Shown one piece after another: positions 1-64,000 of a stretch of 64,000 nucleotides of DNA. Source of the DNA: Zhongshania aquimaris (GTDB taxonomy: Bacteria; Pseudomonadota; Gammaproteobacteria; Pseudomonadales; Spongiibacteraceae); the NCBI RefSeq assembly GCF_019312595.1, contig NZ_JAHWDQ010000005.1, positions 124,001-188,000 on the forward strand, read 5' to 3'. Position 1 is the stretch's first letter. The number at the start of each line of letters is the position of its first letter. The notes below the pieces were generated by a model. That model worked only from the letters and a program-made list of their open reading frames with translations, made no database searches and was not told the DNA's origin. A program made the translations under genes and the position numbers.

Positions 1-96
1 GGCGGCTATGGCGATGTCTTCAATAATGGCGGGCTCTCCATTATTAAAAATCTTGGCGCCTTTTATCAGAGTATCGAATAGCGGTGATGAGCTCAT
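1..96 (-). CDS. Amidohydrolase-family protein, N-terminal fragment (cut by window edge)
   Basis: On the minus strand an open frame starts at the ATG ending at 96 and runs 32 codons to the window edge without a stop. The translated start (FDTLIKGAKIFNNGEPAII, then EDIAIA) matches the opening beta-strand of D-aminoacylase/dihydroorotase-type amidohydrolases, in which a DxLIxGxxxxDG-like stretch is followed by a short acidic DIAI segment. The start lies 17 bases past the stop of the upstream TetR gene on the same strand, so the two are probably cotranscribed. Metal-binding residues lie outside the window, so substrate and activity cannot be judged. The family is inferred only from the N-terminus. 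Confidence 0.55.
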   Translation of the reverse strand, partial: MSSSPLFDTLIKGAKIFNNGEPAIIEDIAIAA

Positions 97-113
97 GGAT
101 TTTACCTATTATG

Positions 114-710
114 TTATAAGTGCTCGAAATAACTGGCTAGCATGCTTGCGCCCAGCTCCAGCGTCGTTTCCTTTGATTGGTCTGGTTTTCCGAATACATG
201 GCGGTGTACCAATCCTTCGGCCATCGCGAATAAATTAAACGCAACGGCCTCGGCATTTTCGATATTAAAGCTACGCACGAAATGTAATACGCGCTCGTCC
301 AATAGAGTTTCACCGTGCTTTAAAATTTCTGCGAGCTTCGGGTCCAAAGTCTTGCGATGTTCTAATACTTGGTGCAATTCTGGTTCCGCTTCGTGGAAGG
401 CATAAATCAGCGTGAGCACATAGTGGAATATGTCTTTGGTGGTATTAGCTTGTTCACTTATCGACATGAATTCAGTTGCCGACGGTACTTGTTGATAAAG
501 ATCTTCGATGCGCTGCTGCGCGATAACGCACAAAATGTCTTCTTTATTTTCGAAATATTGATAAAAGGTGCCGGTTGCGACGCTGGCTCTGCTAGCGATT
601 GTCTTTGCCGTGGTGTTGTCATAACCCTGCTTAACAAAGCACACTTTCGCTGCGCTAATTAAAGCGCTGCGTTTTTGCTTGGCTCTAGCTTGGGTAGGAA
701 TTGCTTTCAT
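114..710 (-). CDS. TetR/AcrR-family transcriptional regulator
   Basis: This 198-residue protein has a TetR-type DNA-binding domain at about residues 10-68. The recognition part reads TAKTIASRASVATGTFYQYF followed by NKEDIL, the usual HTH plus helix-4 signature. The C-terminal half is a helical ligand-binding domain without a recognisable class. It is divergent from the alpha/beta hydrolase at 859, and a clear inverted repeat sits between them at 775-796. The amidohydrolase gene follows closely downstream. It is therefore likely a local repressor of one or both neighbours and of itself. The effector is unknown. Confidence 0.88.
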   Translation of the reverse strand: MKAIPTQARAKQKRSALISAAKVCFVKQGYDNTTAKTIASRASVATGTFYQYFENKEDILCVIAQQRIEDLYQQVPSATEFMSISEQANTTKDIFHYVLTLIYAFHEAEPELHQVLEHRKTLDPKLAEILKHGETLLDERVLHFVRSFNIENAEAVAFNLFAMAEGLVHRHVFGKPDQSKETTLELGASMLASYFEHL

Positions 711-774
711 TGTGACGCTCTAATATTGAATTCTGCTGGTGTAGTTTGGGTAGTGATGTTGGCAATATAGTCAA

Positions 775-796
775 AACTTGAACTAGACGTCAAGTT
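775..796. promoter_or_regulatory. Inverted repeat, candidate TetR operator
   Basis: Perfect 7-base arms AACTTGA (775-781) and TCAAGTT (790-796) are separated by 8 bases. The site lies in the gap between divergent TetR and hydrolase genes, which is the normal place for an autoregulatory TetR operator. It differs from the AAACAAT/ATTGTTT site used across the main cluster, so it probably answers to the 114-710 regulator. Confidence 0.55.
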
Positions 797-858
797 CGGC
801 TTTAATTGAAAAGCGCACATTTATGGTTTATCAGCCGTCGTTTAAGTCTGGAGTCGAG

Positions 859-1773
859 ATGAGTTTCGAAAATGCGGGTAACTTACAAAACGATCTTGCC
901 GCGTGGAGGGCGAGTGGAGAGTGCTTGGATATATGTGGCCATCAAATATTTGTAAAAGACGAGGGCGATAGGCAATTGCCGGTGTTGTTGCTGATTCACG
1001 GCTTTCCAACCTCAAGTTGGGATTGGTCAGGCGTTTGGGATGAGCTAAAGCGCCATTTTCGATTGGTCGCTCTCGACATGCTGGGTTTTGGTTTCTCTGA
1101 TAAGCCCAATGTGAGTAGTTACTCGATTCACGGTCAGGCCGACATCGTCGAAGCGCTTATAGCGGCTAAATCCTTAGACAGCTTTCACGTGCTGGCTCAC
1201 GATTACGGCGACACGGTTGCACAGGAACTTTTGGCTAGGCAGCAGAGTGGCGCTGGAATAGGCCGATGGCTGTCGTGTTGCTTTCTAAACGGCGGTCTAT
1301 TTCCAGAAACCCATCACGCCCTATTAACGCAAAAATTATTGCTAAGCCCATTGGGGCCGCTGGTGAATAAATTAGCTGGATTCAAGCGGTTCAGCGCTAA
1401 CTTTAGCTCGGTTTTCGGGCCGCATACTAAGCCGACGGCGGAGGAGTTGGCCGTATTTTGGCAGATAATTAATGAGAAAGACGGCAAACATATCTTTCAC
1501 AATTTAATTACCTATATGCGAGATCGTAAACTGCATCGCGAGCGTTGGGTGAACGTCTTACAGCAATCCGCTATTCCGCTGGCACTAATTAACGGCTCCC
1601 TTGATCCTGTGTCAGGTGCTCATATGGTCGCGCGCTATCAAGAGCTCAACTGCCGGCTGGACTACCTCGGTGTATTGGCGGAAATTGGGCATTATCCTCA
1701 GGTGGAAGATTCACGCGGAGTCGTTAAACACTACCTTACATTTATGGACGGGATAGGATATCAATCGAAATAG
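859..1773 (+). CDS. MEST/PEG1-like alpha/beta hydrolase with Asp nucleophile
   Basis: This alpha/beta-hydrolase is about 304 residues from the ATG at 859. That start has a GGAG five bases upstream; an in-frame ATG at 823 lacks one. The oxyanion segment is LLIHGFPTSSWDW and the nucleophile elbow reads AHDYGD, giving an Asp nucleophile as in epoxide hydrolases and haloalkane dehalogenases. The acid lies in NGSLDPVSG and the catalytic His in EIGHYPQVED. The pattern of LGFGFSDKP, HDYGDTVAQELL, LNGGLFPETH and FGPHTKPT closely resembles animal MEST and its bacterial relatives. A hydrolytic role on an epoxide or halide is inferred only from the Asp. It is divergent from a TetR gene. Confidence 0.82.
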   Translation: MSFENAGNLQNDLAAWRASGECLDICGHQIFVKDEGDRQLPVLLLIHGFPTSSWDWSGVWDELKRHFRLVALDMLGFGFSDKPNVSSYSIHGQADIVEALIAAKSLDSFHVLAHDYGDTVAQELLARQQSGAGIGRWLSCCFLNGGLFPETHHALLTQKLLLSPLGPLVNKLAGFKRFSANFSSVFGPHTKPTAEELAVFWQIINEKDGKHIFHNLITYMRDRKLHRERWVNVLQQSAIPLALINGSLDPVSGAHMVARYQELNCRLDYLGVLAEIGHYPQVEDSRGVVKHYLTFMDGIGYQSK

Positions 1774-2063
1774 CCAAACCTTAGTAGACTTTATGGGTGG
1801 CACAGTCGTTGAAAAAGCACCTTTAATTCGACGAATAACAGTATTTTATTAGTTTGTGCGAATAAGCTGAGTAATTGGTCGGTAATGATTTTTGATTCGT
1901 AATAGTAAAAGAAAAGGCCGCTGAGCCAAGGTTTGCTATCATCAGCGGAGGTAGTTCGGCTTTAGTTATCTGTCATAGATGTGCGGAACTAAACGTACAG
2001 AATGAGTGTATTAAAATCAGATTTTTAAAATTGAGCTAGTTGATAAGATTTAAGGGTGTCTTG

Positions 2064-2543
2064 ATGAATATAGTTAATAGAATTTTCGTTCTCTGTTTAT
2101 TGCTAAGTACTAACGTTGCGTTTTCTGAATCGGGCTCGCCAAGCGCAACTGCACTAGACGTGTTTAAAAGCCCCTCGTGCGGCTGCTGTGGAAAGTGGGT
2201 TGAGCACATTGAAGATAATGGCTTTACTGCGACGGTTCAGCATCCCTCTAATTTGAATGAGACCAAGGCCGCATTGGGTATTCCACCAAATTTAAGTTCG
2301 TGTCATACCGGGGTTAGCGCCGAGGGCTACTTCTTTGAAGGTCACGTACCCGCTAGTGTGATGGCACGATTTTTAGCAAACCCACCGGCCGACTCTGCGG
2401 GATTAGCCGTGCCCGGCATGCCTGCAGGTAGTCCTGGTATGGAGATGGGTAGCCAGTTCACCCCGTACAACGTTGTGCTTGTGAAGAAGGACGGTTCTAG
2501 TGAGATCTTTGCGCGTATGATGTCTTATGACGATCAGTTTTAG
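2064..2543 (+). CDS. Secreted DUF411 metal-binding protein
   Basis: The protein is 159 residues from the ATG at 2064, which has AAGGG seven bases upstream. A TTG at 2040 in the same frame has poorer context. An N-terminal hydrophobic signal peptide (NRIFVLCLLLSTNVAFS) predicts export. The mature part carries the DUF411 hallmark SPSCGCCGKWVEH and a CHTG motif followed by FEGHVPA. The family is often linked to copper or other soft-metal resistance, with the Cys-x-Cys-Cys cluster as the likely ligand. A short Met/Gly/Pro-rich stretch near residue 125 (GMPAGSPGMEMG) could add metal ligands. It stands alone between the hydrolase and the catabolic cluster. Confidence 0.85.
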   Translation: MNIVNRIFVLCLLLSTNVAFSESGSPSATALDVFKSPSCGCCGKWVEHIEDNGFTATVQHPSNLNETKAALGIPPNLSSCHTGVSAEGYFFEGHVPASVMARFLANPPADSAGLAVPGMPAGSPGMEMGSQFTPYNVVLVKKDGSSEIFARMMSYDDQF

Positions 2544-2830
2544 TCTCGCCGTTAATAGTGTGTGATGTGTTTAGACCACTGAAGGAGGGCGATATTGCGG
2601 GGCTTGGATTGGTCCGTTGAGTGCATGAAAAGCACGCGACGTAGTGTTGATTAGTATGCCGACGGCGATAAAAAATTTACAGTTGTCTATATCGGGAAAG
2701 GGTGGATATGTGCGCTGCCATACAAGCGCTCTGAGACGACAAATTTGTTATTACAGTCTTGGTCGGCGGCAAACAGTATTGTTAAACCGCCGTAGGGTGT
2801 TAAGGTGCTTATTTTTTCGGTGCGTGCCGA

Positions 2831-4180
2831 TTATTCACTGTTCATGTAGTCATTTAGCACTTCGTGGAAATGCTGCACGCGGCGTTCCTGATGAGGTAAG
2901 TAAAAACCTTGGAATCCGGCGGAGTTCAAGCCTTCTTGCTGCATTTTGGCAATACTTAAATCTTCATCTGCGGTCGTTCCCAGCGATTTTTCACCATACA
3001 TTACGTGTTCATACTCGCAGTCTTTAACAGGTAAGTCTGGGCCGCCAGCGGGTGACGGTGTTGTCTTAATGCCTTTTACTGGATGAACCATCCACCAGTG
3101 ATCAAAGAGACAGCGCTGCGGGTCACCGGAAGGGTGGGGGCGAGGACGCAAGAGCTGCACACCATCTGGGCCGATAGACATGACCGTATTCGGAAAAATA
3201 TTGTAGATAACGTAGTCGGTAAACTGGTAGCTGGCGTAGTTTTGGTAATGCTTGTAGCCTTTTTCTTCGCCTAGTTCACGTTTTGCTTGTTGGAGTGCGT
3301 GACGTATTTTTGTGTGGTTTTCCTTGCCGTAAAATGCATCTGGGTCAAGATTCCATTGACGCATAATCTCGGCGAGATGCTCGGCGACTTCTTCGCCCTC
3401 TTGTAAAATTGAGGGGTTGTGAGACGGGAACCATCCGCGGTTGTGGCCTTCGGGTAAGGTATCAAATTGGCAGGCTTTATAGTTCGCTTCGATATACGGA
3501 ATCAAGCCTGGGTGAAGCACTTGTACATGATAGGCTTCGTTAAAATTGTCGGTGATGATTTTCCAGTTGCACGGGCTGTCCGCCGTCATGTTTAAGACGC
3601 GAATCGTCGCCGGAATATTATAAGACTCAAGGTCGGTTGTAATAACCTTACCCAAGAAATCTTCTAGTGATTTAGCCTCAGGATCCATATTGATCCAAAC
3701 GAAGCCAAATAGATCTCGGCACTGGATTTCTTTTAAACGAGCTTTTCCACACGGGCTGCCCTGTGGGAAGTCCTCGTCATTAGGCGCTACAATATTTACG
3801 CCCTTAAGGTCGAATTGCCAGCCGTGGTAGGGGCAAGAAAATTGGTTTACAAAAGACTCACCCTCTTCTGTAATGCGTGTTCCGCGATGAGGGCATGAGT
3901 TGTAAAAGGCGCGAAGGACATTGTCATCGCCTCTTACACAAATAATAGATTCTTTACCGAGATTCATGGTGATGGTCTCACCCGGCTCGGCAACGTGATA
4001 AGACATTCCCGCTACATTCCAGGTCTTCATCCATACTTTTTGCCATTCCTTCTGGGAATAGGCTTCGCTGGTATAGCGATCTGCGCAAGTGTCGTCGTTG
4101 CGAAGGGCGATTTCAGTCACCTTTAGCGGCCTATCTAACTCTGGTGTAAGAGTATATGAGCTCGATGAAATCTCGGTCAT
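2831..4180 (-). CDS. Rieske ring-hydroxylating oxygenase, alpha subunit (1 of 4)
   Basis: This 449-residue alpha subunit carries a Rieske [2Fe-2S] motif with C96-x-H98 and C116-x2-H119 (SCPHRG and SCPYHGW). A non-heme iron site follows around E215-x2-H218-x4-H223 (NEAYHVQVLHP). Such enzymes use O2 and NAD(P)H-derived electrons to hydroxylate ring or alkyl carbons. An SD-like AGAGG lies nine bases before the start. A copy of the shared cluster operator lies 84 bases upstream at 4264. No classical beta subunit or reductase is adjacent; the nearest small partner is a SnoaL-like protein upstream and the nearest Rieske ferredoxin is at 9012. The substrate is unknown. Confidence 0.92.
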   Translation of the reverse strand: MTEISSSSYTLTPELDRPLKVTEIALRNDDTCADRYTSEAYSQKEWQKVWMKTWNVAGMSYHVAEPGETITMNLGKESIICVRGDDNVLRAFYNSCPHRGTRITEEGESFVNQFSCPYHGWQFDLKGVNIVAPNDEDFPQGSPCGKARLKEIQCRDLFGFVWINMDPEAKSLEDFLGKVITTDLESYNIPATIRVLNMTADSPCNWKIITDNFNEAYHVQVLHPGLIPYIEANYKACQFDTLPEGHNRGWFPSHNPSILQEGEEVAEHLAEIMRQWNLDPDAFYGKENHTKIRHALQQAKRELGEEKGYKHYQNYASYQFTDYVIYNIFPNTVMSIGPDGVQLLRPRPHPSGDPQRCLFDHWWMVHPVKGIKTTPSPAGGPDLPVKDCEYEHVMYGEKSLGTTADEDLSIAKMQQEGLNSAGFQGFYLPHQERRVQHFHEVLNDYMNSE

Positions 4181-4263
4181 GAGTAATAACCTCTGTTAAA
4201 TTACTAATTTATTATTAGCCTGCCGGCCCTCTATCATTCTAGTTTAGATGTATAATTCAAAAT

Positions 4264-4281
4264 AAACAATGAAGATTGTTT
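4264..4281. promoter_or_regulatory. Shared cluster operator, site 1 (perfect palindrome)
   Basis: AAACAATGAAGATTGTTT has perfect 7-base arms around a 4-base spacer and is the best copy of the repeated cluster motif. It lies upstream of the minus-strand Rieske gene starting at 4180 and downstream of the SnoaL gene ending at 4400, so it should control the Rieske gene. Confidence 0.7.
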
Positions 4282-4399
4282 TTAATATGGCTGTTAATGC
4301 TCTTTCGTCTAACTGCGCATGTGGTTAGTAGGCAGACAATAGGGGGGAGCGTTTGACTCCCCCGCATTTGGCATCTAAGCCATAAGTCGGATGAATACC

Positions 4400-4813
4400 T
4401 TACTCGCCGTGCAATGAAGTAAACTTGCGGCGTTTAAATAGCCATTGGCCATCAATTTTTACCAGTTCATCATCGTATTGACCGCGAGGACGAAGATCGG
4501 TGCCATCCTGCATCACTGCAACCTCTGCGGTATAACTACGTGCGGTGGCAGTGTTGCCAGTTACATGAATATAACCTATCGTCATTGCCATAAATACGAA
4601 GGGGAAAAGAGTCATGCTTTGCTCCCAGCCCTTAACAATATTATCCCTGCCTATGACTTCTTCCATGCCGGGTACGACAGTTAGATTCCATACAGAGTCT
4701 TCTGCCCACGTTGAGCCCCAAATTTCTGTGCTGCGCTGGTTTACACCGTCTGCGTAGGTATCCATAAGTTCGCGAATCATCAGACGATCTTCAAAGTTTC
4801 CTGTAAATGACAT
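4400..4813 (-). CDS. SnoaL/NTF2-like small protein (1 of 3)
   Basis: The protein is 137 residues from the ATG at 4813, which is preceded by AAGGAG; an ATG at 4834 in the same frame has no such site. It has the SnoaL/NTF2-like pattern: an N-terminal helix pair (EDRLMIRELMDTYADGVNQR), an EDSVWNL strand and a C-terminal RRKFTSLHG strand. The fold includes ketosteroid isomerase, polyketide cyclases and beta subunits of Rieske dioxygenases, so isomerase, hydratase or oxygenase-partner roles are all possible. It lies 94 bases after pntB on the same strand and probably belongs to the pntA-pntB transcript. Confidence 0.78.
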   Translation of the reverse strand: MSFTGNFEDRLMIRELMDTYADGVNQRSTEIWGSTWAEDSVWNLTVVPGMEEVIGRDNIVKGWEQSMTLFPFVFMAMTIGYIHVTGNTATARSYTAEVAVMQDGTDLRPRGQYDDELVKIDGQWLFKRRKFTSLHGE

Positions 4814-4907
4814 GTTATAGCTCCTTATTTTCATTGTGGCCGTAAGTAATAGCGCTGTGCAACAGCGTATTGATTTAAAGCTATGTTGTTCGTAAATGTG
4901 GGTTGAT

Positions 4908-6269
4908 TTAGTTGCTCAATTCACGGATCAGCTGGCTTAATGTTTCTTTTGCATCGCCGAATAACATACGGGTGTTGTCTTTAAAGAATAACGGGTTGTC
5001 GATGCCAGCAAAACCGGATGCCATTGACCGCTTCATTACAAACACAGTTCTTGCCTTGTCGACATTGATAACCGGCATGCCATAGATTGGGCTACCCTCC
5101 ATATCTCTTGCTGCGGGGTTAACCACATCATTTGCGCCGATCACAATGGCTACATCAACATTCTCCATGCGAGGGTTGATATGGTCCATCTCTAATAGGA
5201 GGTCATACGAGACATCCGCTTCGGCGAGCAACACGTTCATATGGCCAGGCATTCGACCTGCAACCGGATGGATACCATAAATGACTTCAGCGTCGTTTTT
5301 CTCAAGCAGTTCTTGTAGCTCTTTCACCGCGTGCTGAGCTTGCGCAACTGCCATGCCGTAGCCTGGAATGATTGCGATAGTGTTTGCTGCTTCGAGTACG
5401 TAATACGCATCTTGAGCACTGATTGCTTTTACCTCACCCTCGATACTCAGTGTCGAGCTTTTAACGGCACTGAAGCCAGAAAGTAAGACATTGCTTAACG
5501 ATCTATTCATGGCCTTACACATAATTTGGGTAAGGATAATACCCGATGCGCCGACCAGCGACCCCGCTACGATAAGCAGATTATTGTTGATAGCGAAACC
5601 GGCTGCACAGGCTGCGAGTCCCGAATAGCTATTCAGCAGGGAAATGACGACGGGCATATCCGCACCGCCAATGGGAATGACCGCAAGTACCCCAAAAATC
5701 AAGGCGAGGGCGATAACAATATACAGATAAGTGGTGCTTTCAGGTGAGCCTGAGAAAACAAAGCAGCTGATGACCATAAATAAAATGGTCACGGAGTTCA
5801 CGATAGCCTGCCCTTTAAACATGATGGGGCGGCCCACGAGCCTTTCGCTAAGCTTGCCCCACGCGATGAGACTCCCAGTAAAGGTAACGCCGCCAATCAA
5901 TATAGATAAAAAGATTGTGAAGCCAATAAACGCGTTGATACCTGCGTCTATCGCAGCGACACCCACTAGTAGGCTGGCCATGCCACCTAGACCGTTAAAT
6001 AGGGCGACCATTTCTGGCATGGCAGTCATAGCCACTTTTTTAGCAATGAATAGACCGATAACTGATCCGGCAGCCATGCTAATCGCGATATAGCGATAGT
6101 CGATAATGTGTTGATCTACTAGCGTCGCAAGAACGGCTATCAGCATGGCGCCTGCGGAGATGATGTTACCTTTGCGGGCCGTGGCCGGTGAGCCTAATAA
6201 TTTCAGGCCTAAAATAAATAGTGCGGCACTAATTACATAGCAAATGCCGATGAATAAAGTGGTATTCAT
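4908..6269 (-). CDS. pntB: NAD(P) transhydrogenase subunit beta
   Basis: This 453-residue membrane protein is the beta subunit of proton-translocating transhydrogenase. The N-terminal two-thirds is a run of hydrophobic segments from residue 3 to about 260. The C-terminal NADP-binding domain (dIII) carries IIPGYGMAVAQAQH, GIHPVAGRMPGHMNVLLAEA and the end motif GDAKETLSQLI. The start codon overlaps the stop of pntA2 by one base. The complex moves hydride from NADH to NADP+ using the proton gradient, which would supply NADPH. Finding it inside a catabolic cluster, under a shared operator, suggests the pathway draws heavily on NADPH. Confidence 0.95.
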   Translation of the reverse strand: MNTTLFIGICYVISAALFILGLKLLGSPATARKGNIISAGAMLIAVLATLVDQHIIDYRYIAISMAAGSVIGLFIAKKVAMTAMPEMVALFNGLGGMASLLVGVAAIDAGINAFIGFTIFLSILIGGVTFTGSLIAWGKLSERLVGRPIMFKGQAIVNSVTILFMVISCFVFSGSPESTTYLYIVIALALIFGVLAVIPIGGADMPVVISLLNSYSGLAACAAGFAINNNLLIVAGSLVGASGIILTQIMCKAMNRSLSNVLLSGFSAVKSSTLSIEGEVKAISAQDAYYVLEAANTIAIIPGYGMAVAQAQHAVKELQELLEKNDAEVIYGIHPVAGRMPGHMNVLLAEADVSYDLLLEMDHINPRMENVDVAIVIGANDVVNPAARDMEGSPIYGMPVINVDKARTVFVMKRSMASGFAGIDNPLFFKDNTRMLFGDAKETLSQLIRELSN

Positions 6270-6562
6270 TATTTACTCTCTTTTTTATTCTTAAACATGG
6301 CGAGCATGCGATCAGTAACCGCGTATCCGCCGATGACATTGATTGTGGCTAGCAGAACGGCGGCGCAACCGATTATTGTCTTTAGCTCCGGTGAGGAGGT
6401 TCGCCCTGCAATAATCAGTGCACCTAATAGGGTGATGCCTGAAATAGCATTAGACGCCGACATAAGCGGCGTATGTAAGGTGGCCGGCACCTTGTTTATA
6501 AGCTCAAAACCAAGATAAATAGACAGCATTAAAATGAATGCCAGAAATATATAAATTTCCAT
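6269..6562 (-). CDS. pntAB: NAD(P) transhydrogenase subunit alpha, membrane part
   Basis: This 97-residue protein starts at the ATG at 6562 (MEIYIFLAFILMLSIYLGFE). A longer reading frame reaching 6631 overlaps pntA1 and is not needed. It has three to four hydrophobic segments and the typical VPATLHTPLMSASNAISGI stretch of transhydrogenase alpha domain dII. In this organism the alpha subunit is split, as in many alphaproteobacteria, rather than fused as in E. coli. The gene lies one base after the pntA1 stop and overlaps the pntB start, so the three are translationally coupled. Confidence 0.92.
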   Translation of the reverse strand: MEIYIFLAFILMLSIYLGFELINKVPATLHTPLMSASNAISGITLLGALIIAGRTSSPELKTIIGCAAVLLATINVIGGYAVTDRMLAMFKNKKESK

Positions 6563-6563
6563 G

Positions 6564-7706
6564 TCAGTCTTCCAAAGCGTAGTGTTTGCGGATTGCAGAG
6601 TTGACCACTTTCGCGTCATGGGTAATGACACAGCCGATCAGATCATTTTCGAAATTTAAGGTCATAGATTTGGTGTCGGTATTCCAGAACTCATCAATGA
6701 GGTTGAACACATTAGCTGAGTACATTTGGCTGGCGTCGCGGGGAACCTCGTTGGCCCAATTACCTGTGCCGATAATGGTTACGCCATTGGCCGTAACAAT
6801 ATTTTCACCGGCTACAGACCCTTCAACGTTGCCGCCGCTTTCGGCCGCCATATCGACAATGACACTGCCGGATTTCATCGCGGCTACGGCATCTGCAGAA
6901 ATAATGAGTGGTGGTTTGCGGCCAAATAGCTGCGCTGTGGTTATTACGATACTCGAGTCAGCTATCTCGGCCTTTTGTCCGTCTTTTTGCTTTTGTAATT
7001 GCTCGGGGCTAAGTTGCACGGCGTAGCCATCATTTGTCTGTCCAGTTTCGCCCAAGTCAATATTGAGGAACTTGGCACCTAGTGAGCGCACTTGCTCTGC
7101 GACAACGGATCGAGTGTCAAATGCCGTTACCTTCGCGCCGAGTCGTTTCGCCGTCGCAATCGCCTGAAGACCTGCGACACCGGCCCCGATAATAAATACC
7201 TTGGCGGGTTTTAGGGTACCTGCTGGGGTCATCATCATGGGTAGAATGCGATCTAGTTTGTCCATGGCTTTAGATACCATGACATAGCCCGCTAAGTTTG
7301 CTTGAGAGCTTAAGGCATCCATTTTCTGGGAGCGGGTAGTTCGGGGTACCATTTCCATTGAAATTGCGCTGATATGACAATCTTGCATGGCCTGTATAAG
7401 ATCTTTCTCATTAAACGGGTCAAGCCAGCTTATCGAGATGGCACCTTTCTTATACATTTGAATGTCGGTAATGCTCGGTTTGTGAATCCGAGCGATAACA
7501 TCGGCACTGCTAAACAGTGACTGACGATCAGTGGCAATATTTGCGCCTGCGTCGACATAGTCTGCGTCGCTAAAACCGGCACCAACACCGGCGCCTGTCT
7601 CTATAGAGACTTCTGCGCCCAGGTGACATAGCTTTTTAATTGAATCAGGGATTAGTGCCACACGGCGCTCGCCGGGAGCGACCTCGGTGGGTACGGCTAT
7701 CAGCAT
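6564..7706 (-). CDS. pntAA: NAD(P) transhydrogenase subunit alpha, NAD-binding part
   Basis: The protein is 380 residues from the ATG at 7706 (MLIAVPTEVAPGERRVALIP), with GGAG seven bases upstream; the in-frame start at 7778 adds an atypical tail. It is the soluble NAD(H)-binding dI domain of proton-translocating transhydrogenase and is related to alanine dehydrogenase. Visible motifs are the Rossmann stretch VFIIGAGVAGLQAIATAKRLGA and the SQMYSANVFNLIDEF segment near the end. It is first in the pntAA-pntAB-pntB-SnoaL run. The shared operator site 2 lies 86 bases upstream, between it and the divergent reductase gene. Confidence 0.94.
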   Translation of the reverse strand: MLIAVPTEVAPGERRVALIPDSIKKLCHLGAEVSIETGAGVGAGFSDADYVDAGANIATDRQSLFSSADVIARIHKPSITDIQMYKKGAISISWLDPFNEKDLIQAMQDCHISAISMEMVPRTTRSQKMDALSSQANLAGYVMVSKAMDKLDRILPMMMTPAGTLKPAKVFIIGAGVAGLQAIATAKRLGAKVTAFDTRSVVAEQVRSLGAKFLNIDLGETGQTNDGYAVQLSPEQLQKQKDGQKAEIADSSIVITTAQLFGRKPPLIISADAVAAMKSGSVIVDMAAESGGNVEGSVAGENIVTANGVTIIGTGNWANEVPRDASQMYSANVFNLIDEFWNTDTKSMTLNFENDLIGCVITHDAKVVNSAIRKHYALED

Positions 7707-7791
7707 GTAAAGTCTCCAACAATATTCGCATACAGTGTTTTTTGTTCTGATCACTGCGCTCAGTAATAAACTATACACATTATTATAAATA

Positions 7792-7809
7792 AAACAATCG
7801 TGTTTGTAT
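7792..7809. promoter_or_regulatory. Shared cluster operator, site 2
   Basis: AAACAATCGTGTTTGTAT matches the cluster motif fully in the left arm and at five of seven bases on the right. It sits between the divergent pntAA and medium-chain reductase genes and could control both. Confidence 0.6.
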
Positions 7810-7957
7810 TTTTAATGATTTGGATATAGAATAAATAGTTATTTGTAAGGCGACATTTTGTCGATTGCGTTTGCTTGTCGGTAAGCTGCACAATGAATCG
7901 AATCGTAAACGAGCAATCGTCGAAATCAAAAAATACCTAGAATAAGCGGTGATTCTT

Positions 7958-8962
7958 ATGATGTATAAAAATAAGCAGTTCTATTTAAGGGCGCGCCCCG
8001 ACGGAGTGGTTACCGATAAAGCCGTAACTCAACGCGAACAAATTATAGAGAGCCTAGAAGACGGCGAGATGCTTATCGAAAACCAGTTCATCTCAATCGA
8101 TCCCGCCATTCGAGGGTGGATGAGCGATGAGCCGAGTTATATGTCGCCTATCGAAATTGGCAGTGTTATCCGCAGTTCTACGGTCGGTAAGGTGGTAGAG
8201 AGCCGTCACCAAGATTATCAGATCGGAGATATGGTCTACGGGCTAAGCGGCTGGGAAACTTTCAGCGTTTCTAACGGCTTTTTTATGAATAAAATACCTG
8301 AAAATAGTCCTTATCCGGTAAATTACTATTTAAGTGTGATGGGCGCGGTGGGCCTAACGGCCTATTTCGCTATTACAGATCGTTCGGGCTTAAAGCCAGG
8401 TGAAACCTTGCTAATGAGTGCTGCTGCGGGTGCTGTCGGATCAATTGGTGGCCAAATCGCTAAATTGATGGGTTGCCGAGTTGTAGGTTTGGCTGGCAGC
8501 GAAGAAAAATGTAATTGGGTTAAGCATCTCGGCTTTGATGATGTTATCAACTATAAAGAAACCACCGATATGACTGCCGCAATTGAAAAGGCTTGCCCAG
8601 AAGGGGTGGATGTATATTTTGATAATGTGGGTGGTGAGATTTTAGATGCTGCGCTACTTAATCTAAACTCCCATGCGCGCGTCCTGTTCTGTGGTTCTAT
8701 TGCGTCGTATAACGCAACGGAGCCCGTGCCGGGCCCTTATAACTGGTGGCAGATTTTAGCCCGTAGCGCTGAGGTACGAGGCTTTCTTGTCAGTGACTAT
8801 TTAGATAGATTTCCTGAGGCGGCGCTAACGATCGGTGAGTGGGTTGACGCAGGAAAGATTGAATTCAAAGAAGATGTAGTAAAAGGATTTGATAATTGTG
8901 TGACGGCCTTCAATCGTTTATTTGACGGCAGTAATAACGGAAAAATGCTTATCCAGGTGTAG
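7958..8962 (+). CDS. NADP-dependent medium-chain oxidoreductase, CurA/PTGR-like (1 of 4)
   Basis: The protein is about 334 residues from the ATG at 7958; a GTG at 7949 and an ATG at 7961 are alternatives. It lacks zinc ligands and carries the nucleotide-binding run MSAAAGAVGSIGGQIAKLMG and the VDVYFDNVGGEILDAAL motif. These features are typical of leukotriene/prostaglandin reductases and CurA, which use NADPH to reduce activated C=C bonds of enones. It is most like the 42893 paralogue, sharing a PVPGPYNWWQILA-type loop. It is divergent from the pnt operon with a shared operator between, so NADPH supply and use may be coregulated. Confidence 0.9.
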   Translation: MMYKNKQFYLRARPDGVVTDKAVTQREQIIESLEDGEMLIENQFISIDPAIRGWMSDEPSYMSPIEIGSVIRSSTVGKVVESRHQDYQIGDMVYGLSGWETFSVSNGFFMNKIPENSPYPVNYYLSVMGAVGLTAYFAITDRSGLKPGETLLMSAAAGAVGSIGGQIAKLMGCRVVGLAGSEEKCNWVKHLGFDDVINYKETTDMTAAIEKACPEGVDVYFDNVGGEILDAALLNLNSHARVLFCGSIASYNATEPVPGPYNWWQILARSAEVRGFLVSDYLDRFPEAALTIGEWVDAGKIEFKEDVVKGFDNCVTAFNRLFDGSNNGKMLIQV

Positions 8963-8979
8963 AAAGTTTGTCTTGCTTT

Positions 8980-9005
8980 GGCGCTGTATTCAGCGCCTTT
9001 TTTTT
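8980..9005 (+). terminator. Rho-independent terminator
   Basis: The stem GGCGCTG (8980-8986) pairs with CAGCGCC (8991-8997) around a TATT loop and is followed by eight T. It ends the reductase transcript and separates it from the convergent ferredoxin gene. Confidence 0.85.
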
Positions 9006-9011
9006 GCCTGC

Positions 9012-9323
9012 CTATAGCTCGACTTGAATAATACCGTCGTCAGAAACCTTTATAGGATAAGTAGTCAGGGGAATATTGGTCATTTGGCCCATTGGCTTTC
9101 CGGTTTCTAGATTGAAGCGAACTCCATGCAAAGGGCAGGAAATAAAGCAATTCCTTATCCTGCCACCTTCTAGCTCTGCGCGCTGGTGAGTGCACATATT
9201 TTCTATTGCGTAATAGTCGCCGCCGGAGTTACAAATCAGTATGCTTTTGCCATTGATAACAATGGCTTTATTGCTGTTGTCGTCAAGGTCACTGGCGGGA
9301 AAAGTGTTGTGATAGCTAGTCAT
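9012..9323 (-). CDS. Rieske-type [2Fe-2S] ferredoxin
   Basis: This small protein of 103 residues from the ATG at 9323 (a GTG at 9332 is an alternative) has the complete Rieske cluster motif C-x-H (CTHQRAEL) and C-x2-H (CPLHGVRF). It resembles ferredoxin components of aromatic dioxygenases and NirD-like proteins. It is the only free Rieske ferredoxin in the window and so could feed electrons to several of the four oxygenase alpha subunits. It lies downstream of the 9446 oxygenase on the same strand, 122 bases after its stop. A cognate flavin reductase is not seen nearby. Confidence 0.9.
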   Translation of the reverse strand: MTSYHNTFPASDLDDNSNKAIVINGKSILICNSGGDYYAIENMCTHQRAELEGGRIRNCFISCPLHGVRFNLETGKPMGQMTNIPLTTYPIKVSDDGIIQVEL

Positions 9324-9445
9324 TTTGTTCACTTTTTATTTCAAAATTAAAGTCGAGTGTAAATACTACTTTTATGCTTGGTATTAGAATAGCCCAAAAA
9401 AGCTTTAAAAAAGACCGGAGGGGGCTCCGGCCAAGCTTACGGGTA

Positions 9446-10831
9446 TCATGCGTTGAGATATTTATCGATCGTTTGATGGAGGTGGCGAATCCGACTTTCT
9501 TGGTAAGACCCTAGGCTTACGGTTCCCTTTTTAGATGCCATCATGCCTTTTTGTACGGCGGGCATATTGCCATCGTCCTGATCAAATACTGGGCCGAGTG
9601 CACCTAGCTCTTCTGCCGCGGTGAACGATTGGTCAGCCGCTAGTTTATGGACAGGAACAGAGTCAGGTTTTTTCGATCCTTTGGGGTGACGAAGAAGAAT
9701 CATGACGTCGAATAGGCAGCTATCGTGATTGTCGCCGTTTGGAATAAAGCGATAAACAATATTGCCATGATAACCAACCCATACTTGGAAGTTGGGGAAG
9801 GCGCTGTACAAAATCGCATCTTCGAGTTCGGCCATGGTAGCGTCAGATAAGTCTTCGCCAGAGGCTTCTTCATATATTTTACGGTTGGTTTCCGCAACAT
9901 ACTTGCGGGCTGTGACACCGGCTGGTAGCAGCTGTCCTTCTGAAGAGCTAAGTGCCATGCGACCGGACAGTTCCAATATATCGCGCATTACATCTTCTTC
10001 AGTTACACCTGAAAGATGTGGGCTCGGTGTCCCCATTGGTGTTACAGATCGGCTGATGTTCTCGCCGAAGGTGTCATACTGGGAGTTTGCATCACCGGTA
10101 AAAGTTAAGATTTCACGGTGGGTTGCTACAGTATGGAATGACTCCATAAATGCTTCGGTGCCTACCTTCCAGTTGCATCGTACTTCGCGTTGAACATGAA
10201 CCGCTTTGTAATATTCTTGCAGAGGAAAGCGGCTAAAGTGGTCCGGCAAAGGTGCTAAATACTCTTCAAGAGAAATAGCATTTTCGTCGAAGTTGATGAA
10301 GACAAATCCGCCCCATGTGTCGACTTTAACCTGGGGAAGGTTCATTTCCTTTTCTTCAAAATGTTTAAAATCCCATTGGCAGGGAATACCTTGGAATTCG
10401 CCGTCTAGACTCCAGGTTGCACCATGGAAGGGGCATTTGAATTCCTTAACGTGACCGTCTTCGTCGCGTAAAATACGGCCGCGATGTAGGCATGAATTGA
10501 TGAAGCCTTTGATCTCGTTCTCACTGGTGCGTGTCACAATGACCGATTCGTTAATCACTTCGTAGACGTGATGGTCACCTACCTCAGGAATATCATCTGC
10601 TCGGCAGGTCATCTGCCAAACCTTAGGCCATAATTTTTTCGCTTCTTTGTCATGAAATTCGCGGGAAATCCAGCGTGACATATCGATGTCGTCATCGCCC
10701 ATATAATCGCAGGTATTTTCCCGTAGGTACGCGGGGACATCAACTTCTTCAAAATCAAGAAGATCTTGGAATGAAGTTCCTTCGCAGCGAACATCGCCGC
10801 CTTGTTGCCGTGGTTTGTTGTTTGTAGTCAT
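9446..10831 (-). CDS. Rieske ring-hydroxylating oxygenase, alpha subunit (2 of 4)
   Basis: This 461-residue protein has a Rieske motif at C114-x-H116 and C133-x2-H136 (SCLHRG and KCPFHGATW). The mononuclear iron site is near E230-x2-H233-x4-H238 (MESFHTVATH). It is closest in layout to the 27300 paralogue: both have a long N-terminal leader, an IPEVGDHHVY/IPEVGDYTVY segment and an IPCQWDF segment. It is the last or near-last gene of a long minus-strand operon that begins with E1 alpha at 17360. Hydroxylation of a bulky substrate is inferred from the family. The oxygenated substrate cannot be named. Confidence 0.92.
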   Translation of the reverse strand: MTTNNKPRQQGGDVRCEGTSFQDLLDFEEVDVPAYLRENTCDYMGDDDIDMSRWISREFHDKEAKKLWPKVWQMTCRADDIPEVGDHHVYEVINESVIVTRTSENEIKGFINSCLHRGRILRDEDGHVKEFKCPFHGATWSLDGEFQGIPCQWDFKHFEEKEMNLPQVKVDTWGGFVFINFDENAISLEEYLAPLPDHFSRFPLQEYYKAVHVQREVRCNWKVGTEAFMESFHTVATHREILTFTGDANSQYDTFGENISRSVTPMGTPSPHLSGVTEEDVMRDILELSGRMALSSSEGQLLPAGVTARKYVAETNRKIYEEASGEDLSDATMAELEDAILYSAFPNFQVWVGYHGNIVYRFIPNGDNHDSCLFDVMILLRHPKGSKKPDSVPVHKLAADQSFTAAEELGALGPVFDQDDGNMPAVQKGMMASKKGTVSLGSYQESRIRHLHQTIDKYLNA

Positions 10832-10865
10832 AGAGTGTGACTCCCAGTTTTTATATTATTTGCTG

Positions 10866-12008
10866 TTATCGTGTAAGAATATTTACGCCACTGAGGCCGG
10901 GTGCACCATAAACGTGGGTGTAACCTACCTTCGGTGATCCTGAGACTTGTCGAGCTCCGCCTTCGCCGCGCAGCTGGACACAAATTTCATGTACTTGCCG
11001 TAAACCTGATGCGCCTACAGGCTCGCCGTTGGCTAGGCAGCCACCGTCAGTGTTGACCGGCATTGAGCCATTAATTTTGGTTGCGCCTTCACGCAATAGC
11101 TTTTCCTGTTCGCCGTGTTCGCAAAATCCATTCTCTGCCATGTGAATGATTTCGGTGCCGCTGTCTGTATCTTGCAACTGCATTACATCGACATCTTTCG
11201 GTCCTAATCCGGCGAGTTCGAATGCGGCATTAGACGCGGTGACAGTCGGTGCGTCGGCAACATTCATTGCCTGTGACGGGCTGAATACTTCGAAACTGCC
11301 ATAGTGGCGTGTGCGCACTGCAGCAGCTTTCAAATAAATAGGTTTCTTTGTATAGCGCTCGGCGATATTGGCATTACACAAAATCAATGCCGCGCCACCT
11401 TCTGCTGGGCTACAAAACATATATTTGCGCAGCGGGTTGCTCACCATCATCGAGTTGGCAATTTGCTCATAGGACAAGGCTTCTCTGCGCCATGCTGTTG
11501 GCGTTAGCGCACCGTTCTGAAACGCTTTTTCCGATACGCGAATTAGCGAGTCGTTCGATATGCCGTGATCGTGCATATAGCGCTGGAACTTCATGGCAAA
11601 AAATTGAGTAGTTAACATCATGCCGCTTTCGCCATACCAATCGTCCAGACCCCAGTCGCTGGGCGTGGGATTGAAGGCGCCACGGGCGTGTTTATCGAAG
11701 CCGACAACAACGCCAATATCGTATTCACCCGATTTAATCGCTGTATATGCTGCATGTAATGAGCTGCCGCCGGTGGCGCAACCATTCCATATATTGGTGA
11801 ATTGCAGCCCGGTTAGACCGAGTTCATTTACTAGCGCGTCGGCGTTGCCGCCGTCTTGACTGCCGCCGTAAGCAAACTGCATGTCTTTCCACGTTAGTCC
11901 TGCGTCTGCCAGTGCGGTGCGAATAGCGCTGGCGCCTTGTTGTTGCCCCGTGAGTGTTGGTGAGCGACCAAAGGGGTGTAGACCAATTCCAATAATGGCG
12001 ACGTCCAT
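10866..12008 (-). CDS. Thiolase-like lipid-transfer protein, probable CoA-linked aldolase (Ltp2-like)
   Basis: This 380-residue thiolase-fold protein keeps the nucleophile-type Cys77 (NGCATGG). The usual GHP motif is replaced by GEP (E329 in LANGEPVGASG), and the second catalytic Cys is absent, with GYTHVYGAPG in its place (Y363, H365, Y367). Those changes are expected in non-thiolytic relatives such as Ltp2, a retro-aldolase of steroid side-chain breakdown that works with a DUF35 partner. Here a DUF35 gene ends four bases upstream, which supports that reading. A simple beta-ketothiolase is less likely. The pair lies in one operon with E3, E2, E1 beta and E1 alpha genes. Confidence 0.85.
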   Translation of the reverse strand: MDVAIIGIGLHPFGRSPTLTGQQQGASAIRTALADAGLTWKDMQFAYGGSQDGGNADALVNELGLTGLQFTNIWNGCATGGSSLHAAYTAIKSGEYDIGVVVGFDKHARGAFNPTPSDWGLDDWYGESGMMLTTQFFAMKFQRYMHDHGISNDSLIRVSEKAFQNGALTPTAWRREALSYEQIANSMMVSNPLRKYMFCSPAEGGAALILCNANIAERYTKKPIYLKAAAVRTRHYGSFEVFSPSQAMNVADAPTVTASNAAFELAGLGPKDVDVMQLQDTDSGTEIIHMAENGFCEHGEQEKLLREGATKINGSMPVNTDGGCLANGEPVGASGLRQVHEICVQLRGEGGARQVSGSPKVGYTHVYGAPGLSGVNILTR

Positions 12009-12012
12009 TGTT

Positions 12013-12441
12013 TTACTCCTCGGCGGGCTTAAAGCTGAACATCATAATTTCTTGTCCGCTTTCATCAGTTCGGAAGGGCAGGATCACTAGATCCAATGAC
12101 ATACCAATATGGGGTACTTGGCCTTCAATTAATTCAAACCTGCTTTCAACACGCACGCCGCCAGGCATCTCTACATAACCTACGCCGTAGGGTTTAAACG
12201 TTTCGGGTGTCTCGTCACTAAGATAGGGTGACTTGGGCATAAAGCTTTGAATAGTCCATGTCCAGAGCGTACCGCGGTTGCCCAGTGCTGTTATCTCGGT
12301 TTCTCTTGAGCCGCAAGCGCGGCAATCATTTTGTGCAGGAAAAGCGGCTTCTCCACAGTGTATGCAGCGGCTGCCTAATAACTCAGGCTTTTCTGCGGGC
12401 CATGTAAACAGGCCTTCTTTAATCGCGATCTGTTGTGTCAT
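12013..12441 (-). CDS. DUF35 OB-fold/zinc-ribbon partner of the thiolase-like protein
   Basis: The protein is 142 residues from the ATG at 12441 (MTQQIAIKEGLF); a GTG at 12453 that overlaps lpdA is an alternative. It has an N-terminal rubredoxin-like zinc ribbon with CIHCG and CRACG, then an OB-fold with GTLWTWTIQSF and PYGVGYVEMPGGVRVESRF. DUF35 proteins form complexes with thiolase-fold enzymes and supply an acyl-CoA binding surface. In Ltp2-type aldolases the DUF35 subunit is required for activity. The four-base spacing to the thiolase-like gene fits a stoichiometric complex. Confidence 0.88.
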   Translation of the reverse strand: MTQQIAIKEGLFTWPAEKPELLGSRCIHCGEAAFPAQNDCRACGSRETEITALGNRGTLWTWTIQSFMPKSPYLSDETPETFKPYGVGYVEMPGGVRVESRFELIEGQVPHIGMSLDLVILPFRTDESGQEIMMFSFKPAEE

Positions 12442-12449
12442 ATCTACTC

Positions 12450-13841
12450 TCACTGATGAATAGCAATGCCCAAGGAATCGAGCACGGATTCATGCATAGA
12501 CTCGGACAGAGTAGGGTGGGCGAAGATGGCGTTTGCTAGTTCGTGCTCAGTGGCTTCGAGCTGCTGTGCAATACAGAAGCCTTGAATTTGCTCGGTGACT
12601 TCCGCGCCAATCATATGCGCGCCCAGCAATTCACCACTTTCGGCATCAAAGATGGTTTTAACAAAGCCGACGCTCTCGTCGATGGCGAGCGCTTTGCCGT
12701 TGGCGTTTAAATTAAACCGACCAACGCGAATATTTCGTCCGGCGGCTTTTGCCTTTGCTTCAGTCATTCCGACACTAGCAATTTGCGGGCGGCAATAGGT
12801 GCAGCCGGGCACGCGATCTTTGCGAAGTGGTTTGGTATTGGCCATACCGGCAATACGTTCGACACAGATGACGGCTTCATGGCTGGCTTTGTGCGCTAGC
12901 CATGGAGGACCGGCAACATCGCCGATGGCATATAGGCCAACGATATTCGTTTTGCTAAAAGGATCGGTTTTTATAAAGCCGCGATCGATATCAGCGTGAA
13001 GTTCTTCCAAGCCAAGGTCTTGAATATTACCGCTTATGCCCACGGCTAAAATGACGCGGTCTACGGTGATTTTTTCATTGCCATTGGCGGTTTTTAGTTC
13101 AGCGGTAACACTGTTTGCGTGATGCTCAACAGTATTGACGGTGGTGTCGGTATGAATACGAATGCCGCGTTCGCGGAAGCCTTTTGCTAGCTGGGCGGAG
13201 ACATCGCTATCTTCTACTGGAACGATTTGATTCGCGGCTTCTACTAATGTCACTTCGCTACCAAGATCATTGTAGAGACTGGCAAATTCTACGCCGATGG
13301 CGCCAGCACCAATAACCAGTAAACGTTCTGGTAGCGCTGTGGGTGTCATCGCTTCGCGGGCGCCCCAAATCAGTTTGCCGTCAACTTTAATATTGGGGAG
13401 ATCCCGAGCGTGTGCACCGGTCGCTAAAATAATATGATCTGCCCGATAGGATTGCTCCCCCTTGTCAGTGCTCACACACAGGGTGAAGGGAGCGGTAACT
13501 TTCGCTTTGCCGCGAATGACGGTTACCGCATTTTTACTCATTAAATAGTCAATGCCCTGGCTTAAACGCTTAGCTGTGCTGCGGCTGTGGCCAACCAATT
13601 TGGCGAGGTCTAATTTGGGTGTATCGATTTCAAAACCGAAGTGCGCCGCGTGTTTTAGTGTGTTGGCAATGTCAGCGCCGCGAAGCAGCGCTTTGGTTGG
13701 GATGCACCCCCAGTTTAGGCACACGCCGCCAAGCTCGGCTTTTTCAACTAAAGCTGTTTTGAAGCCGAGTTGTGCAGCACGTATTGCTGCTACATATCCA
13801 CCTGGGCCGCCGCCAATTACGATAAGATCGAAATCGTTCAT
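12450..13841 (-). CDS. lpdA: Dihydrolipoyl dehydrogenase (E3)
   Basis: This 463-residue flavoprotein has the FAD site GGGPGGYVAAIRAAQLG, the redox disulfide GGVCLNWGCIPTK, the NAD site VIGAGAIGVEFASLYNDLG, a YAIGDVAG FAD motif and the C-terminal HPTLSESMHE base. It reoxidises lipoyl groups and reduces NAD+. It is the E3 of the complex encoded by the next three genes upstream in transcription. Its presence inside the operon indicates a dedicated E3, as in acetoin dehydrogenase clusters. Confidence 0.95.
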   Translation of the reverse strand: MNDFDLIVIGGGPGGYVAAIRAAQLGFKTALVEKAELGGVCLNWGCIPTKALLRGADIANTLKHAAHFGFEIDTPKLDLAKLVGHSRSTAKRLSQGIDYLMSKNAVTVIRGKAKVTAPFTLCVSTDKGEQSYRADHIILATGAHARDLPNIKVDGKLIWGAREAMTPTALPERLLVIGAGAIGVEFASLYNDLGSEVTLVEAANQIVPVEDSDVSAQLAKGFRERGIRIHTDTTVNTVEHHANSVTAELKTANGNEKITVDRVILAVGISGNIQDLGLEELHADIDRGFIKTDPFSKTNIVGLYAIGDVAGPPWLAHKASHEAVICVERIAGMANTKPLRKDRVPGCTYCRPQIASVGMTEAKAKAAGRNIRVGRFNLNANGKALAIDESVGFVKTIFDAESGELLGAHMIGAEVTEQIQGFCIAQQLEATEHELANAIFAHPTLSESMHESVLDSLGIAIHQ

Positions 13842-13850
13842 TGTGCCCCC

Positions 13851-15332
13851 TTATCCCAGCATCGTTGCTGGTTGTTCAAGGAAGCCTTTCAGGCAATGCA
13901 TAAACTCGGCTGCTAGGGCACCATCGATCACGCGATGATCACTCGCTAATGAGAGCGACATCATGGTTGCAACGGCGAGTTCACCATTGCGCACAACCGG
14001 GCGTTGTTCGCCTGCACCAACCGCGAGTATTGCCGCTTGCGGTGGGTTGATAATGGCATCGAAACTTTTAATACCATACATGCCCAAATTGGAAACACAG
14101 AAGGTGCCACCTTGGAACTCGTTCGGTGTTAAACGACCAATTTTGGCACGGGTGGCTAGATCGCGTACTTCACTCGATATCGATAGCAGACCCTTTGTTT
14201 CTGCGGCTCTAACAATAGGCGTTATCAGGCCATCATCAATCGCAACGGCAACTGAAATGTCGGCATGAGAAAACTGATGAATGGTATCGCCAGTAAACTG
14301 AATATTCATCGCCGGTATTTTTTGCAAGGCGCAGGCACAAGCCTTGACGATAAAGTCGTTAACAGAGACCTTGGCGTGTTTATTGGCCGCATTAATTTGA
14401 GCGCGGGTTGCCAGTAGCTCATCAATACAAGCGTCAATGTTTACTCGGAAGTGGGGCGCTGTTTGTTTTGATTCCTGAAGGCGCTTGGCAATGACTTTGC
14501 GCATACCAGACATTGCTACTTCGCTAAACTCAGGGGTGTCGTCAATAACCTGAGTGGCGGCCGCAGGCGCGGGCGCATTACGACGGGCTGCGACAGCCTC
14601 AACATCTGCCTTACATACGCGGCCTCGGTCACCGCTAGCGCGACAGTCAAGCAAATTTACTTTCAGGGTGGTAGCAAGGCGGCGGGCGACTGATGTCGCT
14701 TTTACAGCGCCGTCATCGCGGGTGATATTGGCGCTGTCGACACGCGTTGCGGGGTGTTCTACTTGGCCGCCGGCCGCACGTATTGCGGCTTCAATATCCT
14801 CCTTGTTTACCCTGTCGTGACTACCGCTAGGGGAGATATTATTCAGGTTTATCTGATACTGTTTGGCTAGCCGTCGCGCGATTACCGTTGCTGCGACTTC
14901 GCTATCGTCGCCACCCTCTGAAAGGGCACCCAATGATGAGGCTGGTGTGGGTGCGGCTTGTACTGAAGTGGTTTCAGCTGGGCTTTTGCCCGCGGTGACT
15001 GGCGTACTTGCCGGGGCGGCCTCGGGTTCTGGCGCCACATGTCCTGACAAAGTTTGGATAAACGCATTAACGTCTTCATCGCTAACATCGGCGGGTGCAA
15101 TCACCCCCAGCAATTGTCCAACGTTAAACGTATCACCGGTATTAGCAATAATAGCGCGCAACACACCACTGCTGGCAGCGGTGATTGTGTTGATGATTTT
15201 GCTGGTTTCAATATCAACTAAATCGGCTTCTTCGGTGACCTGGTCGCCCACGGCGAAATACCAATTACCGATGACACCCTCTGACATTTCCATACCCCAT
15301 TTGGGCATGGTAACGGCTGTAATTACTGACAT
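13851..15332 (-). CDS. Dihydrolipoamide acyltransferase (E2) with two E3-binding domains
   Basis: This 493-residue E2 has an N-terminal lipoyl domain (lipoyl Lys45 in IETSKI) and a Pro/Ala linker. Two peripheral subunit-binding domains follow at about 146-184 (ATVIARRLAKQY...RVNKEDIEAAI) and 212-250 (ATSVARRLATTL...RVCKADVEAVA). The catalytic domain carries the active-site His in SDHRVIDG. One binding domain is usual, so two is odd. The second has two Cys (C230 and C240). The protein transfers an acyl group from E1 to CoA. Substrate could be acetoin, pyruvate or a pathway-specific 2-oxoacid or acyloin; sequence alone does not decide. Confidence 0.92.
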   Translation of the reverse strand: MSVITAVTMPKWGMEMSEGVIGNWYFAVGDQVTEEADLVDIETSKIINTITAASSGVLRAIIANTGDTFNVGQLLGVIAPADVSDEDVNAFIQTLSGHVAPEPEAAPASTPVTAGKSPAETTSVQAAPTPASSLGALSEGGDDSEVAATVIARRLAKQYQINLNNISPSGSHDRVNKEDIEAAIRAAGGQVEHPATRVDSANITRDDGAVKATSVARRLATTLKVNLLDCRASGDRGRVCKADVEAVAARRNAPAPAAATQVIDDTPEFSEVAMSGMRKVIAKRLQESKQTAPHFRVNIDACIDELLATRAQINAANKHAKVSVNDFIVKACACALQKIPAMNIQFTGDTIHQFSHADISVAVAIDDGLITPIVRAAETKGLLSISSEVRDLATRAKIGRLTPNEFQGGTFCVSNLGMYGIKSFDAIINPPQAAILAVGAGEQRPVVRNGELAVATMMSLSLASDHRVIDGALAAEFMHCLKGFLEQPATMLG

Positions 15333-15334
15333 GA

Positions 15335-16366
15335 TCAGGCTCCCAAGACGTCTTTAACGGCACGGATGATGCGCTCAACACTCGGTACATAGGCGTCTTC
15401 CAATACCGGAGAAAATGGCACGGGTGCATGGGGGGCGGTCACTTTACGAATCGGGGCACGCAGGCTCGAAAAGCCTTTCTCAGCCACAATACTGGAAATA
15501 TCAGCAGCAAGACTGCAGCGCTCATGGGCTTCGTCAACGATCACTAAGCGGCCGGTTATTTCTACGCTCTCTAAAATAGATTCTTCGTCGAGAGGGGAGA
15601 CGGTGCGTGGGTCAATAACATCGCAGCTAATACCTTCTTTGGCGAGTTCGTCAGCGGCTTGAATCGCGCGGTGTACCATATTAGAAATCGCGACGATGGT
15701 GACGTCGGTGCCTTCCCGTGGGAATGCCGCTTCGCCGAAGGGAATGGCATAGGCCTCGTCGGGTACTTCGCACTTTAGGTCATACATGATCTTGTGTTCT
15801 AGGAATAGAACCGGATCGTCATCCCTAATGGCTTGAATTAACAGGCCTTTAGCGTCGTAAGCATTACTCGGCATAACTACCTTTAAGCCGGGAATATGGG
15901 TCACTACGGGGTGCAGCATGCTGGAGTGCTGTGCACCAGCGCGCCAGCCAGCACCGACAGTGCCGCGAATAACCATTGGCGTGCGCGACTTTCCACCAAA
16001 CATATAGCGAAACTTTGCAGCTTGGTTAAAAATTTGGTCGAAACAAACGCCGATGAAATCAAAAAACATCAGCTCTGCTACGGGGCGCAAACCGTTGTTT
16101 GCCGCGCCTGCAGCGGCGCCAATAATGGCCGATTCGCTGATAGGGGTATCGATTACTCGCTCGCGGCCAAATTCGGGCATTAGGCCTTTTGTTACGCCAA
16201 AAACGCCGCCGTAGGCGTCGTCTTGTCCCTCGCAGCCCGCGCCACCGGAGACTTCTTCGCCAAGAATAATAACCCGTGGGTCGCGGCGCATTTCTTGCCG
16301 AAGTGCATCGTTAATGGCTTCGCGATAGGTCTTAATTGAGCTTGGGCCTTTTATCTTATTAGTCAT
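15335..16366 (-). CDS. 2-oxoacid/acetoin dehydrogenase E1 component, beta subunit
   Basis: This 343-residue transketolase-like protein has the features of E1 beta. These include VIILGEEVSGG, a TPISESAIIGAAAGAA segment, an RAGAQHSSML stretch as in AcoB-type subunits and a C-terminal transketolase domain with VIDPRTVSPLDEESI. It pairs with the E1 alpha encoded 22 bases upstream to form the thiamine diphosphate-dependent decarboxylase or acyloin-cleaving unit. Length fits acetoin dehydrogenase AcoB and pyruvate dehydrogenase beta subunits equally well. The E2 start follows two bases after its stop. Confidence 0.92.
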   Translation of the reverse strand: MTNKIKGPSSIKTYREAINDALRQEMRRDPRVIILGEEVSGGAGCEGQDDAYGGVFGVTKGLMPEFGRERVIDTPISESAIIGAAAGAANNGLRPVAELMFFDFIGVCFDQIFNQAAKFRYMFGGKSRTPMVIRGTVGAGWRAGAQHSSMLHPVVTHIPGLKVVMPSNAYDAKGLLIQAIRDDDPVLFLEHKIMYDLKCEVPDEAYAIPFGEAAFPREGTDVTIVAISNMVHRAIQAADELAKEGISCDVIDPRTVSPLDEESILESVEITGRLVIVDEAHERCSLAADISSIVAEKGFSSLRAPIRKVTAPHAPVPFSPVLEDAYVPSVERIIRAVKDVLGA

Positions 16367-16388
16367 GCTTAGTTCCTAATTGAAATTC

Positions 16389-17360
16389 TTAGTAAGAGCA
16401 GTAAACGTCAGCCATGAGATCAGTCTCAGGGTCAGGGTTGGGTGCCGCGAGGCCCTCTTTCACTGCGGTTTCAATCAGCGCAATCACTTCGGTATCGATT
16501 GCGTCCATTTCTTCAGCCTTTAACCAGCCTTCCTTGATCACGCGATCTCGGAATATCTTTATGCAGTCGCGGTTTTTCTTGGCGAGTTTGATTTCGTCTT
16601 TGCCACGATATAGTTGTGGATCGCCGATAAAGTGACCGTCAAATCGAACGGTTTCCGCTTCGATAGCAAACGGGCCTTTGCCATCGCGGGCGTGGGCTAT
16701 TGCACGCTTACAGACTTCATAGGTTGCAAAGAAATCGGTGCCATCGACATATTCTGATGGCATACCGAAGGCGCGGTTTCGGTCGGCTAAACTATCGCAG
16801 CCAAGTGCATAGTTCGCGCCGGTGCCTTCGCCGTAGCCGTTATTTTCAAACATAAATACATGGGGAAGTTTTAGGACAACCGCGAAGTTTAAAGACTCTA
16901 AAACAGTACCCTGGTTGGCGCTGCCGTCGCCGCCAAATGACATGGCGATATCTTTAGTGCCCAAGGTCTTGGAAGCTAATGCCGCGCCATTACACAGCGG
17001 CTGGCCACCGCCAACAATAGCGTTGGCGCCGATCATACCTTTGTCAAAGTCGGCTATGTGCATGGAGCCGCCTTTGCCTTTGCAGAGGCCTGTAGCTTTG
17101 CCCATGATTTCTTTCATCATACCGATGACGTCACAACCCTTGGCTATGGAGTGCCCGTGGCCGCGGTGGGTACTGCCGATAATGTCGGTATCGCTGAGAT
17201 CTATGCATGATGCGACTGCGATTGATTCTTGGCCGTTTGATGCGTGAACAAAGCCGGGAACATTTCCGGCTTCGAACTCTTTAATGCAGCGTTCTTCAAA
17301 AATTCTAATGGTTTTCATCGTGCGGTAGGCACGCAGTAAAAATGCGGAATCATATGGCAT
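16389..17360 (-). CDS. 2-oxoacid/acetoin dehydrogenase E1 component, alpha subunit
   Basis: This 323-residue protein has the thiamine diphosphate motif GDGSANQG followed by ENNGYGEGT, plus STHRGHGHSIAKG and a KGKGGSMHI loop typical of AcoA/PdhA. It heads the operon E1 alpha, E1 beta, E2, E3, DUF35, thiolase-like, Rieske alpha. A good SD (AAGGGGC) lies ten bases before the start and the shared operator site 3 lies 63 bases further up. The size matches AcoA. Linkage to an aldolase-like pair suggests that a short acyl fragment or acyloin from the pathway is its substrate, which is an inference. Confidence 0.92.
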   Translation of the reverse strand: MPYDSAFLLRAYRTMKTIRIFEERCIKEFEAGNVPGFVHASNGQESIAVASCIDLSDTDIIGSTHRGHGHSIAKGCDVIGMMKEIMGKATGLCKGKGGSMHIADFDKGMIGANAIVGGGQPLCNGAALASKTLGTKDIAMSFGGDGSANQGTVLESLNFAVVLKLPHVFMFENNGYGEGTGANYALGCDSLADRNRAFGMPSEYVDGTDFFATYEVCKRAIAHARDGKGPFAIEAETVRFDGHFIGDPQLYRGKDEIKLAKKNRDCIKIFRDRVIKEGWLKAEEMDAIDTEVIALIETAVKEGLAAPNPDPETDLMADVYCSY

Positions 17361-17422
17361 AAAACTGCCCCTTATTACTGGTTATTTATAGGCTGATTCA
17401 AGCTTACACCAAATAATTTAAA

Positions 17423-17440
17423 AAACAAGCAAGTTTGTTT
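17423..17440. promoter_or_regulatory. Shared cluster operator, site 3
   Basis: AAACAAGCAAGTTTGTTT is a copy of the cluster palindrome in the gap between divergent E1 alpha and the TetR gene at 17551. An extra half-site (GATTGTTT) follows at once at 17441-17448. Its position fits autoregulation of the TetR gene together with control of the seven-gene operon. Confidence 0.68.
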
Positions 17441-17550
17441 GATTGTTTAATATGTCGTAATATCTATACAAGCGCGTGTCTGTTATTGTAAATTGTCGAA
17501 GTAATTTATTGGCTCGCATGACTTTGTGTAAGCGGTGAAAGGAATAGATA

Positions 17551-18240
17551 ATGGCAAGAACATCATCCAAGGAGGTCGCTGCTAAAGCGCCTAAGAGAGA
17601 GGCGGGTTGGCAGGCAGAAAAAAGTGCCATGACGCGGACGGCAATTTTGGACGCGGCGATGACATGTTTTATAGAAATTGGATATGCGAATACAACGACA
17701 GCCCTTATTGCTAACCATGCAGGGGTGTCGAGGGGGGCGATGATGCATCATTTCCCCTCCAGAATGTCGGTAATGAAGGCGGTTATAGCCTACCTTCATG
17801 AATTGCGTTTGAAAGAGTATTTGGAGTTGATGGCAGATATAGATATGCCGGACGCTCAGTTAACCAATAAGGATATTCGCAATTCGGTAGAGATGGCGTG
17901 GAACTACGTCAATATGCCATCCTTTATCGCTTATCAAGAGCTGTTAGGGGCGTCGCGCACCGACCCTGAGTTAAAGGCTGTGATGGAGCCGGTCGAAAAG
18001 GATTTTGAGAAGCAGTTCTTACAAATGGCTAAGTCAGTATTTCCGCACTGGCAAAAATTGCCTGCCTTAGAGCCTGCGCATGATTTGGTGCAGTTTCTTA
18101 TGAAAGGGATGGCATTGAGTCAGATGTCTACACGTCGTAATGCCCGAGTCAAAAAAGTTATCGATTATCTGGCTCTAATTCTGATGGAAATTTATGACGA
18201 ATCAATAGAGTCTCGATTGGGTGACGAATCTGCCAAGTAG
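17551..18240 (+). CDS. TetR-family regulator, candidate master repressor of the cluster
   Basis: This 229-residue protein has a basic N-terminal tail (SKEVAAKAPKREAGWQAEKS), then a TetR HTH at about 28-75 (TTTALIANHAGVSRGAMMHHF). A C-terminal ligand domain of TetR_C type carries PSFIAYQELLGASRTDPELK. The start has GAAAGGA upstream. It is the only regulator gene that lies inside the operator-marked region, and its own promoter carries the shared 18-bp palindrome. It is therefore the best candidate to bind all nine sites, probably released by a CoA ester or pathway intermediate. The assignment rests on location and is not proven. Confidence 0.88.
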   Translation: MARTSSKEVAAKAPKREAGWQAEKSAMTRTAILDAAMTCFIEIGYANTTTALIANHAGVSRGAMMHHFPSRMSVMKAVIAYLHELRLKEYLELMADIDMPDAQLTNKDIRNSVEMAWNYVNMPSFIAYQELLGASRTDPELKAVMEPVEKDFEKQFLQMAKSVFPHWQKLPALEPAHDLVQFLMKGMALSQMSTRRNARVKKVIDYLALILMEIYDESIESRLGDESAK

Positions 18241-18246
18241 AGCTAA

Positions 18247-18296
18247 ACAGCAAGCATAAAAAAGGCCGCATTTGCGGCCTTTTTTATGCTTGCTGT
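18247..18296. terminator. Bidirectional terminator with 23-bp perfect stem
   Basis: The arms 18247-18269 and 18274-18296 are perfectly complementary around an ATTT loop. The GC core GGCCGC/GCGGCC is flanked by A6 and T6, so it works as a rho-independent terminator on both strands. It lies between the convergent TetR and SnoaL genes. Confidence 0.9.
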
Positions 18297-18302
18297 ATTT
18301 CT

Positions 18303-18734
18303 TTAACCCAGGCCAATATCGCCCTGGCTAAAAATGGTACGTAGTGTACGTTTGGTAATACGCCAGCCGGAATCCAACAAGGCGAGTTCGTCAGTATACT
18401 CACCCCAAATGGTCAAAAGCTGTCCTTCATAGTCGCCTTTTCCTAGATGAATAGCTTGTAGGTAGCAGGTCGCAGCCGCGGTCGAGCCATTTAACTTTAC
18501 GCGGATATTGCTAAGCATGTGCTGGGTCTCAATGCACTGCTCCAATACGCCGCAGACCAACTCCTTTACTTCCTTCGGCCCCTTGCATTCACCGATACCA
18601 ACATACTCGACCTTTGCTTCGGCTGAGAATATGTTGTCTAACAAATCATATTCCTTTGTATCTAATGCGGTGGCATATTCTAATATTATATTTTCGATTT
18701 CACGTATTTGTATCTGTTGATTTGTATCGATCAT
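18303..18734 (-). CDS. SnoaL/NTF2-like small protein (2 of 3)
   Basis: The 143-residue protein has a helical N-terminus (IREIENIILEYATALDTKEY), then DNIFSAEAKVEYVG and a C-terminal strand pair ending SGWRITKRTLRTIFS, the SnoaL-like pattern. An AGGT precedes the start by about eight bases. It is the second gene after the SDR at 18819-19580 on the same strand and shares its operator. As with the other SnoaL proteins here, a cyclase, isomerase, dehydratase or oxygenase-partner role is possible. No catalytic residues can be assigned with confidence. Confidence 0.8.
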   Translation of the reverse strand: MIDTNQQIQIREIENIILEYATALDTKEYDLLDNIFSAEAKVEYVGIGECKGPKEVKELVCGVLEQCIETQHMLSNIRVKLNGSTAAATCYLQAIHLGKGDYEGQLLTIWGEYTDELALLDSGWRITKRTLRTIFSQGDIGLG

Positions 18735-18818
18735 AATATTGACCTATATTTTATTGGAGATATAGAATCGCGCGCCTAACAGTATTTTCAGCGCGCTGAG
18801 AAATAAGAAAAATGAAAA

Positions 18819-19580
18819 TCACTGTGCGACTAGGCAGCCATCTACCACCAATTCTGAGCCGGAAACGTAGCTAGATTCATCTGAGGCGAGGAAAAGTACG
18901 CAGTTCGCAACCTCTTCCGGTGTGCCCATTCTGCCCATTGGAATAGTGTCTACCAAAATATCGAAATGCGCCGGATTGTCGCGTTTGGCATCTTCCTGAA
19001 TGTTTGTCAGTATCATGCCGGGGTGCACAGAGTTGCAGCGAATATTGTGGCGAGCATTTTCGAGTGCAACAGTTTTAGTAAGAAGACGCACGCCACCTTT
19101 ACTTACGCCATAAGCACCAGTGCCAGGCATACCGACTAAGCCTGCTATCGAGGACATATTGACGATAGAGCCGCCGCCAGTCTTGCGCATTGCTTTAATT
19201 GCTTCTCGGCAGCCAATAAACACGCTGGTCATATTGATGTCCATTTGAAGCTTGTATTCATCTAAGGTCATTACATCAACATTTCTCAATACCGCGATGC
19301 CGGCATTGTTGACGAGAATATCTATTTTTCCGAACCTGTTCTCAACAGCTGTAATCGTGTCGATCCAACCTTGCTCAGATGTCACGTTTTGAGTTAGGCA
19401 TATCGCCTCAGCGCCGAGCTCTTTGACTTCCGCTAACGTTGACTCTAAGCCTTCGGCATTGATATCGGTAAGTACTAGTTTGGCGCCTTCTTTAGCAAAG
19501 GCGAGGGCTATAGAGCGGCCCAGTCCGGGTTTTGATGCGGCGCCGGTGATTAGTGCAACTTTGTTATGTAAGCGAGTCAT
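18819..19580 (-). CDS. Short-chain dehydrogenase/reductase (SDR 1 of 8)
   Basis: This 253-residue classical SDR has a cofactor motif TGAASKPGLGRSIA with a one-residue longer glycine loop than usual. NNAG (LVNNAGIAVL), catalytic Ser in NMSSIAGLVG and YGVSK follow, and the C-terminus SYVSGSELVVDG is normal. It oxidises or reduces a hydroxyl/keto group with NAD(P). The aspartate in LVLTDINAEG favours NAD(H). It is divergent from the reductase at 19799 with operator site 4 between. A SnoaL gene follows it. Confidence 0.9.
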   Translation of the reverse strand: MTRLHNKVALITGAASKPGLGRSIALAFAKEGAKLVLTDINAEGLESTLAEVKELGAEAICLTQNVTSEQGWIDTITAVENRFGKIDILVNNAGIAVLRNVDVMTLDEYKLQMDINMTSVFIGCREAIKAMRKTGGGSIVNMSSIAGLVGMPGTGAYGVSKGGVRLLTKTVALENARHNIRCNSVHPGMILTNIQEDAKRDNPAHFDILVDTIPMGRMGTPEEVANCVLFLASDESSYVSGSELVVDGCLVAQ

Positions 19581-19691
19581 CGTAATTCCTTATTAGCTTA
19601 TTGGTTGGTATATGCAGCGCCTTATATAGACGTAATTGTTTAATTGAGTTTAGCTGTCGATTTTTACTGCAAATCGTGTATCCTAAATTAA

Positions 19692-19709
19692 AAACAATGC
19701 TGACTGTTT
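19692..19709. promoter_or_regulatory. Shared cluster operator, site 4
   Basis: AAACAATGCTGACTGTTT matches the motif fully on the left and at six of seven bases on the right. It lies between the divergent SDR (19580) and medium-chain reductase (19799) genes. Confidence 0.65.
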
Positions 19710-19798
19710 TATATTGAGCCAAAAGGTATGTATTGGCAACTATCCAGTGACGATATTTTTCAGTGCTGCTTTGCTTTCGATACCATCAACAATAAATA

Positions 19799-20824
19799 AT
19801 GAGTCGCTTTATGAAAAAAATTCAAAAAGTTGTTTTATCTAGTCGTCCAGACGGTGTTTTAAATCCCAATAATTTTCAATTAGTTGAGTCTGACTTTCCC
19901 TCGGTAGGTGAGGGGGAATTCCTGATCAAAAACAGATACTTATCATTGGATGCGGGGTTTCGCCAATGGATGAACGAAGGCGCGTCAGATAACTATTTGT
20001 CTGCAATGCCACTCGGTGAAGCGGTACAAAGTATTGTGTTAGGGGAGGTTGTGGAGTCACGACATTCTGACTATCCAGTAGGTGCCCATGTAGTAGGTAG
20101 GACTGCTTGGGAAACCTATAGCATCGCTGACGGTAGCGACCTAATGACTATTATCGACGTGGAAAACGGGGTTTCCGCTGAGCATCATTTAAGTGTATTG
20201 GGCCCTTCGGGAATGACCGCCTATTTTGGCTTAACAGATATCGGCGCAGCAAAAGCAGGAGATACGGTTGTTGTTAGCGCTGCCGCGGGTGGTGTTGGTA
20301 GCTTAGTTGGGCAAATGGCAAAGATCTTAGGGTGCCGAACAATTGGTATTAGTAGTTCTGACAAAAAGTGTCAGTGGTTGAGCGAAGAATTACAGTACGA
20401 CCAAGTTATTAACTATAAATCCGCTCCCGGCTTAGGTCAAAGTCTCAAGGTGCTTGCTCCGGATGGGGTCGATGTTTACTTCGATAATGTAGGCGGTGAG
20501 ATGCTAGATACGGTACTTCAAAATCTGGCATTGAAAGCACGGATAGTCTTGTGTGGTGCTATATCCCAATACGACGTTGACAGTCACTCTGGAGTGCGAA
20601 ATATGTGGGAGCTTATTACTAAGCGTGCTCGGGCTGAGGGCTTTATGTTCTCTGACTATGTGGATGACTATGAGGAGGCGGCTAAAGTGATTAGTCAGTG
20701 GGTGGCTGATGGTAAATTAAATGCCCCGGTTAGTGTTACTGATGGTATATCGACCACTGCTGCGGCCTTCTGCGATATGTTGACCGGTAAAAATCTAGGA
20801 AAGAGCTTGGTTAAGCTTTGCTAA
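19799..20824 (+). CDS. NADP-dependent medium-chain oxidoreductase, CurA/PTGR-like (2 of 4)
   Basis: The protein is 341 residues; an ATG at 19811 is an alternative start. It has a zinc-free MDR core with VSAAAGGVGSLVGQMAKILG and VDVYFDNVGGEMLDTVLQNL. This copy is more diverged from the 7958 and 42893 paralogues: the PVPGPYN loop is replaced by SHSGVRNMWELI, which suggests a different substrate. The likely reaction is NADPH-dependent reduction of an enone double bond. It is controlled from the divergent promoter region that holds operator site 4. Confidence 0.88.
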   Translation: MSRFMKKIQKVVLSSRPDGVLNPNNFQLVESDFPSVGEGEFLIKNRYLSLDAGFRQWMNEGASDNYLSAMPLGEAVQSIVLGEVVESRHSDYPVGAHVVGRTAWETYSIADGSDLMTIIDVENGVSAEHHLSVLGPSGMTAYFGLTDIGAAKAGDTVVVSAAAGGVGSLVGQMAKILGCRTIGISSSDKKCQWLSEELQYDQVINYKSAPGLGQSLKVLAPDGVDVYFDNVGGEMLDTVLQNLALKARIVLCGAISQYDVDSHSGVRNMWELITKRARAEGFMFSDYVDDYEEAAKVISQWVADGKLNAPVSVTDGISTTAAAFCDMLTGKNLGKSLVKLC

Positions 20825-20860
20825 CCATGATTGCTACCATATAGATGTGGAATTTAATAA

Positions 20861-20878
20861 AAACAATTAAGTTGGTTT
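20861..20878. promoter_or_regulatory. Shared cluster operator, site 5
   Basis: AAACAATTAAGTTGGTTT has a perfect left arm and five of seven bases in the right arm. It lies 121 bases before the TonB receptor start at 20999. Confidence 0.55.
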
Positions 20879-20998
20879 TTTTGTTGTTCGGTGGTATTTT
20901 ATGAATTATCACGTTTTGCTTATGCTAACTCCTAGCTAAAAACGGGTCAGCGCGAATAACTAATATTAATAAAGAAGTATGCCATTAGAGGATTGACT

Positions 20999-23419
20999 AT
21001 GAATAACAACTTCCTAATTACGCCACTTGCCTTCGCAATTGGGACTACACTTCTTCTCCCTGGGTTTACACATGCTCAGGAAAATGCCGCTCGTGGTGGC
21101 TTAGAGGAAGTGCTGGTTACTGCCCGTAAACGAGAGGAGACTTTACAAGACGCTCCTGTTGCGGTTAGTGCGATTTCCCAAGAGAGAATTGAGAAGTTCG
21201 ATGTCACTAGCTTAGAGCGAATCGCGGCGCTATCTCCCCAGTTCTTTGTGGGGCGCTCATCTAATGGTTCGGGTGCCCAAATGACGCTGCGTGGTATTGG
21301 CTCAAGTTCAACGAGTATCGGCATTGAGCAATCCGTTGCAGTTGTCCTAGACGGTGTTTATTACGGCCAAGGTCGTGTCCTTAACGAAGGTATGTTTGAC
21401 CTTGCACAAATTGAGTTACTGAAAGGCCCACAAGCGCTATTCTTTGGTAAGAACGCAACAGCGGGTGTGGTGTCGATTACCTCTGCTAAGCCAACAGATG
21501 AATTTGAGGCGATTGTTCGCGCGGGCTACGAGTTTGAAGCTGAACAATATCGCTTAGAAGGTATTGTATCCGGTCCCATTAGCGATACCGTAAAAGCGCG
21601 CTTCTCTATTCGGCACAGTGAAATGGACGGTGGCTACTTTAGCAACCAGTCTAAAGAGCAGCCATATACGACGTTTGATGTTGCTGACGGAAGTTCAACT
21701 ACTTACACCTCACCTGCAGATAATCGCGACGCGCCGGGCGAAGAAGAAACCTTGGCGAGGTTGACTGTTGCTGTAGATCCCAATGATCAGTTGGCAATGA
21801 TGTTTACTGCGTCGACAACTAAATCTGAGGTTGATAATTCATCATGGAATTACACCGCCTTTAACTGCCCTGGTGGTGTTGGTGGAATTAACCCTGATTT
21901 GAAGTGTGGTGATAATTTTGTTATTACTCAGAATCGTATGCCATCTGTGTTGGCTAATAGCTTACCCTACGCGCGTAGCAATGGTGACCTGTTTAATGAA
22001 TATGAATCATATTCATTAACAGCGAATGTTGAGTATAGCTTTGACCGATTTACTCTTACGTCACTAACAAATTTTCAAGATAATCAAAATACCTTTGGCT
22101 TATCAGGCGATTTCCAGTCAATTCCAACAGCAACTTTTGCTACCGAGAAAAATACTTGGGAAGCATTCTCCGAAGAGCTTCGTCTATCATCTGAATTCGA
22201 TGGCGCGCTTAATTTCATGCTGGGTATTTTATATCAAAAAACCGAGCGCAAATTTGATCAGTACGTTTCATTGAGCGGATTGATGGATAGTAGCGTTTCG
22301 GACCCATCTCTTGTTTATGTTGGTAGTCAGAAGAAAAGCTTCACCGATGGGGAAACTATTTCACCGTTCTTTCAAGTTAACTATGAATTTACCGATCGCG
22401 TTGAGTTGAGTGTAGGCGCACGTTATACCGAAGAGACCAAAGACTCTGAGTTTGTTCACCCCTACAACAACGCAGGCTTGGGCGGAATCTGGCGTACAAA
22501 CGAAATTGCACGTGGCGATCAGAGTTTCGAGGAATTGTCTCCAGAAGCGACGCTTAGCTGGCAGGTTCTTGATGATGCCCTAGCATATATTTCGTATAAA
22601 ACAGCCTATAAGTCTGGTGGTTTCTCTAATAGTGGCATTTACTCCGCCGACTTTATGGGTGGTTCGGAATCTGACTTCCTTTTTGAACCCGAAACCGCGG
22701 CCGGCTTTGAGGCGGGTTTGAAATCAACATTGCTTGATAACCAATTGCGCTTGAATTTGGCGGTGTACAATTTCGAATACGATGATCTGCAGGTTGACTT
22801 CTTTAACTCGCCAACCTTCGCATTTATTACGCTGAATGCGGGTACCGCGAAAACCAGAGGTATTGAAGTAGACGCGGAGTTTGCGCCAATGTCTGTTCCG
22901 GGCTTGTCGGTGCGCGGCTCCTTGGCGTACAACAATGCCGAGTACGCTAATTTTATTGCACCCTGCTGGGCTGGCCAAACTGCAGCGCAAGGATGTACCA
23001 GTACGGTTCCAGGCACTAACGGAACACCTGGTCAGGATATTAGCGGTGAATCAACAGCGATGGCGCCAGAGTTATCCGCGTCCTTCGGCGTAAGCTATAG
23101 TAACTATCTGCAAAACGGATGGGAGTATGGCATAGCGGTAGATGGCATTTACTCTGATGATTACAACGCGTCAGGATTTGCTAACCCACATGCAATGAGA
23201 GATAGCTATACCACCTTGAACACGAGTATTTCCCTCGCCGGTGAAGGTCGTAAGTGGGAGGTTCAGCTGTTGGGTAAGAACTTGACTGACGAACATATTG
23301 TCTCTGGTGTTGTAGACGGCCCAAGTACTCCCGCAGCAGGTGGTGAATATGCAGATCAAATGGGTTTCACATCTTTGCCTAGAACCATAGCGCTTCAATT
23401 GACCTACCGGTTTGATTGA
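20999..23419 (+). CDS. TonB-dependent outer-membrane receptor (1 of 4)
   Basis: The protein is 806 residues from the ATG at 20999, which has AGAGGA upstream; a TTG at 20993 is less likely. A signal peptide (FAIGTTLLLPGFTHAQ) is followed by a TonB-box-like GGLEEVLVTARKREE and a plug domain with LRGIGSSSTSIGIEQSVAVVLDG and IELLKGPQALFFGKN. A beta-barrel fills the remainder. The chain ends YRFD rather than in a terminal Phe. It would import a scarce or bulky ligand using the proton motive force. The Iron-siderophore class is not indicated, and cluster context suggests the catabolic substrate. Confidence 0.93.
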   Translation: MNNNFLITPLAFAIGTTLLLPGFTHAQENAARGGLEEVLVTARKREETLQDAPVAVSAISQERIEKFDVTSLERIAALSPQFFVGRSSNGSGAQMTLRGIGSSSTSIGIEQSVAVVLDGVYYGQGRVLNEGMFDLAQIELLKGPQALFFGKNATAGVVSITSAKPTDEFEAIVRAGYEFEAEQYRLEGIVSGPISDTVKARFSIRHSEMDGGYFSNQSKEQPYTTFDVADGSSTTYTSPADNRDAPGEEETLARLTVAVDPNDQLAMMFTASTTKSEVDNSSWNYTAFNCPGGVGGINPDLKCGDNFVITQNRMPSVLANSLPYARSNGDLFNEYESYSLTANVEYSFDRFTLTSLTNFQDNQNTFGLSGDFQSIPTATFATEKNTWEAFSEELRLSSEFDGALNFMLGILYQKTERKFDQYVSLSGLMDSSVSDPSLVYVGSQKKSFTDGETISPFFQVNYEFTDRVELSVGARYTEETKDSEFVHPYNNAGLGGIWRTNEIARGDQSFEELSPEATLSWQVLDDALAYISYKTAYKSGGFSNSGIYSADFMGGSESDFLFEPETAAGFEAGLKSTLLDNQLRLNLAVYNFEYDDLQVDFFNSPTFAFITLNAGTAKTRGIEVDAEFAPMSVPGLSVRGSLAYNNAEYANFIAPCWAGQTAAQGCTSTVPGTNGTPGQDISGESTAMAPELSASFGVSYSNYLQNGWEYGIAVDGIYSDDYNASGFANPHAMRDSYTTLNTSISLAGEGRKWEVQLLGKNLTDEHIVSGVVDGPSTPAAGGEYADQMGFTSLPRTIALQLTYRFD

Positions 23420-23432
23420 AGGTAATTATTCT

Positions 23433-23469
23433 ACAGCCTGCCTGATTTTCTGGGTAGGCTGTTTTTTTT
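23433..23469 (+). terminator. Rho-independent terminator after TonB receptor
   Basis: ACAGCCTGCC (23433-23442) pairs with GGTAGGCTGT (23453-23462), including one G-U pair, and is followed by eight T. It ends the receptor transcript, so the SDR run from 23633 needs its own promoter. Confidence 0.82.
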
Positions 23470-23632
23470 CTTAAAATGTAACTGATCGAACCATACGTAA
23501 AGATGGGTTTTGCGAGAGTCATCAATAATAGAACGATAAAAATCAAGTTCACTAATCGTCATTCCAAAAAGTAAATTCGCACTATAAATATCTATATTAC
23601 GAAATCTGTAGAAAAATATTGGAGCTATTCTC

Positions 23633-24424
23633 ATGGGTAAACTGCAGGGTAAAATCGCGTCTATCATAGGTGCCGCCGGTATAGACAATATGGGGCAAGT
23701 CATTGCTCGTCGGTTTGCCGAAGAGGGTGCAAAAGTTGTCGTGTCTGGTCGTAACCAAGATAATCTCAAAGCCTTAGCTGAAGAAATCAATGGTGACTGG
23801 GTCTATTGTGATCTGTGTGACAAATCATCTATAGATACGATGTTTAATACCATTGTTGAACGTCATGGCCGTGTTGATATCGCTCTGAACTGCACAGGCT
23901 GGGGATTGCTGGTGCCCTTCACTGAGAACTCTGAGGAAGACTTAGACCGGATCATTGATTTACAGTTTAAAGGCCCCTTCCTGTGGCTACAAAAATTGCT
24001 TCATGTCATGGATGCAACAGGCGGTTCTATTATACAAATTTCATCGGCAACGGCGACTATTATGCTCGATGACCATGCTGCCTATATGGGCACAAAGGCC
24101 GGGATAGATCATGTGGTACGCTGCGTGGCGAATCAGTATGGGGAAAAGGGTATCCGCGCCAATAGTATATCACCTGGTCTAACGGATACGCCGATGACAT
24201 CTGATGCTATGCAAAGCGGCGCGTTGGTAGAAACCTTCCGTAAATGCTATCCGCTTGGCCGCGTAGGTACCAGCGAGGATATTGCTGCTGCAGCTGTGTT
24301 CTTGGCGTCTGACGAATGTTTTATGACGGGGCAAAATATGCAGGTTAATGGCGGCCTCACATTGCGCCGAAACCCGCTGGGGACTGATATCTTTGATGCA
24401 ATGGTCGCGGCGGGCGAAATTTAA
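23633..24424 (+). CDS. Short-chain dehydrogenase/reductase (SDR 2 of 8)
   Basis: This 263-residue SDR has a divergent cofactor loop (IIGAAGIDNMGQVIARRF) and NCTG in place of NNAG. The catalytic Ser lies in QISSATATI and the YMGTK motif is intact. A GGAG sits nine bases before the ATG. It is first of four SDR genes in a row on the plus strand. The C-terminal extension after VNGGLTLRR (NPLGTDIFDAM) is short and of unknown meaning. The reaction is an alcohol/ketone interconversion. No shared operator is visible in the 213-base gap upstream. Confidence 0.88.
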   Translation: MGKLQGKIASIIGAAGIDNMGQVIARRFAEEGAKVVVSGRNQDNLKALAEEINGDWVYCDLCDKSSIDTMFNTIVERHGRVDIALNCTGWGLLVPFTENSEEDLDRIIDLQFKGPFLWLQKLLHVMDATGGSIIQISSATATIMLDDHAAYMGTKAGIDHVVRCVANQYGEKGIRANSISPGLTDTPMTSDAMQSGALVETFRKCYPLGRVGTSEDIAAAAVFLASDECFMTGQNMQVNGGLTLRRNPLGTDIFDAMVAAGEI

Positions 24425-24483
24425 GGGACTGATTTTTAGTCACAATAATCTATAAATAATGGTCCGAGAATGGAGGGGTTCTT

Positions 24484-25239
24484 ATGAGATTAATTGATAA
24501 AGTTGTATTAATTACTGGCGCTGCAGGTGAGGTAGGTAAGGCTGCGGTTCAGCGATTTCTAAAAGAAGGCGCGAAGGTCATGATGGCAGACTGGGATGTA
24601 GATAGTTTATCTACCTTTTCTCAGACCTTGACCGGCGAGTTTGCGTATATAAAGGCTGATGTAAGCTCCGAGCAGGACAACCTGAATATGGTTGAAGCCA
24701 CCTTAAAGCGCTTCGGCCGCGTAGATGTTTTCGTTGCCAATGCTGGAATAGAGGGAAAGATATCCTCGATCGACGGTTGTTCGTTTGACGATTTTCAGCG
24801 TGTCATGTCAATTAATGTTAGTGGCGTATGGTTGGGCTTAAAAGCGGTTTTGTCGGCAATGAAAGAAGAGGGGGGTAGCATCATTATCACGTCCTCCGGA
24901 GCCGGTGTTCAGGGTAGTCAAAATATGATGCCTTACAATACCAGCAAGCACGCCGTCATTGGCTTAATGCGCTGTGCTGCCAAGGAATTTGCGCCGTTTA
25001 ATATCCGTGTGAATACCGTTAATCCGGGGGCATTAGATACCAGAATGATGCGGTCAATAGAAGATGGTTATGCACCCGGTAATAGTGGTGTATTCAAAGA
25101 TCAAATCGAGAAAGTAACACCGCTGGGGCGCTACGGTAGACCAGATGAAATTAGCGGCATGATGTCGTTTTTGGCGAGTGATGATTCTAGTTATTGTACC
25201 GGTGGCGTCTATATGGTCGACGGCGGAAATTCCTGTTAG
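24484..25239 (+). CDS. Short-chain dehydrogenase/reductase (SDR 3 of 8)
   Basis: This 251-residue classical SDR has TGAAGEVGKAAVQRF, VANAGIEG, Ser in ITSSGAGVQG and YNTSK. An Asp after the second strand (VMMADWDVDS) suggests NAD(H). A strong GGAGGGG lies upstream of the ATG. It ends in the common SYCTGGVYMVDGGNSC tail. It lies 59 bases after SDR 2 and 11 bases before SDR 4, consistent with a single transcript that performs successive oxidations or epimerisations of hydroxyl groups on one ring system. Confidence 0.9.
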   Translation: MRLIDKVVLITGAAGEVGKAAVQRFLKEGAKVMMADWDVDSLSTFSQTLTGEFAYIKADVSSEQDNLNMVEATLKRFGRVDVFVANAGIEGKISSIDGCSFDDFQRVMSINVSGVWLGLKAVLSAMKEEGGSIIITSSGAGVQGSQNMMPYNTSKHAVIGLMRCAAKEFAPFNIRVNTVNPGALDTRMMRSIEDGYAPGNSGVFKDQIEKVTPLGRYGRPDEISGMMSFLASDDSSYCTGGVYMVDGGNSC

Positions 25240-25250
25240 TGAGGTAGATC

Positions 25251-25997
25251 ATGTTCGATTTTAAAAACAAGATTGTGTTCATTACTGGCGCCGGAGCGGG
25301 TTTAGGTTTGGGCTGCGCGATCGGATTTGCAAAGGCTGGAGCGAAGATTGCCGTTGCTGACTTGTCTGAGAAGGCCGTTGCTTCTGCGATAGCAGAACTC
25401 ACCGCCTTAGGTGCGGATACCTTGGCGCTACATGGCGATGTGAGTAAGGCGTCAGATGTGCAGTCAATGATCGATCAAACCGTTGCGACATGGGGGCGGA
25501 TCGATGTGGCGGTAAATAATGCCGGCATTTCTGCGCCGATTCGCCCAGTTGCAGAAACCCTTGAAGAAGACTACGACCGTGTCATGGGCGTCAATCTAAA
25601 GGGTGTCTGGTTGTGTATGCGAGCCGAGTTGCAAGTGATGCTGAAACAGAATAGCGGTTGTATCGTGAATATGGCATCGGCTCTGTCTCAACGTGTTTAT
25701 CCTTGTGCATCGTTTTATGTGACAAGCAAATTCGCGGTAGCGGGGATGACGAGAACAGCAGCGGTTGAATATGCAAATACGCCTATTCGAATCAATGCGG
25801 TATGTCCCGGTAATGTTGCAACGCCTCTGGTATTGAGCACCGTAGATGATCTTGATTCTCTTGCGTCTTTACATGCAATGAAGCGGCTTGGCACGCCCGA
25901 AGAAGTGGCAAATGCGGTGATGTTTCTTGCCTCAGATTTATCGTCATTTAACACCGGAACTCTATTACCAGTAGATGGTGGCTGGACGGCGCAGTAG
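25251..25997 (+). CDS. Short-chain dehydrogenase/reductase (SDR 4 of 8)
   Basis: This 248-residue classical SDR has TGAGAGLGLGCAIGFAKAG, VNNAGISAP, Ser in NMASALSQRV and YVTSK. An Asp in IAVADLSEKA again favours NAD(H). GAGGT lies before the ATG, 11 bases after SDR 3. The substrate loop after CPGNVATPLVLS is short. It is one of the four-SDR run. Substrate identity cannot be read from sequence. Confidence 0.9.
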   Translation: MFDFKNKIVFITGAGAGLGLGCAIGFAKAGAKIAVADLSEKAVASAIAELTALGADTLALHGDVSKASDVQSMIDQTVATWGRIDVAVNNAGISAPIRPVAETLEEDYDRVMGVNLKGVWLCMRAELQVMLKQNSGCIVNMASALSQRVYPCASFYVTSKFAVAGMTRTAAVEYANTPIRINAVCPGNVATPLVLSTVDDLDSLASLHAMKRLGTPEEVANAVMFLASDLSSFNTGTLLPVDGGWTAQ

Positions 25998-26007
25998 GGA
26001 GGTTTGA

Positions 26008-26787
26008 ATGCGGTTTACAAATAAAACGGCCTTAGTAACAGGTGGTGCCGACGGAATTGGTGCGGGTATTGTGCTTAGTTTAGCCCAAGAGGGCGCGCGG
26101 GTTTATGTCGGTGATATTGATACCGTAAAGGGGGAAGCACTGGCAGCAAAAAACGCGAACATCCATTTTGTACATCTTGATGTTTGCGATAATGAACAAT
26201 GGCTGTCCACCATGGCAAAGATTGACGCTGCGTCGTCGGGTTTAGATATTCTCATTCAAAGTGCAGGTATCTCTCGTCCCGGTAGTATTGAGGATGTGGA
26301 TATAGATGAGTGGCGCGAGCATATGCGCGTGCACGGAGAGGGCGCGTTTCTAGGCTGTAAGTACGCTATTGCCAGTATGAAAAAGTCCGGCGGTGGTGCG
26401 ATCGTGAATATCTCGTCCGTCGAAAGTATTCGGCCCGGCCCGTTATTTACTTGCTATGGTGCGGCCAAGGCCGCACAAGACGCGGTAACTAAAACGGTAG
26501 CTCTGCACTGTGGAGAGATGGCATACAATATTCGGTGTAACTCTGTTCATCCTGCGGCGACCTATACGCCGCTGCTGCAACAGTATCTGCAGAGCGCTGA
26601 CGATCCAGAGGCATTGGAACGTATTTACGCGGGTATGCAGCCCCTGAATCGCATCGCAACGGTAGATGAAGTGGCTAATGCCTGTCTGTTTTTAGCATCA
26701 GATGAGTCTAGCTTTATGACCGGCCACCAAATGTATGTTGATGGCGGCGTGTTAGCGAAACCTTACCCTTCTGGGCAGGGGGCGTAG
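26008..26787 (+). CDS. Short-chain dehydrogenase/reductase (SDR 5 of 8)
   Basis: This 259-residue classical SDR has TGGADGIGAGIVLSLAQEG, a variant QSAGIS in the NNAG position, Ser in NISSVESIRPG and YGAAK. GGGAGG precedes the ATG by six bases. It resembles ring-hydroxysteroid-type dehydrogenases in overall motif pattern, but so do many SDRs, so that is not an assignment. It is the last gene in the four-SDR run. A hairpin at 26804 closes the unit. Confidence 0.9.
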   Translation: MRFTNKTALVTGGADGIGAGIVLSLAQEGARVYVGDIDTVKGEALAAKNANIHFVHLDVCDNEQWLSTMAKIDAASSGLDILIQSAGISRPGSIEDVDIDEWREHMRVHGEGAFLGCKYAIASMKKSGGGAIVNISSVESIRPGPLFTCYGAAKAAQDAVTKTVALHCGEMAYNIRCNSVHPAATYTPLLQQYLQSADDPEALERIYAGMQPLNRIATVDEVANACLFLASDESSFMTGHQMYVDGGVLAKPYPSGQGA

Positions 26788-26803
26788 TAGTTTTGCATGA
26801 AAA

Positions 26804-26837
26804 TAACGCTGAGTGTTGTTGGTAATACTCAGCGTTA
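26804..26837. terminator. Hairpin between convergent genes
   Basis: An 11-bp perfect stem, TAACGCTGAGT (26804-26814) with ACTCAGCGTTA (26827-26837), has a 12-base loop. There is no T-run, so it may act as a weak two-way terminator or RNA-end stabiliser between the SDR run and the VOC gene. Confidence 0.55.
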
Positions 26838-26841
26838 CGCA

Positions 26842-27303
26842 TTAGCTAAATAGTCGATCCGGCGCATCTTGATCAATAATTTCTTGTAGCTCAAACACAT
26901 TGCCATCCGGGTCGCGGCCATAGGTTGCCTTTACTGCGCCGAAGTCTTGAGGTGGTACATGAAACTCAATGCCCGCCGCAGTTAATCTGGCGTATTCTTT
27001 TTCTATTTCTGTCACATCAAAGCACATGTGGGTCAGTCCCGGTTTGCTTACTGGTCGCCGGGTAACTTCGTCAGTGCCCGTTGGCTCCGAGAACTCAAAG
27101 ATTTCTATACATAGATTTTTACCGCGCAGCATAACCTGTCTCGCTGCGCAGTCAGGTAGATCCAGTACGCCATTGATAACTTTTGTACCTAGTGACCATT
27201 GGGCGTCTGAAACCTGTTTGAACCCCATTAAGTCGCGGTAAAAACCAAGAATACGTTCGAGGTTCGGTGTAGAAATGGCGATGTGGTGGGCACCCTGAAT
27301 CAT
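26842..27303 (-). CDS. VOC-superfamily (glyoxalase-like) protein
   Basis: This 153-residue protein has the paired beta-alpha-beta-beta-beta pattern of the VOC fold: GAHHIAISTPNLERILGFYRDLMGF, then LTHMCFDVTEIEKEY and RDPDGNVFELQEI. Candidate metal ligands are the His in HHIAI, the Glu in CIEIFEF, the His in LTHMCF and the Glu in FELQE. Members include glyoxalase I, methylmalonyl-CoA epimerase and single-module dioxygenases. The length excludes a two-domain extradiol dioxygenase. Its ATG overlaps the stop of the Rieske gene upstream (ATGA), so the two are translationally coupled and may act in sequence. Confidence 0.85.
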   Translation of the reverse strand: MIQGAHHIAISTPNLERILGFYRDLMGFKQVSDAQWSLGTKVINGVLDLPDCAARQVMLRGKNLCIEIFEFSEPTGTDEVTRRPVSKPGLTHMCFDVTEIEKEYARLTAAGIEFHVPPQDFGAVKATYGRDPDGNVFELQEIIDQDAPDRLFS

Positions 27304-28718
27304 GATTCTCTCCCGCTGAGGTATTTGTCTAATGTCATATGAAGTTGGCGAATTCTAACTTCCTGATAGTTTCCTAGGGTCTCGCCCTTTTTCAGCGATG
27401 ATTTAAAACCCTTTTGCTGACTGAGTAGGTTGCCGGTGTCTTGGTCGTAGATCGTCGCCAAACCCGGATCGAAGCCAGGTACCTCGTGAAATGACTGGCG
27501 CTCGTTTAGCTCAAATGGCTCTGCTGGGTCGGGAACCTTACCAGAGTCGGGTAGTGGTTGTAGGTAGAGTAGATCGAAGATTGTATTGTCAGGATTGTTG
27601 CCGTCAGGTCGAAAACGATAAACCATGGGGAACAGTAAAGACGGAAAAAAACAGGTGTTCGGAAATACTGAATACTCGATAGCATCTATTGTTTCACTTA
27701 CGCTTAAGTGCGAGAAATCACGGTCGTAGGCGTCACCGAGTACCGTTTGCATATGTTCTGCGAACACCCGTCGCGCCGTATCACCTGGTGTTACGACAAG
27801 GTCGTGTTGCTGTGATTGGGCGCCTTCCACAACGGATTCTGCAAAAAGTGCATCAAGTATTCCCTGCTGATCAGGTTGTGACTCGAGGTGGGGGCTAGGG
27901 TAGCCCACTAAATGGACGAAACGAGATACATGGTCACCGTAAGTGTCATACTGGGTATTGGCGTCGCCTACCGTAGAAATACCTTGGGGGTGCGTTTCTA
28001 GTACGTGATACGACTCTAGGAATGCCTCGATGCAGGCCTTCCAATTAGCGGGTAACCTTTTCCGCACGTACATGGCGGTAAATTTATTTTTAAAATCCCA
28101 GTTACGAAAGTGCTCCGGCAGCACGTTTAAGTACTCTGATAGCGGCTTCGCATCTTGATCAAAGTTGATGAAAACAAAGCCATTCCAGCATTCAAGTTTT
28201 AATTGCGGTAGGGAAAATTCGTCTTCATTTATATGTGGGAAATCCCACTGGCATGGAATGTCGGTGATTTTACCTTCCAAAGACCATGTGAAGCCATGAA
28301 ATGGACAACGGAGCTCTTTGCTGCGGCCACAACTGTCTGAGGGCTTTAATTGCGTTCCTCTATGCAGGCAGGCGTTAGCATAGGCTCTTATACCATCGTT
28401 TGCGGTGCGGACAATAAGTACTGACTTATCGATAATGTCATATACCGTGTAGTCGCCTACTTCGGGAATGTCTTCCTCACGACAGGCCCATTGCCAGACC
28501 TTCATCCACATAGAATCCTGTTCTTGTTTAAAAAATGCTGGATCGGTGTAACGACTAAATGGGATGTCTTTATCACCTAAAAATATATAGGACTCTTCGA
28601 TTAGATGATTTTCGGCATGATCCTTATCACTTTGGATAATGTCTCGTGTAGACGACCCAGGGCAGCGGGCCTCGCCGGGGCGCAGTATCTTTGTTGAATT
28701 AGAGGTTGAAGTGGTCAT
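27300..28718 (-). CDS. Rieske ring-hydroxylating oxygenase, alpha subunit (3 of 4)
   Basis: The protein is 472 residues from the ATG at 28718, which has GGAG eight bases upstream; an in-frame start at 28742 adds eight residues. The Rieske motif is at C117-x-H119 and C138-x2-H141 (ACLHRG and RCPFHGFTW). The iron site is near E235-x2-H238-x4-H243 (LESYHVLETH). It is the close paralogue of the 9446 protein. It is coupled to a VOC protein downstream and divergent from a TonB receptor, with operator site 6 in the gap. The redox partner is presumably the ferredoxin at 9012 or one outside the window. Confidence 0.92.
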   Translation of the reverse strand: MTTSTSNSTKILRPGEARCPGSSTRDIIQSDKDHAENHLIEESYIFLGDKDIPFSRYTDPAFFKQEQDSMWMKVWQWACREEDIPEVGDYTVYDIIDKSVLIVRTANDGIRAYANACLHRGTQLKPSDSCGRSKELRCPFHGFTWSLEGKITDIPCQWDFPHINEDEFSLPQLKLECWNGFVFINFDQDAKPLSEYLNVLPEHFRNWDFKNKFTAMYVRKRLPANWKACIEAFLESYHVLETHPQGISTVGDANTQYDTYGDHVSRFVHLVGYPSPHLESQPDQQGILDALFAESVVEGAQSQQHDLVVTPGDTARRVFAEHMQTVLGDAYDRDFSHLSVSETIDAIEYSVFPNTCFFPSLLFPMVYRFRPDGNNPDNTIFDLLYLQPLPDSGKVPDPAEPFELNERQSFHEVPGFDPGLATIYDQDTGNLLSQQKGFKSSLKKGETLGNYQEVRIRQLHMTLDKYLSGRES

Positions 28719-28824
28719 AAGGGAAACTCCGCTAAAGCGCATTAATTTTTCTTATTGAGATAAATTTGTAAAAGTCTGTTTATTTTTGGCCTTTGTTGGG
28801 TATACTTACTCACTCTAAAATAAA

Positions 28825-28842
28825 AAACAAGTATGTTCGTTT
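28825..28842. promoter_or_regulatory. Shared cluster operator, site 6
   Basis: AAACAAGTATGTTCGTTT has six of seven motif bases on the left and five of seven on the right. It lies between the Rieske gene (start 28718, minus) and the TonB receptor (start 28892, plus). Confidence 0.55.
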
Positions 28843-28891
28843 TTTATTTGGGGTTATAAATCTAATAATATTTATGTGGTTTGGAGTGGAA

Positions 28892-31108
28892 ATGACATTT
28901 TTTAAATTTACGAAGAAATCCTCAACCTTGTCCGTTCGTCGGCTTGTTTGCCATGCTGCAGGTGCAAGCGTCGTACTGTGTGCAGCTAATGTCAGCGCTC
29001 AGAGCGAAAATATTCGAAATACAATAGAAGAGGTTCTGGTCACGGCTCAGAAAAAAGAGGAGAGCCTTCAGGAGTCACCTGTCGCAGTAACTGCATTAAC
29101 TGGTAATAATCTAGAGCGTCAGTTTGCTTTAGACTTAAAAGATATAAGCGGCACCGTTCCTAGCTTAGTTGTAACGAGTGTTGTGAACTCGGGGATGACC
29201 GCTGCGATTAGTATTCGAGGCATTGGTGTTCAAGAGGCCGATGGTTTTATTGACCCCTCTGTAGGTGTTGTTGTAGATGGCGTCTATCAGGGTAGTAATA
29301 CTACGGCGTTGTTAGACTTATTCGATATTGAACAGCTGGAAATATTACGTGGGCCACAAGGTACCTTATTCGGTGCTAACACTATCGGTGGTGTTGTTAA
29401 TGTCACTACAAAAAAGCCAGAGCCTGAGTTTGGCGGCACGGCAAAGATTAGTGCCGGGAATTACGGTCGTCGTGATGCCGCATTAGCAATTAACATACCT
29501 CTGGTAGACGATGTTCTGCTGAGTAAAATCGCAGTGATGCAAAAGACGTTTGATGGCTTCTACACCGATGTTCAGAATGGTGCTGATCGAGGCGGACAAG
29601 ATGTTCTTTCTGCGCGCGCCTACTTGTCATATATCGGCGCCGAAAACTTTGATGCCAATTTACAGTTTGAATACGGCCGGGGGCGCAATGGCTCGCCTGT
29701 TGTAATGAATTACGCCACCCAAGATATGGCGCTGTACGTACCCAATTACTCTAAATCATTATCTGATAAAGAGGATTATCGAACTGCTGTTCAGGTAAAG
29801 GATGCCTCTGATTACGATATTGGTGGCGTAACACTGACCATGAACTGGGACTTCGAAAACACGACTTTAACCTCTATTACCAACTATCGTGATTTTGAAC
29901 TCGATGAGTGGACTGACCAGGATGGCTCTCCCGAGTCCTTGTTCGACACTCATCGTGTAACGAATAATCGTCAGATGTCGCAGGAATTACGTGCAAATAC
30001 AAATGTTACCGACCGATTTGAGTTAACAACGGGATTCTATTACTTCTTCCAAAACTGGCAACTGGACTCCTTCTCAGATCTCACTGCGTTTGACGCGGCC
30101 TTGCCTGAATATGAGACGTTTATTTATCCAGACCAAGATGACGAGTCATACTCCTTTTTTGCGCAGGGCTATTATGATTTAACCGGCAGCGTTCGCTTGC
30201 AGTTAGGACTTCGCTACACCTACCAAGAAAAAGAACTCTATGTTTTGAATCAGACGGGATCGTCCGGCGCTATTGTTGCTGAGACACCAGCTGAGGGGAA
30301 AGATCACTGGGAAAATATAGGTTGGCGCTTAGGTTTTGACTGGCAGATAAATGACGATGCGATGCTATACGCGTATCAAGCGCGCGGCTTTAAGTCAGGT
30401 GGTTTCAATGCGCGTATTAGTTTCCCTGAAGATATTGGCCCCTACGATCCGGAAATCGTTGATACCTGGGAAGTCGGTGCCAAGACCGATTGGCTGGAAG
30501 GAAAGCTCAGAGCCAATATGGCAGTTTTCTACAATGACTATAAAGACCTACAGGTTGACCAACTAAACTACGTTGGAGCAAATGTAGTGACCCGTGTAGA
30601 GAACGCGGCAGAAGCGGTTATACAGGGTGTGGAACTTGAGTTAGTTGCTGTGCCTCTCCCTGGTCTTACGTTTAATACCACATTCAGTTACCTAGATGCC
30701 GAGTATCAAGATTTCTTTTTTGATGTCGATGCTGATCCATCTAACGGTCAGGAAGATGCCAGTGGTTTGTCGCTTAGAAACGCGCCTGAGGTACAGGCTT
30801 CTGTGGGTGCGGCGTACGATTTCAACGTCGGCGCAGGATATAGCACGGTTAATTTAGTGGCGACGTATACAGATGAACGCGACACCGATACCCGCAATCA
30901 CCCGGTAGGACATGTTGATGAGTTGGTTTTGTACAACGCAAGTGTGCGATGGACAGATAACTCCGAAACATGGTCGATAGCCCTTCAAGGAAAAAACCTA
31001 ACAGATGAAAAATATATTGCATCGGGTTTTCATGCTCCCGGTGTCATGAATTTCGCGACTTATGGTGCACGTCGAACCATTGCGGCAGAGGTGAGCTACA
31101 ACTTTTAA
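28892..31108 (+). CDS. TonB-dependent outer-membrane receptor (2 of 4)
   Basis: The protein is 738 residues from the ATG at 28892, which has GGAG five bases upstream. The frame is open back to 28793, but that would place coding sequence over operator site 6. The signal peptide (RRLVCHAAGASVVLCAANVSAQ) precedes a TonB box region (IEEVLVTAQKKEE) and a plug with IRGIGVQEADGFIDPSVGVVVDG and LEILRGPQGTLFGAN. The barrel ends in AEVSYNF with a terminal Phe. The cluster position implies uptake of the catabolic substrate or a related compound. Confidence 0.93.
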   Translation: MTFFKFTKKSSTLSVRRLVCHAAGASVVLCAANVSAQSENIRNTIEEVLVTAQKKEESLQESPVAVTALTGNNLERQFALDLKDISGTVPSLVVTSVVNSGMTAAISIRGIGVQEADGFIDPSVGVVVDGVYQGSNTTALLDLFDIEQLEILRGPQGTLFGANTIGGVVNVTTKKPEPEFGGTAKISAGNYGRRDAALAINIPLVDDVLLSKIAVMQKTFDGFYTDVQNGADRGGQDVLSARAYLSYIGAENFDANLQFEYGRGRNGSPVVMNYATQDMALYVPNYSKSLSDKEDYRTAVQVKDASDYDIGGVTLTMNWDFENTTLTSITNYRDFELDEWTDQDGSPESLFDTHRVTNNRQMSQELRANTNVTDRFELTTGFYYFFQNWQLDSFSDLTAFDAALPEYETFIYPDQDDESYSFFAQGYYDLTGSVRLQLGLRYTYQEKELYVLNQTGSSGAIVAETPAEGKDHWENIGWRLGFDWQINDDAMLYAYQARGFKSGGFNARISFPEDIGPYDPEIVDTWEVGAKTDWLEGKLRANMAVFYNDYKDLQVDQLNYVGANVVTRVENAAEAVIQGVELELVAVPLPGLTFNTTFSYLDAEYQDFFFDVDADPSNGQEDASGLSLRNAPEVQASVGAAYDFNVGAGYSTVNLVATYTDERDTDTRNHPVGHVDELVLYNASVRWTDNSETWSIALQGKNLTDEKYIASGFHAPGVMNFATYGARRTIAAEVSYNF

Positions 31109-31186
31109 GTGATATCGGTTTACCCGGTCTTAAAGACCCAGAGCTTAGCGATTTCGCTAATAAATGGGTCTTAGAAACTCCACTTT

Positions 31187-31210
31187 GGGTGGTACATCCA
31201 CCCCTTTTTT
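31187..31210 (+). terminator. Rho-independent terminator after TonB receptor
   Basis: GGGTGG (31187-31192) pairs with CCACCC (31198-31203) around TACAT, followed by a C and six T. A second small palindrome, GGTCT/AGACC, lies at 31126-31138. Confidence 0.8.
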
Positions 31211-31240
31211 AAGAGTTATCAACAAACAGCAGGGTTTGAT

Positions 31241-32245
31241 ATGAAGAACACTCAGTGGATATTACGCAGCCGTCCTGAAGGAGAGGTAGAGGAAGAAAAC
31301 TTTACACTTCAGGAAAAGGATATACCTTCGATTTCCGAGGGCGAGTTTCTCGTTGAAGTTAAATACCTGTCTGTTGATCCGTCGCAAAGAGGTTGGTTGA
31401 ACGACGTGCCTAGCTATGTGCCTCCTGTTGCTATAGGCGAGGTAATGCGTGCCACGGGTGTCGGTTACGTGGTCGAATCAAAACACCCTAGCTTTAGTGC
31501 GGGCGATGTTGTTGAAGGCGGTGTGGGCTGGCAAACATACGCTACCTGTAACGGTAGCGAGTTATTTCCAGTACGCAAAGTGACCTCGTCTTACCCCCTT
31601 TCCTATTCCCTGCATGTATTGGGTTTAACCGGTTTAACCGCCTTCTTCGGCATGCTCCGTGTTGCCCAAGTTAAGGCTGGCGATGTTGTTGTGGTGTCTG
31701 GGGCGGGCGGGGCTACTGGCTCAATTGCTGGGCAGTTGGCAAAGCTGCGTGGTGCACGTGTTATCGGTATTGCCGGTGGCGCAGAAAAGTGTAAATGGCT
31801 GGTAGATGACTTGGGCTTTTCTGCGGCGATTGATTATAAAAACGAATCAGTAGCGGATGGCTTGGCACGGCTTTGTAAGAATAGCATTGATGTTTTCTTT
31901 GACAATGTTGGCGGCCCGATTTTAGACGACGTTTTAGTTAATTTAAAAGTCGGTGGACGCATTACTTTGTGCGGCGGTATATCCAGTGGTTACGGCAAAG
32001 TAGATTTACCCCCTGGTCCCCAAAATTATATGCAGCTGGTTATTCGTCGTGCTGTTATGCAGGGCTTCTTGGTGCTTGATTTCGCTGAGGAGTTTCCCGC
32101 AGCGCTTGAGGAAATAGGTGCCTTGATTGATAACGGAAATCTTAAAGTTCAAGAGTCTTGTATGGAAGGAATTGCGTCATGCCCATTGGCTTTGAAAGGA
32201 TTATTCCGCGGTGAAAATATCGGTAAGCAGCTGGTAAAAGTGTAA
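31241..32245 (+). CDS. NADP-dependent medium-chain oxidoreductase, CurA/PTGR-like (3 of 4)
   Basis: This 334-residue zinc-free MDR protein has VSGAGGATGSIAGQLAKLRG (the usual AAAGAVGS altered to GAGGATGS) and IDVFFDNVGGPILDDVLVNL. It heads a three-gene run with an acyl-CoA synthetase and a ThuA-like protein. The likely activity is reduction of a conjugated double bond with NADPH. Unlike its three paralogues it has no shared operator directly upstream; the gap to the terminator at 31210 is only 30 bases, so its promoter is not obvious. Confidence 0.88.
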   Translation: MKNTQWILRSRPEGEVEEENFTLQEKDIPSISEGEFLVEVKYLSVDPSQRGWLNDVPSYVPPVAIGEVMRATGVGYVVESKHPSFSAGDVVEGGVGWQTYATCNGSELFPVRKVTSSYPLSYSLHVLGLTGLTAFFGMLRVAQVKAGDVVVVSGAGGATGSIAGQLAKLRGARVIGIAGGAEKCKWLVDDLGFSAAIDYKNESVADGLARLCKNSIDVFFDNVGGPILDDVLVNLKVGGRITLCGGISSGYGKVDLPPGPQNYMQLVIRRAVMQGFLVLDFAEEFPAALEEIGALIDNGNLKVQESCMEGIASCPLALKGLFRGENIGKQLVKV

Positions 32246-32259
32246 GTTAGGTCAATATT

Positions 32260-33888
32260 ATGGGTAAGCCAATGTCAGTAACGCAGAATAAAAGTGTTCG
32301 GGATTTTAAGAGTTTCGCGGTTCGAGCCGAAGAAAAGGCTGCGGAATGTGGTGACGATATTGCCATTTTCTTAGAGCACGACGCGCCAATTCGCTATGGC
32401 TCAATATTCTCCGAAGCGATGGCGTTGGCCGCGGGCTTGCACCGGCTGGGTTTGGGAAAAGGCGATGTTCTTAGTTTTCAATTGCCGAATTGGCGGGAAA
32501 CCGTAGCGATAGATATTGCTTGTTGCTGGTTGGGTGTAGTGCTGAATCCAATTGTGCCAATTTACCGCGCTAATGAAGTGCAGCATATCCTTGCTGACTG
32601 TGGTGCTAAAGCGATATTCATACCCGATAGTTATCGTAATTTTGACTACCAAGAAATGATTGCTGAAATGAAGCAGTCATTACCGCTTTTGGAACATGTC
32701 ATTCTTGTTCGTGCTGCAGATGAAGACTTTGGCGATACTATTAGCTATACATCTCTCATTCACTCGGTAGAGGATGCTGCTGGGCAGGGCAGACTCGAAC
32801 GAGTGGAAATCTTGCCGGGTGATACCAAACTTATTATGTATACCTCAGGCACTACTGGTAGAGCTAAGGCGGTGTATCACAGTCATGACTCACTAGCGCA
32901 TGCTATCTTCAATGGTGTAGACGGTTGGCATCTTGGTGAGGATGACATCATGTTGATGCCGTCACCGGTTACACATATTACTGGCTACGCCAATGGCATC
33001 GAGCTCCCATTTCTAAGCAACGCTAAGGCGGCATTTATGGAGCGTTGGAACGTGGACGATGCGATGAGCTATATCACTCGCATTAATGCGACCTTCTGCG
33101 TTAGTGCTACTCCGTTTTTACAAGAGTTAGTGGAAAAATCAAAAAGTACCCTGCAGCGCCTTCCGAGCCTGCGCGGTTTTGCCTGTGGTGGCGCAGCGGT
33201 GCCTCCCAATTTAATTACGGCAACAAGAGATGTGTTAGAAAATTGCCGCGCATTTCGTGTCTATGGCTGTACCGAAGCACCACTCATATCGGTGGGCTTT
33301 ATCGGTGATGACGAGTTGAGTTTAGCCGCCAATACCGACGGTAGCATATACAACTGGGACGTTAAAATTATCGACGAGCAGGGCGGTGAGCTTGCTCTGG
33401 GTCGTGATGGCGAAATAATTGTGAAAGGCCCAGCTATGATGAAGGGCTACGGCGAGGCTGAGCAAACCGCAGAATCGGTAGATAGCGACGGCTACTTCCA
33501 TACTGGAGATATCGGGCATATCACCCCCGAAGGGGCGATTGTAATAACTGACAGGAAAAAGGACATTATCATTCGCGGCGGTGAAAATTTGTCTGCCAGA
33601 GAAATAGAAGATGTGCTCTATAAGCATCCCTTGGTGTTAGAGGCTGCGGTGGTGTCTATGCCCCATGAGCGTCTGGGTGAGGGCGTGTGTGCGCTGTTGG
33701 TAACCCGCGATGGAAGCGAGCCAACGCTCTCAGACCTGATTCCATTTTTTCAGCAAATGAAGCTGGCAAAGCAGAAGTGGCCGGAGCGGGTAGAGTATCG
33801 CCTTGAAATGCCTAAAACTGCATCTGGGAAGATTAAGAAAGATGTCTTGCGAAAGGAAGTTGTCAGTCATCTGGCGAAAATTGCCTGA
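32260..33888 (+). CDS. AMP-forming acyl-CoA synthetase
   Basis: This 542-residue protein of the ANL superfamily has the P-loop MYTSGTTGRAKAVYHSH, a YGCTEAP motif, GYFHTGDIG, DRKKDIIIRGGENLS and the C-terminal catalytic Lys in PKTASGKIKKDVLR. It activates a carboxylic acid to its CoA thioester via an acyl-adenylate. It most resembles cyclohexanecarboxylate- and medium-chain-type ligases rather than long-chain FadD. It lies 14 bases after the reductase gene and is followed by a ThuA-like gene. It is the only CoA ligase in the window, so it is the likely entry to the beta-oxidation-like steps. Confidence 0.93.
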   Translation: MGKPMSVTQNKSVRDFKSFAVRAEEKAAECGDDIAIFLEHDAPIRYGSIFSEAMALAAGLHRLGLGKGDVLSFQLPNWRETVAIDIACCWLGVVLNPIVPIYRANEVQHILADCGAKAIFIPDSYRNFDYQEMIAEMKQSLPLLEHVILVRAADEDFGDTISYTSLIHSVEDAAGQGRLERVEILPGDTKLIMYTSGTTGRAKAVYHSHDSLAHAIFNGVDGWHLGEDDIMLMPSPVTHITGYANGIELPFLSNAKAAFMERWNVDDAMSYITRINATFCVSATPFLQELVEKSKSTLQRLPSLRGFACGGAAVPPNLITATRDVLENCRAFRVYGCTEAPLISVGFIGDDELSLAANTDGSIYNWDVKIIDEQGGELALGRDGEIIVKGPAMMKGYGEAEQTAESVDSDGYFHTGDIGHITPEGAIVITDRKKDIIIRGGENLSAREIEDVLYKHPLVLEAAVVSMPHERLGEGVCALLVTRDGSEPTLSDLIPFFQQMKLAKQKWPERVEYRLEMPKTASGKIKKDVLRKEVVSHLAKIA

Positions 33889-33919
33889 TCGTTCCAATGA
33901 GTCGTAGGAGCTAAATTCC

Positions 33920-34747
33920 ATGTCCAGAATAGATTATACGAGTGATTTGAAGTTGCTCATTTCTGTTAAAGGGCACCCCTATGACAGAAACGCGTTCGCA
34001 GAGCTATTCGAAAACATTGAAGATGTTAGTTACACAATAGTTGAGCAGCCTGCTAGCCAGGCCATGTTCTCGCCGATCCTTGCCAAGGATTACGACGTGC
34101 ATGTGCTCTATGATATGCCGGGTCTGGATTTTACCACTCAGCCACCCAGCCTCATTGACCCGCCTGAGAAGTTTGTATCGGATTTTGAAGACTTACTTGA
34201 ACTCGGACATGGTCTTTTGTTTTTGCATCACTCTATCGCCAGTTGGCCGACTTGGCCGAAATACGCGGAGATTGTCGGCGGGCGTTTTCTCTATGTACCG
34301 AGCGAATTGCGTGGCCGCCCGTGTATGGACTCTGGTTACCGTCACGATGTGACGTATACCGCCAAGACTCACTCCTGGGGTGCGCTGGCAGACGGCGTGC
34401 CAGACACTTTCTCGATGACGGACGAACTCTATCTCTATGAGGTCTTTGAGCAAGACGTTATTCCGCTTCTTAGTGGTAATTATCCTCCCATCAGCGATAA
34501 TTTTTATTCGGCTGCTCACGCAGGTCTAGGGCGTATGTTCTCAAATGCCGACTGGCCGCATCCGCAGGGCTCAAACTACTTAGCGTGGGCTAAGAGCTAT
34601 AAAAATAGCCCTATAGTCTATATCCAAATGGGTGACGGGCCATCGGCTTATGAAAACCCGCACTTCCAGAAGATTCTTTCGAACGCGATAGCGTGGCTAG
34701 GCAGTGCAGAGTCACTCGCTTGGGCCAAAAAACGAAACCAATCATAA
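33920..34747 (+). CDS. ThuA-like protein (1 of 2)
   Basis: This 275-residue ThuA-domain protein has a class-I-amidotransferase-like fold signature. DYDVHVLYDMPGLD is followed by GHGLLFLHHSIASWPTWPKYAEIVGGRF, then YRHDVTYTAKTHSWG, TDELYLYEV and a GRMFSNADWPHP loop. TAGGAG lies ten bases before the ATG. ThuA is named from trehalose utilisation in rhizobia, but the biochemical role of most members is unknown. Here it follows an acyl-CoA synthetase and shares the cluster with a second ThuA gene at 39895, so a role in ring or acyl catabolism is suggested but not shown. Confidence 0.8.
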   Translation: MSRIDYTSDLKLLISVKGHPYDRNAFAELFENIEDVSYTIVEQPASQAMFSPILAKDYDVHVLYDMPGLDFTTQPPSLIDPPEKFVSDFEDLLELGHGLLFLHHSIASWPTWPKYAEIVGGRFLYVPSELRGRPCMDSGYRHDVTYTAKTHSWGALADGVPDTFSMTDELYLYEVFEQDVIPLLSGNYPPISDNFYSAAHAGLGRMFSNADWPHPQGSNYLAWAKSYKNSPIVYIQMGDGPSAYENPHFQKILSNAIAWLGSAESLAWAKKRNQS

Positions 34748-34796
34748 AAACTTAACATAGTAGATTGCATTACTGCGATGTAATGCCTACAATAAA

Positions 34797-34814
34797 AAAC
34801 AACACAGATTGTTT
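34797..34814. promoter_or_regulatory. Shared cluster operator, site 7
   Basis: AAACAACACAGATTGTTT has a perfect right arm and one mismatch on the left. It precedes the ACAD-ACAD-SDR-SDR operon. A separate hairpin (GCATTAC/GTAATGC, 34767-34786) lies just upstream and may end the ThuA transcript. Confidence 0.65.
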
Positions 34815-34870
34815 TATTAGGTCTTGATTGGTTTTAATGTAAATTCATGTTCGAACGTCGAGCAAAATAT

Positions 34871-36058
34871 ATGAATGATAATAATTTTAGAGCAGAGGTT
34901 CGGGCCTTTCTTCAAGAAGAGTTAACGCCCGAACTTAAACGTGCTGGTGAGCTTATGACCAGCGTGTTTGCCGATTTTGATGCAACGATGGCGTGGCATC
35001 GAAAATTGTACCAAAAAGGTTGGGTTGCGCCAGATTGGCCTGAGGCCTACGGCGGCACAGGCTGGACACTCAATCAACGCTATATATTCCAAGAAGAATG
35101 CAAGTTGTCTAACGCGCCAGCATTGTTGCCTATGGGCTTGCAAATGCTGGGGCCTATGTTGATTCACTACGGCAGCGACGAGCAAAAAGCGCACTACTTG
35201 CCACGTTTGCTCTCCGGTGAAGACGTTTGGTGCCAAGGCTATTCTGAACCCGGTGCGGGGTCTGATCTTGCTTCTTTAAGCACCTCAGCAGTGCGTGATG
35301 GTGACGATTACCTTATAAACGGCTCAAAGATTTGGACTAGCTATGCCCAGCACTCCAATAAGATTTTTTGTCTAGTACGCACCTCCAAAGAGGGCGCACC
35401 GCAAGCAGGTATTAGCTTCATTCTGGTCGACATGGATACTGACGGCATTACCGTAGAGCCCATTGTGGGCCTAGATGGGCGTGTGGAGCAATGTCAGGTG
35501 TTTTTTGATGGGGTTCGTGTTCCCGTCGCTAATCTTGTTGGTGAAGAAAACCAAGGTTGGGAGGTCGCGAAATACCTCTTAGAGTTTGAGCGTGGCGGAC
35601 ATAACTTCACAATCGACCATAAAAAACAGATGGCCAAAATTCGCAAACAAGCGTCCGAAGAATACGACGCCGATGGATATTTGTGGCGTGATAACCCGGT
35701 ATTCAATGCTCGCTTTGCCGAAGTGGCGGTTGATGCCTTGGCGCTGGAGTACACCGAGCTAAGAATTAAAGGGGCATTAAATGCCGGGGGTAATCCCGGC
35801 GCGCTGTCTTCGCTCTGCAAAATCGTCGGCACTGAAACTGGCCAACGCTTTAATGAAATCAGTATGGACATCTTGGGACCGCAGGCACTGCCATTCCAGA
35901 TCGCAGCATTAGAGCCGGACTTTGAAGGCGAACTCATCGTCGCAGATTACGCTCTGTCCTGCATGCCAGAGTACATAAATAATCGTGCAGCGACCATTTA
36001 TGGTGGCTCGGCTGAAATTCAGCGAGACATTATTGCTAAGCGCGTGCTGGGACTCTGA
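34871..36058 (+). CDS. Acyl-CoA dehydrogenase, subunit 1 of a probable heteromer
   Basis: The protein is 395 residues from the ATG at 34871; an ATG at 34847 adds eight residues and neither start has a strong SD. It has the ACAD fold with CQGYSEPGAGSDLASL, FAD contacts in INGSKIWTSYAQ and the C-terminal IYGGSAEIQRDIIAKRVLGL. It introduces a 2,3-double bond into an acyl-CoA and passes electrons to ETF. The next gene is a second, shorter ACAD at 36071. Adjacent unlike ACAD genes form alpha2beta2 enzymes in steroid side-chain catabolism, so the same is likely here. Confidence 0.92.
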   Translation: MNDNNFRAEVRAFLQEELTPELKRAGELMTSVFADFDATMAWHRKLYQKGWVAPDWPEAYGGTGWTLNQRYIFQEECKLSNAPALLPMGLQMLGPMLIHYGSDEQKAHYLPRLLSGEDVWCQGYSEPGAGSDLASLSTSAVRDGDDYLINGSKIWTSYAQHSNKIFCLVRTSKEGAPQAGISFILVDMDTDGITVEPIVGLDGRVEQCQVFFDGVRVPVANLVGEENQGWEVAKYLLEFERGGHNFTIDHKKQMAKIRKQASEEYDADGYLWRDNPVFNARFAEVAVDALALEYTELRIKGALNAGGNPGALSSLCKIVGTETGQRFNEISMDILGPQALPFQIAALEPDFEGELIVADYALSCMPEYINNRAATIYGGSAEIQRDIIAKRVLGL

Positions 36059-36070
36059 GGAATTTATTGA

Positions 36071-37207
36071 ATGTATATCGAATTTTCAGAAGAACAGCGG
36101 ATGCTCAAAGAGAGCGCTGAAAAATATTTGAACGAAAACTACGAGTTTGAAGCGCGTCAGAAAATCGTCAAGTCAGACAGTAACTACTGTAGCACCCAGT
36201 GGCAAACCTTTGCAGATTTAGGTTGGCTGGCAATGACCTTTGCTGAAGAGGCGGGTGGCTTTGGTGGCGGGGCTTTAGAAACCATGCTGTTAAGCGAACA
36301 GCTTGGTGTCAACTTAGTAGTTGAGCCGTATTTTGAAACGGTGGTGTTTGGCGGTCAGCTTATCTCTGCAGGTGCCAGTGACGAGATTAAATCACGTTAC
36401 CTAGATGCCCTGATAAGTGGGCACTGCCAAGTTGCTTTTGCCTGGTCTGAGACCAAACATCACCATGCGATGAGCGACGTCGCGATGGCGGCTTCTGTCT
36501 CTGGCGATAGCATTCTCGTAAATGGCAGTAAGACTGTTGTGCTAAATGGCGCTGCCGCAGATGTTGTGCTGGTTTTGCTACGAACCGCGGGCGAGCGAGG
36601 TCAGTCCGACGGATTGAGCTTGGTACTGGTAGACGCTGACGCGGAAGGCTGTGTTCGCCGCAGTTACAAAACCTACGATGGTCGTAATGCCGCCGAATTC
36701 AGTTTTTCAAACGTCAATGTACCCCTCGCCAATGTATTGGGTGTACAGGGTAGCGCAATGGAATTACTTGCGCCGGTAGTGCATCGCGGCATCTTGTCGC
36801 TCTGCGCTGAGGCCGTCGGTGCCATGTCGGCATTGGTGGATGCCACTGTAGATTACACCAAACAACGCAAGCAGTTTGGTCGCTCTATTTCCCAGTTTCA
36901 GGTGCTTAGGCACCGAATGGCTGACATGTTCATCGCCTTGGAGCTCTGCCGGTCGCTCATGTTAGCCACCGCGTGGAAGCTCGACCATAACGATGCAGAT
37001 GCGGAACTCACTTTAGCCGCCTTAAAAGCCAAGGTTGCCAGCGCGGGTAAGTTCATTGCCCATAACGCAATTCAGTTACATGGCGGTATTGGCACCACCG
37101 ATGAGTTAAAAATTGGTCATTACTTTAAACGTATTGCAGCAATAAATAGTCAGTTCGGAAGTCGCGATTTCCATCTGGCTCGTTTCGCCCAACTATCTCA
37201 AAAATAA
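36071..37207 (+). CDS. Acyl-CoA dehydrogenase, subunit 2 of a probable heteromer
   Basis: This 378-residue protein belongs to the diverged ACAD group: FAWSETKHHHAMSDVAMAA replaces the usual T-E-P/G-S-D stretch. The C-terminal part KQFGRSISQFQVLRHRMADM and QLHGGIGTTDELKIGHYFKR is well kept. GAGGAA lies before the ATG and the gap to the first ACAD is 12 bases. In known heteromeric ACADs one subunit loses part of the FAD or base machinery. The altered central loop suggests this subunit could be the non-canonical partner. Substrate is probably a bulky cyclic acyl-CoA. Confidence 0.9.
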   Translation: MYIEFSEEQRMLKESAEKYLNENYEFEARQKIVKSDSNYCSTQWQTFADLGWLAMTFAEEAGGFGGGALETMLLSEQLGVNLVVEPYFETVVFGGQLISAGASDEIKSRYLDALISGHCQVAFAWSETKHHHAMSDVAMAASVSGDSILVNGSKTVVLNGAAADVVLVLLRTAGERGQSDGLSLVLVDADAEGCVRRSYKTYDGRNAAEFSFSNVNVPLANVLGVQGSAMELLAPVVHRGILSLCAEAVGAMSALVDATVDYTKQRKQFGRSISQFQVLRHRMADMFIALELCRSLMLATAWKLDHNDADAELTLAALKAKVASAGKFIAHNAIQLHGGIGTTDELKIGHYFKRIAAINSQFGSRDFHLARFAQLSQK

Positions 37208-37226
37208 GTATCAGAAGGAGTACGTC

Positions 37227-37988
37227 ATGGATCTTAAATTAAAAGATAAAGTTATTTTGATAACCGGTGCGTCTAAGGGCATTGGCTTGGCTGTGGGTAA
37301 ATATCTTGCCTCTGAAGGCGCGAATATCAGTATTTGTGCCAGAAATGCAGACGAAGTAGCCGCCGCAGTCAAAGAGATTAAATCTTTGGGCGTGAAGGCC
37401 TACGGATCTGTCGTCGATGTGAAAGATACAGATTCACTTACTGCCTGGGTCGAAAATTCGGCAAAGGAACTTGGCGGTGTTGATGGTTTTGTATCGAACG
37501 TAAGCGCGGGCGGGGCTGATGCGGAAGAGTCGGGTTGGAGAATGAATTTCGAAACCGATGTGCTGTCAGTGTGGAAAACTGTACAAGCAGTGTTACCGCA
37601 TTTAGAGAAATCTGCGTCGCCATCAATTGTTAATATTTCGTCTACCGCCGCCTTAGAGGCGTTCGCCGGTGCCGTACCTTTTGGCACGTTTAAAGCAGGC
37701 ATGCTTAATTATTTTGGCAATCTAGCAAATGTACATGCTGCGCAAGGCATCCGCGTCAATAGCGTAAGCCCTGGCCCTGTGTTTATAAAAGACGGTGCGT
37801 GGGATCAGATTAAAGCCAGTATGCCAGAGATATATGATGCAACTGTTTCTGCTATCCCGATGGGTCGTATGGCCGCGGTAGAAGAGGTCTGTGTTCATGT
37901 GGCGCTGTTATTAAGCCCAATATCCAGCTTCACCACGGGCGCGAACATTGTTGTAGACGGTGGATTCACTAAGCGCATTCAATATTAA
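37227..37988 (+). CDS. SDR-family protein lacking the catalytic Tyr (SDR 6 of 8)
   Basis: This 253-residue SDR fold has an intact TGASKGIGLAVGKYL cofactor motif and the catalytic Ser in NISSTAALEAF. The YxxxK motif reads FGTFK: residue 152 is Phe, encoded by TTT at 37680-37682, with Lys156 kept. The NNAG motif is also altered (SNVSAGG). Such a protein can still bind NAD(P), but the usual proton-donor Tyr is missing. It has a good GAAGGAG before the ATG, a normal C-terminus (TTGANIVVDGGF) and sits in an operon. It is thus an expressed gene rather than a decaying one. It may be a lyase, a hydratase, a binding subunit or an enzyme with a substitute residue. Confidence 0.85.
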   Translation: MDLKLKDKVILITGASKGIGLAVGKYLASEGANISICARNADEVAAAVKEIKSLGVKAYGSVVDVKDTDSLTAWVENSAKELGGVDGFVSNVSAGGADAEESGWRMNFETDVLSVWKTVQAVLPHLEKSASPSIVNISSTAALEAFAGAVPFGTFKAGMLNYFGNLANVHAAQGIRVNSVSPGPVFIKDGAWDQIKASMPEIYDATVSAIPMGRMAAVEEVCVHVALLLSPISSFTTGANIVVDGGFTKRIQY

Positions 37989-38010
37989 TGTGCCGGTTTA
38001 AGGCGTTATT

Positions 38011-38781
38011 ATGAAAAAAAATATTTTAGATTTAACAGGTAAAGTCGCACTGGTAAGCGGTGCATCTAGCGGTCTTGGTGAACATTTCGCAGAAGTGCTT
38101 GCCGCCTACGGCGCGGTTGTTATCTGCACGGCCCGTCGTGTGGATCGACTGGAAAATCTTGCCGCTAAGATACAAGCCAACGGCGGCAAGGCCTACGCCG
38201 TCGAAATGGACGTCACCGATAGAGCTTCAGTCAAGCGTGCACTAGATATGGCTGAAGAGCTGGCAGGCGTGCCTGCTGTTGTTATTTGCAATGCGGGCGC
38301 CACAGGTGGTCAGCCTTTCTTAGAAATGGAAGAGGCCGTTTGGGATCACGTGCTAGATGTGAATGTGAAGGGCGTGTTTAACCTGGGGCAGGAAGTTGCC
38401 CAGCGCATGGTAGCGGCCGGAATTACGGGAAGCATTATCAATATCTCCTCAATTTGCGGAACCAGAACGTTCCCCGGTTTATCGCATTACTCTTCGTCAA
38501 AGGCAGCAGTCGACCAATTAACAAGAACCATGGCTCAGGAATTGGCACCGCACAATGTGCGTGTTAATGCCATTGCTCCAGGCTATTTTTTAACAGATCT
38601 CACGGCAGATTACTACGCGACCGAAGCCGGTCAGAAAGACGTTGCTGGCTTACCCCTAGGTCGTTTAGGAAAGTTGGAAGAGCTAGATGGTCAACTGTTG
38701 CTGCTCTCTAGTGATGCCTCTAGCTTTATGAGCGGTGGTGTATACACAGTAGATTCAGGGCACTCAGTCCGCCTAGGTTAA
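38011..38781 (+). CDS. Short-chain dehydrogenase/reductase (SDR 7 of 8)
   Basis: This 256-residue classical SDR has SGASSGLGEHFAEVLAAYG, an Arg-rich stretch after the second strand (CTARRVDRLENL, favouring NADPH), CNAGATGG, Ser in NISSICGTRTF and YSSSK. It is last in the ACAD-ACAD-SDR-SDR operon under operator site 7 and is followed by a terminator at 38802. The partner SDR next to it lacks the catalytic Tyr, so this one may supply the true dehydrogenase activity. A 3-hydroxyacyl-CoA or ring-hydroxyl substrate is possible. Confidence 0.9.
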   Translation: MKKNILDLTGKVALVSGASSGLGEHFAEVLAAYGAVVICTARRVDRLENLAAKIQANGGKAYAVEMDVTDRASVKRALDMAEELAGVPAVVICNAGATGGQPFLEMEEAVWDHVLDVNVKGVFNLGQEVAQRMVAAGITGSIINISSICGTRTFPGLSHYSSSKAAVDQLTRTMAQELAPHNVRVNAIAPGYFLTDLTADYYATEAGQKDVAGLPLGRLGKLEELDGQLLLLSSDASSFMSGGVYTVDSGHSVRLG

Positions 38782-38801
38782 ACTTTTGCGAACATCTCTT
38801 T

Positions 38802-38826
38802 GGCGGCCGTAAGGTCGCCTTTTTTT
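38802..38826 (+). terminator. Rho-independent terminator of ACAD operon
   Basis: GGCGGCC (38802-38808) pairs with GGTCGCC (38813-38819), including one G-U pair, around GTAA, followed by seven T. Confidence 0.82.
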
Positions 38827-39111
38827 CAATATTTCGCTTTCTATTGGCGTCTGTCGGCAAATTTTTACCTAAAGGCTGTTTGCTAAAATCTTCGTAAGAA
38901 AACGGTGCGACGAGAGACTGGGCAATAAAAATGATAAATGATAATTCTCAAAAGTGCTCCACTGCTTAGCATGCCCGTGTAGTGTTTTTTTCACTGTTGG
39001 AGACGACGTGTCTCGATTTGTACGTAGTTAGGTGTGACGATTATTGGTGGGCGGCGGGGTTCGATATACCGATAGCTCATCGGCATGAGCTATCGGTCAG
39101 TGATAGATTTG
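38827..39111. other. Gap between convergent operons
   Basis: With the terminator above, about 330 bases between SDR genes lack a supported coding frame. A short plus-strand frame from 38982 has no SD and runs into the minus-strand SDR, so I read it as chance. Apart from the hairpin at 39069 I see no promoter, repeat or RNA gene here. Confidence 0.6.
39069..39096. terminator. 12-bp perfect hairpin, possible end of the minus-strand operon
   Basis: CCGATAGCTCAT (39069-39080) pairs with ATGAGCTATCGG (39085-39096) around CGGC. It lies 15 bases past the stop of the minus-strand SDR. It lacks a U-run, so it is either a terminator relying on other factors or a 3'-end stabilising structure. Confidence 0.55.
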
Positions 39112-39882
39112 TTAAAACCCCATTTCTTGTGGCGTTGGGATTCTACGCAGAGTTTGCCCACCTGAGATATCGATTAGTTGGCCAGTGATAAAGGCTTCGT
39201 CAGAAAGTAACCATAGAGCTGCGTTGGCAAGATCGGCGGAGGTTGGCAGTCGACCAAGTGGAATCTCTTTCAGAAACGCATTTTCTATGCTGTTATCTTG
39301 GAAGTAGTTGGCGGTCATTGCGGTTGCGGTAAAGCCGGGCGCGAGCGAGTTTACACGGATATTTTGCGGTCCGTATTCTACCGCGGCAATACGCACCAAT
39401 TGGTCGGCGCCGGCTTTACTGCCGCCGTAGGCGCCAAGGCCTGGTGGTGGGATGATACTGGCTTGCGTGGATGTGGTGACAATGGAGCCGCCACTTTGCA
39501 TGACAGCTGCCATATGTTTAATAAATAGTGCGGCGCCGGTGAAATGAACGTCGCTAGCCTGTTTTAGCATGGCCTCGGTGGTGTCTGCGATGGCCGCTGA
39601 TACATCGATACCGGCAAAATTAATGGCGCCATCCAGCTGCCCGTAGTGGCTAATCGCCGCTGCAGCAAGGGCTTCTAGCTGTGTCTCTTTGGTGATGTCA
39701 CATGCGATGGGGATGGCGGCGTCTAAAGAGTTCGCTATTGCGGTTACTCGATCTATTTGGCGGCCAGCCAATACCAATTTGGCGCCTTCTTCGTTAAGAC
39801 GGCGAGCCGTTGTCGCAGCCATGCTGCGTTCGTCTGATACGCCTAAAATTACGATGACCTTATTTGCTAATCTAATGCTCAT
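39112..39882 (-). CDS. Short-chain dehydrogenase/reductase (SDR 8 of 8)
   Basis: This 256-residue SDR has a diverged cofactor loop (ILGVSDERSMAATTARRL), INFAGID in the NNAG position, Ser in TTSTQASIIPPPG and YGGSK. The C-terminus resembles the SDR at 23633 (GGQTLRRIPTP against GGLTLRRNPLG), so these two are a related pair. It is last in a minus-strand run of SRPBCC, ABM, Rieske alpha, ThuA and this gene. The reaction is an alcohol/ketone interconversion of unknown substrate. Confidence 0.88.
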   Translation of the reverse strand: MSIRLANKVIVILGVSDERSMAATTARRLNEEGAKLVLAGRQIDRVTAIANSLDAAIPIACDITKETQLEALAAAAISHYGQLDGAINFAGIDVSAAIADTTEAMLKQASDVHFTGAALFIKHMAAVMQSGGSIVTTSTQASIIPPPGLGAYGGSKAGADQLVRIAAVEYGPQNIRVNSLAPGFTATAMTANYFQDNSIENAFLKEIPLGRLPTSADLANAALWLLSDEAFITGQLIDISGGQTLRRIPTPQEMGF

Positions 39883-39894
39883 TAATCAATTCCT

Positions 39895-40704
39895 TTATTG
39901 TTCTGCAGACTGCTTTGCTTGGGCCTGTGCTTGACGAGTAATGTCGTCGAATGGCTCGATAGTCCATTTAATACCTCTGCGTAGCAGTGTGTAGAATACG
40001 GGGAGATCCCATGCGCATTTCTCTACGGTGGGCCAATAGTCGAGCAGGGGCTGCATGTCGTAGTGGTGGCGGCAGTGGCCTAGGGTTAAGTAAAGCACTT
40101 CGCCTTTGCCGACTTCGTGGGTGTAAAGGACGGGGTGACGTGCATGCTCCCACTCATTCTCTTCAAATCCTTCTGCCTTGCCGCCGTATTCGGCATCGAG
40201 CAAGACATTGAGCTTACCGTAGGTTTTCATTAGGTATAGCTCGTCGGTACTTTCAAAGGGCGTAATGCCCTCCACTAGAGGGTGATCCGGATTGGCTACT
40301 GATACGGTGTAGGGGGCAATCGGTGGGTGAGAGCGAAACATGGAGCCCAGTGTTTCTACAAACAATGGCGCCCAATCTGGTGTGCCGTATAAGCCGGTAT
40401 TCATTAAGCGAATAATGGAGTTAGTCCCGTGTAAGGCGTACCAGCGGCCGCCATCGGCGACCCATTTGTAAAGTACTTCTTGTGCAGTGAGGGAGGGCAC
40501 TACATTGCAGGTATACGAGATAAGCATGTCTGCATTGTTGATCGCGTCGATATTTTCGTAGTCTTCAAACACGCGAACGCGAATACGATCATCTTCGGCC
40601 AGTAGCTTTAGTAATTCTAGGCGAGCAAAGTCAATGTCGTGCCAGACGCCGCCTGTCACTAGAACGCAATTAATTCTGCCTGCTGTATATTTTTTATCAG
40701 TCAT
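39895..40704 (-). CDS. ThuA-like protein (2 of 2)
   Basis: This 269-residue ThuA-domain protein has CVLVTGGVWHDIDFARLELLKLL, an ADMLISYTCNVVPSL strand and GGRWYALHGTNSIIRLM as the LHG/LHH loop. HPLVEGITPFESTDELYLM and GKGEVLYLTLGHCRHH follow. It is distantly related to the 33920 protein. His and Asp residues in those loops could bind a metal or substrate. It lies 16 bases after a Rieske oxygenase and 12 bases before an SDR, so it is embedded in a catabolic operon. Its chemical role is unknown. Confidence 0.8.
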   Translation of the reverse strand: MTDKKYTAGRINCVLVTGGVWHDIDFARLELLKLLAEDDRIRVRVFEDYENIDAINNADMLISYTCNVVPSLTAQEVLYKWVADGGRWYALHGTNSIIRLMNTGLYGTPDWAPLFVETLGSMFRSHPPIAPYTVSVANPDHPLVEGITPFESTDELYLMKTYGKLNVLLDAEYGGKAEGFEENEWEHARHPVLYTHEVGKGEVLYLTLGHCRHHYDMQPLLDYWPTVEKCAWDLPVFYTLLRRGIKWTIEPFDDITRQAQAQAKQSAEQ

Positions 40705-40720
40705 CTCTGGCTCCGATATT

Positions 40721-41896
40721 TTACAGTGTTGGCTTTGGCAGTGATGGATCGTTTGCTAAGCAGTAGTCCACCCATTTATGAAAAAATTGGTTGCCACGCT
40801 CATTGCGGCCAAACATAACGTGGGAGTGCGCGCCTGACTCAATGCCTTTCTGGATGCGCAGGCCCATGAAGTAGTCTTCTGTGTCGACAACGTTACGGAG
40901 CCATTCAATCATATCTTCCAAGGTTTGTTTTTCTTGGTCTGTTTCTGGCGCGGTGTGGTGTATAAAATAAAGGTGCGTGGTGTTTTCACCAGGTGTGGGG
41001 CCGGGAATAATTTGCGCTATTTGAGTTATTTCCGGGGCAACAAATATGGAGACATTCGGAAATAATGTGCGGATAAAATCGTAGCCCTTGTTTTCATATT
41101 TCCAGTATTTTTCTGGATCGACGTCCTTTAGTGTGTGTATTGTGCGCTGCGGGAAACCCAGTAAAATATGTGGGCCATAATTTTCAAAATGCATAATGTT
41201 TGAATAGGTACGCGGGTTCACGGTTTCCGGGTGTGCAATGGCGAAATGGTAGCCTTCTAAGTAGCCGTCGTAGGCAATCTTCCAGTTCGCACCGTAAATA
41301 GTGCGTTTGCCACAAAAGTGCCATTTATCGAAGCCAATGTCTTCGATATCTTCGATCATACCGCCTAGGTGTTCCTCGAAATCGACCTCGGTATCACCAT
41401 TTAGTACGGTGAATATTAAACCGCCTCGCTCGTAGGTGGGCAATTGGGTGAGTCCGTGGCAGCTCTTATCTACTTCGCCAAACTTTTCTTTATCGGCAAC
41501 GGCGAGCAGATCGCCATCGTTGCGAAACGACCAGCCATGATACTGACAGGTGAAGCGCGAACGTGTGCCGTACTCTTCGGTTGCCACTTGCATGGCGCGG
41601 TGCGGGCATACGTTGAGCATGACCCGCGCGCTGCCGTCCGCAGTGCGGGTGATTAGCAGTGGCTTATCCAGGAACTGCAGGGTTTTGTAGTCACCTGTAT
41701 TTGGTAGCTCCTGACTTAGGGCGACGAATATCGGCCGGTTCTTAAAAATTAAATCCATTTCTTGCTGCCAACCATCCGGGTCAGTATAGGCACTGCAGGG
41801 CACTGACATTGTGCTCTCAGCCATATCTGTCTGCTTGTCGTCGACATAGTCGATCATTTTTTTGACTGCGTGATTATATAGCGACTTTTTGCTCAT
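40721..41896 (-). CDS. Rieske ring-hydroxylating oxygenase, alpha subunit (4 of 4)
   Basis: This 391-residue protein is the shortest of the four alpha subunits. Its Rieske motif is C97-x-H99 and C117-x2-H120 (VCPHRA and TCQYHGW), and its iron site is near E214-x2-H217-x4-H222 (LEGYHFAIAH). AGAGG lies five bases before the ATG. It follows the ABM gene by 24 bases and precedes ThuA. Its length and motif spacing differ from the other three, so it probably acts on a different intermediate. No reductase is encoded nearby. Confidence 0.92.
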   Translation of the reverse strand: MSKKSLYNHAVKKMIDYVDDKQTDMAESTMSVPCSAYTDPDGWQQEMDLIFKNRPIFVALSQELPNTGDYKTLQFLDKPLLITRTADGSARVMLNVCPHRAMQVATEEYGTRSRFTCQYHGWSFRNDGDLLAVADKEKFGEVDKSCHGLTQLPTYERGGLIFTVLNGDTEVDFEEHLGGMIEDIEDIGFDKWHFCGKRTIYGANWKIAYDGYLEGYHFAIAHPETVNPRTYSNIMHFENYGPHILLGFPQRTIHTLKDVDPEKYWKYENKGYDFIRTLFPNVSIFVAPEITQIAQIIPGPTPGENTTHLYFIHHTAPETDQEKQTLEDMIEWLRNVVDTEDYFMGLRIQKGIESGAHSHVMFGRNERGNQFFHKWVDYCLANDPSLPKPTL

Positions 41897-41920
41897 AATG
41901 ACCTCTAGGATTTGGCGGTG

Positions 41921-42232
41921 TTATATATCTAGTTGCAGCGGGCCGCAGGAACTGACTTCGTACTTCATTACTTGCATATCGGTAACATCGAGGCTTGCCG
42001 CGAGTGCTAGAAATTCAGCGATGTGTGGTAATGAAAGATGAGTCATTAGTGCGTCTTCAGATGCCCACTGCTCAAAGATGCAAATCATATTGGGGTTTGC
42101 GATATCAACAGCAATAGAGTAGTCAATGCAGCCTTCTTCGGCATGAGTTGGCGCCAATATTTTTTGAGCACCGGCAATATAGCTGGCGGTGTCTTTTGGG
42201 TTAACGGTAATACGTGCAGAGATAACAAGCAT
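41921..42232 (-). CDS. Antibiotic-biosynthesis-monooxygenase-domain (ABM) protein
   Basis: This 103-residue protein has a dimeric alpha+beta-barrel pattern: MLVISARITVNPKDTASYIAGAQKI, GCIDYSIAVDIANPNMICIFEQW, then HLSLPHIAEFLALAASL. ABM proteins include cofactor-free quinol monooxygenases such as YgiN and also pure binding or isomerase proteins. The conserved E-Q-W segment and the C-terminal LPH helix are present. It sits between SRPBCC and Rieske genes in one operon and may act on an aromatic or quinone-like intermediate. Confidence 0.85.
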   Translation of the reverse strand: MLVISARITVNPKDTASYIAGAQKILAPTHAEEGCIDYSIAVDIANPNMICIFEQWASEDALMTHLSLPHIAEFLALAASLDVTDMQVMKYEVSSCGPLQLDI

Positions 42233-42262
42233 GATGTTGTGGTCCTGTCGATATATGGAAGT

Positions 42263-42700
42263 TTATGAGGTTGCTTGGCTTAAACCCGAGAACATAATTT
42301 GGTATGCGGCATTTAAAAAGTCTTTGGCCTCTTGTTCGCGCCCCAATTCTGCTTCAAATTCAGAGTGGTAGCTCAGGCGACATTTGTTGCCCTCAATGAG
42401 GCTGAGCGTTCCGGTCGCCTTGTATTTTGTTATACCGGCTGGCCTATCATTTACCAGCGCTAGTGAGTAGGTATAAGTACGTGGGTCAATGCTTAGCAAT
42501 TGTTCGCTAACTGCCGTAGGGAAGCCGACATTAAATATGTGCCGTGTCATTCCTGCGCCTTGACCTTCAAGTTCGACGCGATCTATATCTACCGCAAGGC
42601 CTGTAGGCCACCAGCGTTGAATGTTGCCGAAATCTGCGAGAAGCTCCCATAATGTGTCGCGCGGAGCGGAAAAGTCGTGGAAAGTATCGATAGTTTGCAT
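42263..42700 (-). CDS. SRPBCC/polyketide-cyclase-like protein
   Basis: The protein is 145 residues from the ATG at 42700 (MQTIDTFHDFSAPRDTLWEL). A longer frame to 42811 would cover operator site 8 and is rejected. The START/SRPBCC pattern is clear: an initial strand, a DFGNIQRWWPTG helix turn, then VELEGQGAGMTRHIF and a long C-terminal helix (REQEAKDFLNAAYQIMFSGL). The deep hydrophobic cavity of this fold binds lipids, steroids and polyketides. It heads the SRPBCC-ABM-Rieske-ThuA-SDR operon, divergent from the reductase at 42893. Confidence 0.83.
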   Translation of the reverse strand: MQTIDTFHDFSAPRDTLWELLADFGNIQRWWPTGLAVDIDRVELEGQGAGMTRHIFNVGFPTAVSEQLLSIDPRTYTYSLALVNDRPAGITKYKATGTLSLIEGNKCRLSYHSEFEAELGREQEAKDFLNAAYQIMFSGLSQATS

Positions 42701-42805
42701 AATAGGTGACTTTTTGTTGAGTACGGGTTCCAGCGAACCATTAATTATTATTTGCCGTATGTAAGTATGATCAGCATGGTCAAAGTTAATCAATAGCGAT
42801 AAAAA

Positions 42806-42823
42806 AGTCAAACATGATTGATT
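42806..42823. promoter_or_regulatory. Shared cluster operator, site 8 (weakest copy)
   Basis: AGTCAAACATGATTGATT keeps the core CAA-nnnnG-ATTG, matching four of seven left-arm and six of seven right-arm bases. It lies in the divergent gap between the SRPBCC operon and the reductase at 42893, exactly where the pattern predicts a site. Confidence 0.45.
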
Positions 42824-42892
42824 TTATTTTTATCTAGTACTACTCTTTTCCAATTCGCAGTACAGACACGATAATAATTGTAGGAATATTTC

Positions 42893-43930
42893 ATGACCCC
42901 AGTCACCAATAGACAGCTTTATTTACATCAGCGTCCTGTAGGCGTTCCGACCGCGGACGATATCCGTTTGCGAACCGTGGACGTGCCTTCGCTGGCCGAC
43001 GGCGAAGTATTGATCGAGAATCATTACTTATCTTTGGATCCAGCAATTCGGGACTGGATGAGTGGTAACGATACGTATATGGCTCCTATTGCCATTGGTG
43101 AGAGTATCAGAAGCACCACGCTGGGAAAGGTGTTGGAGAGTCGTCATCCAGATTTTGTTGCGGGAGACTATGTCCAAGGTTTGGCGGTTAACGCCTGGGA
43201 GGAGTACACCGTCAACTCAGGAGAAGTACTTACAAAGGTGGTGAATGATGGTAAGTATCCACCGCGCTACTATTTAAGCATCTTCAGTGGCGCCATGGGT
43301 TTAACGCCATATTTTGGTATGTTAGAGCTCGGTCGTCCGGTAGCGGGTGAAACGGTATTAATCAGTGCGGCTGCCGGTGCGGTTGGTTCAATTGCGGGTC
43401 AAATAGCGAAGATAAAAGGTTGTCGAGTTGTTGGCTTAACAGGATCAAATGATAAGGCAAGCTGGCTTATTAATGAGCTAGGGTTTGACGCGGTTATTAA
43501 TTATAAAGACTGTGATAATTTGGCTGAAGAAATCGCCAGCGTATGCCCTGAGCGGGTAAATATATTCTTCGATAACGTTGGTGGAGAAATACTTGATGCT
43601 GCGCTACTTAATATCGCGGACCATGCGCGTATCGTTTTTTGCGGTGCGATTTCAAGCTACAACGCGAGTGGGCCGGTACCAGGGCCGTATAACTATTGGC
43701 AAATTCTGGCTCATAGCGCAACGGTTAAGGGCTTGCTGACGACAAATTACGTAGATCAATTCGATGCCGCAAATGCTGAAATACGGGGGTGGCTTGAGTC
43801 GGGAAAGTTACGTTTTAACGAAGATATTGTAGATGGAATAGAGAATACCGTTGATGCCTATGCGCGCCTATTTTCTGGCATGAACAAGGGTAAACTTTTG
43901 GTAAGGCTGGCTGCGGCTGATCAGCAATAA
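42893..43930 (+). CDS. NADP-dependent medium-chain oxidoreductase, CurA/PTGR-like (4 of 4)
   Basis: This 345-residue zinc-free MDR protein has ISAAAGAVGSIAGQIAKIKG and VNIFFDNVGGEILDAALLNI. It is the closest paralogue of the 7958 protein, sharing long runs around DAALLN and PVPGPYN, so one probably arose by duplication of the other. TAGGAA lies eight bases before the ATG. It should reduce an enone double bond with NADPH. It is divergent from the SRPBCC operon and followed by a TonB receptor with its own operator. Confidence 0.9.
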   Translation: MTPVTNRQLYLHQRPVGVPTADDIRLRTVDVPSLADGEVLIENHYLSLDPAIRDWMSGNDTYMAPIAIGESIRSTTLGKVLESRHPDFVAGDYVQGLAVNAWEEYTVNSGEVLTKVVNDGKYPPRYYLSIFSGAMGLTPYFGMLELGRPVAGETVLISAAAGAVGSIAGQIAKIKGCRVVGLTGSNDKASWLINELGFDAVINYKDCDNLAEEIASVCPERVNIFFDNVGGEILDAALLNIADHARIVFCGAISSYNASGPVPGPYNYWQILAHSATVKGLLTTNYVDQFDAANAEIRGWLESGKLRFNEDIVDGIENTVDAYARLFSGMNKGKLLVRLAAADQQ

Positions 43931-44088
43931 AAATTTTGAGTAATTAATGTGATTCTGTAAATCAATAACTCTTCAGATCTTAGGTGTGTCGATAGGTAGC
44001 ATTTTCTGACATAACTAAGATCGTTGTGTCAAAAATTCTCAGTTTAAGAATCTACGCTTACCGAGAATAAATAGACCTTAAATTTAAA

Positions 44089-44106
44089 AAACAATCATAC
44101 TTGTTT
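44089..44106. promoter_or_regulatory. Shared cluster operator, site 9, overlapping a candidate -35
   Basis: AAACAATCATACTTGTTT has a perfect left arm and six of seven bases on the right. TTGTTT (44101-44106) is followed after 17 bases by TAGGAT (44124-44129), a plausible sigma-70 pair for the TonB receptor at 44190. A protein bound to the palindrome would block that -35. Confidence 0.65.
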
Positions 44107-44189
44107 AATTTTAAAATCGCTGCTAGGATTCAGTACATATTGCCATTGTGAGATTGATTGGCTCTATAAAAATAACTTAGGGGATAGGT

Positions 44190-46457
44190 ATGTCTTTTAT
44201 AGATAACGACAATAAATTAATATGCAAGTCGCTGGGCATCATTGTTATGGCCGGCGGTACATCGATTGCTACACCAGTATATGCCGAAGGTGCTAGAACT
44301 TTAGAAGAGGTCGTGGTCACGGCACGGAAACGTGAAGAGAGCATACAAGATGTACCGGTAGCGGTAAGCGCAATTGCAGGTGACGATGTTAAAAACGCAT
44401 TTACCTTAGATACTACGTCGCTTGCTCAATTTGCCCCTAACGTTGTTATGGATACTATTGAAGCAGGGACCCCCGCAGGTGGTGGTTTTGCGATACGCGG
44501 AATCAGCTACCAAGATGTTGAAAAGGCATTTGATCCCACGGTATTGGTCGCTGTAGATGGTGTGCCAATGGCGACAGGTACTGGCCAAGTTTTCGATCTG
44601 CTTGATATTGAGCGTATAGAAGTGCTGCGCGGCCCGCAAGGAACCTTGTTCGGAAAAAATGTCGTCGGTGGTCTTATCAATATTCATCGCGAAAGGCCTC
44701 GGACTGACGAAGTGAGCGGTAAGGTTCGCACTCGTTTAGGTACATACGGAAAGCATGATCTAGAAGCTTTGTATAACTATGGTGAAGAGGAATGGGCAGT
44801 TAAACTAACCGCTTCAACATTAAACCAAAGTAAGGGCTATACCAAAAATTCAGTTGCCGGTGACATGGGTAAAAAGGACACCGATCGCGCCGGTGTGCAT
44901 TGGCTATTTGATGCTTCTGATAGTGTTACTCTGCAAGCTCAATACAATTACTCCAATATGGAAGGTATCGCTGCTGCTACCTTAGGAACGGCCACTGATA
45001 GTTCAGATACTTTTTGCGGCTTCTACCAAGCAAATGGTTTTGACTGTGGCGGAGAATTCGGTCAAACAATTCGTCCCGCTGGCGAAAGTTCTGATCGCCG
45101 CCGTAGCTACGCCAATTATCGCGGTGCAGTGGGCCTAGAAACCCATCAAGCCATTTGGCAAATAGACTCTGATCTTAATGATTCGTTGACGTTGACCTAT
45201 GTGGGAGGATGGTTGACCTCTGCTGATGAGTACAAAGCGGATTTTGATGGAAGTCCGGCGACCCTGTATCACGTCAATCGGTTTGGCGATTACAACCAAG
45301 TAACGCATGAGATTCGTATCAGTAGCGACGCCGGCGGAAATTTACTTTGGCAAGCAGGCGTTTTCTCAGCCAATTCAGATGCCACGTCTAATCAGTTAAC
45401 ACAAATATTTTCAACTGACTGGTCTCCCTTCTCACAAACAGAGACTTCATCTGAATCGCACTCGGTATTCTTTGAGGGTGACTATAGTATGTTGGATAGC
45501 AAGTTAACGCTAACCGCCGGTACTCGCTTTATCACTGAAACAAAGAGAATGGACCGTGATGTTTTTGATGTAACGGCGGGCACATATAATGTTGGGCCAA
45601 ATGCTGGCGGTGAGCGTACCGATAATGATTGGATTTATCGTTTGGGCGCGCGTTACCAGTTCACCGACGATTTAATGGCTTACGTCACTAACTCTACTGG
45701 TTTCCGAAGTGGTGGTTTTTCTCCGCGGGCATCGTCGCCGGAGTCACTCTCTGAAGGGTTTGGCGCTGAAACCCTGAATAACTGGGAGGCGGGAATAAAG
45801 TCTACTGTTATGGATGGCAAGCTAAAGTTAAATGCCACCGTATTTCATATGATTTATGAGGATATGCAAACAGAAGTGTCTCTACCCGCACCAAGTATTC
45901 CTGAAGGTCAGGAGCAAGCGATACGTAACATAGGCGAGGCCGAATTCAACGGTGTTGAGTTGGAGTTTGATCTGTTACTAACAGATTGGTGGCGCTTCTC
46001 TGGTAACGTAGGTTATTTGGATGCTAAGTATACGGATTTCGTTGCTGACATTTATGGTGATGGTATTGTTGCGGATGAATCAGGATTAAAACTGCGTCGT
46101 GCACCAGAAATAACCTACTCGGTTCAGAATGTATTGGATTGGTCGGTGAGCGGTGGCTTGTTGAGCTGGCGGGTGAGTTACTCATGGCGTGATGATTACG
46201 AGGCAACCTTGACTAATCATCCCGGTACGCAAATAGAAGCATTTGGTTTGCTAGACTCTTCTTTAACTTATGAGCGTGATGAATGGCGTGTGTCGTTGTT
46301 CGGCCGTAATTTAACTGATGACGATAGTTTTTCTCACGACTATGTTGTTGCACCAAATCGTCCTCAGCCAGGTGTCCAGAATCAAGGTTCATTTTGGAAG
46401 TTTGCAACAGTTAGATCGCCGCGTGAGTTTGGTTTGGAAGTGACTTATAGCTTCTAA
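44190..46457 (+). CDS. TonB-dependent outer-membrane receptor (3 of 4)
   Basis: This 755-residue receptor has a signal peptide (GIIVMAGGTSIATPVYAEG), LEEVVVTARKREES as TonB-box region, and a plug with IRGISYQDVEKAFDPTVLVAVDG and IEVLRGPQGTLFGKN. The barrel ends in LEVTYSF. A good SD (AGGGGATAGG) precedes the ATG. Operator site 9 lies just upstream. Like the receptors at 20999 and 28892 it belongs to the FyuA/FecA-like group common in oligotrophic marine degraders. Ligand is unknown but likely the pathway substrate. Confidence 0.93.
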   Translation: MSFIDNDNKLICKSLGIIVMAGGTSIATPVYAEGARTLEEVVVTARKREESIQDVPVAVSAIAGDDVKNAFTLDTTSLAQFAPNVVMDTIEAGTPAGGGFAIRGISYQDVEKAFDPTVLVAVDGVPMATGTGQVFDLLDIERIEVLRGPQGTLFGKNVVGGLINIHRERPRTDEVSGKVRTRLGTYGKHDLEALYNYGEEEWAVKLTASTLNQSKGYTKNSVAGDMGKKDTDRAGVHWLFDASDSVTLQAQYNYSNMEGIAAATLGTATDSSDTFCGFYQANGFDCGGEFGQTIRPAGESSDRRRSYANYRGAVGLETHQAIWQIDSDLNDSLTLTYVGGWLTSADEYKADFDGSPATLYHVNRFGDYNQVTHEIRISSDAGGNLLWQAGVFSANSDATSNQLTQIFSTDWSPFSQTETSSESHSVFFEGDYSMLDSKLTLTAGTRFITETKRMDRDVFDVTAGTYNVGPNAGGERTDNDWIYRLGARYQFTDDLMAYVTNSTGFRSGGFSPRASSPESLSEGFGAETLNNWEAGIKSTVMDGKLKLNATVFHMIYEDMQTEVSLPAPSIPEGQEQAIRNIGEAEFNGVELEFDLLLTDWWRFSGNVGYLDAKYTDFVADIYGDGIVADESGLKLRRAPEITYSVQNVLDWSVSGGLLSWRVSYSWRDDYEATLTNHPGTQIEAFGLLDSSLTYERDEWRVSLFGRNLTDDDSFSHDYVVAPNRPQPGVQNQGSFWKFATVRSPREFGLEVTYSF

Positions 46458-46780
46458 ATAGCGATTTTAGCAAGATACCAGTTAATAAGAAAAAGGTCTG
46501 AATGCCCATTAGTAATAAACGAGATATGATATCTCTGTTTTTACTTGGGCATTCATTCATTGTATTTTTGAATTTTTATAAACTGATTTTTCAGTATGAT
46601 AAGACGTAAGAGATTAATGTAGTAAAATTGAGTGTGATTTGAGAGAGTTCTTTAAAGCACCTAATTATTATATCTTTTGATTTACGATAATGAATATTCA
46701 GTGATGTTTGTCGTTAACAATTGAGTCAAGGCATAGAACGCCTAGAGCTTGTCTGACTGCCAGTCAGGTGGGAGTATAAA
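46458..46780. other. 323-base gap between TonB receptor and PpiC gene
   Basis: No coding frame is supported. The stretch holds the long hairpin at 46500-46554 and otherwise AT-rich sequence with no copy of the cluster operator. The shift to this operator-free zone marks the right-hand edge of the putative regulon. Confidence 0.6.
46500..46554. repeat. Long interrupted hairpin, 25 base pairs
   Basis: Outer arms GAATGCCCA (46500-46508) and TGGGCATTC (46546-46554), middle arms AGTAA/TTACT and AAAC/GTTT, and an inner GAGATAT/ATATCTC form one nearly continuous stem with small bulges and a one-base loop. There is no downstream T-run. It may stop or protect the receptor mRNA or be a remnant of a mobile repeat. 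Confidence 0.6.
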
Positions 46781-47713
46781 ATGTATCGAGTTCTCCGCGA
46801 ACCCTTGCTGCACTTTCTATTAATCGGGATTGGCATGTTTGTGGTTTTTGCTTACCTAAATCCCAGCTCGATGGACGATCCCCGCCGAATTAGCGTGTCG
46901 CGAGCTGACCTGTTGACGTTTATGCAGTATCAAGCGCGGGCGATTGATGGCGAGCGTCTGAATATTATCTTAGACCAGTTGCCAGAAGATAAGATGCAGA
47001 AAGTGATCGACGATTATGTGCGTGAGGAAGTACTTTTTCGCGAAGCTAAATCGCTGGGTCTTGATCGTTATGATTACACTGCCAAGCGTAGGCTTGTTCA
47101 ACGAATGGAATACACATTACGTGATCTCGTTGATTCTGTAGACATATCTCAGGAAACCCTTTCGAAATACTATGCTCAGCATCAAGCTGCGTATTATGTC
47201 GAGTCTGAAATTACTTTCACCCATGTATTCATAAGCACAAAAAATCGCGTCCCAGAAGCGGCGTTGCTGGTTGCGGAGAGAACATTACAGCAACTCCAGC
47301 AGCGACGAGAATTGTTTAATCACGCGACCAGTTACGGCGATCGTTTTTTATACCATTCAAATTATATAGGCAAGGGGGCACAGACGGTACTCGATCACTT
47401 TGGTGCTGGTTTTCAGCAACAAGTGTTCGCTCTGAGTGAGGACACGCTTAATACTTGGCAGGGCCCAATTCTGTCTGAATACGGTTATCATCTAGTTCAA
47501 GTTGCTAGTATTAAAAAGGGGTATCAGCCGGAGCTCAAAGAAGTTTATGCCCGCGTTATGTCGGATGCACAAAGATATGAGCAGCAAAAGCTATTAGACG
47601 GGGCTATTGATGTGATTGTCGCTGATTATAAAATCTTCGTGGAAAAAGACGGTATTACGTCGGGGTCTGGTTTGGCGTCTCAGCCCGTAACAGTTACCTT
47701 GGATGCCTCGTGA
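46781..47713 (+). CDS. Membrane-anchored PpiC-type peptidyl-prolyl cis-trans isomerase
   Basis: This 310-residue protein has one N-terminal membrane anchor (LLHFLLIGIGMFVVFAYLN, residues 9-27), a SurA-like chaperone region and a rotamase domain at about 130-235. That domain contains ESEITFTHVFIS and VFALSEDTLNTWQGPILSEYGYHLVQV. GGGAG precedes the ATG. It would help fold envelope proteins. Its stop overlaps the GTG start of the HupE/UreJ gene, so the two are coupled, and a DUF3604 gene follows. The trio suggests a dedicated folding factor for an exported or membrane partner. Confidence 0.87.
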   Translation: MYRVLREPLLHFLLIGIGMFVVFAYLNPSSMDDPRRISVSRADLLTFMQYQARAIDGERLNIILDQLPEDKMQKVIDDYVREEVLFREAKSLGLDRYDYTAKRRLVQRMEYTLRDLVDSVDISQETLSKYYAQHQAAYYVESEITFTHVFISTKNRVPEAALLVAERTLQQLQQRRELFNHATSYGDRFLYHSNYIGKGAQTVLDHFGAGFQQQVFALSEDTLNTWQGPILSEYGYHLVQVASIKKGYQPELKEVYARVMSDAQRYEQQKLLDGAIDVIVADYKIFVEKDGITSGSGLASQPVTVTLDAS

Positions 47714-48717
47714 AGTTTCTAATTATAACGATGATGTTGCTGTCCTTGTCGCCTGGCGCGTGGGCTGATGATGCGCGGCCTGCGTATTTTTCTATAGTGG
47801 AAAAACAAGCTTTGGTGTACATGCTGAAATGGCGTATTCCCCCAACCATTTCCGCCTCTAACTTGCCGACCTTAGCCTTACCTGCTGATTGCAGTCACTT
47901 CCCTGATACTGTTTCTAGTGAGCGGGTGCTGATACAAACCCTACAAGGGCAGCGCTTGTATCAGTGTCAGCAAAGTTTATCTGGCGGTGATATTCAAATT
48001 TCTTATCCAGTATTTAATCCCTCATTGAGTAGCTTGGTAAAATACAACGCTTTGTCAGGTGAAAGTTACACTCGGATGCTCGCGCCCAATGAGTATAGCT
48101 GGACTATTCCAGAGACTGAAAGTGCCTATCAGGTTGCGTTGGATTATACGCGCTTGGGTATACAGCACATATGGGAGGGAATAGATCATCTATTGTTTTT
48201 GCTATGCTTGGTCTGGATCGCCGGTTCATTCTCACGAATTTTAATAACAGTAACGGGGTTCACCTTATCTCATTCCTTCACCTTGGCGTTGTCTGCCTTA
48301 GATCTAGTGCACCTTCCAGTCCCGCCTGTAGAGGCAGTCATAGCGCTGAGTATTGTTTTCCTCGCTACCGAAATTGCGAAAAGTAAGCGAGACAGTTTAA
48401 CTTGGAATTACCCGGTGGCGGTATCCACTGCGTTCGGCTTATTGCATGGCTTAGGTTTCGCCGCGGTACTCACCGAGATTGGTTTGCCACAGGTAGAGCT
48501 GGTGACGGGTTTGCTGTTTTTCAATGTTGGAGTGGAAGTTGGACAGCTCGTCTTTGTTACGATTGTAGCGCTAGTTATGTGGCTAGTGCGTCGGATGGCA
48601 GTCACCAACTCTTTCGCGTCACCTAAATATCACGATCTTGCTCGAGTTTGCTTCAGTTACACCATCGGTGTGTTTGCCACTTATTGGATGGTGGAGCGAT
48701 GTATGCAGTTTGTTTAA
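47710..48717 (+). CDS. HupE/UreJ-family membrane protein with exported N-terminal domain
   Basis: This 335-residue protein starts at a GTG that overlaps the preceding stop. A signal peptide (IITMMLLSLSPGAWA) leads an extracytoplasmic domain of about 120 residues. Several membrane segments follow, with the HupE/UreJ signature HIWEGIDHLLFLL, GFTLSHSFTLAL, GLLHGLGFAAVL and FNVGVEVGQL. These His/Asp residues in membrane helices suggest metal handling; classical HupE/UreJ proteins are nickel permeases. No urease or hydrogenase is in the window, so the transported ion is unknown. Confidence 0.87.
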   Translation: MKFLIITMMLLSLSPGAWADDARPAYFSIVEKQALVYMLKWRIPPTISASNLPTLALPADCSHFPDTVSSERVLIQTLQGQRLYQCQQSLSGGDIQISYPVFNPSLSSLVKYNALSGESYTRMLAPNEYSWTIPETESAYQVALDYTRLGIQHIWEGIDHLLFLLCLVWIAGSFSRILITVTGFTLSHSFTLALSALDLVHLPVPPVEAVIALSIVFLATEIAKSKRDSLTWNYPVAVSTAFGLLHGLGFAAVLTEIGLPQVELVTGLLFFNVGVEVGQLVFVTIVALVMWLVRRMAVTNSFASPKYHDLARVCFSYTIGVFATYWMVERCMQFV

Positions 48718-48848
48718 TGCCCTGACTCCCTACATCCTTGGATGTTAAAAGTCGGATAGAGTCGTGTAGATAAAGTTATATTTGTGCTGATGGCAGCACC
48801 CAGTTGGTGATGACGGGCATGGTTTAAAATACTTTTTTGGAGCTTTTA

Positions 48849-50747
48849 ATGTTTATTTCTGATCGTAGTCAAGGCCGATTTTTGTTTGGATCGCAATTCG
48901 CTGCGGGTATGTTCATTGCGGTGGCAATGCCTTTTGCGAGTGCCGCGGATAATGCCGTTAAAAATGCAGATGAGCAGCTACCTATTTATTCCTCTCCGGT
49001 ACGAGAAGGGAATACTAATCTGTATTGGGGGGACACGCATTTACATACTAGAGATTCCGCCGATGCCTACACAATGTTAACGCATCTCTCTCGTGAAGAC
49101 GCGTTTCGTTTCGCGCGTGGTGAAAAAGTAAAGGCCGATAACGGTATGCCAGTACGATTGCGCCGTCCTCTTGATTTTCTTGCGATTACTGACCATGCGG
49201 AATACTTAGGTATTTTTTCCCAGCTTGCGGATAATAATGCAAATTTAAAAGGTTGGAAGCTAGGTGAAGAGTGGCGAGATCTTTTGCAGAAGGGCATGAA
49301 CAAGGAGCTAACCTTGTCGTGGTCTATTGCGATTCAAGGCAGTGATGAGAAATATAAAGTACCGCTAGATTTACAAAAATCCATTTGGTCGGAGTCCGCA
49401 GAAGTTGCCGACAGGTATAATGAGCCGGGATTGTTTACAGCGTTTATAGGGTATGAGTGGACTTCTATGATTAGCGGTGACAACCTGCATCGGGTCGTCA
49501 TCTTTAAAGATGATGCCAAGCTCGCCTCGCAAGTCCTACCGTTTTCAGCACAGCACAGCACTGATCCTGTCGATTTATGGAATGCCCTAGCGGACTATGA
49601 AACTAAAACAGGTGGAGAAGTACTCGCGATAGCCCATAACGGAAACGTGAGTAATGGCCGCATGTTTGCCCCCACGGGAGTAGATGGAAAGCTGATTGAT
49701 TCCGCATATGCAGAAAAACGTGCACGCTGGGAACCTGTTTACGAAGCGACGCAAATTAAAGGTGACGGGGAAGCGCACCCCTATCTATCACCAGATGATG
49801 AATTTGCAGATTACGAAACCTGGGATCAGGGTAATATCACTCTGACTACTCCCAAAAAACCAGAAATGCTGCAGTACGAATACGTGCGCTCGGGACTTAA
49901 AGAGGGTCTTCGTCATGAGGCCAACTTAGGGACGAATCCGTTTAAATTTGGGCTAGTAGGTAGTACCGATTCTCACACGGGTCTCTCTACCCCTTATGAA
50001 GATAATTTTTTTGGTAAGTTTGGTGATGATGAACCGTCAGCAGACCGAACTAATAAGTTAATGGCGGGCCAATTGCAGGAAGTTTGGAAACTCGTTGCCA
50101 GTGGGCTTGCTGCGGTTTGGGCTGAGGAAAATACTCGATCATCATTATTTTCTGCCATCAAGCGACGTGAGGTGTATGCCACTACGGGGACACGTATTAC
50201 ACTCCGGTTTTTCGGCGGCTGGAGCTTCACCAATGATGATTTGCTCAGCTCTGATTTTGATCGCATAGGTTATATAAAGGGCGTGCCAATGGGCGGCGAC
50301 CTATTCGGTAAAGAGGTGAAAAGATCGCCCACCTTTATGGTGGCTGCGGCTCGCGATCCTCTGGGCGCAAATCTTGACAGAGTTCAGGTAGTTAAAGGCT
50401 GGTTAGATGATAAAGGCCTTACCCACGAAAAAGTATATGACGTCGCGCTTTCTGATGGTCGTAAGCTTGATAAGCGCAGTGGCAAAGCGCCAGCGGTAGG
50501 TAATACAGTTAATATAAAGGATGCGAGCTATAGCAATAGTATAGGTGATGCTGAACTAGCTACAGTTTGGACCGATCCTGATTTTAATTCTAGCCAAAAG
50601 GCATTTTATTATGTGCGGGTTTTAGAAATTCCAACGCCACGTTGGACCGCATACGATGTTAAGTATTTAGGTGCTGATATTACAAATGATGCGCCAATGT
50701 TCGTTCAGGAGCGCGCCTACTCGTCGCCGATTTGGTACACGCCATAG
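48849..50747 (+). CDS. Exported DUF3604 protein
   Basis: The protein is 632 residues from the ATG at 48849, which has GGAG six bases upstream; a TTG at 48837 is the longer option. A signal peptide ends near ASAAD. The DUF3604 core starts with LYWGDTHLHTRDSADAY, then DFLAITDHAEYLG, IAHNGNVSNGRMF and GLVGSTDSHTGLS. These His and Asp residues are arranged as in PHP-type metal hydrolases. No enzyme activity is established for the family that I know of. Its link to HupE/UreJ suggests the metal may be supplied in the periplasm. Confidence 0.9.
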   Translation: MFISDRSQGRFLFGSQFAAGMFIAVAMPFASAADNAVKNADEQLPIYSSPVREGNTNLYWGDTHLHTRDSADAYTMLTHLSREDAFRFARGEKVKADNGMPVRLRRPLDFLAITDHAEYLGIFSQLADNNANLKGWKLGEEWRDLLQKGMNKELTLSWSIAIQGSDEKYKVPLDLQKSIWSESAEVADRYNEPGLFTAFIGYEWTSMISGDNLHRVVIFKDDAKLASQVLPFSAQHSTDPVDLWNALADYETKTGGEVLAIAHNGNVSNGRMFAPTGVDGKLIDSAYAEKRARWEPVYEATQIKGDGEAHPYLSPDDEFADYETWDQGNITLTTPKKPEMLQYEYVRSGLKEGLRHEANLGTNPFKFGLVGSTDSHTGLSTPYEDNFFGKFGDDEPSADRTNKLMAGQLQEVWKLVASGLAAVWAEENTRSSLFSAIKRREVYATTGTRITLRFFGGWSFTNDDLLSSDFDRIGYIKGVPMGGDLFGKEVKRSPTFMVAAARDPLGANLDRVQVVKGWLDDKGLTHEKVYDVALSDGRKLDKRSGKAPAVGNTVNIKDASYSNSIGDAELATVWTDPDFNSSQKAFYYVRVLEIPTPRWTAYDVKYLGADITNDAPMFVQERAYSSPIWYTP

Positions 50748-50779
50748 TGCTTTGTTTTTTTATATCTTAGAGAATCGGC

Positions 50780-50819
50780 ATAAGTAATCTTGGCGTTTGC
50801 AGGCGAATAGATTACTTAT
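50780..50819. terminator. Hairpin between convergent genes
   Basis: ATAAGTAATCT (50780-50790) and AGATTACTTAT (50809-50819) form a perfect 11-bp stem with an 18-base loop. It lies between the convergent DUF3604 and RluA-type genes. A U-run is missing, so its termination role is tentative. Confidence 0.45.
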
Positions 50820-50911
50820 TGCGCTAAGAAAGATGTCGGATAAGATTGATAAGTGCTTTAAGGAATAATACGAATACTAACGTAGCATTCGGTAGTTGCG
50901 AATACTTAGCT

Positions 50912-51583
50912 TTAAAACGGACAGGTGCAATTCACTGACATTCGCTGTCCCGTCGCTGGGTGGTCAAATTCGATTGACGCTGCATGCAGCAGTAATCTCG
51001 GCGCTAGTTGCGTCGAGTTTTCGCGGTGGTATAAATCGCATCCTAAAATGGGATGGCCAATGGCAAGGCTGTGGATTCTTAGTTGGTGAGTTCGCCCTGT
51101 TAATGGGGTGAAAAGTACGCGACTACGTATTGGGCTCGTCAGGCGGGCAATGACTTTAAAATGACTTTGCGCGCCTTTGCCGCTTTTTTCACAGAGCTTT
51201 AATACGGGAAAGTTTTCTGGATCCTTCGCTATTGCAGCATTGATGATTCCCGCATCGTCCTCTATATGGCCGAGTAATTCACTAATATAGGTTTTGTTGA
51301 CGCTACGGTTTTGAAACTGTCTAGTCAGATTGGCGTTGGCGTTTTTGTTTAGCGCTAAAACCATAATGCCCGATGTGCCAAAATCCAGGCGGTGGGCTAA
51401 GGTGATACTGGGGAATAGTTGCACCATACGGTAGTGAACGGAATCTTTATTTAATGGGTTTTTTCCAGAAAGGCTTAGCAAGCCACTTGGCTTGTTAAGC
51501 AGCAAGATATGTTCATCTTGATAGAGGATGTCGATCTCATCTGCGCAAAGCGGCGCGATAAAGTCGTCAGCAGGCGTAGTCAA
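50912..51583 (-). CDS. RluA-family pseudouridine synthase
   Basis: This 223-residue protein has the RluA/RsuA-fold catalytic motif HRLDFGTSGIMVLAL (catalytic Asp in RLD) and LTGRTHQLRIHSLAIGHPILG. It isomerises a uridine in rRNA and/or tRNA. Its length fits E. coli RluA, which acts on 23S rRNA and tRNA, better than RluC/D, which carry an S4 domain. The frame opens with a TTG and no strong SD. No ATG offers a full-length alternative. It is a housekeeping gene at the edge of the catabolic region. Confidence 0.9.
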   Translation of the reverse strand: MTTPADDFIAPLCADEIDILYQDEHILLLNKPSGLLSLSGKNPLNKDSVHYRMVQLFPSITLAHRLDFGTSGIMVLALNKNANANLTRQFQNRSVNKTYISELLGHIEDDAGIINAAIAKDPENFPVLKLCEKSGKGAQSHFKVIARLTSPIRSRVLFTPLTGRTHQLRIHSLAIGHPILGCDLYHRENSTQLAPRLLLHAASIEFDHPATGQRMSVNCTCPF

Positions 51584-51607
51584 AGGTAGGTACGAGGGCG
51601 AATAATA

Positions 51608-52135
51608 TCAGCCCCTGATTTTTGAAAACTCATCGTCCATACGCATAAACATATAGACACCCATTTTATTTTCATCGTCCGAGAAATTTTCTGTAATACG
51701 TTTAATAACATTGCAGGCGCTGGCAATCATTTCTTTGCAATGTTGCTCGCCATTCGGGGTGAGCGTAATTAATTTCTCTCTTCCAGAATTGGGGTCTTCT
51801 TCAATCTCTATGTAATTCAGTGGTGATTTGGACAGCGCACGCAGCGCCTTGGAAACACTGCTGCTGGTAATGTCATACCAGTTTGTCATTAATCGGACAA
51901 TATCTTTTCGGCTAATTGCGCGCTCTCCGCTGCGCATGGTCTCGGATCTAAGAATCCACATGATAACGGTTTGGTGGCGATCAAGACGCCCGCACTCCAT
52001 TAATCCGGCCTCTATTTTCATCCCAATCGAAAAGTGAATGGGGTAAAAATAGTCCAAAAACATATTTGGTGCGGTTTCTTGGTTGACGGGCACATCGTCG
52101 TGTTTTTTCCAGGGCTTACTCAATTTCTTTCCCAA
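51608..52135 (-). CDS. MarR-family transcriptional regulator
   Basis: This 175-residue protein has the winged-helix MarR layout: GRLDRHQTVIMWILRSE, ISRKDIVRLMTNWYDITSSSVSKALRAL, and a wing IEEDPNSGREKLITLTPNGEQ. It is divergent from the aldehyde dehydrogenase-P450 run, with a near-palindrome at 52210-52229 in the gap. It is thus the likely controller of that unit, released by a phenolic or fatty ligand. An RluA-type gene follows 24 bases downstream. Confidence 0.88.
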   Translation of the reverse strand: MGKKLSKPWKKHDDVPVNQETAPNMFLDYFYPIHFSIGMKIEAGLMECGRLDRHQTVIMWILRSETMRSGERAISRKDIVRLMTNWYDITSSSVSKALRALSKSPLNYIEIEEDPNSGREKLITLTPNGEQHCKEMIASACNVIKRITENFSDDENKMGVYMFMRMDDEFSKIRG

Positions 52136-52209
52136 TATACTGATTTATATGTGAATTTAGGGTCGATTGGCGCTTGTGTCAAGATATTTGAATTTTGACA
52201 TCATAACAT

Positions 52210-52229
52210 AATAGAAACAGTTTCCTATT
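52210..52229. promoter_or_regulatory. Near-palindrome, candidate MarR operator
   Basis: The 20-bp site runs AATAGAAACA then GTTTCCTATT and pairs seven of ten positions, with perfect outer arms AATAG/CTATT. It lies in the divergent gap between MarR and the aldehyde dehydrogenase gene. Confidence 0.5.
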
Positions 52230-52293
52230 GACACTATTTCTTCGCATCGTTATTCTTGCGCCAAACAATAACGAGTTGGCATAGGTTATCGAT

Positions 52294-53688
52294 GTGAGTG
52301 GTACTAACTTAGAATCTCAATTCAATGCGCTGCGTGTTGGCTATCAATTGGAACGTTTTCCGTCGCTTGCAAACCGTTTGGATCGTTTGCGTCGTGTTAA
52401 AGCCATGCTGTCTGAACACGAGGCGGCATGGTGTGAGGCTCTGTCGCGAGATTTTGGTTACCGCTCTGCAGATCAAAGTTCGTTTGCCGATATCACCACC
52501 ACCATTAAGGCTGCAAACCACGCATTAAAGAACTTGAAATTCTGGATGAAGGCCGAGCGCCGCACGCCGGATCTGAGCTTAAGGATGAGCGGCGCAAAAA
52601 CCTATGTCGAGTCGTTCCCCAAGGGGGTAGTGGGTATTGTTAGTCCATGGAACTTCCCAATAAATTTGGCGCTTTCGCCACTAATCTCGGTATTGGCGGC
52701 TGGGAATCGCGCATTTATAAAGCCTTCAGAAATTACGCCTGCGACGTCGGCATTGCTACAGAAGTTAATAGCTCAGTATTTTGCTGATGATGAAGTGTCA
52801 GTGGCCTGTGGTGATGTAGATGTGGCCCAAGCATTCGTAAAGCTGCCATTTGACCACGTTATTTACACCGGTGGCGAAACGGTAGCTAAGTATATTATGC
52901 GCGACGCCGCCGAGAATCTTGTACCACTAACTCTGGAGTTAGGCGGCAAGTCGCCGGTGATAGTCAGCAGCTCAGCGGATTTAAAGTTAACCGCAAAACG
53001 CATTGCCTTTGGCAAGTATTTTAACGCCGGGCAAATATGCATTGCGCCTGATTACCTTTTGATTGCAAAAGAAAGACTGGATGCGTTTTTGATCGAGTTG
53101 AAGACAGCTGTTGAGAATGCCGATTCATCTCAAGGTTCAGCGGATTCGGTATCGATTGTTAATGACCGTCATCGCCAACGATTAGAGAATTTGGTCGCTG
53201 AGGGTGAGAGCAAGAACGGCAAAGTAGTCCGATTTGCTGGACTTAATCAATCGTGCTACCAACTTACTGTGGTGATAGATCCATCAAATGACGCGGCAAT
53301 TAATACCGGCGAGATATTTGGTCCGGTATTACTTATAAAAACCATTGGCGATCTGTCAGGACAGATTTCTTACATCAATCAGTCGTCACACCCTTTGGTC
53401 ATTTATTACTTTGGTAGCAGCGAAGCTGAGTTTAGACGTGTTGCCTGCGAAACCAGCTCCGGTGGTTTGGTGAAAAACGATGTGATTTTCCAGTATGCAA
53501 ATGACGATCTTCCCTTTGGCGGTGTGGGCGGTAGTGGTATGGGTAAATATCGCGGGGAATACGGCTTTAAGGAATTCTCAAATAGCAGAGCTATTTATAA
53601 ATCCGGATTTATGGATGTGTCGGGCTTTGTTACACCGCCGTATTCGGATGTGTTCAGAATGGTTAACAAATTAATGAGGAAGATATGA
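52294..53688 (+). CDS. Aldehyde dehydrogenase, coniferyl-aldehyde-dehydrogenase type
   Basis: This 464-residue protein starts with GTG. It has PWNFPINLALSPLISVLAAGN, FIKPSEITPATSALL, LTLELGGKSPVIV and the catalytic Cys in NAGQICIAPDYLL. The C-I-A-P-D-Y form and the length are typical of the CalB/class-3-like aldehyde dehydrogenases that act on hydrophobic aldehydes. It oxidises an aldehyde to the acid with NAD(P)+. The P450 start overlaps its stop (ATGA), so the pair may work in sequence, with P450 making an alcohol or aldehyde that this enzyme oxidises. Confidence 0.92.
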   Translation: MSGTNLESQFNALRVGYQLERFPSLANRLDRLRRVKAMLSEHEAAWCEALSRDFGYRSADQSSFADITTTIKAANHALKNLKFWMKAERRTPDLSLRMSGAKTYVESFPKGVVGIVSPWNFPINLALSPLISVLAAGNRAFIKPSEITPATSALLQKLIAQYFADDEVSVACGDVDVAQAFVKLPFDHVIYTGGETVAKYIMRDAAENLVPLTLELGGKSPVIVSSSADLKLTAKRIAFGKYFNAGQICIAPDYLLIAKERLDAFLIELKTAVENADSSQGSADSVSIVNDRHRQRLENLVAEGESKNGKVVRFAGLNQSCYQLTVVIDPSNDAAINTGEIFGPVLLIKTIGDLSGQISYINQSSHPLVIYYFGSSEAEFRRVACETSSGGLVKNDVIFQYANDDLPFGGVGGSGMGKYRGEYGFKEFSNSRAIYKSGFMDVSGFVTPPYSDVFRMVNKLMRKI

Positions 53689-54947
53689 ATAATAACGCTA
53701 TGAGCAATACAGAGACAGAGATCGAACTCCTCGTAAAAAATATGTTGTCACCTGAATGCATAAGTAATCCTTATCCGGTTTACAAACAGTTGCGAAATCA
53801 CGCGCCGGTAAATGGTCTGCTGGATTATCCTCCAGGGACCGTACCTGGTGTTGATACGCCGTATCCTGCATGGGTGGTGACACGCTACGAAGATGTCGAC
53901 TACGTGTTGCGTAACCCTGAGATATTTTCGTCCGAAGATCCCATGCAGGCTAACTCTAGCGCGCCCAGTTTGATGTTGGTAAATCACGACCGCCCTCGTC
54001 ATACAGCACTAAGAAATTTAGCGAAAATGGCGTTCACGCCGAAACGTATCCACGACAATATTGTGGAGCGATTGCGTTTAGATGTTAATAAAATTGTAGA
54101 TCGATCTCTCAATACTGAAATTGATTTTATGGTCGACGTGGCGGGCGTTATTCCCGCCTTGGTTATGACCTATCTTATGGGACTCCCACCGGAAGATTAT
54201 AAGCTTCTTGTACGCTGGGCTAACGCATTTATGGTGTCGTCTGACTTCACTTCGGATGAGCGTCAATCTTGTAATGTCGAGCTTTTTCACTATTTCGTGG
54301 CTGCAGTAGAAAAACGTTACGCTGATATTGAAGCGGGCATTGAAGTCTCCGATGACCTTATGACGGCGTTTATCAATGCAGAATTCGAAGGTGATACTTT
54401 ATCTAAGGAAGAAGTCGTCCTGTTTTGTATTACCTTAGTGGTTGCAGGTGCTGAAACAACCACCTATTTCATAGGTAATTTGATGGGTGTCATGCTCGAA
54501 GATGCTGATTGGTTTTCAAAGTTAAAAGACGATCGCAGTTTAATTCGGCCATTTATGGAAGAGTGCTTGCGTCGTGATGGACCTCCACAGCGTTTATTCC
54601 GCCTTGTTCTTCAAGATTGTGAAATTTCTGGCCAAGCTATTAAGGCTGGTGATTGGATCGCGTTTTTCATGGCCGCGGCTAATCATGATGAAAGTATATT
54701 TCCTGAGCCAGAAAAATTCATTATTGGCCGTAAAAATATTGCCAAACATGTCACCTTTGGGCGAGGCATTCACCATTGTCTAGGTGCACCTTTGGCGCGT
54801 GTTGAGGCCGAAATTATGTTGAATGTTGTTCTTGATAAATGCGACGGCATTAAAGGAAGTATTAGTAATTCAAAACGCCAATCAGGTGGTTTGCTTGCTT
54901 ATGGTTTTTCTACTTTGCCTGTCGAGCTAGTCGCAAAGAGCAGCTAA
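53685..54947 (+). CDS. Cytochrome P450
   Basis: This 420-residue soluble bacterial P450 has the I-helix AGAETTTYFIGN, an ExxR motif in EECLR, and the heme loop FGRGIHHCLGAPLARVE with proximal Cys365. It has no membrane anchor. It hydroxylates a hydrophobic substrate with O2 and electrons from a [2Fe-2S] ferredoxin. The ferredoxin gene lies 33 bases downstream; a ferredoxin reductase is not in this operon. Motifs resemble CYP families acting on terpenoids and steroids, but no subfamily can be fixed from sequence alone. Confidence 0.95.
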   Translation: MNNNAMSNTETEIELLVKNMLSPECISNPYPVYKQLRNHAPVNGLLDYPPGTVPGVDTPYPAWVVTRYEDVDYVLRNPEIFSSEDPMQANSSAPSLMLVNHDRPRHTALRNLAKMAFTPKRIHDNIVERLRLDVNKIVDRSLNTEIDFMVDVAGVIPALVMTYLMGLPPEDYKLLVRWANAFMVSSDFTSDERQSCNVELFHYFVAAVEKRYADIEAGIEVSDDLMTAFINAEFEGDTLSKEEVVLFCITLVVAGAETTTYFIGNLMGVMLEDADWFSKLKDDRSLIRPFMEECLRRDGPPQRLFRLVLQDCEISGQAIKAGDWIAFFMAAANHDESIFPEPEKFIIGRKNIAKHVTFGRGIHHCLGAPLARVEAEIMLNVVLDKCDGIKGSISNSKRQSGGLLAYGFSTLPVELVAKSS

Positions 54948-54980
54948 TCAAACTTCATTAACGGACGTAAGGCGTTTTTT

Positions 54981-55289
54981 GTGCAGGTAATAGTAACGGA
55001 TAGAGCCGGTGAGGTAGCTGAGTATAGTGTGGATGGATTTTCCGAACTTTTTACTCAGCTTGGCGATGAAATGAAAATAGACGCTTTGTGTGGCGGCTGT
55101 TGTTCTTGTGCAACATGCCATATTTACACTGACGATAGTGATGCGAAGTATTTATCGGATTGTGATGAGAATGAGCGAGACGTACTAGACGGTTTATTGC
55201 ATGTTAAAAGCGGCAGTCGCCTTCTGTGTCAACTAAGTACTAAAGAAACACTGAATACCTTAAAAATCACAATAGCTCAGGCAGAATAG
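54981..55289 (+). CDS. [2Fe-2S] ferredoxin, adrenodoxin/putidaredoxin type
   Basis: This 102-residue protein starts with GTG, with AAGG nine bases upstream. The cluster ligands are in CGGCCSCATCHIY and LLCQLST, fitting C-x5-C-x2-C and a distal Cys. An additional Cys pair beside the first ligand is unusual. It is the obvious electron donor for the P450 just upstream. Acidic surface stretches (DDSDAKYLSDCDENERDVLD) agree with an interaction face for P450. A matching reductase must be encoded elsewhere. Confidence 0.93.
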   Translation: MQVIVTDRAGEVAEYSVDGFSELFTQLGDEMKIDALCGGCCSCATCHIYTDDSDAKYLSDCDENERDVLDGLLHVKSGSRLLCQLSTKETLNTLKITIAQAE

Positions 55290-55299
55290 GGGAATAATA

Positions 55300-55731
55300 A
55301 TGAGTGATGCTGAAGTAAAAAAACTTGAAGAAGCTAACTTGGCTTTGACCAAGGAAGTATTTTTTCGATTTGGTAGTCATGATGTAGACGGTATAGTTGA
55401 GTTGCTGCATGACGACGCCCACATAGAATTCTATGGGCCTAGTGAAATCCCCTATGCTGGAGATTATAAGGGGCTAGTCGAATGTCGCGAATTTTTTACA
55501 ACAGTGCTTTCATCGGTTGATATTCATGTATTCGAAGCGGACGAATTCATTTGTGAAAACGATAAAGTCATTGTTGTTGGGCATCTGCGCTTGACGACTA
55601 AAACTAACGGCAATGAAATTAAATCGCCGTTTGTACACGTCATCACTTGCAAAGAGGGTAAATGGCTGTGGTTCCGCGACTTTATGAATACCACAGTCGC
55701 GTACAAGGCGTTTACCAACAATGTTGCCTAA
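55300..55731 (+). CDS. SnoaL/NTF2-like small protein (3 of 3)
   Basis: The 143-residue protein has the SnoaL pattern: LTKEVFFRFGSHDVDGIVELLHDDAHIEFYGP, then a DKVIVVGHLRLTTKTNG strand pair and a C-terminal KWLWFRDFMNTTVAYKAF. GGGG precedes the ATG and the gap to the ferredoxin is ten bases. Such proteins can be isomerases, cyclases or hydratases. A place in the P450 operon suggests it handles the oxidised product. Its end overlaps the next gene by 11 bases. Confidence 0.85.
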   Translation: MSDAEVKKLEEANLALTKEVFFRFGSHDVDGIVELLHDDAHIEFYGPSEIPYAGDYKGLVECREFFTTVLSSVDIHVFEADEFICENDKVIVVGHLRLTTKTNGNEIKSPFVHVITCKEGKWLWFRDFMNTTVAYKAFTNNVA

Positions 55732-56098
55732 TCATCGCAGTTTCTACGTCTCGGACGTGGGGCTGTTTTTGCTCCTAGCAAACCCATGTCTAAACGACTA
55801 TGTGATCACCTTGATTTTGTCTTTTGGTGATACCGATTTCTATGTTGGATCAGCAAAAACGGCGTTAAATACTTTTGTAGGTGTTGCTGGTGTATTGGGT
55901 CTAGGCTTTTCTTTATTGAGGCTACGAATCTCAGACAGTAGGGATCTTGTACTCATTAGTATGCTGGTGAAATTGTTTGCTGGTGGGTGGCTGCTGTTTG
56001 GCTATATGCAGGGTGTATCTCCCGCATTGCTGGTATTTGCGCTGGCAGATTTTGCTGCGGCAGCGATATTCAGCATGACATTAATAAGGCAAACCTAA
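55721..56098 (+). CDS. Small integral membrane protein, four predicted helices
   Basis: This 125-residue protein overlaps the end of the SnoaL gene by 11 bases and has no clear SD, which suggests coupled translation. Hydrophobic stretches at about residues 13-33, 47-66, 75-97 and 100-122 predict four membrane helices. I do not recognise the family. It sits between a SnoaL protein and a TonB receptor, so it may aid passage or sensing of the same substrate at the inner membrane. Confidence 0.65.
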   Translation: MLPNHRSFYVSDVGLFLLLANPCLNDYVITLILSFGDTDFYVGSAKTALNTFVGVAGVLGLGFSLLRLRISDSRDLVLISMLVKLFAGGWLLFGYMQGVSPALLVFALADFAAAAIFSMTLIRQT

Positions 56099-56192
56099 AT
56101 CAAGTGTGAATCTGGAAGTGGTAGTGAAAAGTAGGTCGAAATAGAACCTGCATCGCTGTTTAATATAAGTAGATAATAATGGTGTGTAAATC

Positions 56193-58544
56193 ATGAATTA
56201 CCTTTATCGAATGATGGCATTGGCTATCGGTGGTAGCACGGCAATGGCCATTCCGGTGTCGGCCTCGGCGACTGGTCAGGGTAGCCGACTGATCGAAGAA
56301 GTGATGGTCACGGCTCAGAAGCGTGAGGAAGACTCGCAAGATATCCCTATTATGATCAGTGCATTCAGCGGTGAGAAATTAGACGCAATGGGCGTCGATT
56401 CAACTGCTGATCTTCAAAAAATTACACCGGGCCTGACATTCACTTACGCCTATGGCTACACCGTTATCTATTTGCGCGGTATCGGTACTGATGCCTTTCT
56501 ACCTAACGCCGACCCCAGCATTGCGACTTATATCGATGGAATAAACATCGGGCCCAGTCAGGGTAAGCAAGATACGTTGGGCGCAGTAAAGCGAGTTGAA
56601 GTGTTGAAGGGGCCCCAGGGAACGCTGTTTGGTCGAAATGCGACGGGTGGTGCTATCAGCATTATTACGGAAGATCCACCAGAAGAATTTACGGGCTACT
56701 TGAAGACTGAAGTGGGTAATTACAATGCCAAAGCTAGCCAGCTTTATTTGGGATTGCCGGTGACCGATAGCTTAGGTCTTACGGTCTCATTATTTAATAG
56801 CTCGCAAGACTTATATGGTCGCAATGAGGTGTTTGGCGAGCCTGGGCCGATGAAGGACGAGTTTGCTGAAGGTGCGCGAGTCAAAATGCGCTGGGATCCA
56901 TTAGATAGTTTTTCTATGACCTTAATTGCTTCCTATGGCAATCAATTTACCAGTAACTCTCTGTCTCAGGAGAATACCCGTCCTTCACCAGTATTATTAG
57001 CTGGCGTTGAAGCCGACGAACGAGACCGTGTTTGGCGCAATAACGATCTTGGCGGTAACTCAACGATGAATGAGTTGTACGGTGGTATTTTTGAATGGCA
57101 TCCGGGTCCAGTCGATGTGAAGTTCATATACTCCGAAAACTACGCCGTGGTTGACGAGGCGCACTACGATCTTGATTCAACAGAGCAAGCCGAAGCGTAT
57201 TTCTATAGTGCTGATCAGTTCAATGATCAGAAAACCTATGAACTACAAATTTTGTCTAACGAGGATACCTGGTTGTCAGATGACCTGCAGTGGGTTGCGG
57301 GCCTGTATCGACTAGAAGGAGAAGGGGGCTTTGGAAGCCTATATTTAACGCTGAACCCAGTTGGTTTGGCTTCTAACCTGGCAGGTTTGCCGGGTATTTT
57401 GGCACCAATATTGGGGCCAATACTCAATTCCACGCCAGATATTGTTTTGGGTAATGGCGGGATTTTGACTACTGAATCCAACTCCGCTTACGCACAGGCA
57501 ACGTGGTTTACCACCGATTGGTTTAATGTCACGGCGGGTGTGCGTTACCAGGAGGAAGTGCGGGGTATTACCAATAGCTACTTGGATGTGGTGTTGCCGA
57601 CGGCTGGTGATCCACCGAATGACTATTACCGCTCTGGTGATCGTTCACAGAATATCCGAATTTCTGACTTTACTGCGCCGGATCTTGAAGCTGAAACGGT
57701 TTCGCCGCGTATTGCACTTCAGCTTTTCCCGACAGAGAATTTGCAGATATTTGCATCGGCCCAGCGGGGTTATAAAAGCCCCACCTACAACATTGTAAAC
57801 TTCTTTACGGATCCGGACCCGGTTGAAGAAGAGGAGGCGACTGCGTTTGAGTTGGGCTTTAAATCGGATTTGTTCGACAGCACGCTACGCCTTAACGGTG
57901 CGATTTTTAAAACCAAGATTGAAGGTTTGTTGACGGCGTTGGTGGCCATTCCTTCGGGCGGGATTGTTAGCTTTAAAAATGCAGGCACGGCAGAGATAGA
58001 AGGTGCTGAAATCGATTTTCAGTGGCAGCCGATGGCTGACTTAAATCCCGGTTTGGTATTTAGCGGCGGTGCAACCTATTTAGATGCCTTCTATACCGAT
58101 TACCAAAATGGGGCGGGCTTTGACGATGATACTGGTCTGTATTTTGGTGACGACAGTTTAACGGGTGATCCAGCTCGTGACTTTAGTGGTAACCGGATTG
58201 TTCGGACGCCGCGCTTTAGTTCAAGTGTATCTGCTAACCAGTTTTTGAGTATGGGTGATTTCGGTAATCTGGAATTTGGTGTGGACTACTATTACAACGG
58301 TGGCTACAACACCACGCCTCAGGCGTCTCCCTTTTTCATTCAAGACCAATACGAAACCTGGGCTGGGCGTATTTCGTATTTTTACGATCCACTGGGTTTG
58401 CAGTTGACGGCCTTTGTGAATAACGCCAAAGACAAAGATTATACCCAAGCTATGGTGCAACAAGACTTCGGTCGTACCGTAACGTTAGCGCCACCACGGA
58501 CCTACGGACTTAAATTAAAATGGGATTTTGATACTCTGTTTTAA
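56193..58544 (+). CDS. TonB-dependent outer-membrane receptor (4 of 4), with Leu/Pro/Gly insert
   Basis: This 783-residue receptor has a signal peptide (ALAIGGSTAMAIPVSASAT), LIEEVMVTAQKREED as TonB-box region and a plug with LRGIGTDAFLPNADPSIATYIDG and VEVLKGPQGTLFGRN. The barrel ends FDTLF. Around residues 385-425 it carries a hydrophobic insert (LASNLAGLPGILAPILGPIL) that is unusual for a barrel loop. It has no copy of the main-cluster operator and probably belongs to the MarR-controlled unit. The small secreted protein downstream has similar composition. Confidence 0.93.
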   Translation: MNYLYRMMALAIGGSTAMAIPVSASATGQGSRLIEEVMVTAQKREEDSQDIPIMISAFSGEKLDAMGVDSTADLQKITPGLTFTYAYGYTVIYLRGIGTDAFLPNADPSIATYIDGINIGPSQGKQDTLGAVKRVEVLKGPQGTLFGRNATGGAISIITEDPPEEFTGYLKTEVGNYNAKASQLYLGLPVTDSLGLTVSLFNSSQDLYGRNEVFGEPGPMKDEFAEGARVKMRWDPLDSFSMTLIASYGNQFTSNSLSQENTRPSPVLLAGVEADERDRVWRNNDLGGNSTMNELYGGIFEWHPGPVDVKFIYSENYAVVDEAHYDLDSTEQAEAYFYSADQFNDQKTYELQILSNEDTWLSDDLQWVAGLYRLEGEGGFGSLYLTLNPVGLASNLAGLPGILAPILGPILNSTPDIVLGNGGILTTESNSAYAQATWFTTDWFNVTAGVRYQEEVRGITNSYLDVVLPTAGDPPNDYYRSGDRSQNIRISDFTAPDLEAETVSPRIALQLFPTENLQIFASAQRGYKSPTYNIVNFFTDPDPVEEEEATAFELGFKSDLFDSTLRLNGAIFKTKIEGLLTALVAIPSGGIVSFKNAGTAEIEGAEIDFQWQPMADLNPGLVFSGGATYLDAFYTDYQNGAGFDDDTGLYFGDDSLTGDPARDFSGNRIVRTPRFSSSVSANQFLSMGDFGNLEFGVDYYYNGGYNTTPQASPFFIQDQYETWAGRISYFYDPLGLQLTAFVNNAKDKDYTQAMVQQDFGRTVTLAPPRTYGLKLKWDFDTLF

Positions 58545-58562
58545 TCGGTAGCAATCACCCTT

Positions 58563-58598
58563 GCGGAGGATATGTGACGGCGTGTCCTCCGCCTTTTT
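58563..58598 (+). terminator. Rho-independent terminator after TonB receptor
   Basis: GCGGAGGA (58563-58570) pairs with TCCTCCGC (58585-58592) with a 14-base loop, then C and five T. The following gene may be reached by read-through or have its own promoter. Confidence 0.75.
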
Positions 58599-58624
58599 AA
58601 TATCTAGAATAAAAGGAATGAAAT

Positions 58625-59053
58625 ATGAAATTAAAAGATTACGTTTCTAACTCAGTCATCGCCGTGTCGATGCTCGCTGCATCCCTTTTTACGATGAGCG
58701 ATCGCGTGTTAGCTCAGGCGGAGTTGGCGGGCTTACTATCACTAAACACCGGACCCTTAGCGCCACTCTATGCGCCAATTGGCGACTTGGGATTACTACC
58801 ACCTGGGCTTGAAAATGGCACCGCATTATTTTTGGCGGGCTCAGATATTTTGTTGAGTGGTGAAACCCCAATAGACACACTAATAGGTTTGGGTGGCCCC
58901 TTAAAAGGTCAGTTAATACCTATATTTGATGTGTTGGTGGATAGCCCAATGACGACGGTAGATTATATTGTGGGTGGTGGTACGATTATTTCCCCAGGCT
59001 TAACTATCATTCCGCAGATTCCCTTGTTAAATACGCCGCTGTTGGGTTTGTAA
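58625..59053 (+). CDS. Small secreted Leu/Gly/Pro-rich protein, unknown
   Basis: This 142-residue protein has a signal peptide ending near DRVLAQ. The mature part is rich in Leu, Gly, Pro and Ile with many short repeats of the form LxPL/LxPI (for example LNTGPLAPLYAPIGDLGLL). It has almost no charged residues and no Cys. I know no family for it. The composition resembles the insert of the TonB receptor 80 bases upstream, so it may bind the same hydrophobic surface or ligand. An AAAAGGAA lies before the ATG. Confidence 0.7.
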   Translation: MKLKDYVSNSVIAVSMLAASLFTMSDRVLAQAELAGLLSLNTGPLAPLYAPIGDLGLLPPGLENGTALFLAGSDILLSGETPIDTLIGLGGPLKGQLIPIFDVLVDSPMTTVDYIVGGGTIISPGLTIIPQIPLLNTPLLGL

Positions 59054-59064
59054 GCCTTGCGAAA

Positions 59065-59286
59065 TTAACGCAACAATGGCCTTAGCATATTTTCGAGGCC
59101 ATTGAGTTTTATCTCATACATCAGTGCCAGCTGATCGCCTAATTTACCTGCCGGAAAGCCCTGTTTGTGAAACCACACTAAATAGGGTTCCGGTAGCTCT
59201 AACAGTTTCCTTCCTTGGTATTTTCCAAATGGCATGACTTGATTCACCGCATCGATTAGAATTTGCGGATCTTGATCAAGCGTCAT
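59065..59286 (-). CDS. DUF3820-family protein
   Basis: The protein is 73 residues from the ATG at 59286, which has GGAG six bases upstream; a start at 59313 is less likely. It has MPFGKYQGRKLLELPEPYLVWFHKQGFP, the DUF3820 hallmark, then a short helix. Related small proteins are widespread in gammaproteobacteria and have no firm function. It overlaps the end of the TetR gene at 59276 by 11 bases and so is probably cotranscribed with it. Confidence 0.85.
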   Translation of the reverse strand: MTLDQDPQILIDAVNQVMPFGKYQGRKLLELPEPYLVWFHKQGFPAGKLGDQLALMYEIKLNGLENMLRPLLR

Positions 59287-59932
59287 TTTTCGCTCCTGAG
59301 CTATGCCACGCATTTGCGCCTAGGGCGATGAGACGCAGCTGTTTTTCCGCTTTTTGAATGATCTCGGCGTCGTCTTCGCCGCGTGGTCTACCCATAAGTT
59401 GTTGAGTAACAATTTGGATCATTGAGCCAATCATTAAGCTGGCGAGCATCTGCAAGTCGTCTTCGCTCCAGTCATCGCTGCTAACAAGCCTGGCTAAGTC
59501 GCTAGCGAGTTCGATTTCGAGTTGTTTGAATTCGTCGTTGATGGCATTACGAATGACGGCAACACCACCAAAAGCTTCTCGACTAATAAACTGAAACTGA
59601 CGCCGGTGAGCGCGAACATAGGTGACAAAGGTTTCAACGGAGCGACGGATAATTAATTCTTCGGGAATGGGGTTGGCGCGCACTGTGATCAACATGGTGC
59701 GAAGGGTGCTAAACGAGGAAGTTACTAACTCTAAACCAAGACTGTCCATGTCTGGAAAGTGCCGGTAGAACGCGCCGGGAGTAATACCCACTTCGCGGGT
59801 TACTTCACGCAGACTAATGCCATCGAAACTTTTGTCCCGGTTTATCAGTTCTAATACCGCTTCGAGTAAGGCTTGGCGAGTGTTGATTAGCGTATCACTG
59901 TGGCTGCGATGGCGCTTTTGAGGACGACTCAT
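59276..59932 (-). CDS. desT: FabR/DesT-like TetR repressor of unsaturated fatty acid genes
   Basis: This 218-residue TetR protein has a FabR-like HTH: FDGISLREVTREVGITPGAFYRHFPDMDSLGLELV. FabR and Pseudomonas DesT share the SLREV-REVGI-P-FYRHF-D-D-LGL pattern and sense the saturated to unsaturated acyl-CoA ratio. The neighbouring genes are a desaturase and its reductase, as in the desCB-desT arrangement. Two sites of the FabR/DesT palindrome type lie upstream of the reductase gene at 62457 and 62495. The fit of regulator, targets and sites makes the assignment good. Confidence 0.85.
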   Translation of the reverse strand: MSRPQKRHRSHSDTLINTRQALLEAVLELINRDKSFDGISLREVTREVGITPGAFYRHFPDMDSLGLELVTSSFSTLRTMLITVRANPIPEELIIRRSVETFVTYVRAHRRQFQFISREAFGGVAVIRNAINDEFKQLEIELASDLARLVSSDDWSEDDLQMLASLMIGSMIQIVTQQLMGRPRGEDDAEIIQKAEKQLRLIALGANAWHSSGAKNDA

Positions 59933-60039
59933 AATACGTGTAACTCGTGGTTGAGAGTTGTGTCATCACCATCGAGTTCCTTGTCGCGTTGTTGCGACGT
60001 TGATCGGTGATCTTTCGGACGTGGGCCTAAGTTTACAAG

Positions 60040-60064
60040 CCCCTGCTGGATGTGACCAGCGGGG
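60040..60064. terminator. Hairpin between desaturase and repressor genes
   Basis: CCCC and GCTGG (60040-60049, one-base bulge) pair with CCAGC and GGGG (60056-60064) around ATGTGA. It sits after the minus-strand desaturase gene. With no U-run it is a possible partial terminator that sets the level of the repressor gene. Confidence 0.45.
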
Positions 60065-60087
60065 ACTGTACAAGGCTTGCCTATTGA

Positions 60088-61212
60088 TCAAGCTGGGAGG
60101 ATGTTACCTGTGTGGCGTGGTGGCAATGCTAAAGTGAATATTTTAGCCCACACAGATGCGTACTGGCTCCACAACGGTCCGGTGTTATAGGGTATGCCGT
60201 ATCTACCACATACTTCGCGAACAGCCACCGACAGCTCCGCATAGCGGTGCGCAGGTACATCCGGGAACAGATGATGCTCAATCTGGTGAGATAGATTGCC
60301 ACTCATAATATGAAAAATCTTGCCGCCTTCTATATTGGCTGAACCGAGCAGTTGACGGTAGTACCAGTGCCCTTTGGTTTCATTCTCGCAAACCGACGCC
60401 GGAAACGTGTGCACTTCGGCGGGGAAGTGCCCGCAGAATATAATGGTAAAACTCCAGATATTGCGGATCAGATTGGCTACCGCGTTGGCCGCCATGACCA
60501 CCGGAAATAACGGGCCAGCGAGTGCGGGAAACAAAATGAAGTCCTTGCCCCAGATGCGCGCGGTTTTGCGCAGTGACTGCTTGAGTTTTGGCCAGGTTTC
60601 TTTAAACGATCGTTTACCTGTGCGCAGACTGTCCATCTCTACATCGTGAAGTGCAACGCCCATATCAAAGAATAACATTAGCAGTGTCGCAAAAATGGGG
60701 TTCGCTAAGTAAGCGGGGTGCCAATGCTGCGCCTTGTCCATGCGTAAAATGCCATAGCCGATATCGCGATCTTTACCCAGTACATTGGTGTAAGTGTGGT
60801 GTTCATAGTTATGCGAGTGGGCCCACTGCTCACTTGGGCAGTTAGTATCCCAGTCATAGTGCTTGGAGTGGAAACGGGGGTCGCCCATCCAGTCGTATTG
60901 ACCGTGAATAATATTGTGACCAATTTCCATATTGTCGAGAATTTTAGCGATACCAAGACCGATGCTGCCGGCGCAGATTAGCGTCCAAAACAGTGGCCAG
61001 CTGGCAAGTGAAAGACCCAGCGACGGTAGAAATGGCAGCGCGGCATAAATACTCATTCGCGACGCGATAGCGAGTGCGCGTTGAAATGCCACTACTCGCT
61101 TTATATAGCGTGCGTCACGTGTGCCGCGCTGCAATAGCGCGGTCTGTTTTATCGCGTCTATTTCCTCGCCAAAGTTGGCGAGTTGTTCTGCATTAAGTGC
61201 GATTTTACCCAT
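60088..61212 (-). CDS. desB: Membrane fatty-acid desaturase (DesB-like)
   Basis: This 374-residue di-iron membrane desaturase has three His boxes: GHNIIHGQYDW (H-x3-H), HSHNYEHHTY (H-x2-HH) and HQIEHHLFPD (H-x2-HH with the leading Gln typical of front-end or acyl-lipid/acyl-CoA desaturases). Hydrophobic segments lie at about 50-95 and 185-260. It inserts a cis double bond in acyl chains using O2. Electrons come from the reductase encoded 42 bases upstream on the same strand. FabR/DesT-type control is likely. Confidence 0.9.
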   Translation of the reverse strand: MGKIALNAEQLANFGEEIDAIKQTALLQRGTRDARYIKRVVAFQRALAIASRMSIYAALPFLPSLGLSLASWPLFWTLICAGSIGLGIAKILDNMEIGHNIIHGQYDWMGDPRFHSKHYDWDTNCPSEQWAHSHNYEHHTYTNVLGKDRDIGYGILRMDKAQHWHPAYLANPIFATLLMLFFDMGVALHDVEMDSLRTGKRSFKETWPKLKQSLRKTARIWGKDFILFPALAGPLFPVVMAANAVANLIRNIWSFTIIFCGHFPAEVHTFPASVCENETKGHWYYRQLLGSANIEGGKIFHIMSGNLSHQIEHHLFPDVPAHRYAELSVAVREVCGRYGIPYNTGPLWSQYASVWAKIFTLALPPRHTGNILPA

Positions 61213-61254
61213 GGCTTTGGCCCTTTGTAAGTTGTGTTAAGTGTGATTTAGTTG

Positions 61255-62397
61255 TTACAGCGAAAGCGTGACATCGCCCACCGCCTGCGAAATACACAGT
61301 CTGATATGCTCTTCGCCCCGGCTGATTTCACCGCTGTTAATATTGCGCACTGTGCCGCTGGTTTTTAAGCAGGTGCAGGTGTGGCATATGCCCATGCGAC
61401 AGCCAGACTGCGGGCTTAAACCGGCACTTTCGGCCTGTTCTAATAATGTGCTGCCATCGTTTTCAACGGCGAATTGGCTTTGTCTAAACGCGATGCTGCC
61501 GCTGATGCCATCTGTGTTCAAAGCGCGATTAGCTGGCTTGAAACGCTCGCTGTGTAGCTTGTCACCCTGAGAGAACAGCTCGAATTCGGCGCTGACCTGA
61601 TCGATTAATGCCGCGGGACCACAAATGTAAGTCAGTGGTAGCGAAATTGAGCCAGTGTGATCAGCAAGACCATTGTTGGTGCTTAGCGCATTGAGTAAAT
61701 GGTGTTGATTGAAGTGTCCCTGCAATACTTGCTGGCTTGGTGCAGAGCTATACACCAGTAGTAATGAGAAGTTTTCATGGCGTTGCGCTAGCTCTTCTAA
61801 GCGCTTGCGGAATATGCATTCCGCACTATTGCGACTGTAGTAAAGCAGGGTGATGGCGCCGCTGTGGCCGTGCTCAAATAGCGTTTCTAGCATCGCCATC
61901 ATTGGAGTGATACCACTGCCTGCTGCAATAAATAGCAGTGCAGCGGGAGTGTCAGCGGGCAGCACAAATTCCCCCGCTGCGGGCGATATGCTAATGCGAT
62001 CACCTACGCGTAATTCGCTATTAATGTATTTGGATACAAAGCCATCTTCGTGTGCCTTGACCGTGATACGCGGTTTTTGGTGGTAGGCGCTATTGCTAAG
62101 CGAATAACTGCGACTGTGAAGGCGACCATCAATCTCGATATAAACCTGTACAAATTGACCAGGCAGGAAGTGGGTCCACTCGCCATTCGGTGACAACTCG
62201 ATGCTTACCGTGTCGTCGGTTTCTGCCGTTATAGCGCTAATTCGGGCGGGGATGCGAGTTTTATCCAGCGACCACATTGGATTGATCACTTCTAAATAGC
62301 GGCCGATACCGTGGGGTGCAGCAAGTGCATTGATCAGCGGCGTGTCAATAATACGGCGCCAAGCACTGCGGGATGTTGTATTGGTGGCAAGGCCCAT
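61255..62397 (-). CDS. desC: Ferredoxin-NAD(P)H reductase with C-terminal [2Fe-2S] domain (DesC-like)
   Basis: The protein is 380 residues from the ATG at 62397, which has AAAGGAGAGAAT just upstream; the longer start at 62433 is not supported. An FNR-type module has FAD contacts HSRSYSLSNS and nicotinamide contacts LFIAAGSGITPMMAML. A plant-type ferredoxin domain follows with CRMGICHTCTC and the last Cys in RLCISQ. It transfers electrons from NAD(P)H to the desaturase encoded next. It might also serve other oxygenases, since no other reductase for the Rieske and P450 systems is in the window. Confidence 0.9.
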   Translation of the reverse strand: MGLATNTTSRSAWRRIIDTPLINALAAPHGIGRYLEVINPMWSLDKTRIPARISAITAETDDTVSIELSPNGEWTHFLPGQFVQVYIEIDGRLHSRSYSLSNSAYHQKPRITVKAHEDGFVSKYINSELRVGDRISISPAAGEFVLPADTPAALLFIAAGSGITPMMAMLETLFEHGHSGAITLLYYSRNSAECIFRKRLEELAQRHENFSLLLVYSSAPSQQVLQGHFNQHHLLNALSTNNGLADHTGSISLPLTYICGPAALIDQVSAEFELFSQGDKLHSERFKPANRALNTDGISGSIAFRQSQFAVENDGSTLLEQAESAGLSPQSGCRMGICHTCTCLKTSGTVRNINSGEISRGEEHIRLCISQAVGDVTLSL

Positions 62398-62456
62398 ATT
62401 CTCTCCTTTTACTGGGGGCCTGTGTTTGGCCACTCACAGTGTTGGTAAAATCAATT

Positions 62457-62474
62457 AGTGAACATGTGTGCACA
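62457..62474. promoter_or_regulatory. Candidate FabR/DesT box 1
   Basis: AGTGAACATGTGTGCACA has the AGTG-AC---TGT--AC core remembered for FabR/DesT operators. It lies 60 bases upstream of the reductase start. Confidence 0.45.
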
Positions 62475-62494
62475 ATAAGGCTGCGAGAGGGGTT

Positions 62495-62512
62495 TGTCAA
62501 CAGTTGTGCACT
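62495..62512. promoter_or_regulatory. Candidate FabR/DesT box 2
   Basis: Read on the minus strand the site is AGTGCACAACTGTTGACA, a close fit to the AGTGnAC...TGTTGAC form. It lies 38 bases from box 1, so two dimers could bind side by side. Confidence 0.5.
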
Positions 62513-62760
62513 AAGTTGTTTGTCGTCGTGCTTGGATGTCCTGCTATTCTTATTTGTATTCAATATATTGATTTTTATGGGTTTTTTATAAATTTTTCTT
62601 TCTTTGGGTGGTGCTTATAGGTTTTCTTGGTTTGTGTGAATATTGAACAGCACAAAAATCTTCTTGCCGCTGTGGTCTACCTAGCGGCCATTTGCTGGGC
62701 TTGTTTAAAGCAATTCTGTTAAACTTCGCGACCCAGTATCCGTGACAAAGAGATAGAGTT

Positions 62761-63807
62761 ATGGCGGAACAAGCTTCAGCGCAACAAGTGGTTCGCGAAC
62801 ATTTGGCGCAGTTGCATGAGCAGCCCAAGGTGCCCGCAGAAGAGCGGGCGGCCTTGCGTGAAAAAATTAAGCGCCTGTTGATTGAGAGAAATGCGGTGCT
62901 TGTTGCTCATTATTACACCGACCCTGAAATCCAGGCGCTGGCCGAAGAGACCGGTGGCTGTGTGTCTGACTCTTTAGAAATGGCGCGGTTTGGACGAGAC
63001 CATGCGGCTGCGACGCTGGTGGTTGCCGGTGTTAAATTTATGGGTGAGACGGCAAAAATCTTGTCGCCGGAAAAGCGCGTGCTGATGCCAACTCTGGAGG
63101 CAACATGCTCCCTGGATATTGGTTGCCCTATCGACGAGTTTTCTGCTTTTTGCGATGAGCACCCTGACCGTACCGTGGTTGTGTACGCCAATACCTCGGC
63201 AGCGGTAAAAGCGCGCGCTGATTGGGTTGTTACCTCAAGTATTGCTTTAGATGTGGTTGACTACCTGGACAGTGAGGGTGAGAAAATTCTGTGGGCGCCC
63301 GACAAGCATCTCGGTGACTACGTTCGCCGCGAAACAGGAGCCGACGTGTTGTTGTGGGATGGCGCCTGTATTGTCCACGAGGAATTTAAAGCCCAGGGTA
63401 TTCTCGATCTTAAAAAGGTGTACCCCGATGCAGCGGTGTTAGTGCACCCTGAATCACCCGCTAGCGTTGTTGCCTTGGCCGATATGGTTGGTTCCACCAC
63501 CCAGATTATTAATGCGGCGCGCGACCTACCTAATAAGCAAATGATAGTAGCTACCGATCAGGGCATTTTTTATAAGCTGCAGCAGTTGGTGCCAGATAAG
63601 GAATTTATCATTGCGCCCACAGCGGGCAGTGGCGCGACTTGTCGGAGCTGTGCAAATTGCCCCTGGATGGCAATGAATGCACTTGATAATTTGGCGGCGG
63701 TACTTGAAAGCGGCTCAAATGAAGTGTTTGTTGACCCAGAGCTTGGCGTGCAGGCTATGAAACCGCTGACGCGCATGTTGGATTTCGCAGCGGGTAAGCG
63801 TCGATAG
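62761..63807 (+). CDS. nadA: Quinolinate synthase
   Basis: This 348-residue NadA has the [4Fe-4S] Cys ligands C116 ([10 protein letters not shown]), the Cys in [10 protein letters not shown] and the C-terminal [16 protein letters not shown] group. [19 protein letters not shown] near the N-terminus binds substrate. It condenses iminoaspartate with dihydroxyacetone phosphate to quinolinate in NAD biosynthesis. It is a housekeeping gene, transcribed alone and closed by a bidirectional terminator at 63824. Confidence 0.97.
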
Positions 63808-63823
63808 CATAACGTCATGTCCG

Positions 63824-63856
63824 AAAAAAAACGCCGCTGAAATAGCGGCGTTTTTG
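63824..63856. terminator. Bidirectional terminator after nadA
   Basis: AAAAACGCCGCT (63827-63838) pairs with AGCGGCGTTTTT (63844-63855) around GAAAT, with A-run before and T-run after. It serves both nadA and the convergent gene. Confidence 0.88.
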
Positions 63857-63887
63857 TATTTGTTTTGCAGTATTTAATAAAGGCGCC

Positions 63888-64000
63888 CTATAGTCGCTTC
63901 AGTTTTTCTTCCATATCAGCGATGTCTTTTAGTCGCTGGCGAATTCGGCTTTGCTCAATATGATTGTTGCCCGTGCGCTCATAGCCATAGCGCAATTGCT
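63888..64000 (-). CDS. C-terminal fragment of an unidentified protein (cut by window edge)
   Basis: On the minus strand one frame runs from the window edge to a stop at 63888-63890 and gives 37 codons. The end is rich in Arg, Lys and Glu (IEQSRIRQRLKDIADMEEKL), which suggests a helical or coiled-coil tail. The other two minus frames are closed early. It converges on nadA with a shared terminator between, as expected for a real gene end. The family cannot be told from this piece. Confidence 0.5.
   Translation of the reverse strand, partial: QLRYGYERTGNNHIEQSRIRQRLKDIADMEEKLKRL

Follow-up and report, generated by a model that had tools for sequence, protein, structure and literature searches.

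The TetR-family protein encoded at 17551 of the window, the 64,000-nt stretch of Zhongshania aquimaris DNA analysed here, is very probably a dimeric, autoregulated repressor that is dedicated to a catabolic island, binds an 18-bp dyad at eight promoters and is released by an inducer. In the mechanism that we propose, the inducer-free protein would bind the dyad AARCAA-N6-TTGYTT (local consensus AAACAATNNNNATTGTTT) at the eight island promoters, where the promoter-proximal arm TTGYTT would double as a −35 box, so that the bound repressor would shut out RNA polymerase. A pathway substrate or intermediate would bind the C-terminal domain and cause the protein to leave the DNA, and this release would jointly induce the uptake receptors, the Rieske oxygenases, the reductases, the dehydrogenases, the E1-E2-E3/thiolase operon and the repressor itself. 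The link between protein and motif, the conservation of the regulon and the overlap with the −35 box in the divergent promoter of relatives were supported computationally. The mechanism would be an ordinary one, and what appears to be new is a TetR subfamily whose predicted regulon is well defined. No paper on the regulator or its cluster was found in the CC-licensed PubMed Central literature.

The TetR protein and the operators of the window

The regulator gene is followed by a hairpin and faces a long divergent operon:

17551..18240, forward strand: TetR-family regulator of 229 aa with an ATG start (open reading frame and Pfam); recognition helix region VSRGAMMHHF
18248..18295, forward strand: strong terminator-like hairpin, which would end the TetR transcript
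9446..17360, reverse strand: divergent operon of E1-alpha, E1-beta, E2, E3, OB-fold (ChsH2-like) protein, thiolase and Rieske oxygenase (Pfam)

By its domain and its predicted fold, the protein is a TetR-family member. Pfam TetR_N (PF00440) matched the N-terminal helix-turn-helix (HTH) region with an E-value of 2.4e-14 and 53.3 bits against a cut-off of 24. The AlphaFold2 monomer model (pLDDT 91.6) had nine helices in the all-alpha TetR fold, and the VIA fold comparison gave Z up to 15.7 across 192 residues against TetR-family chains. The protein resembles TetR/AcrR repressors in TetR_N, in the all-helical two-domain fold, in a gene that is divergent from the target operon and in a palindromic operator in its own promoter. 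It differs from them in that, at E ≤ 0.001, none of the Pfam ligand-domain families matched its C-terminal domain and no NCBIfam equivalog reached its own cut-off. FasR (29.8 against 330), PsrA (30.4 against 300) and Bacillus FadR (21.9 against 200) were far under their NCBIfam cut-offs, which places the protein outside these equivalogs, and KstR was absent from the NCBIfam matches at E ≤ 0.001. A ScbR-like gamma-butyrolactone receptor was considered and rejected, with NF041196 giving 49.6 bits against a cut-off of 150 and matching the HTH stretch only. The closest other matches in the same genome had 24–40% identity, mostly in the HTH region only, so the protein has no close paralogue.

A matrix was compiled from 21 distinct sites in promoters of relatives outside Zhongshania. 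Its eight best sites in the window were, in order, 17423, 44089, 4264, 7792, 19692, 20861, 34797 and 28825, and all eight lay immediately 5′ of a gene. The top scores of a column-swapped control matrix were 17.4, 14.9 and 13.7. The sites found with this matrix, to which no strand is assigned, were as follows:

4264..4281: operator 5′ of the Rieske oxygenase 2831–4180, exact consensus
7792..7809: operator between transhydrogenase PntA (6564–7778) and a CurA-like reductase (7949–8962)
17423..17440: operator of the divergent TetR / E1-alpha promoter, AAACAAGCAAGTTTGTTT, score 24.7, the top site of the window
19692..19709: operator between an SDR (18819–19580) and a CurA-like reductase (19799–20824)
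20861..20878: operator 5′ of a TonB-dependent receptor (20993–23419), perhaps also serving the four SDRs behind it
28825..28842: operator between a Rieske oxygenase (27300–28742) and a TonB-dependent receptor (28793–31108), score 16.2
34797..34814: operator 5′ of an acyl-CoA dehydrogenase pair and two SDRs (34847–38781)
42806..42823: weak candidate site between an SRPBCC protein and a CurA-like reductase (42893–43930), score 11.1, near background
44089..44106: operator 5′ of a TonB-dependent receptor (44190–46457)

The eight sites mark promoters from 4.3 to 44.1 kb of the window. The sequence-only reading had named the TetR protein as the master repressor of the cluster, and this stood for the eight marked promoters. 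It did not extend to the operon 39112–41896 (Rieske4-ThuA2-SDR8) or to the genes past 46.5 kb, where no site above the background of the homologue matrix was found, and for the gene pair at 42.3–43.9 kb the weak 42806 site was the best that was found. The 28825 match sits within the receptor reading frame as it was called mechanically (28793), and the likelier start, ATG 28893, would make the site intergenic. Similarly, the mechanical start of the SRPBCC gene (minus strand) at 42811 was too far upstream, 42701 being likelier, and Luminiphilus syltensis had a site scoring 15.3 at the position equivalent to 42806. Outside the window, the same genome had a strong operator-like site (score 20.0) at C10:44326–44343 (L050 9997–10014). 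This site closely follows genes for a Rieske oxygenase and a TonB receptor, precedes a TauD-family dioxygenase gene by 12 bp and may belong to the regulon as a distant member. Another site, at C10:15310–15327 (L049 10001–10018), scored 17.2 and matches the consensus dyad exactly; it lies about 150 bp 5′ of a PepSY_TM protein gene and may be a chance occurrence.

The pattern AAACAATN4ATTGTTT, from which AAACAAGCAAGTTTGTTT differs at 2 positions, occurred 13 times in the window when up to 3 mismatches were allowed; 5.24 occurrences were expected, and the maximum in 100 shuffles was 10. The bare half-site AAACAAT was not enriched in the window (21 against 15.1 expected), and it was therefore rejected as evidence on its own. 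The whole genome (4.25 Mb) had 24 sites at up to 2 mismatches, 7 of them inside the window, which is 1.5% of the genome, against 19 for the reversed pattern, a count with some circularity, since the window itself supplied the motif, whereas the homologue-only matrix is an independent test. These counts leave room for a general regulator elsewhere in the genome that binds an AT-rich dyad, in which case the clustering would reflect the AT-richness of a transferred island. The dyad is indeed rich in A and T, and 17 of the 24 near-consensus sites lie outside the window. However, shuffled controls of the same composition and column-swapped controls gave fewer or lower-scoring matches, seven other TetR-family loci of the genome (from eleven further matches) had no site, with a best score of 8.2, and the pairing of site and TetR gene extends to other families within the order. 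We regard the general regulator as exceedingly improbable and retain the dedicated TetR repressor.

The link between the protein and the dyad

For the link in the opposite direction, a matrix made from six window operators, with the TetR promoter excluded, was used to score the 350 nt upstream of 79 of the 80 named relatives. Scores exceeded the 99th percentile of shuffles in 26 of 28 relatives with at least 60% identity, in 24 of 25 with 54–59% and in just 6 of 26 with 40–53%. At 54% identity and above, a site was thus found upstream in 50 of 53 relatives, which share ancestry and do not amount to 53 independent events, compared to 56 of 1733 random 350-nt stretches (3.2%) from the same loci, a background that includes other regulon operators in those flanks. 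Among the three misses, the upstream sequence of L121 reads N, and in L082 and L088 the site was either degenerate or absent. Downstream of the TetR stop, the next 350 nt passed in 15 of 52 loci because an SDR operon with its own site comes next in several of them. Among the 24 loci of an overlapping earlier set, which included that of the window, 16 had an exact AAAC-N10-GTTT upstream, against 0.28 expected. Co-occurrence of homologues and motif, which had been proposed as a check together with the sequence-only reading, was thus borne out, and the palindromic operator in its own promoter that is typical of the TetR family was found by computation both as the 17423 dyad and in the 50 close relatives.

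In the 64 open reading frames of at least 120 aa in the window, Pfam found four regulators only, namely the TetR protein at 17551, a second TetR protein at 114, a MarR protein at 51608 and a FabR-like TetR protein at 59276. The last three are all outside 4264–44106, in agreement with the earlier claim that the 17551 protein is the only regulator inside the operator-marked region. The different palindromes that had been reported beside them were also recovered as candidate dyads: GAACTAGAC/GTCAAGTTC at 780 beside the TetR gene at 114, TCGTTATTCTT..AACAATAACGA at 52247 beside the MarR gene and a weak one at 60041 beside the FabR-like gene. If one of these three regulators bound the motif, the 17551 gene would be merely a target. 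All three are within 60 kb, and the MarR dyad holds one AAACAAT half, but each has another dyad beside it, and no gene for any of them was found in the flanks (up to 10 kb; E ≤ 1e-15, half length) of the 80 TetR relatives, most of which have the motif. Their occurrence in the 18 genomes of the genus points the same way. The TetR protein at 114 was found in 7 (two at 50% identity) and is missing from G295, where the operator-marked island is kept; the FabR-like and MarR proteins were found in 10 and 14, all but two of which are without the 17551 protein. Binding of the motif by one of the three is highly improbable, and the 17551 protein remains our assignment. The FabR-like gene adjoins genes for a fatty acid desaturase and a ferredoxin-reductase-like protein (window 59276–62433), and, because of its presence in 10 of the 18 genomes, it is probably part of the backbone rather than of the island.

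The recognition-helix stretch SRGAMMHHF was shared by the aligned close relatives. Together with a WQAEKSA-TR arm it appears to mark a TetR subfamily for which no description was found. The relatives with 40–47% identity (L123–L149) have SRGAMLHHF instead, and the sites drift in this group, often to AATCAGTC-type sites or AATCACCTTTGACTTTTT, which suggests from the alignments that operator specificity has shifted within the subfamily. The TetR promoter of Seongchinamella unica (L016/L138) has a perfect dyad AAACCGG-N4-CCGGTTT, in which the outer ends are unchanged and both inner arms are altered symmetrically.

Promoter architecture and mode of action

On the side of the divergent operon, and read towards it, the operator arm is TTGTTT or TTGCTT, with TTGATT in two cases. 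The textbook distance between −35 and −10 boxes is 16–18 bp. In a test run after the alignment had been inspected, a −10-like hexamer (at least 4/6 of TATAAT) was present 16–18 bp on in 22 of 24 non-redundant relatives' promoters, drawn from 37 hand-picked loci with E1-alpha or OB-fold beside the TetR gene (L121 omitted). Shuffles gave a hexamer at this distance in 21.8%, and 0 of 1000 reached the observed 22 of 24. Two relatives' promoters had a perfect TATAAT at 16 bp. The corresponding elements in the window were:

17401..17406, reverse strand: proposed −10 box TAAGCT (3/6) for the E1-alpha operon; the arm TTGTTT of the operator, as the proposed −35 box, is 16 bp away; weak here and better in most relatives
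17458..17463, forward strand: proposed −10 box TAATAT (4/6) for the TetR gene, with the other arm of the operator (TTGTTT) at a distance of 17 bp
17442..17448, reverse strand: extra half-site ATTGTTT, located between the proposed −35 and −10 boxes of the TetR gene

Among the window promoters, 8 of 12 directions had a −10-like hexamer, and distances of 0–7 and 20–23 were equally high in this AT-rich DNA; because the −10 signal in the window is not distinctive, the −35 overlap for this genome rests on the relatives. A generic sigma-70 scan of 17361–18320 gave 0 promoters, and for this reason, too, the promoter argument rests on the relatives' alignment. Most simply, the operator arm TTGYTT would be the −35 box of the divergent promoter, and a bound repressor would therefore exclude RNA polymerase, resulting in repression by occlusion. 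The TetR promoter would use the other arm (TTGTTT-17-TAATAT), and autoregulation would follow. The dimer, the sign of control and the ligand-triggered release we infer by analogy with the TetR family.

Some TetR-family proteins, such as LuxR/SmcR and FasR, activate transcription. These activating members were among the VIA fold matches, and the sign of control is not given by the motif alone, so the protein might bind the motif as an activator, or as an activator at some promoters and a repressor at others. An activator would be expected to bind further upstream than the −35 box, whereas the operator arm coincides with it in 22 of the 24 relatives' divergent promoters. Activation is in our judgement unlikely, and repression by occlusion is the preferred mode of action.

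The sequence-only reading had also placed a copy of the site, with an extra half-site beside it, in the promoter of the TetR gene itself. The copy is at 17423–17440, 2 mismatches from the consensus, and the half-site is present at 17442–17448, but it is not conserved in relatives and cannot be used as evidence. As a functional element the half-site was rejected, since the 96%-identical Zhongshania orthologue (BJYM1) has an identical operator without it. It was also absent from Aestuariicella promoters. Across 54 relatives' loci, an exact half-site downstream of the recognised site occurred in L085 only, 25 bp on, and 6-of-7 half-sites in opposite orientation at an equal distance (+19) occurred in L091 and L092.

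Conservation, known systems and significance of the regulon

In 15 contig sets of relatives, the relatives' matrix gave 61 sites scoring at least 14, of which 56 had a window-gene homologue no more than 600 bp downstream. When 14 TetR-promoter sites, part of the source of the matrix, were removed, the figure was 42 of 47. The operons that recur with an operator were Rieske1 (4180), Rieske3 (28742), CurA1, the SDR2 operon, the acyl-CoA dehydrogenase pair, the CoA ligase and the TonB receptors. Among the five remaining sites, one was near a contig end behind CurA2, matching the position of window 20861, and two were on contigs C15 and C17 of G295, without a window-gene homologue within 600 bp. 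The operon at 9446–17360 was a recurrent neighbour of the TetR gene. Across the 80 loci, the TetR gene adjoined E1-alpha...Rieske2, in Luminiphilus OB-fold-thiolase-Rieske2, and in SAR92-type genomes it was upstream of the SDR2-SDR3-SDR4 operon. A DUF3604 protein gene (48837–50747) is beyond the operator-marked stretch here, and its homologues are near the TetR gene in SAR92 and Luminiphilus clusters.

The TetR protein was found in 2 of the 18 genomes of the genus (G000 and G295, the latter with a 96% identical protein), with only a 33% match across the HTH part in G297, and order-wide in 21 of 293 genomes at E ≤ 1e-20, its own included. A plasmid search gave 207 records, all below 60% identity. 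The patchy distribution, with carriers in Zhongshania, Aestuariicella, Pseudomaricurvus, SAR92/HTCC2207 and Luminiphilus/HTCC2080, suggested horizontal transfer of the island. At up to 1 mismatch, the motif occurred 5 and 6 times in the two carriers of the genus and 0–3 times (sum 15) across the other sixteen genomes. At least one such match was present in 15 of 19 TetR-bearing genomes of the order, yet also in 13 of 18 of the genus. In G295, 2 of 6 matches were on island contigs, where the matrix finds seven sites. A looser pattern gave 15 (G000) and 10 (G295) matches compared to 8 each for the reversed control. Whole-genome motif counts thus discriminate poorly and are mildly informative; the position of the sites, not their number, carries the argument.

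The profile search, Foldseek and VIA gave generic TetR matches in which no ligand class stood out, ligand families absent from these lists being possible as well. An acyl-CoA ligand is a guess, supported only by the fact that the island encodes CoA enzymes. Of the four Rieske proteins, the two that were compared with solved structures matched them distantly (best 1.4e-28 and 1.6e-29), and the thiolase was nearest to benzoylsuccinyl-CoA thiolase (5.6e-43), similarities that are too little to name a substrate. By sequence profile and by Foldseek, the closest solved chains included EthR2 / Rv0078 of Mycobacterium tuberculosis, at 19–22% identity and a TM-score (query) of 0.51–0.56, which is a resemblance in fold only; PhlH, at about 20% identity, was also among them. 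KstR2 and FasR chains appeared among many generic fold matches. KstR2 regulates cholesterol ring catabolism as a local TetR-type repressor with a CoA-thioester ligand and a 14-bp operator. The 17551 protein would be like it in being a local TetR-type repressor of a ring-degradation regulon, with a CAAG-like operator half in the Luminiphilus relatives, and differs in sequence and structure (4w1u; 14% identity, TM 0.49/0.56) and in its operator, which spans 18 bp and has its CAA and TTG cores 6 bp apart. PheR of Sphingobium sp. SHPJ-2 is reported to be a local repressor of a ring-cleaving catabolic operon that is released by the substrate, and its deletion also alters TonB-linked functions (PMC13273656). 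The 17551 protein would resemble PheR as a local catabolic repressor and differs from it in family and operator, PheR being an IclR protein with a GCAACG core (PMC13273656).

In a broader reading, whose chances we judge to be about even, the subfamily would be the dedicated switch of a patchy catabolic island passed among marine gammaproteobacterial families and would rewire each acquired operon through an operator embedded in the −35 box, with the regulon defining the full gene set of a widespread marine substrate pathway. The operator offers a cheap handle on a large pathway in coastal marine bacteria of the SAR92 and Luminiphilus lineages, a pathway on which no paper was found. Genes that follow the site, some of which are not part of the island, may belong to this pathway, and a biosensor with which to find the substrate could naturally start from the promoter and its repressor. 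The arrangement suggests how a patchily distributed gene set may keep its coordinated control.
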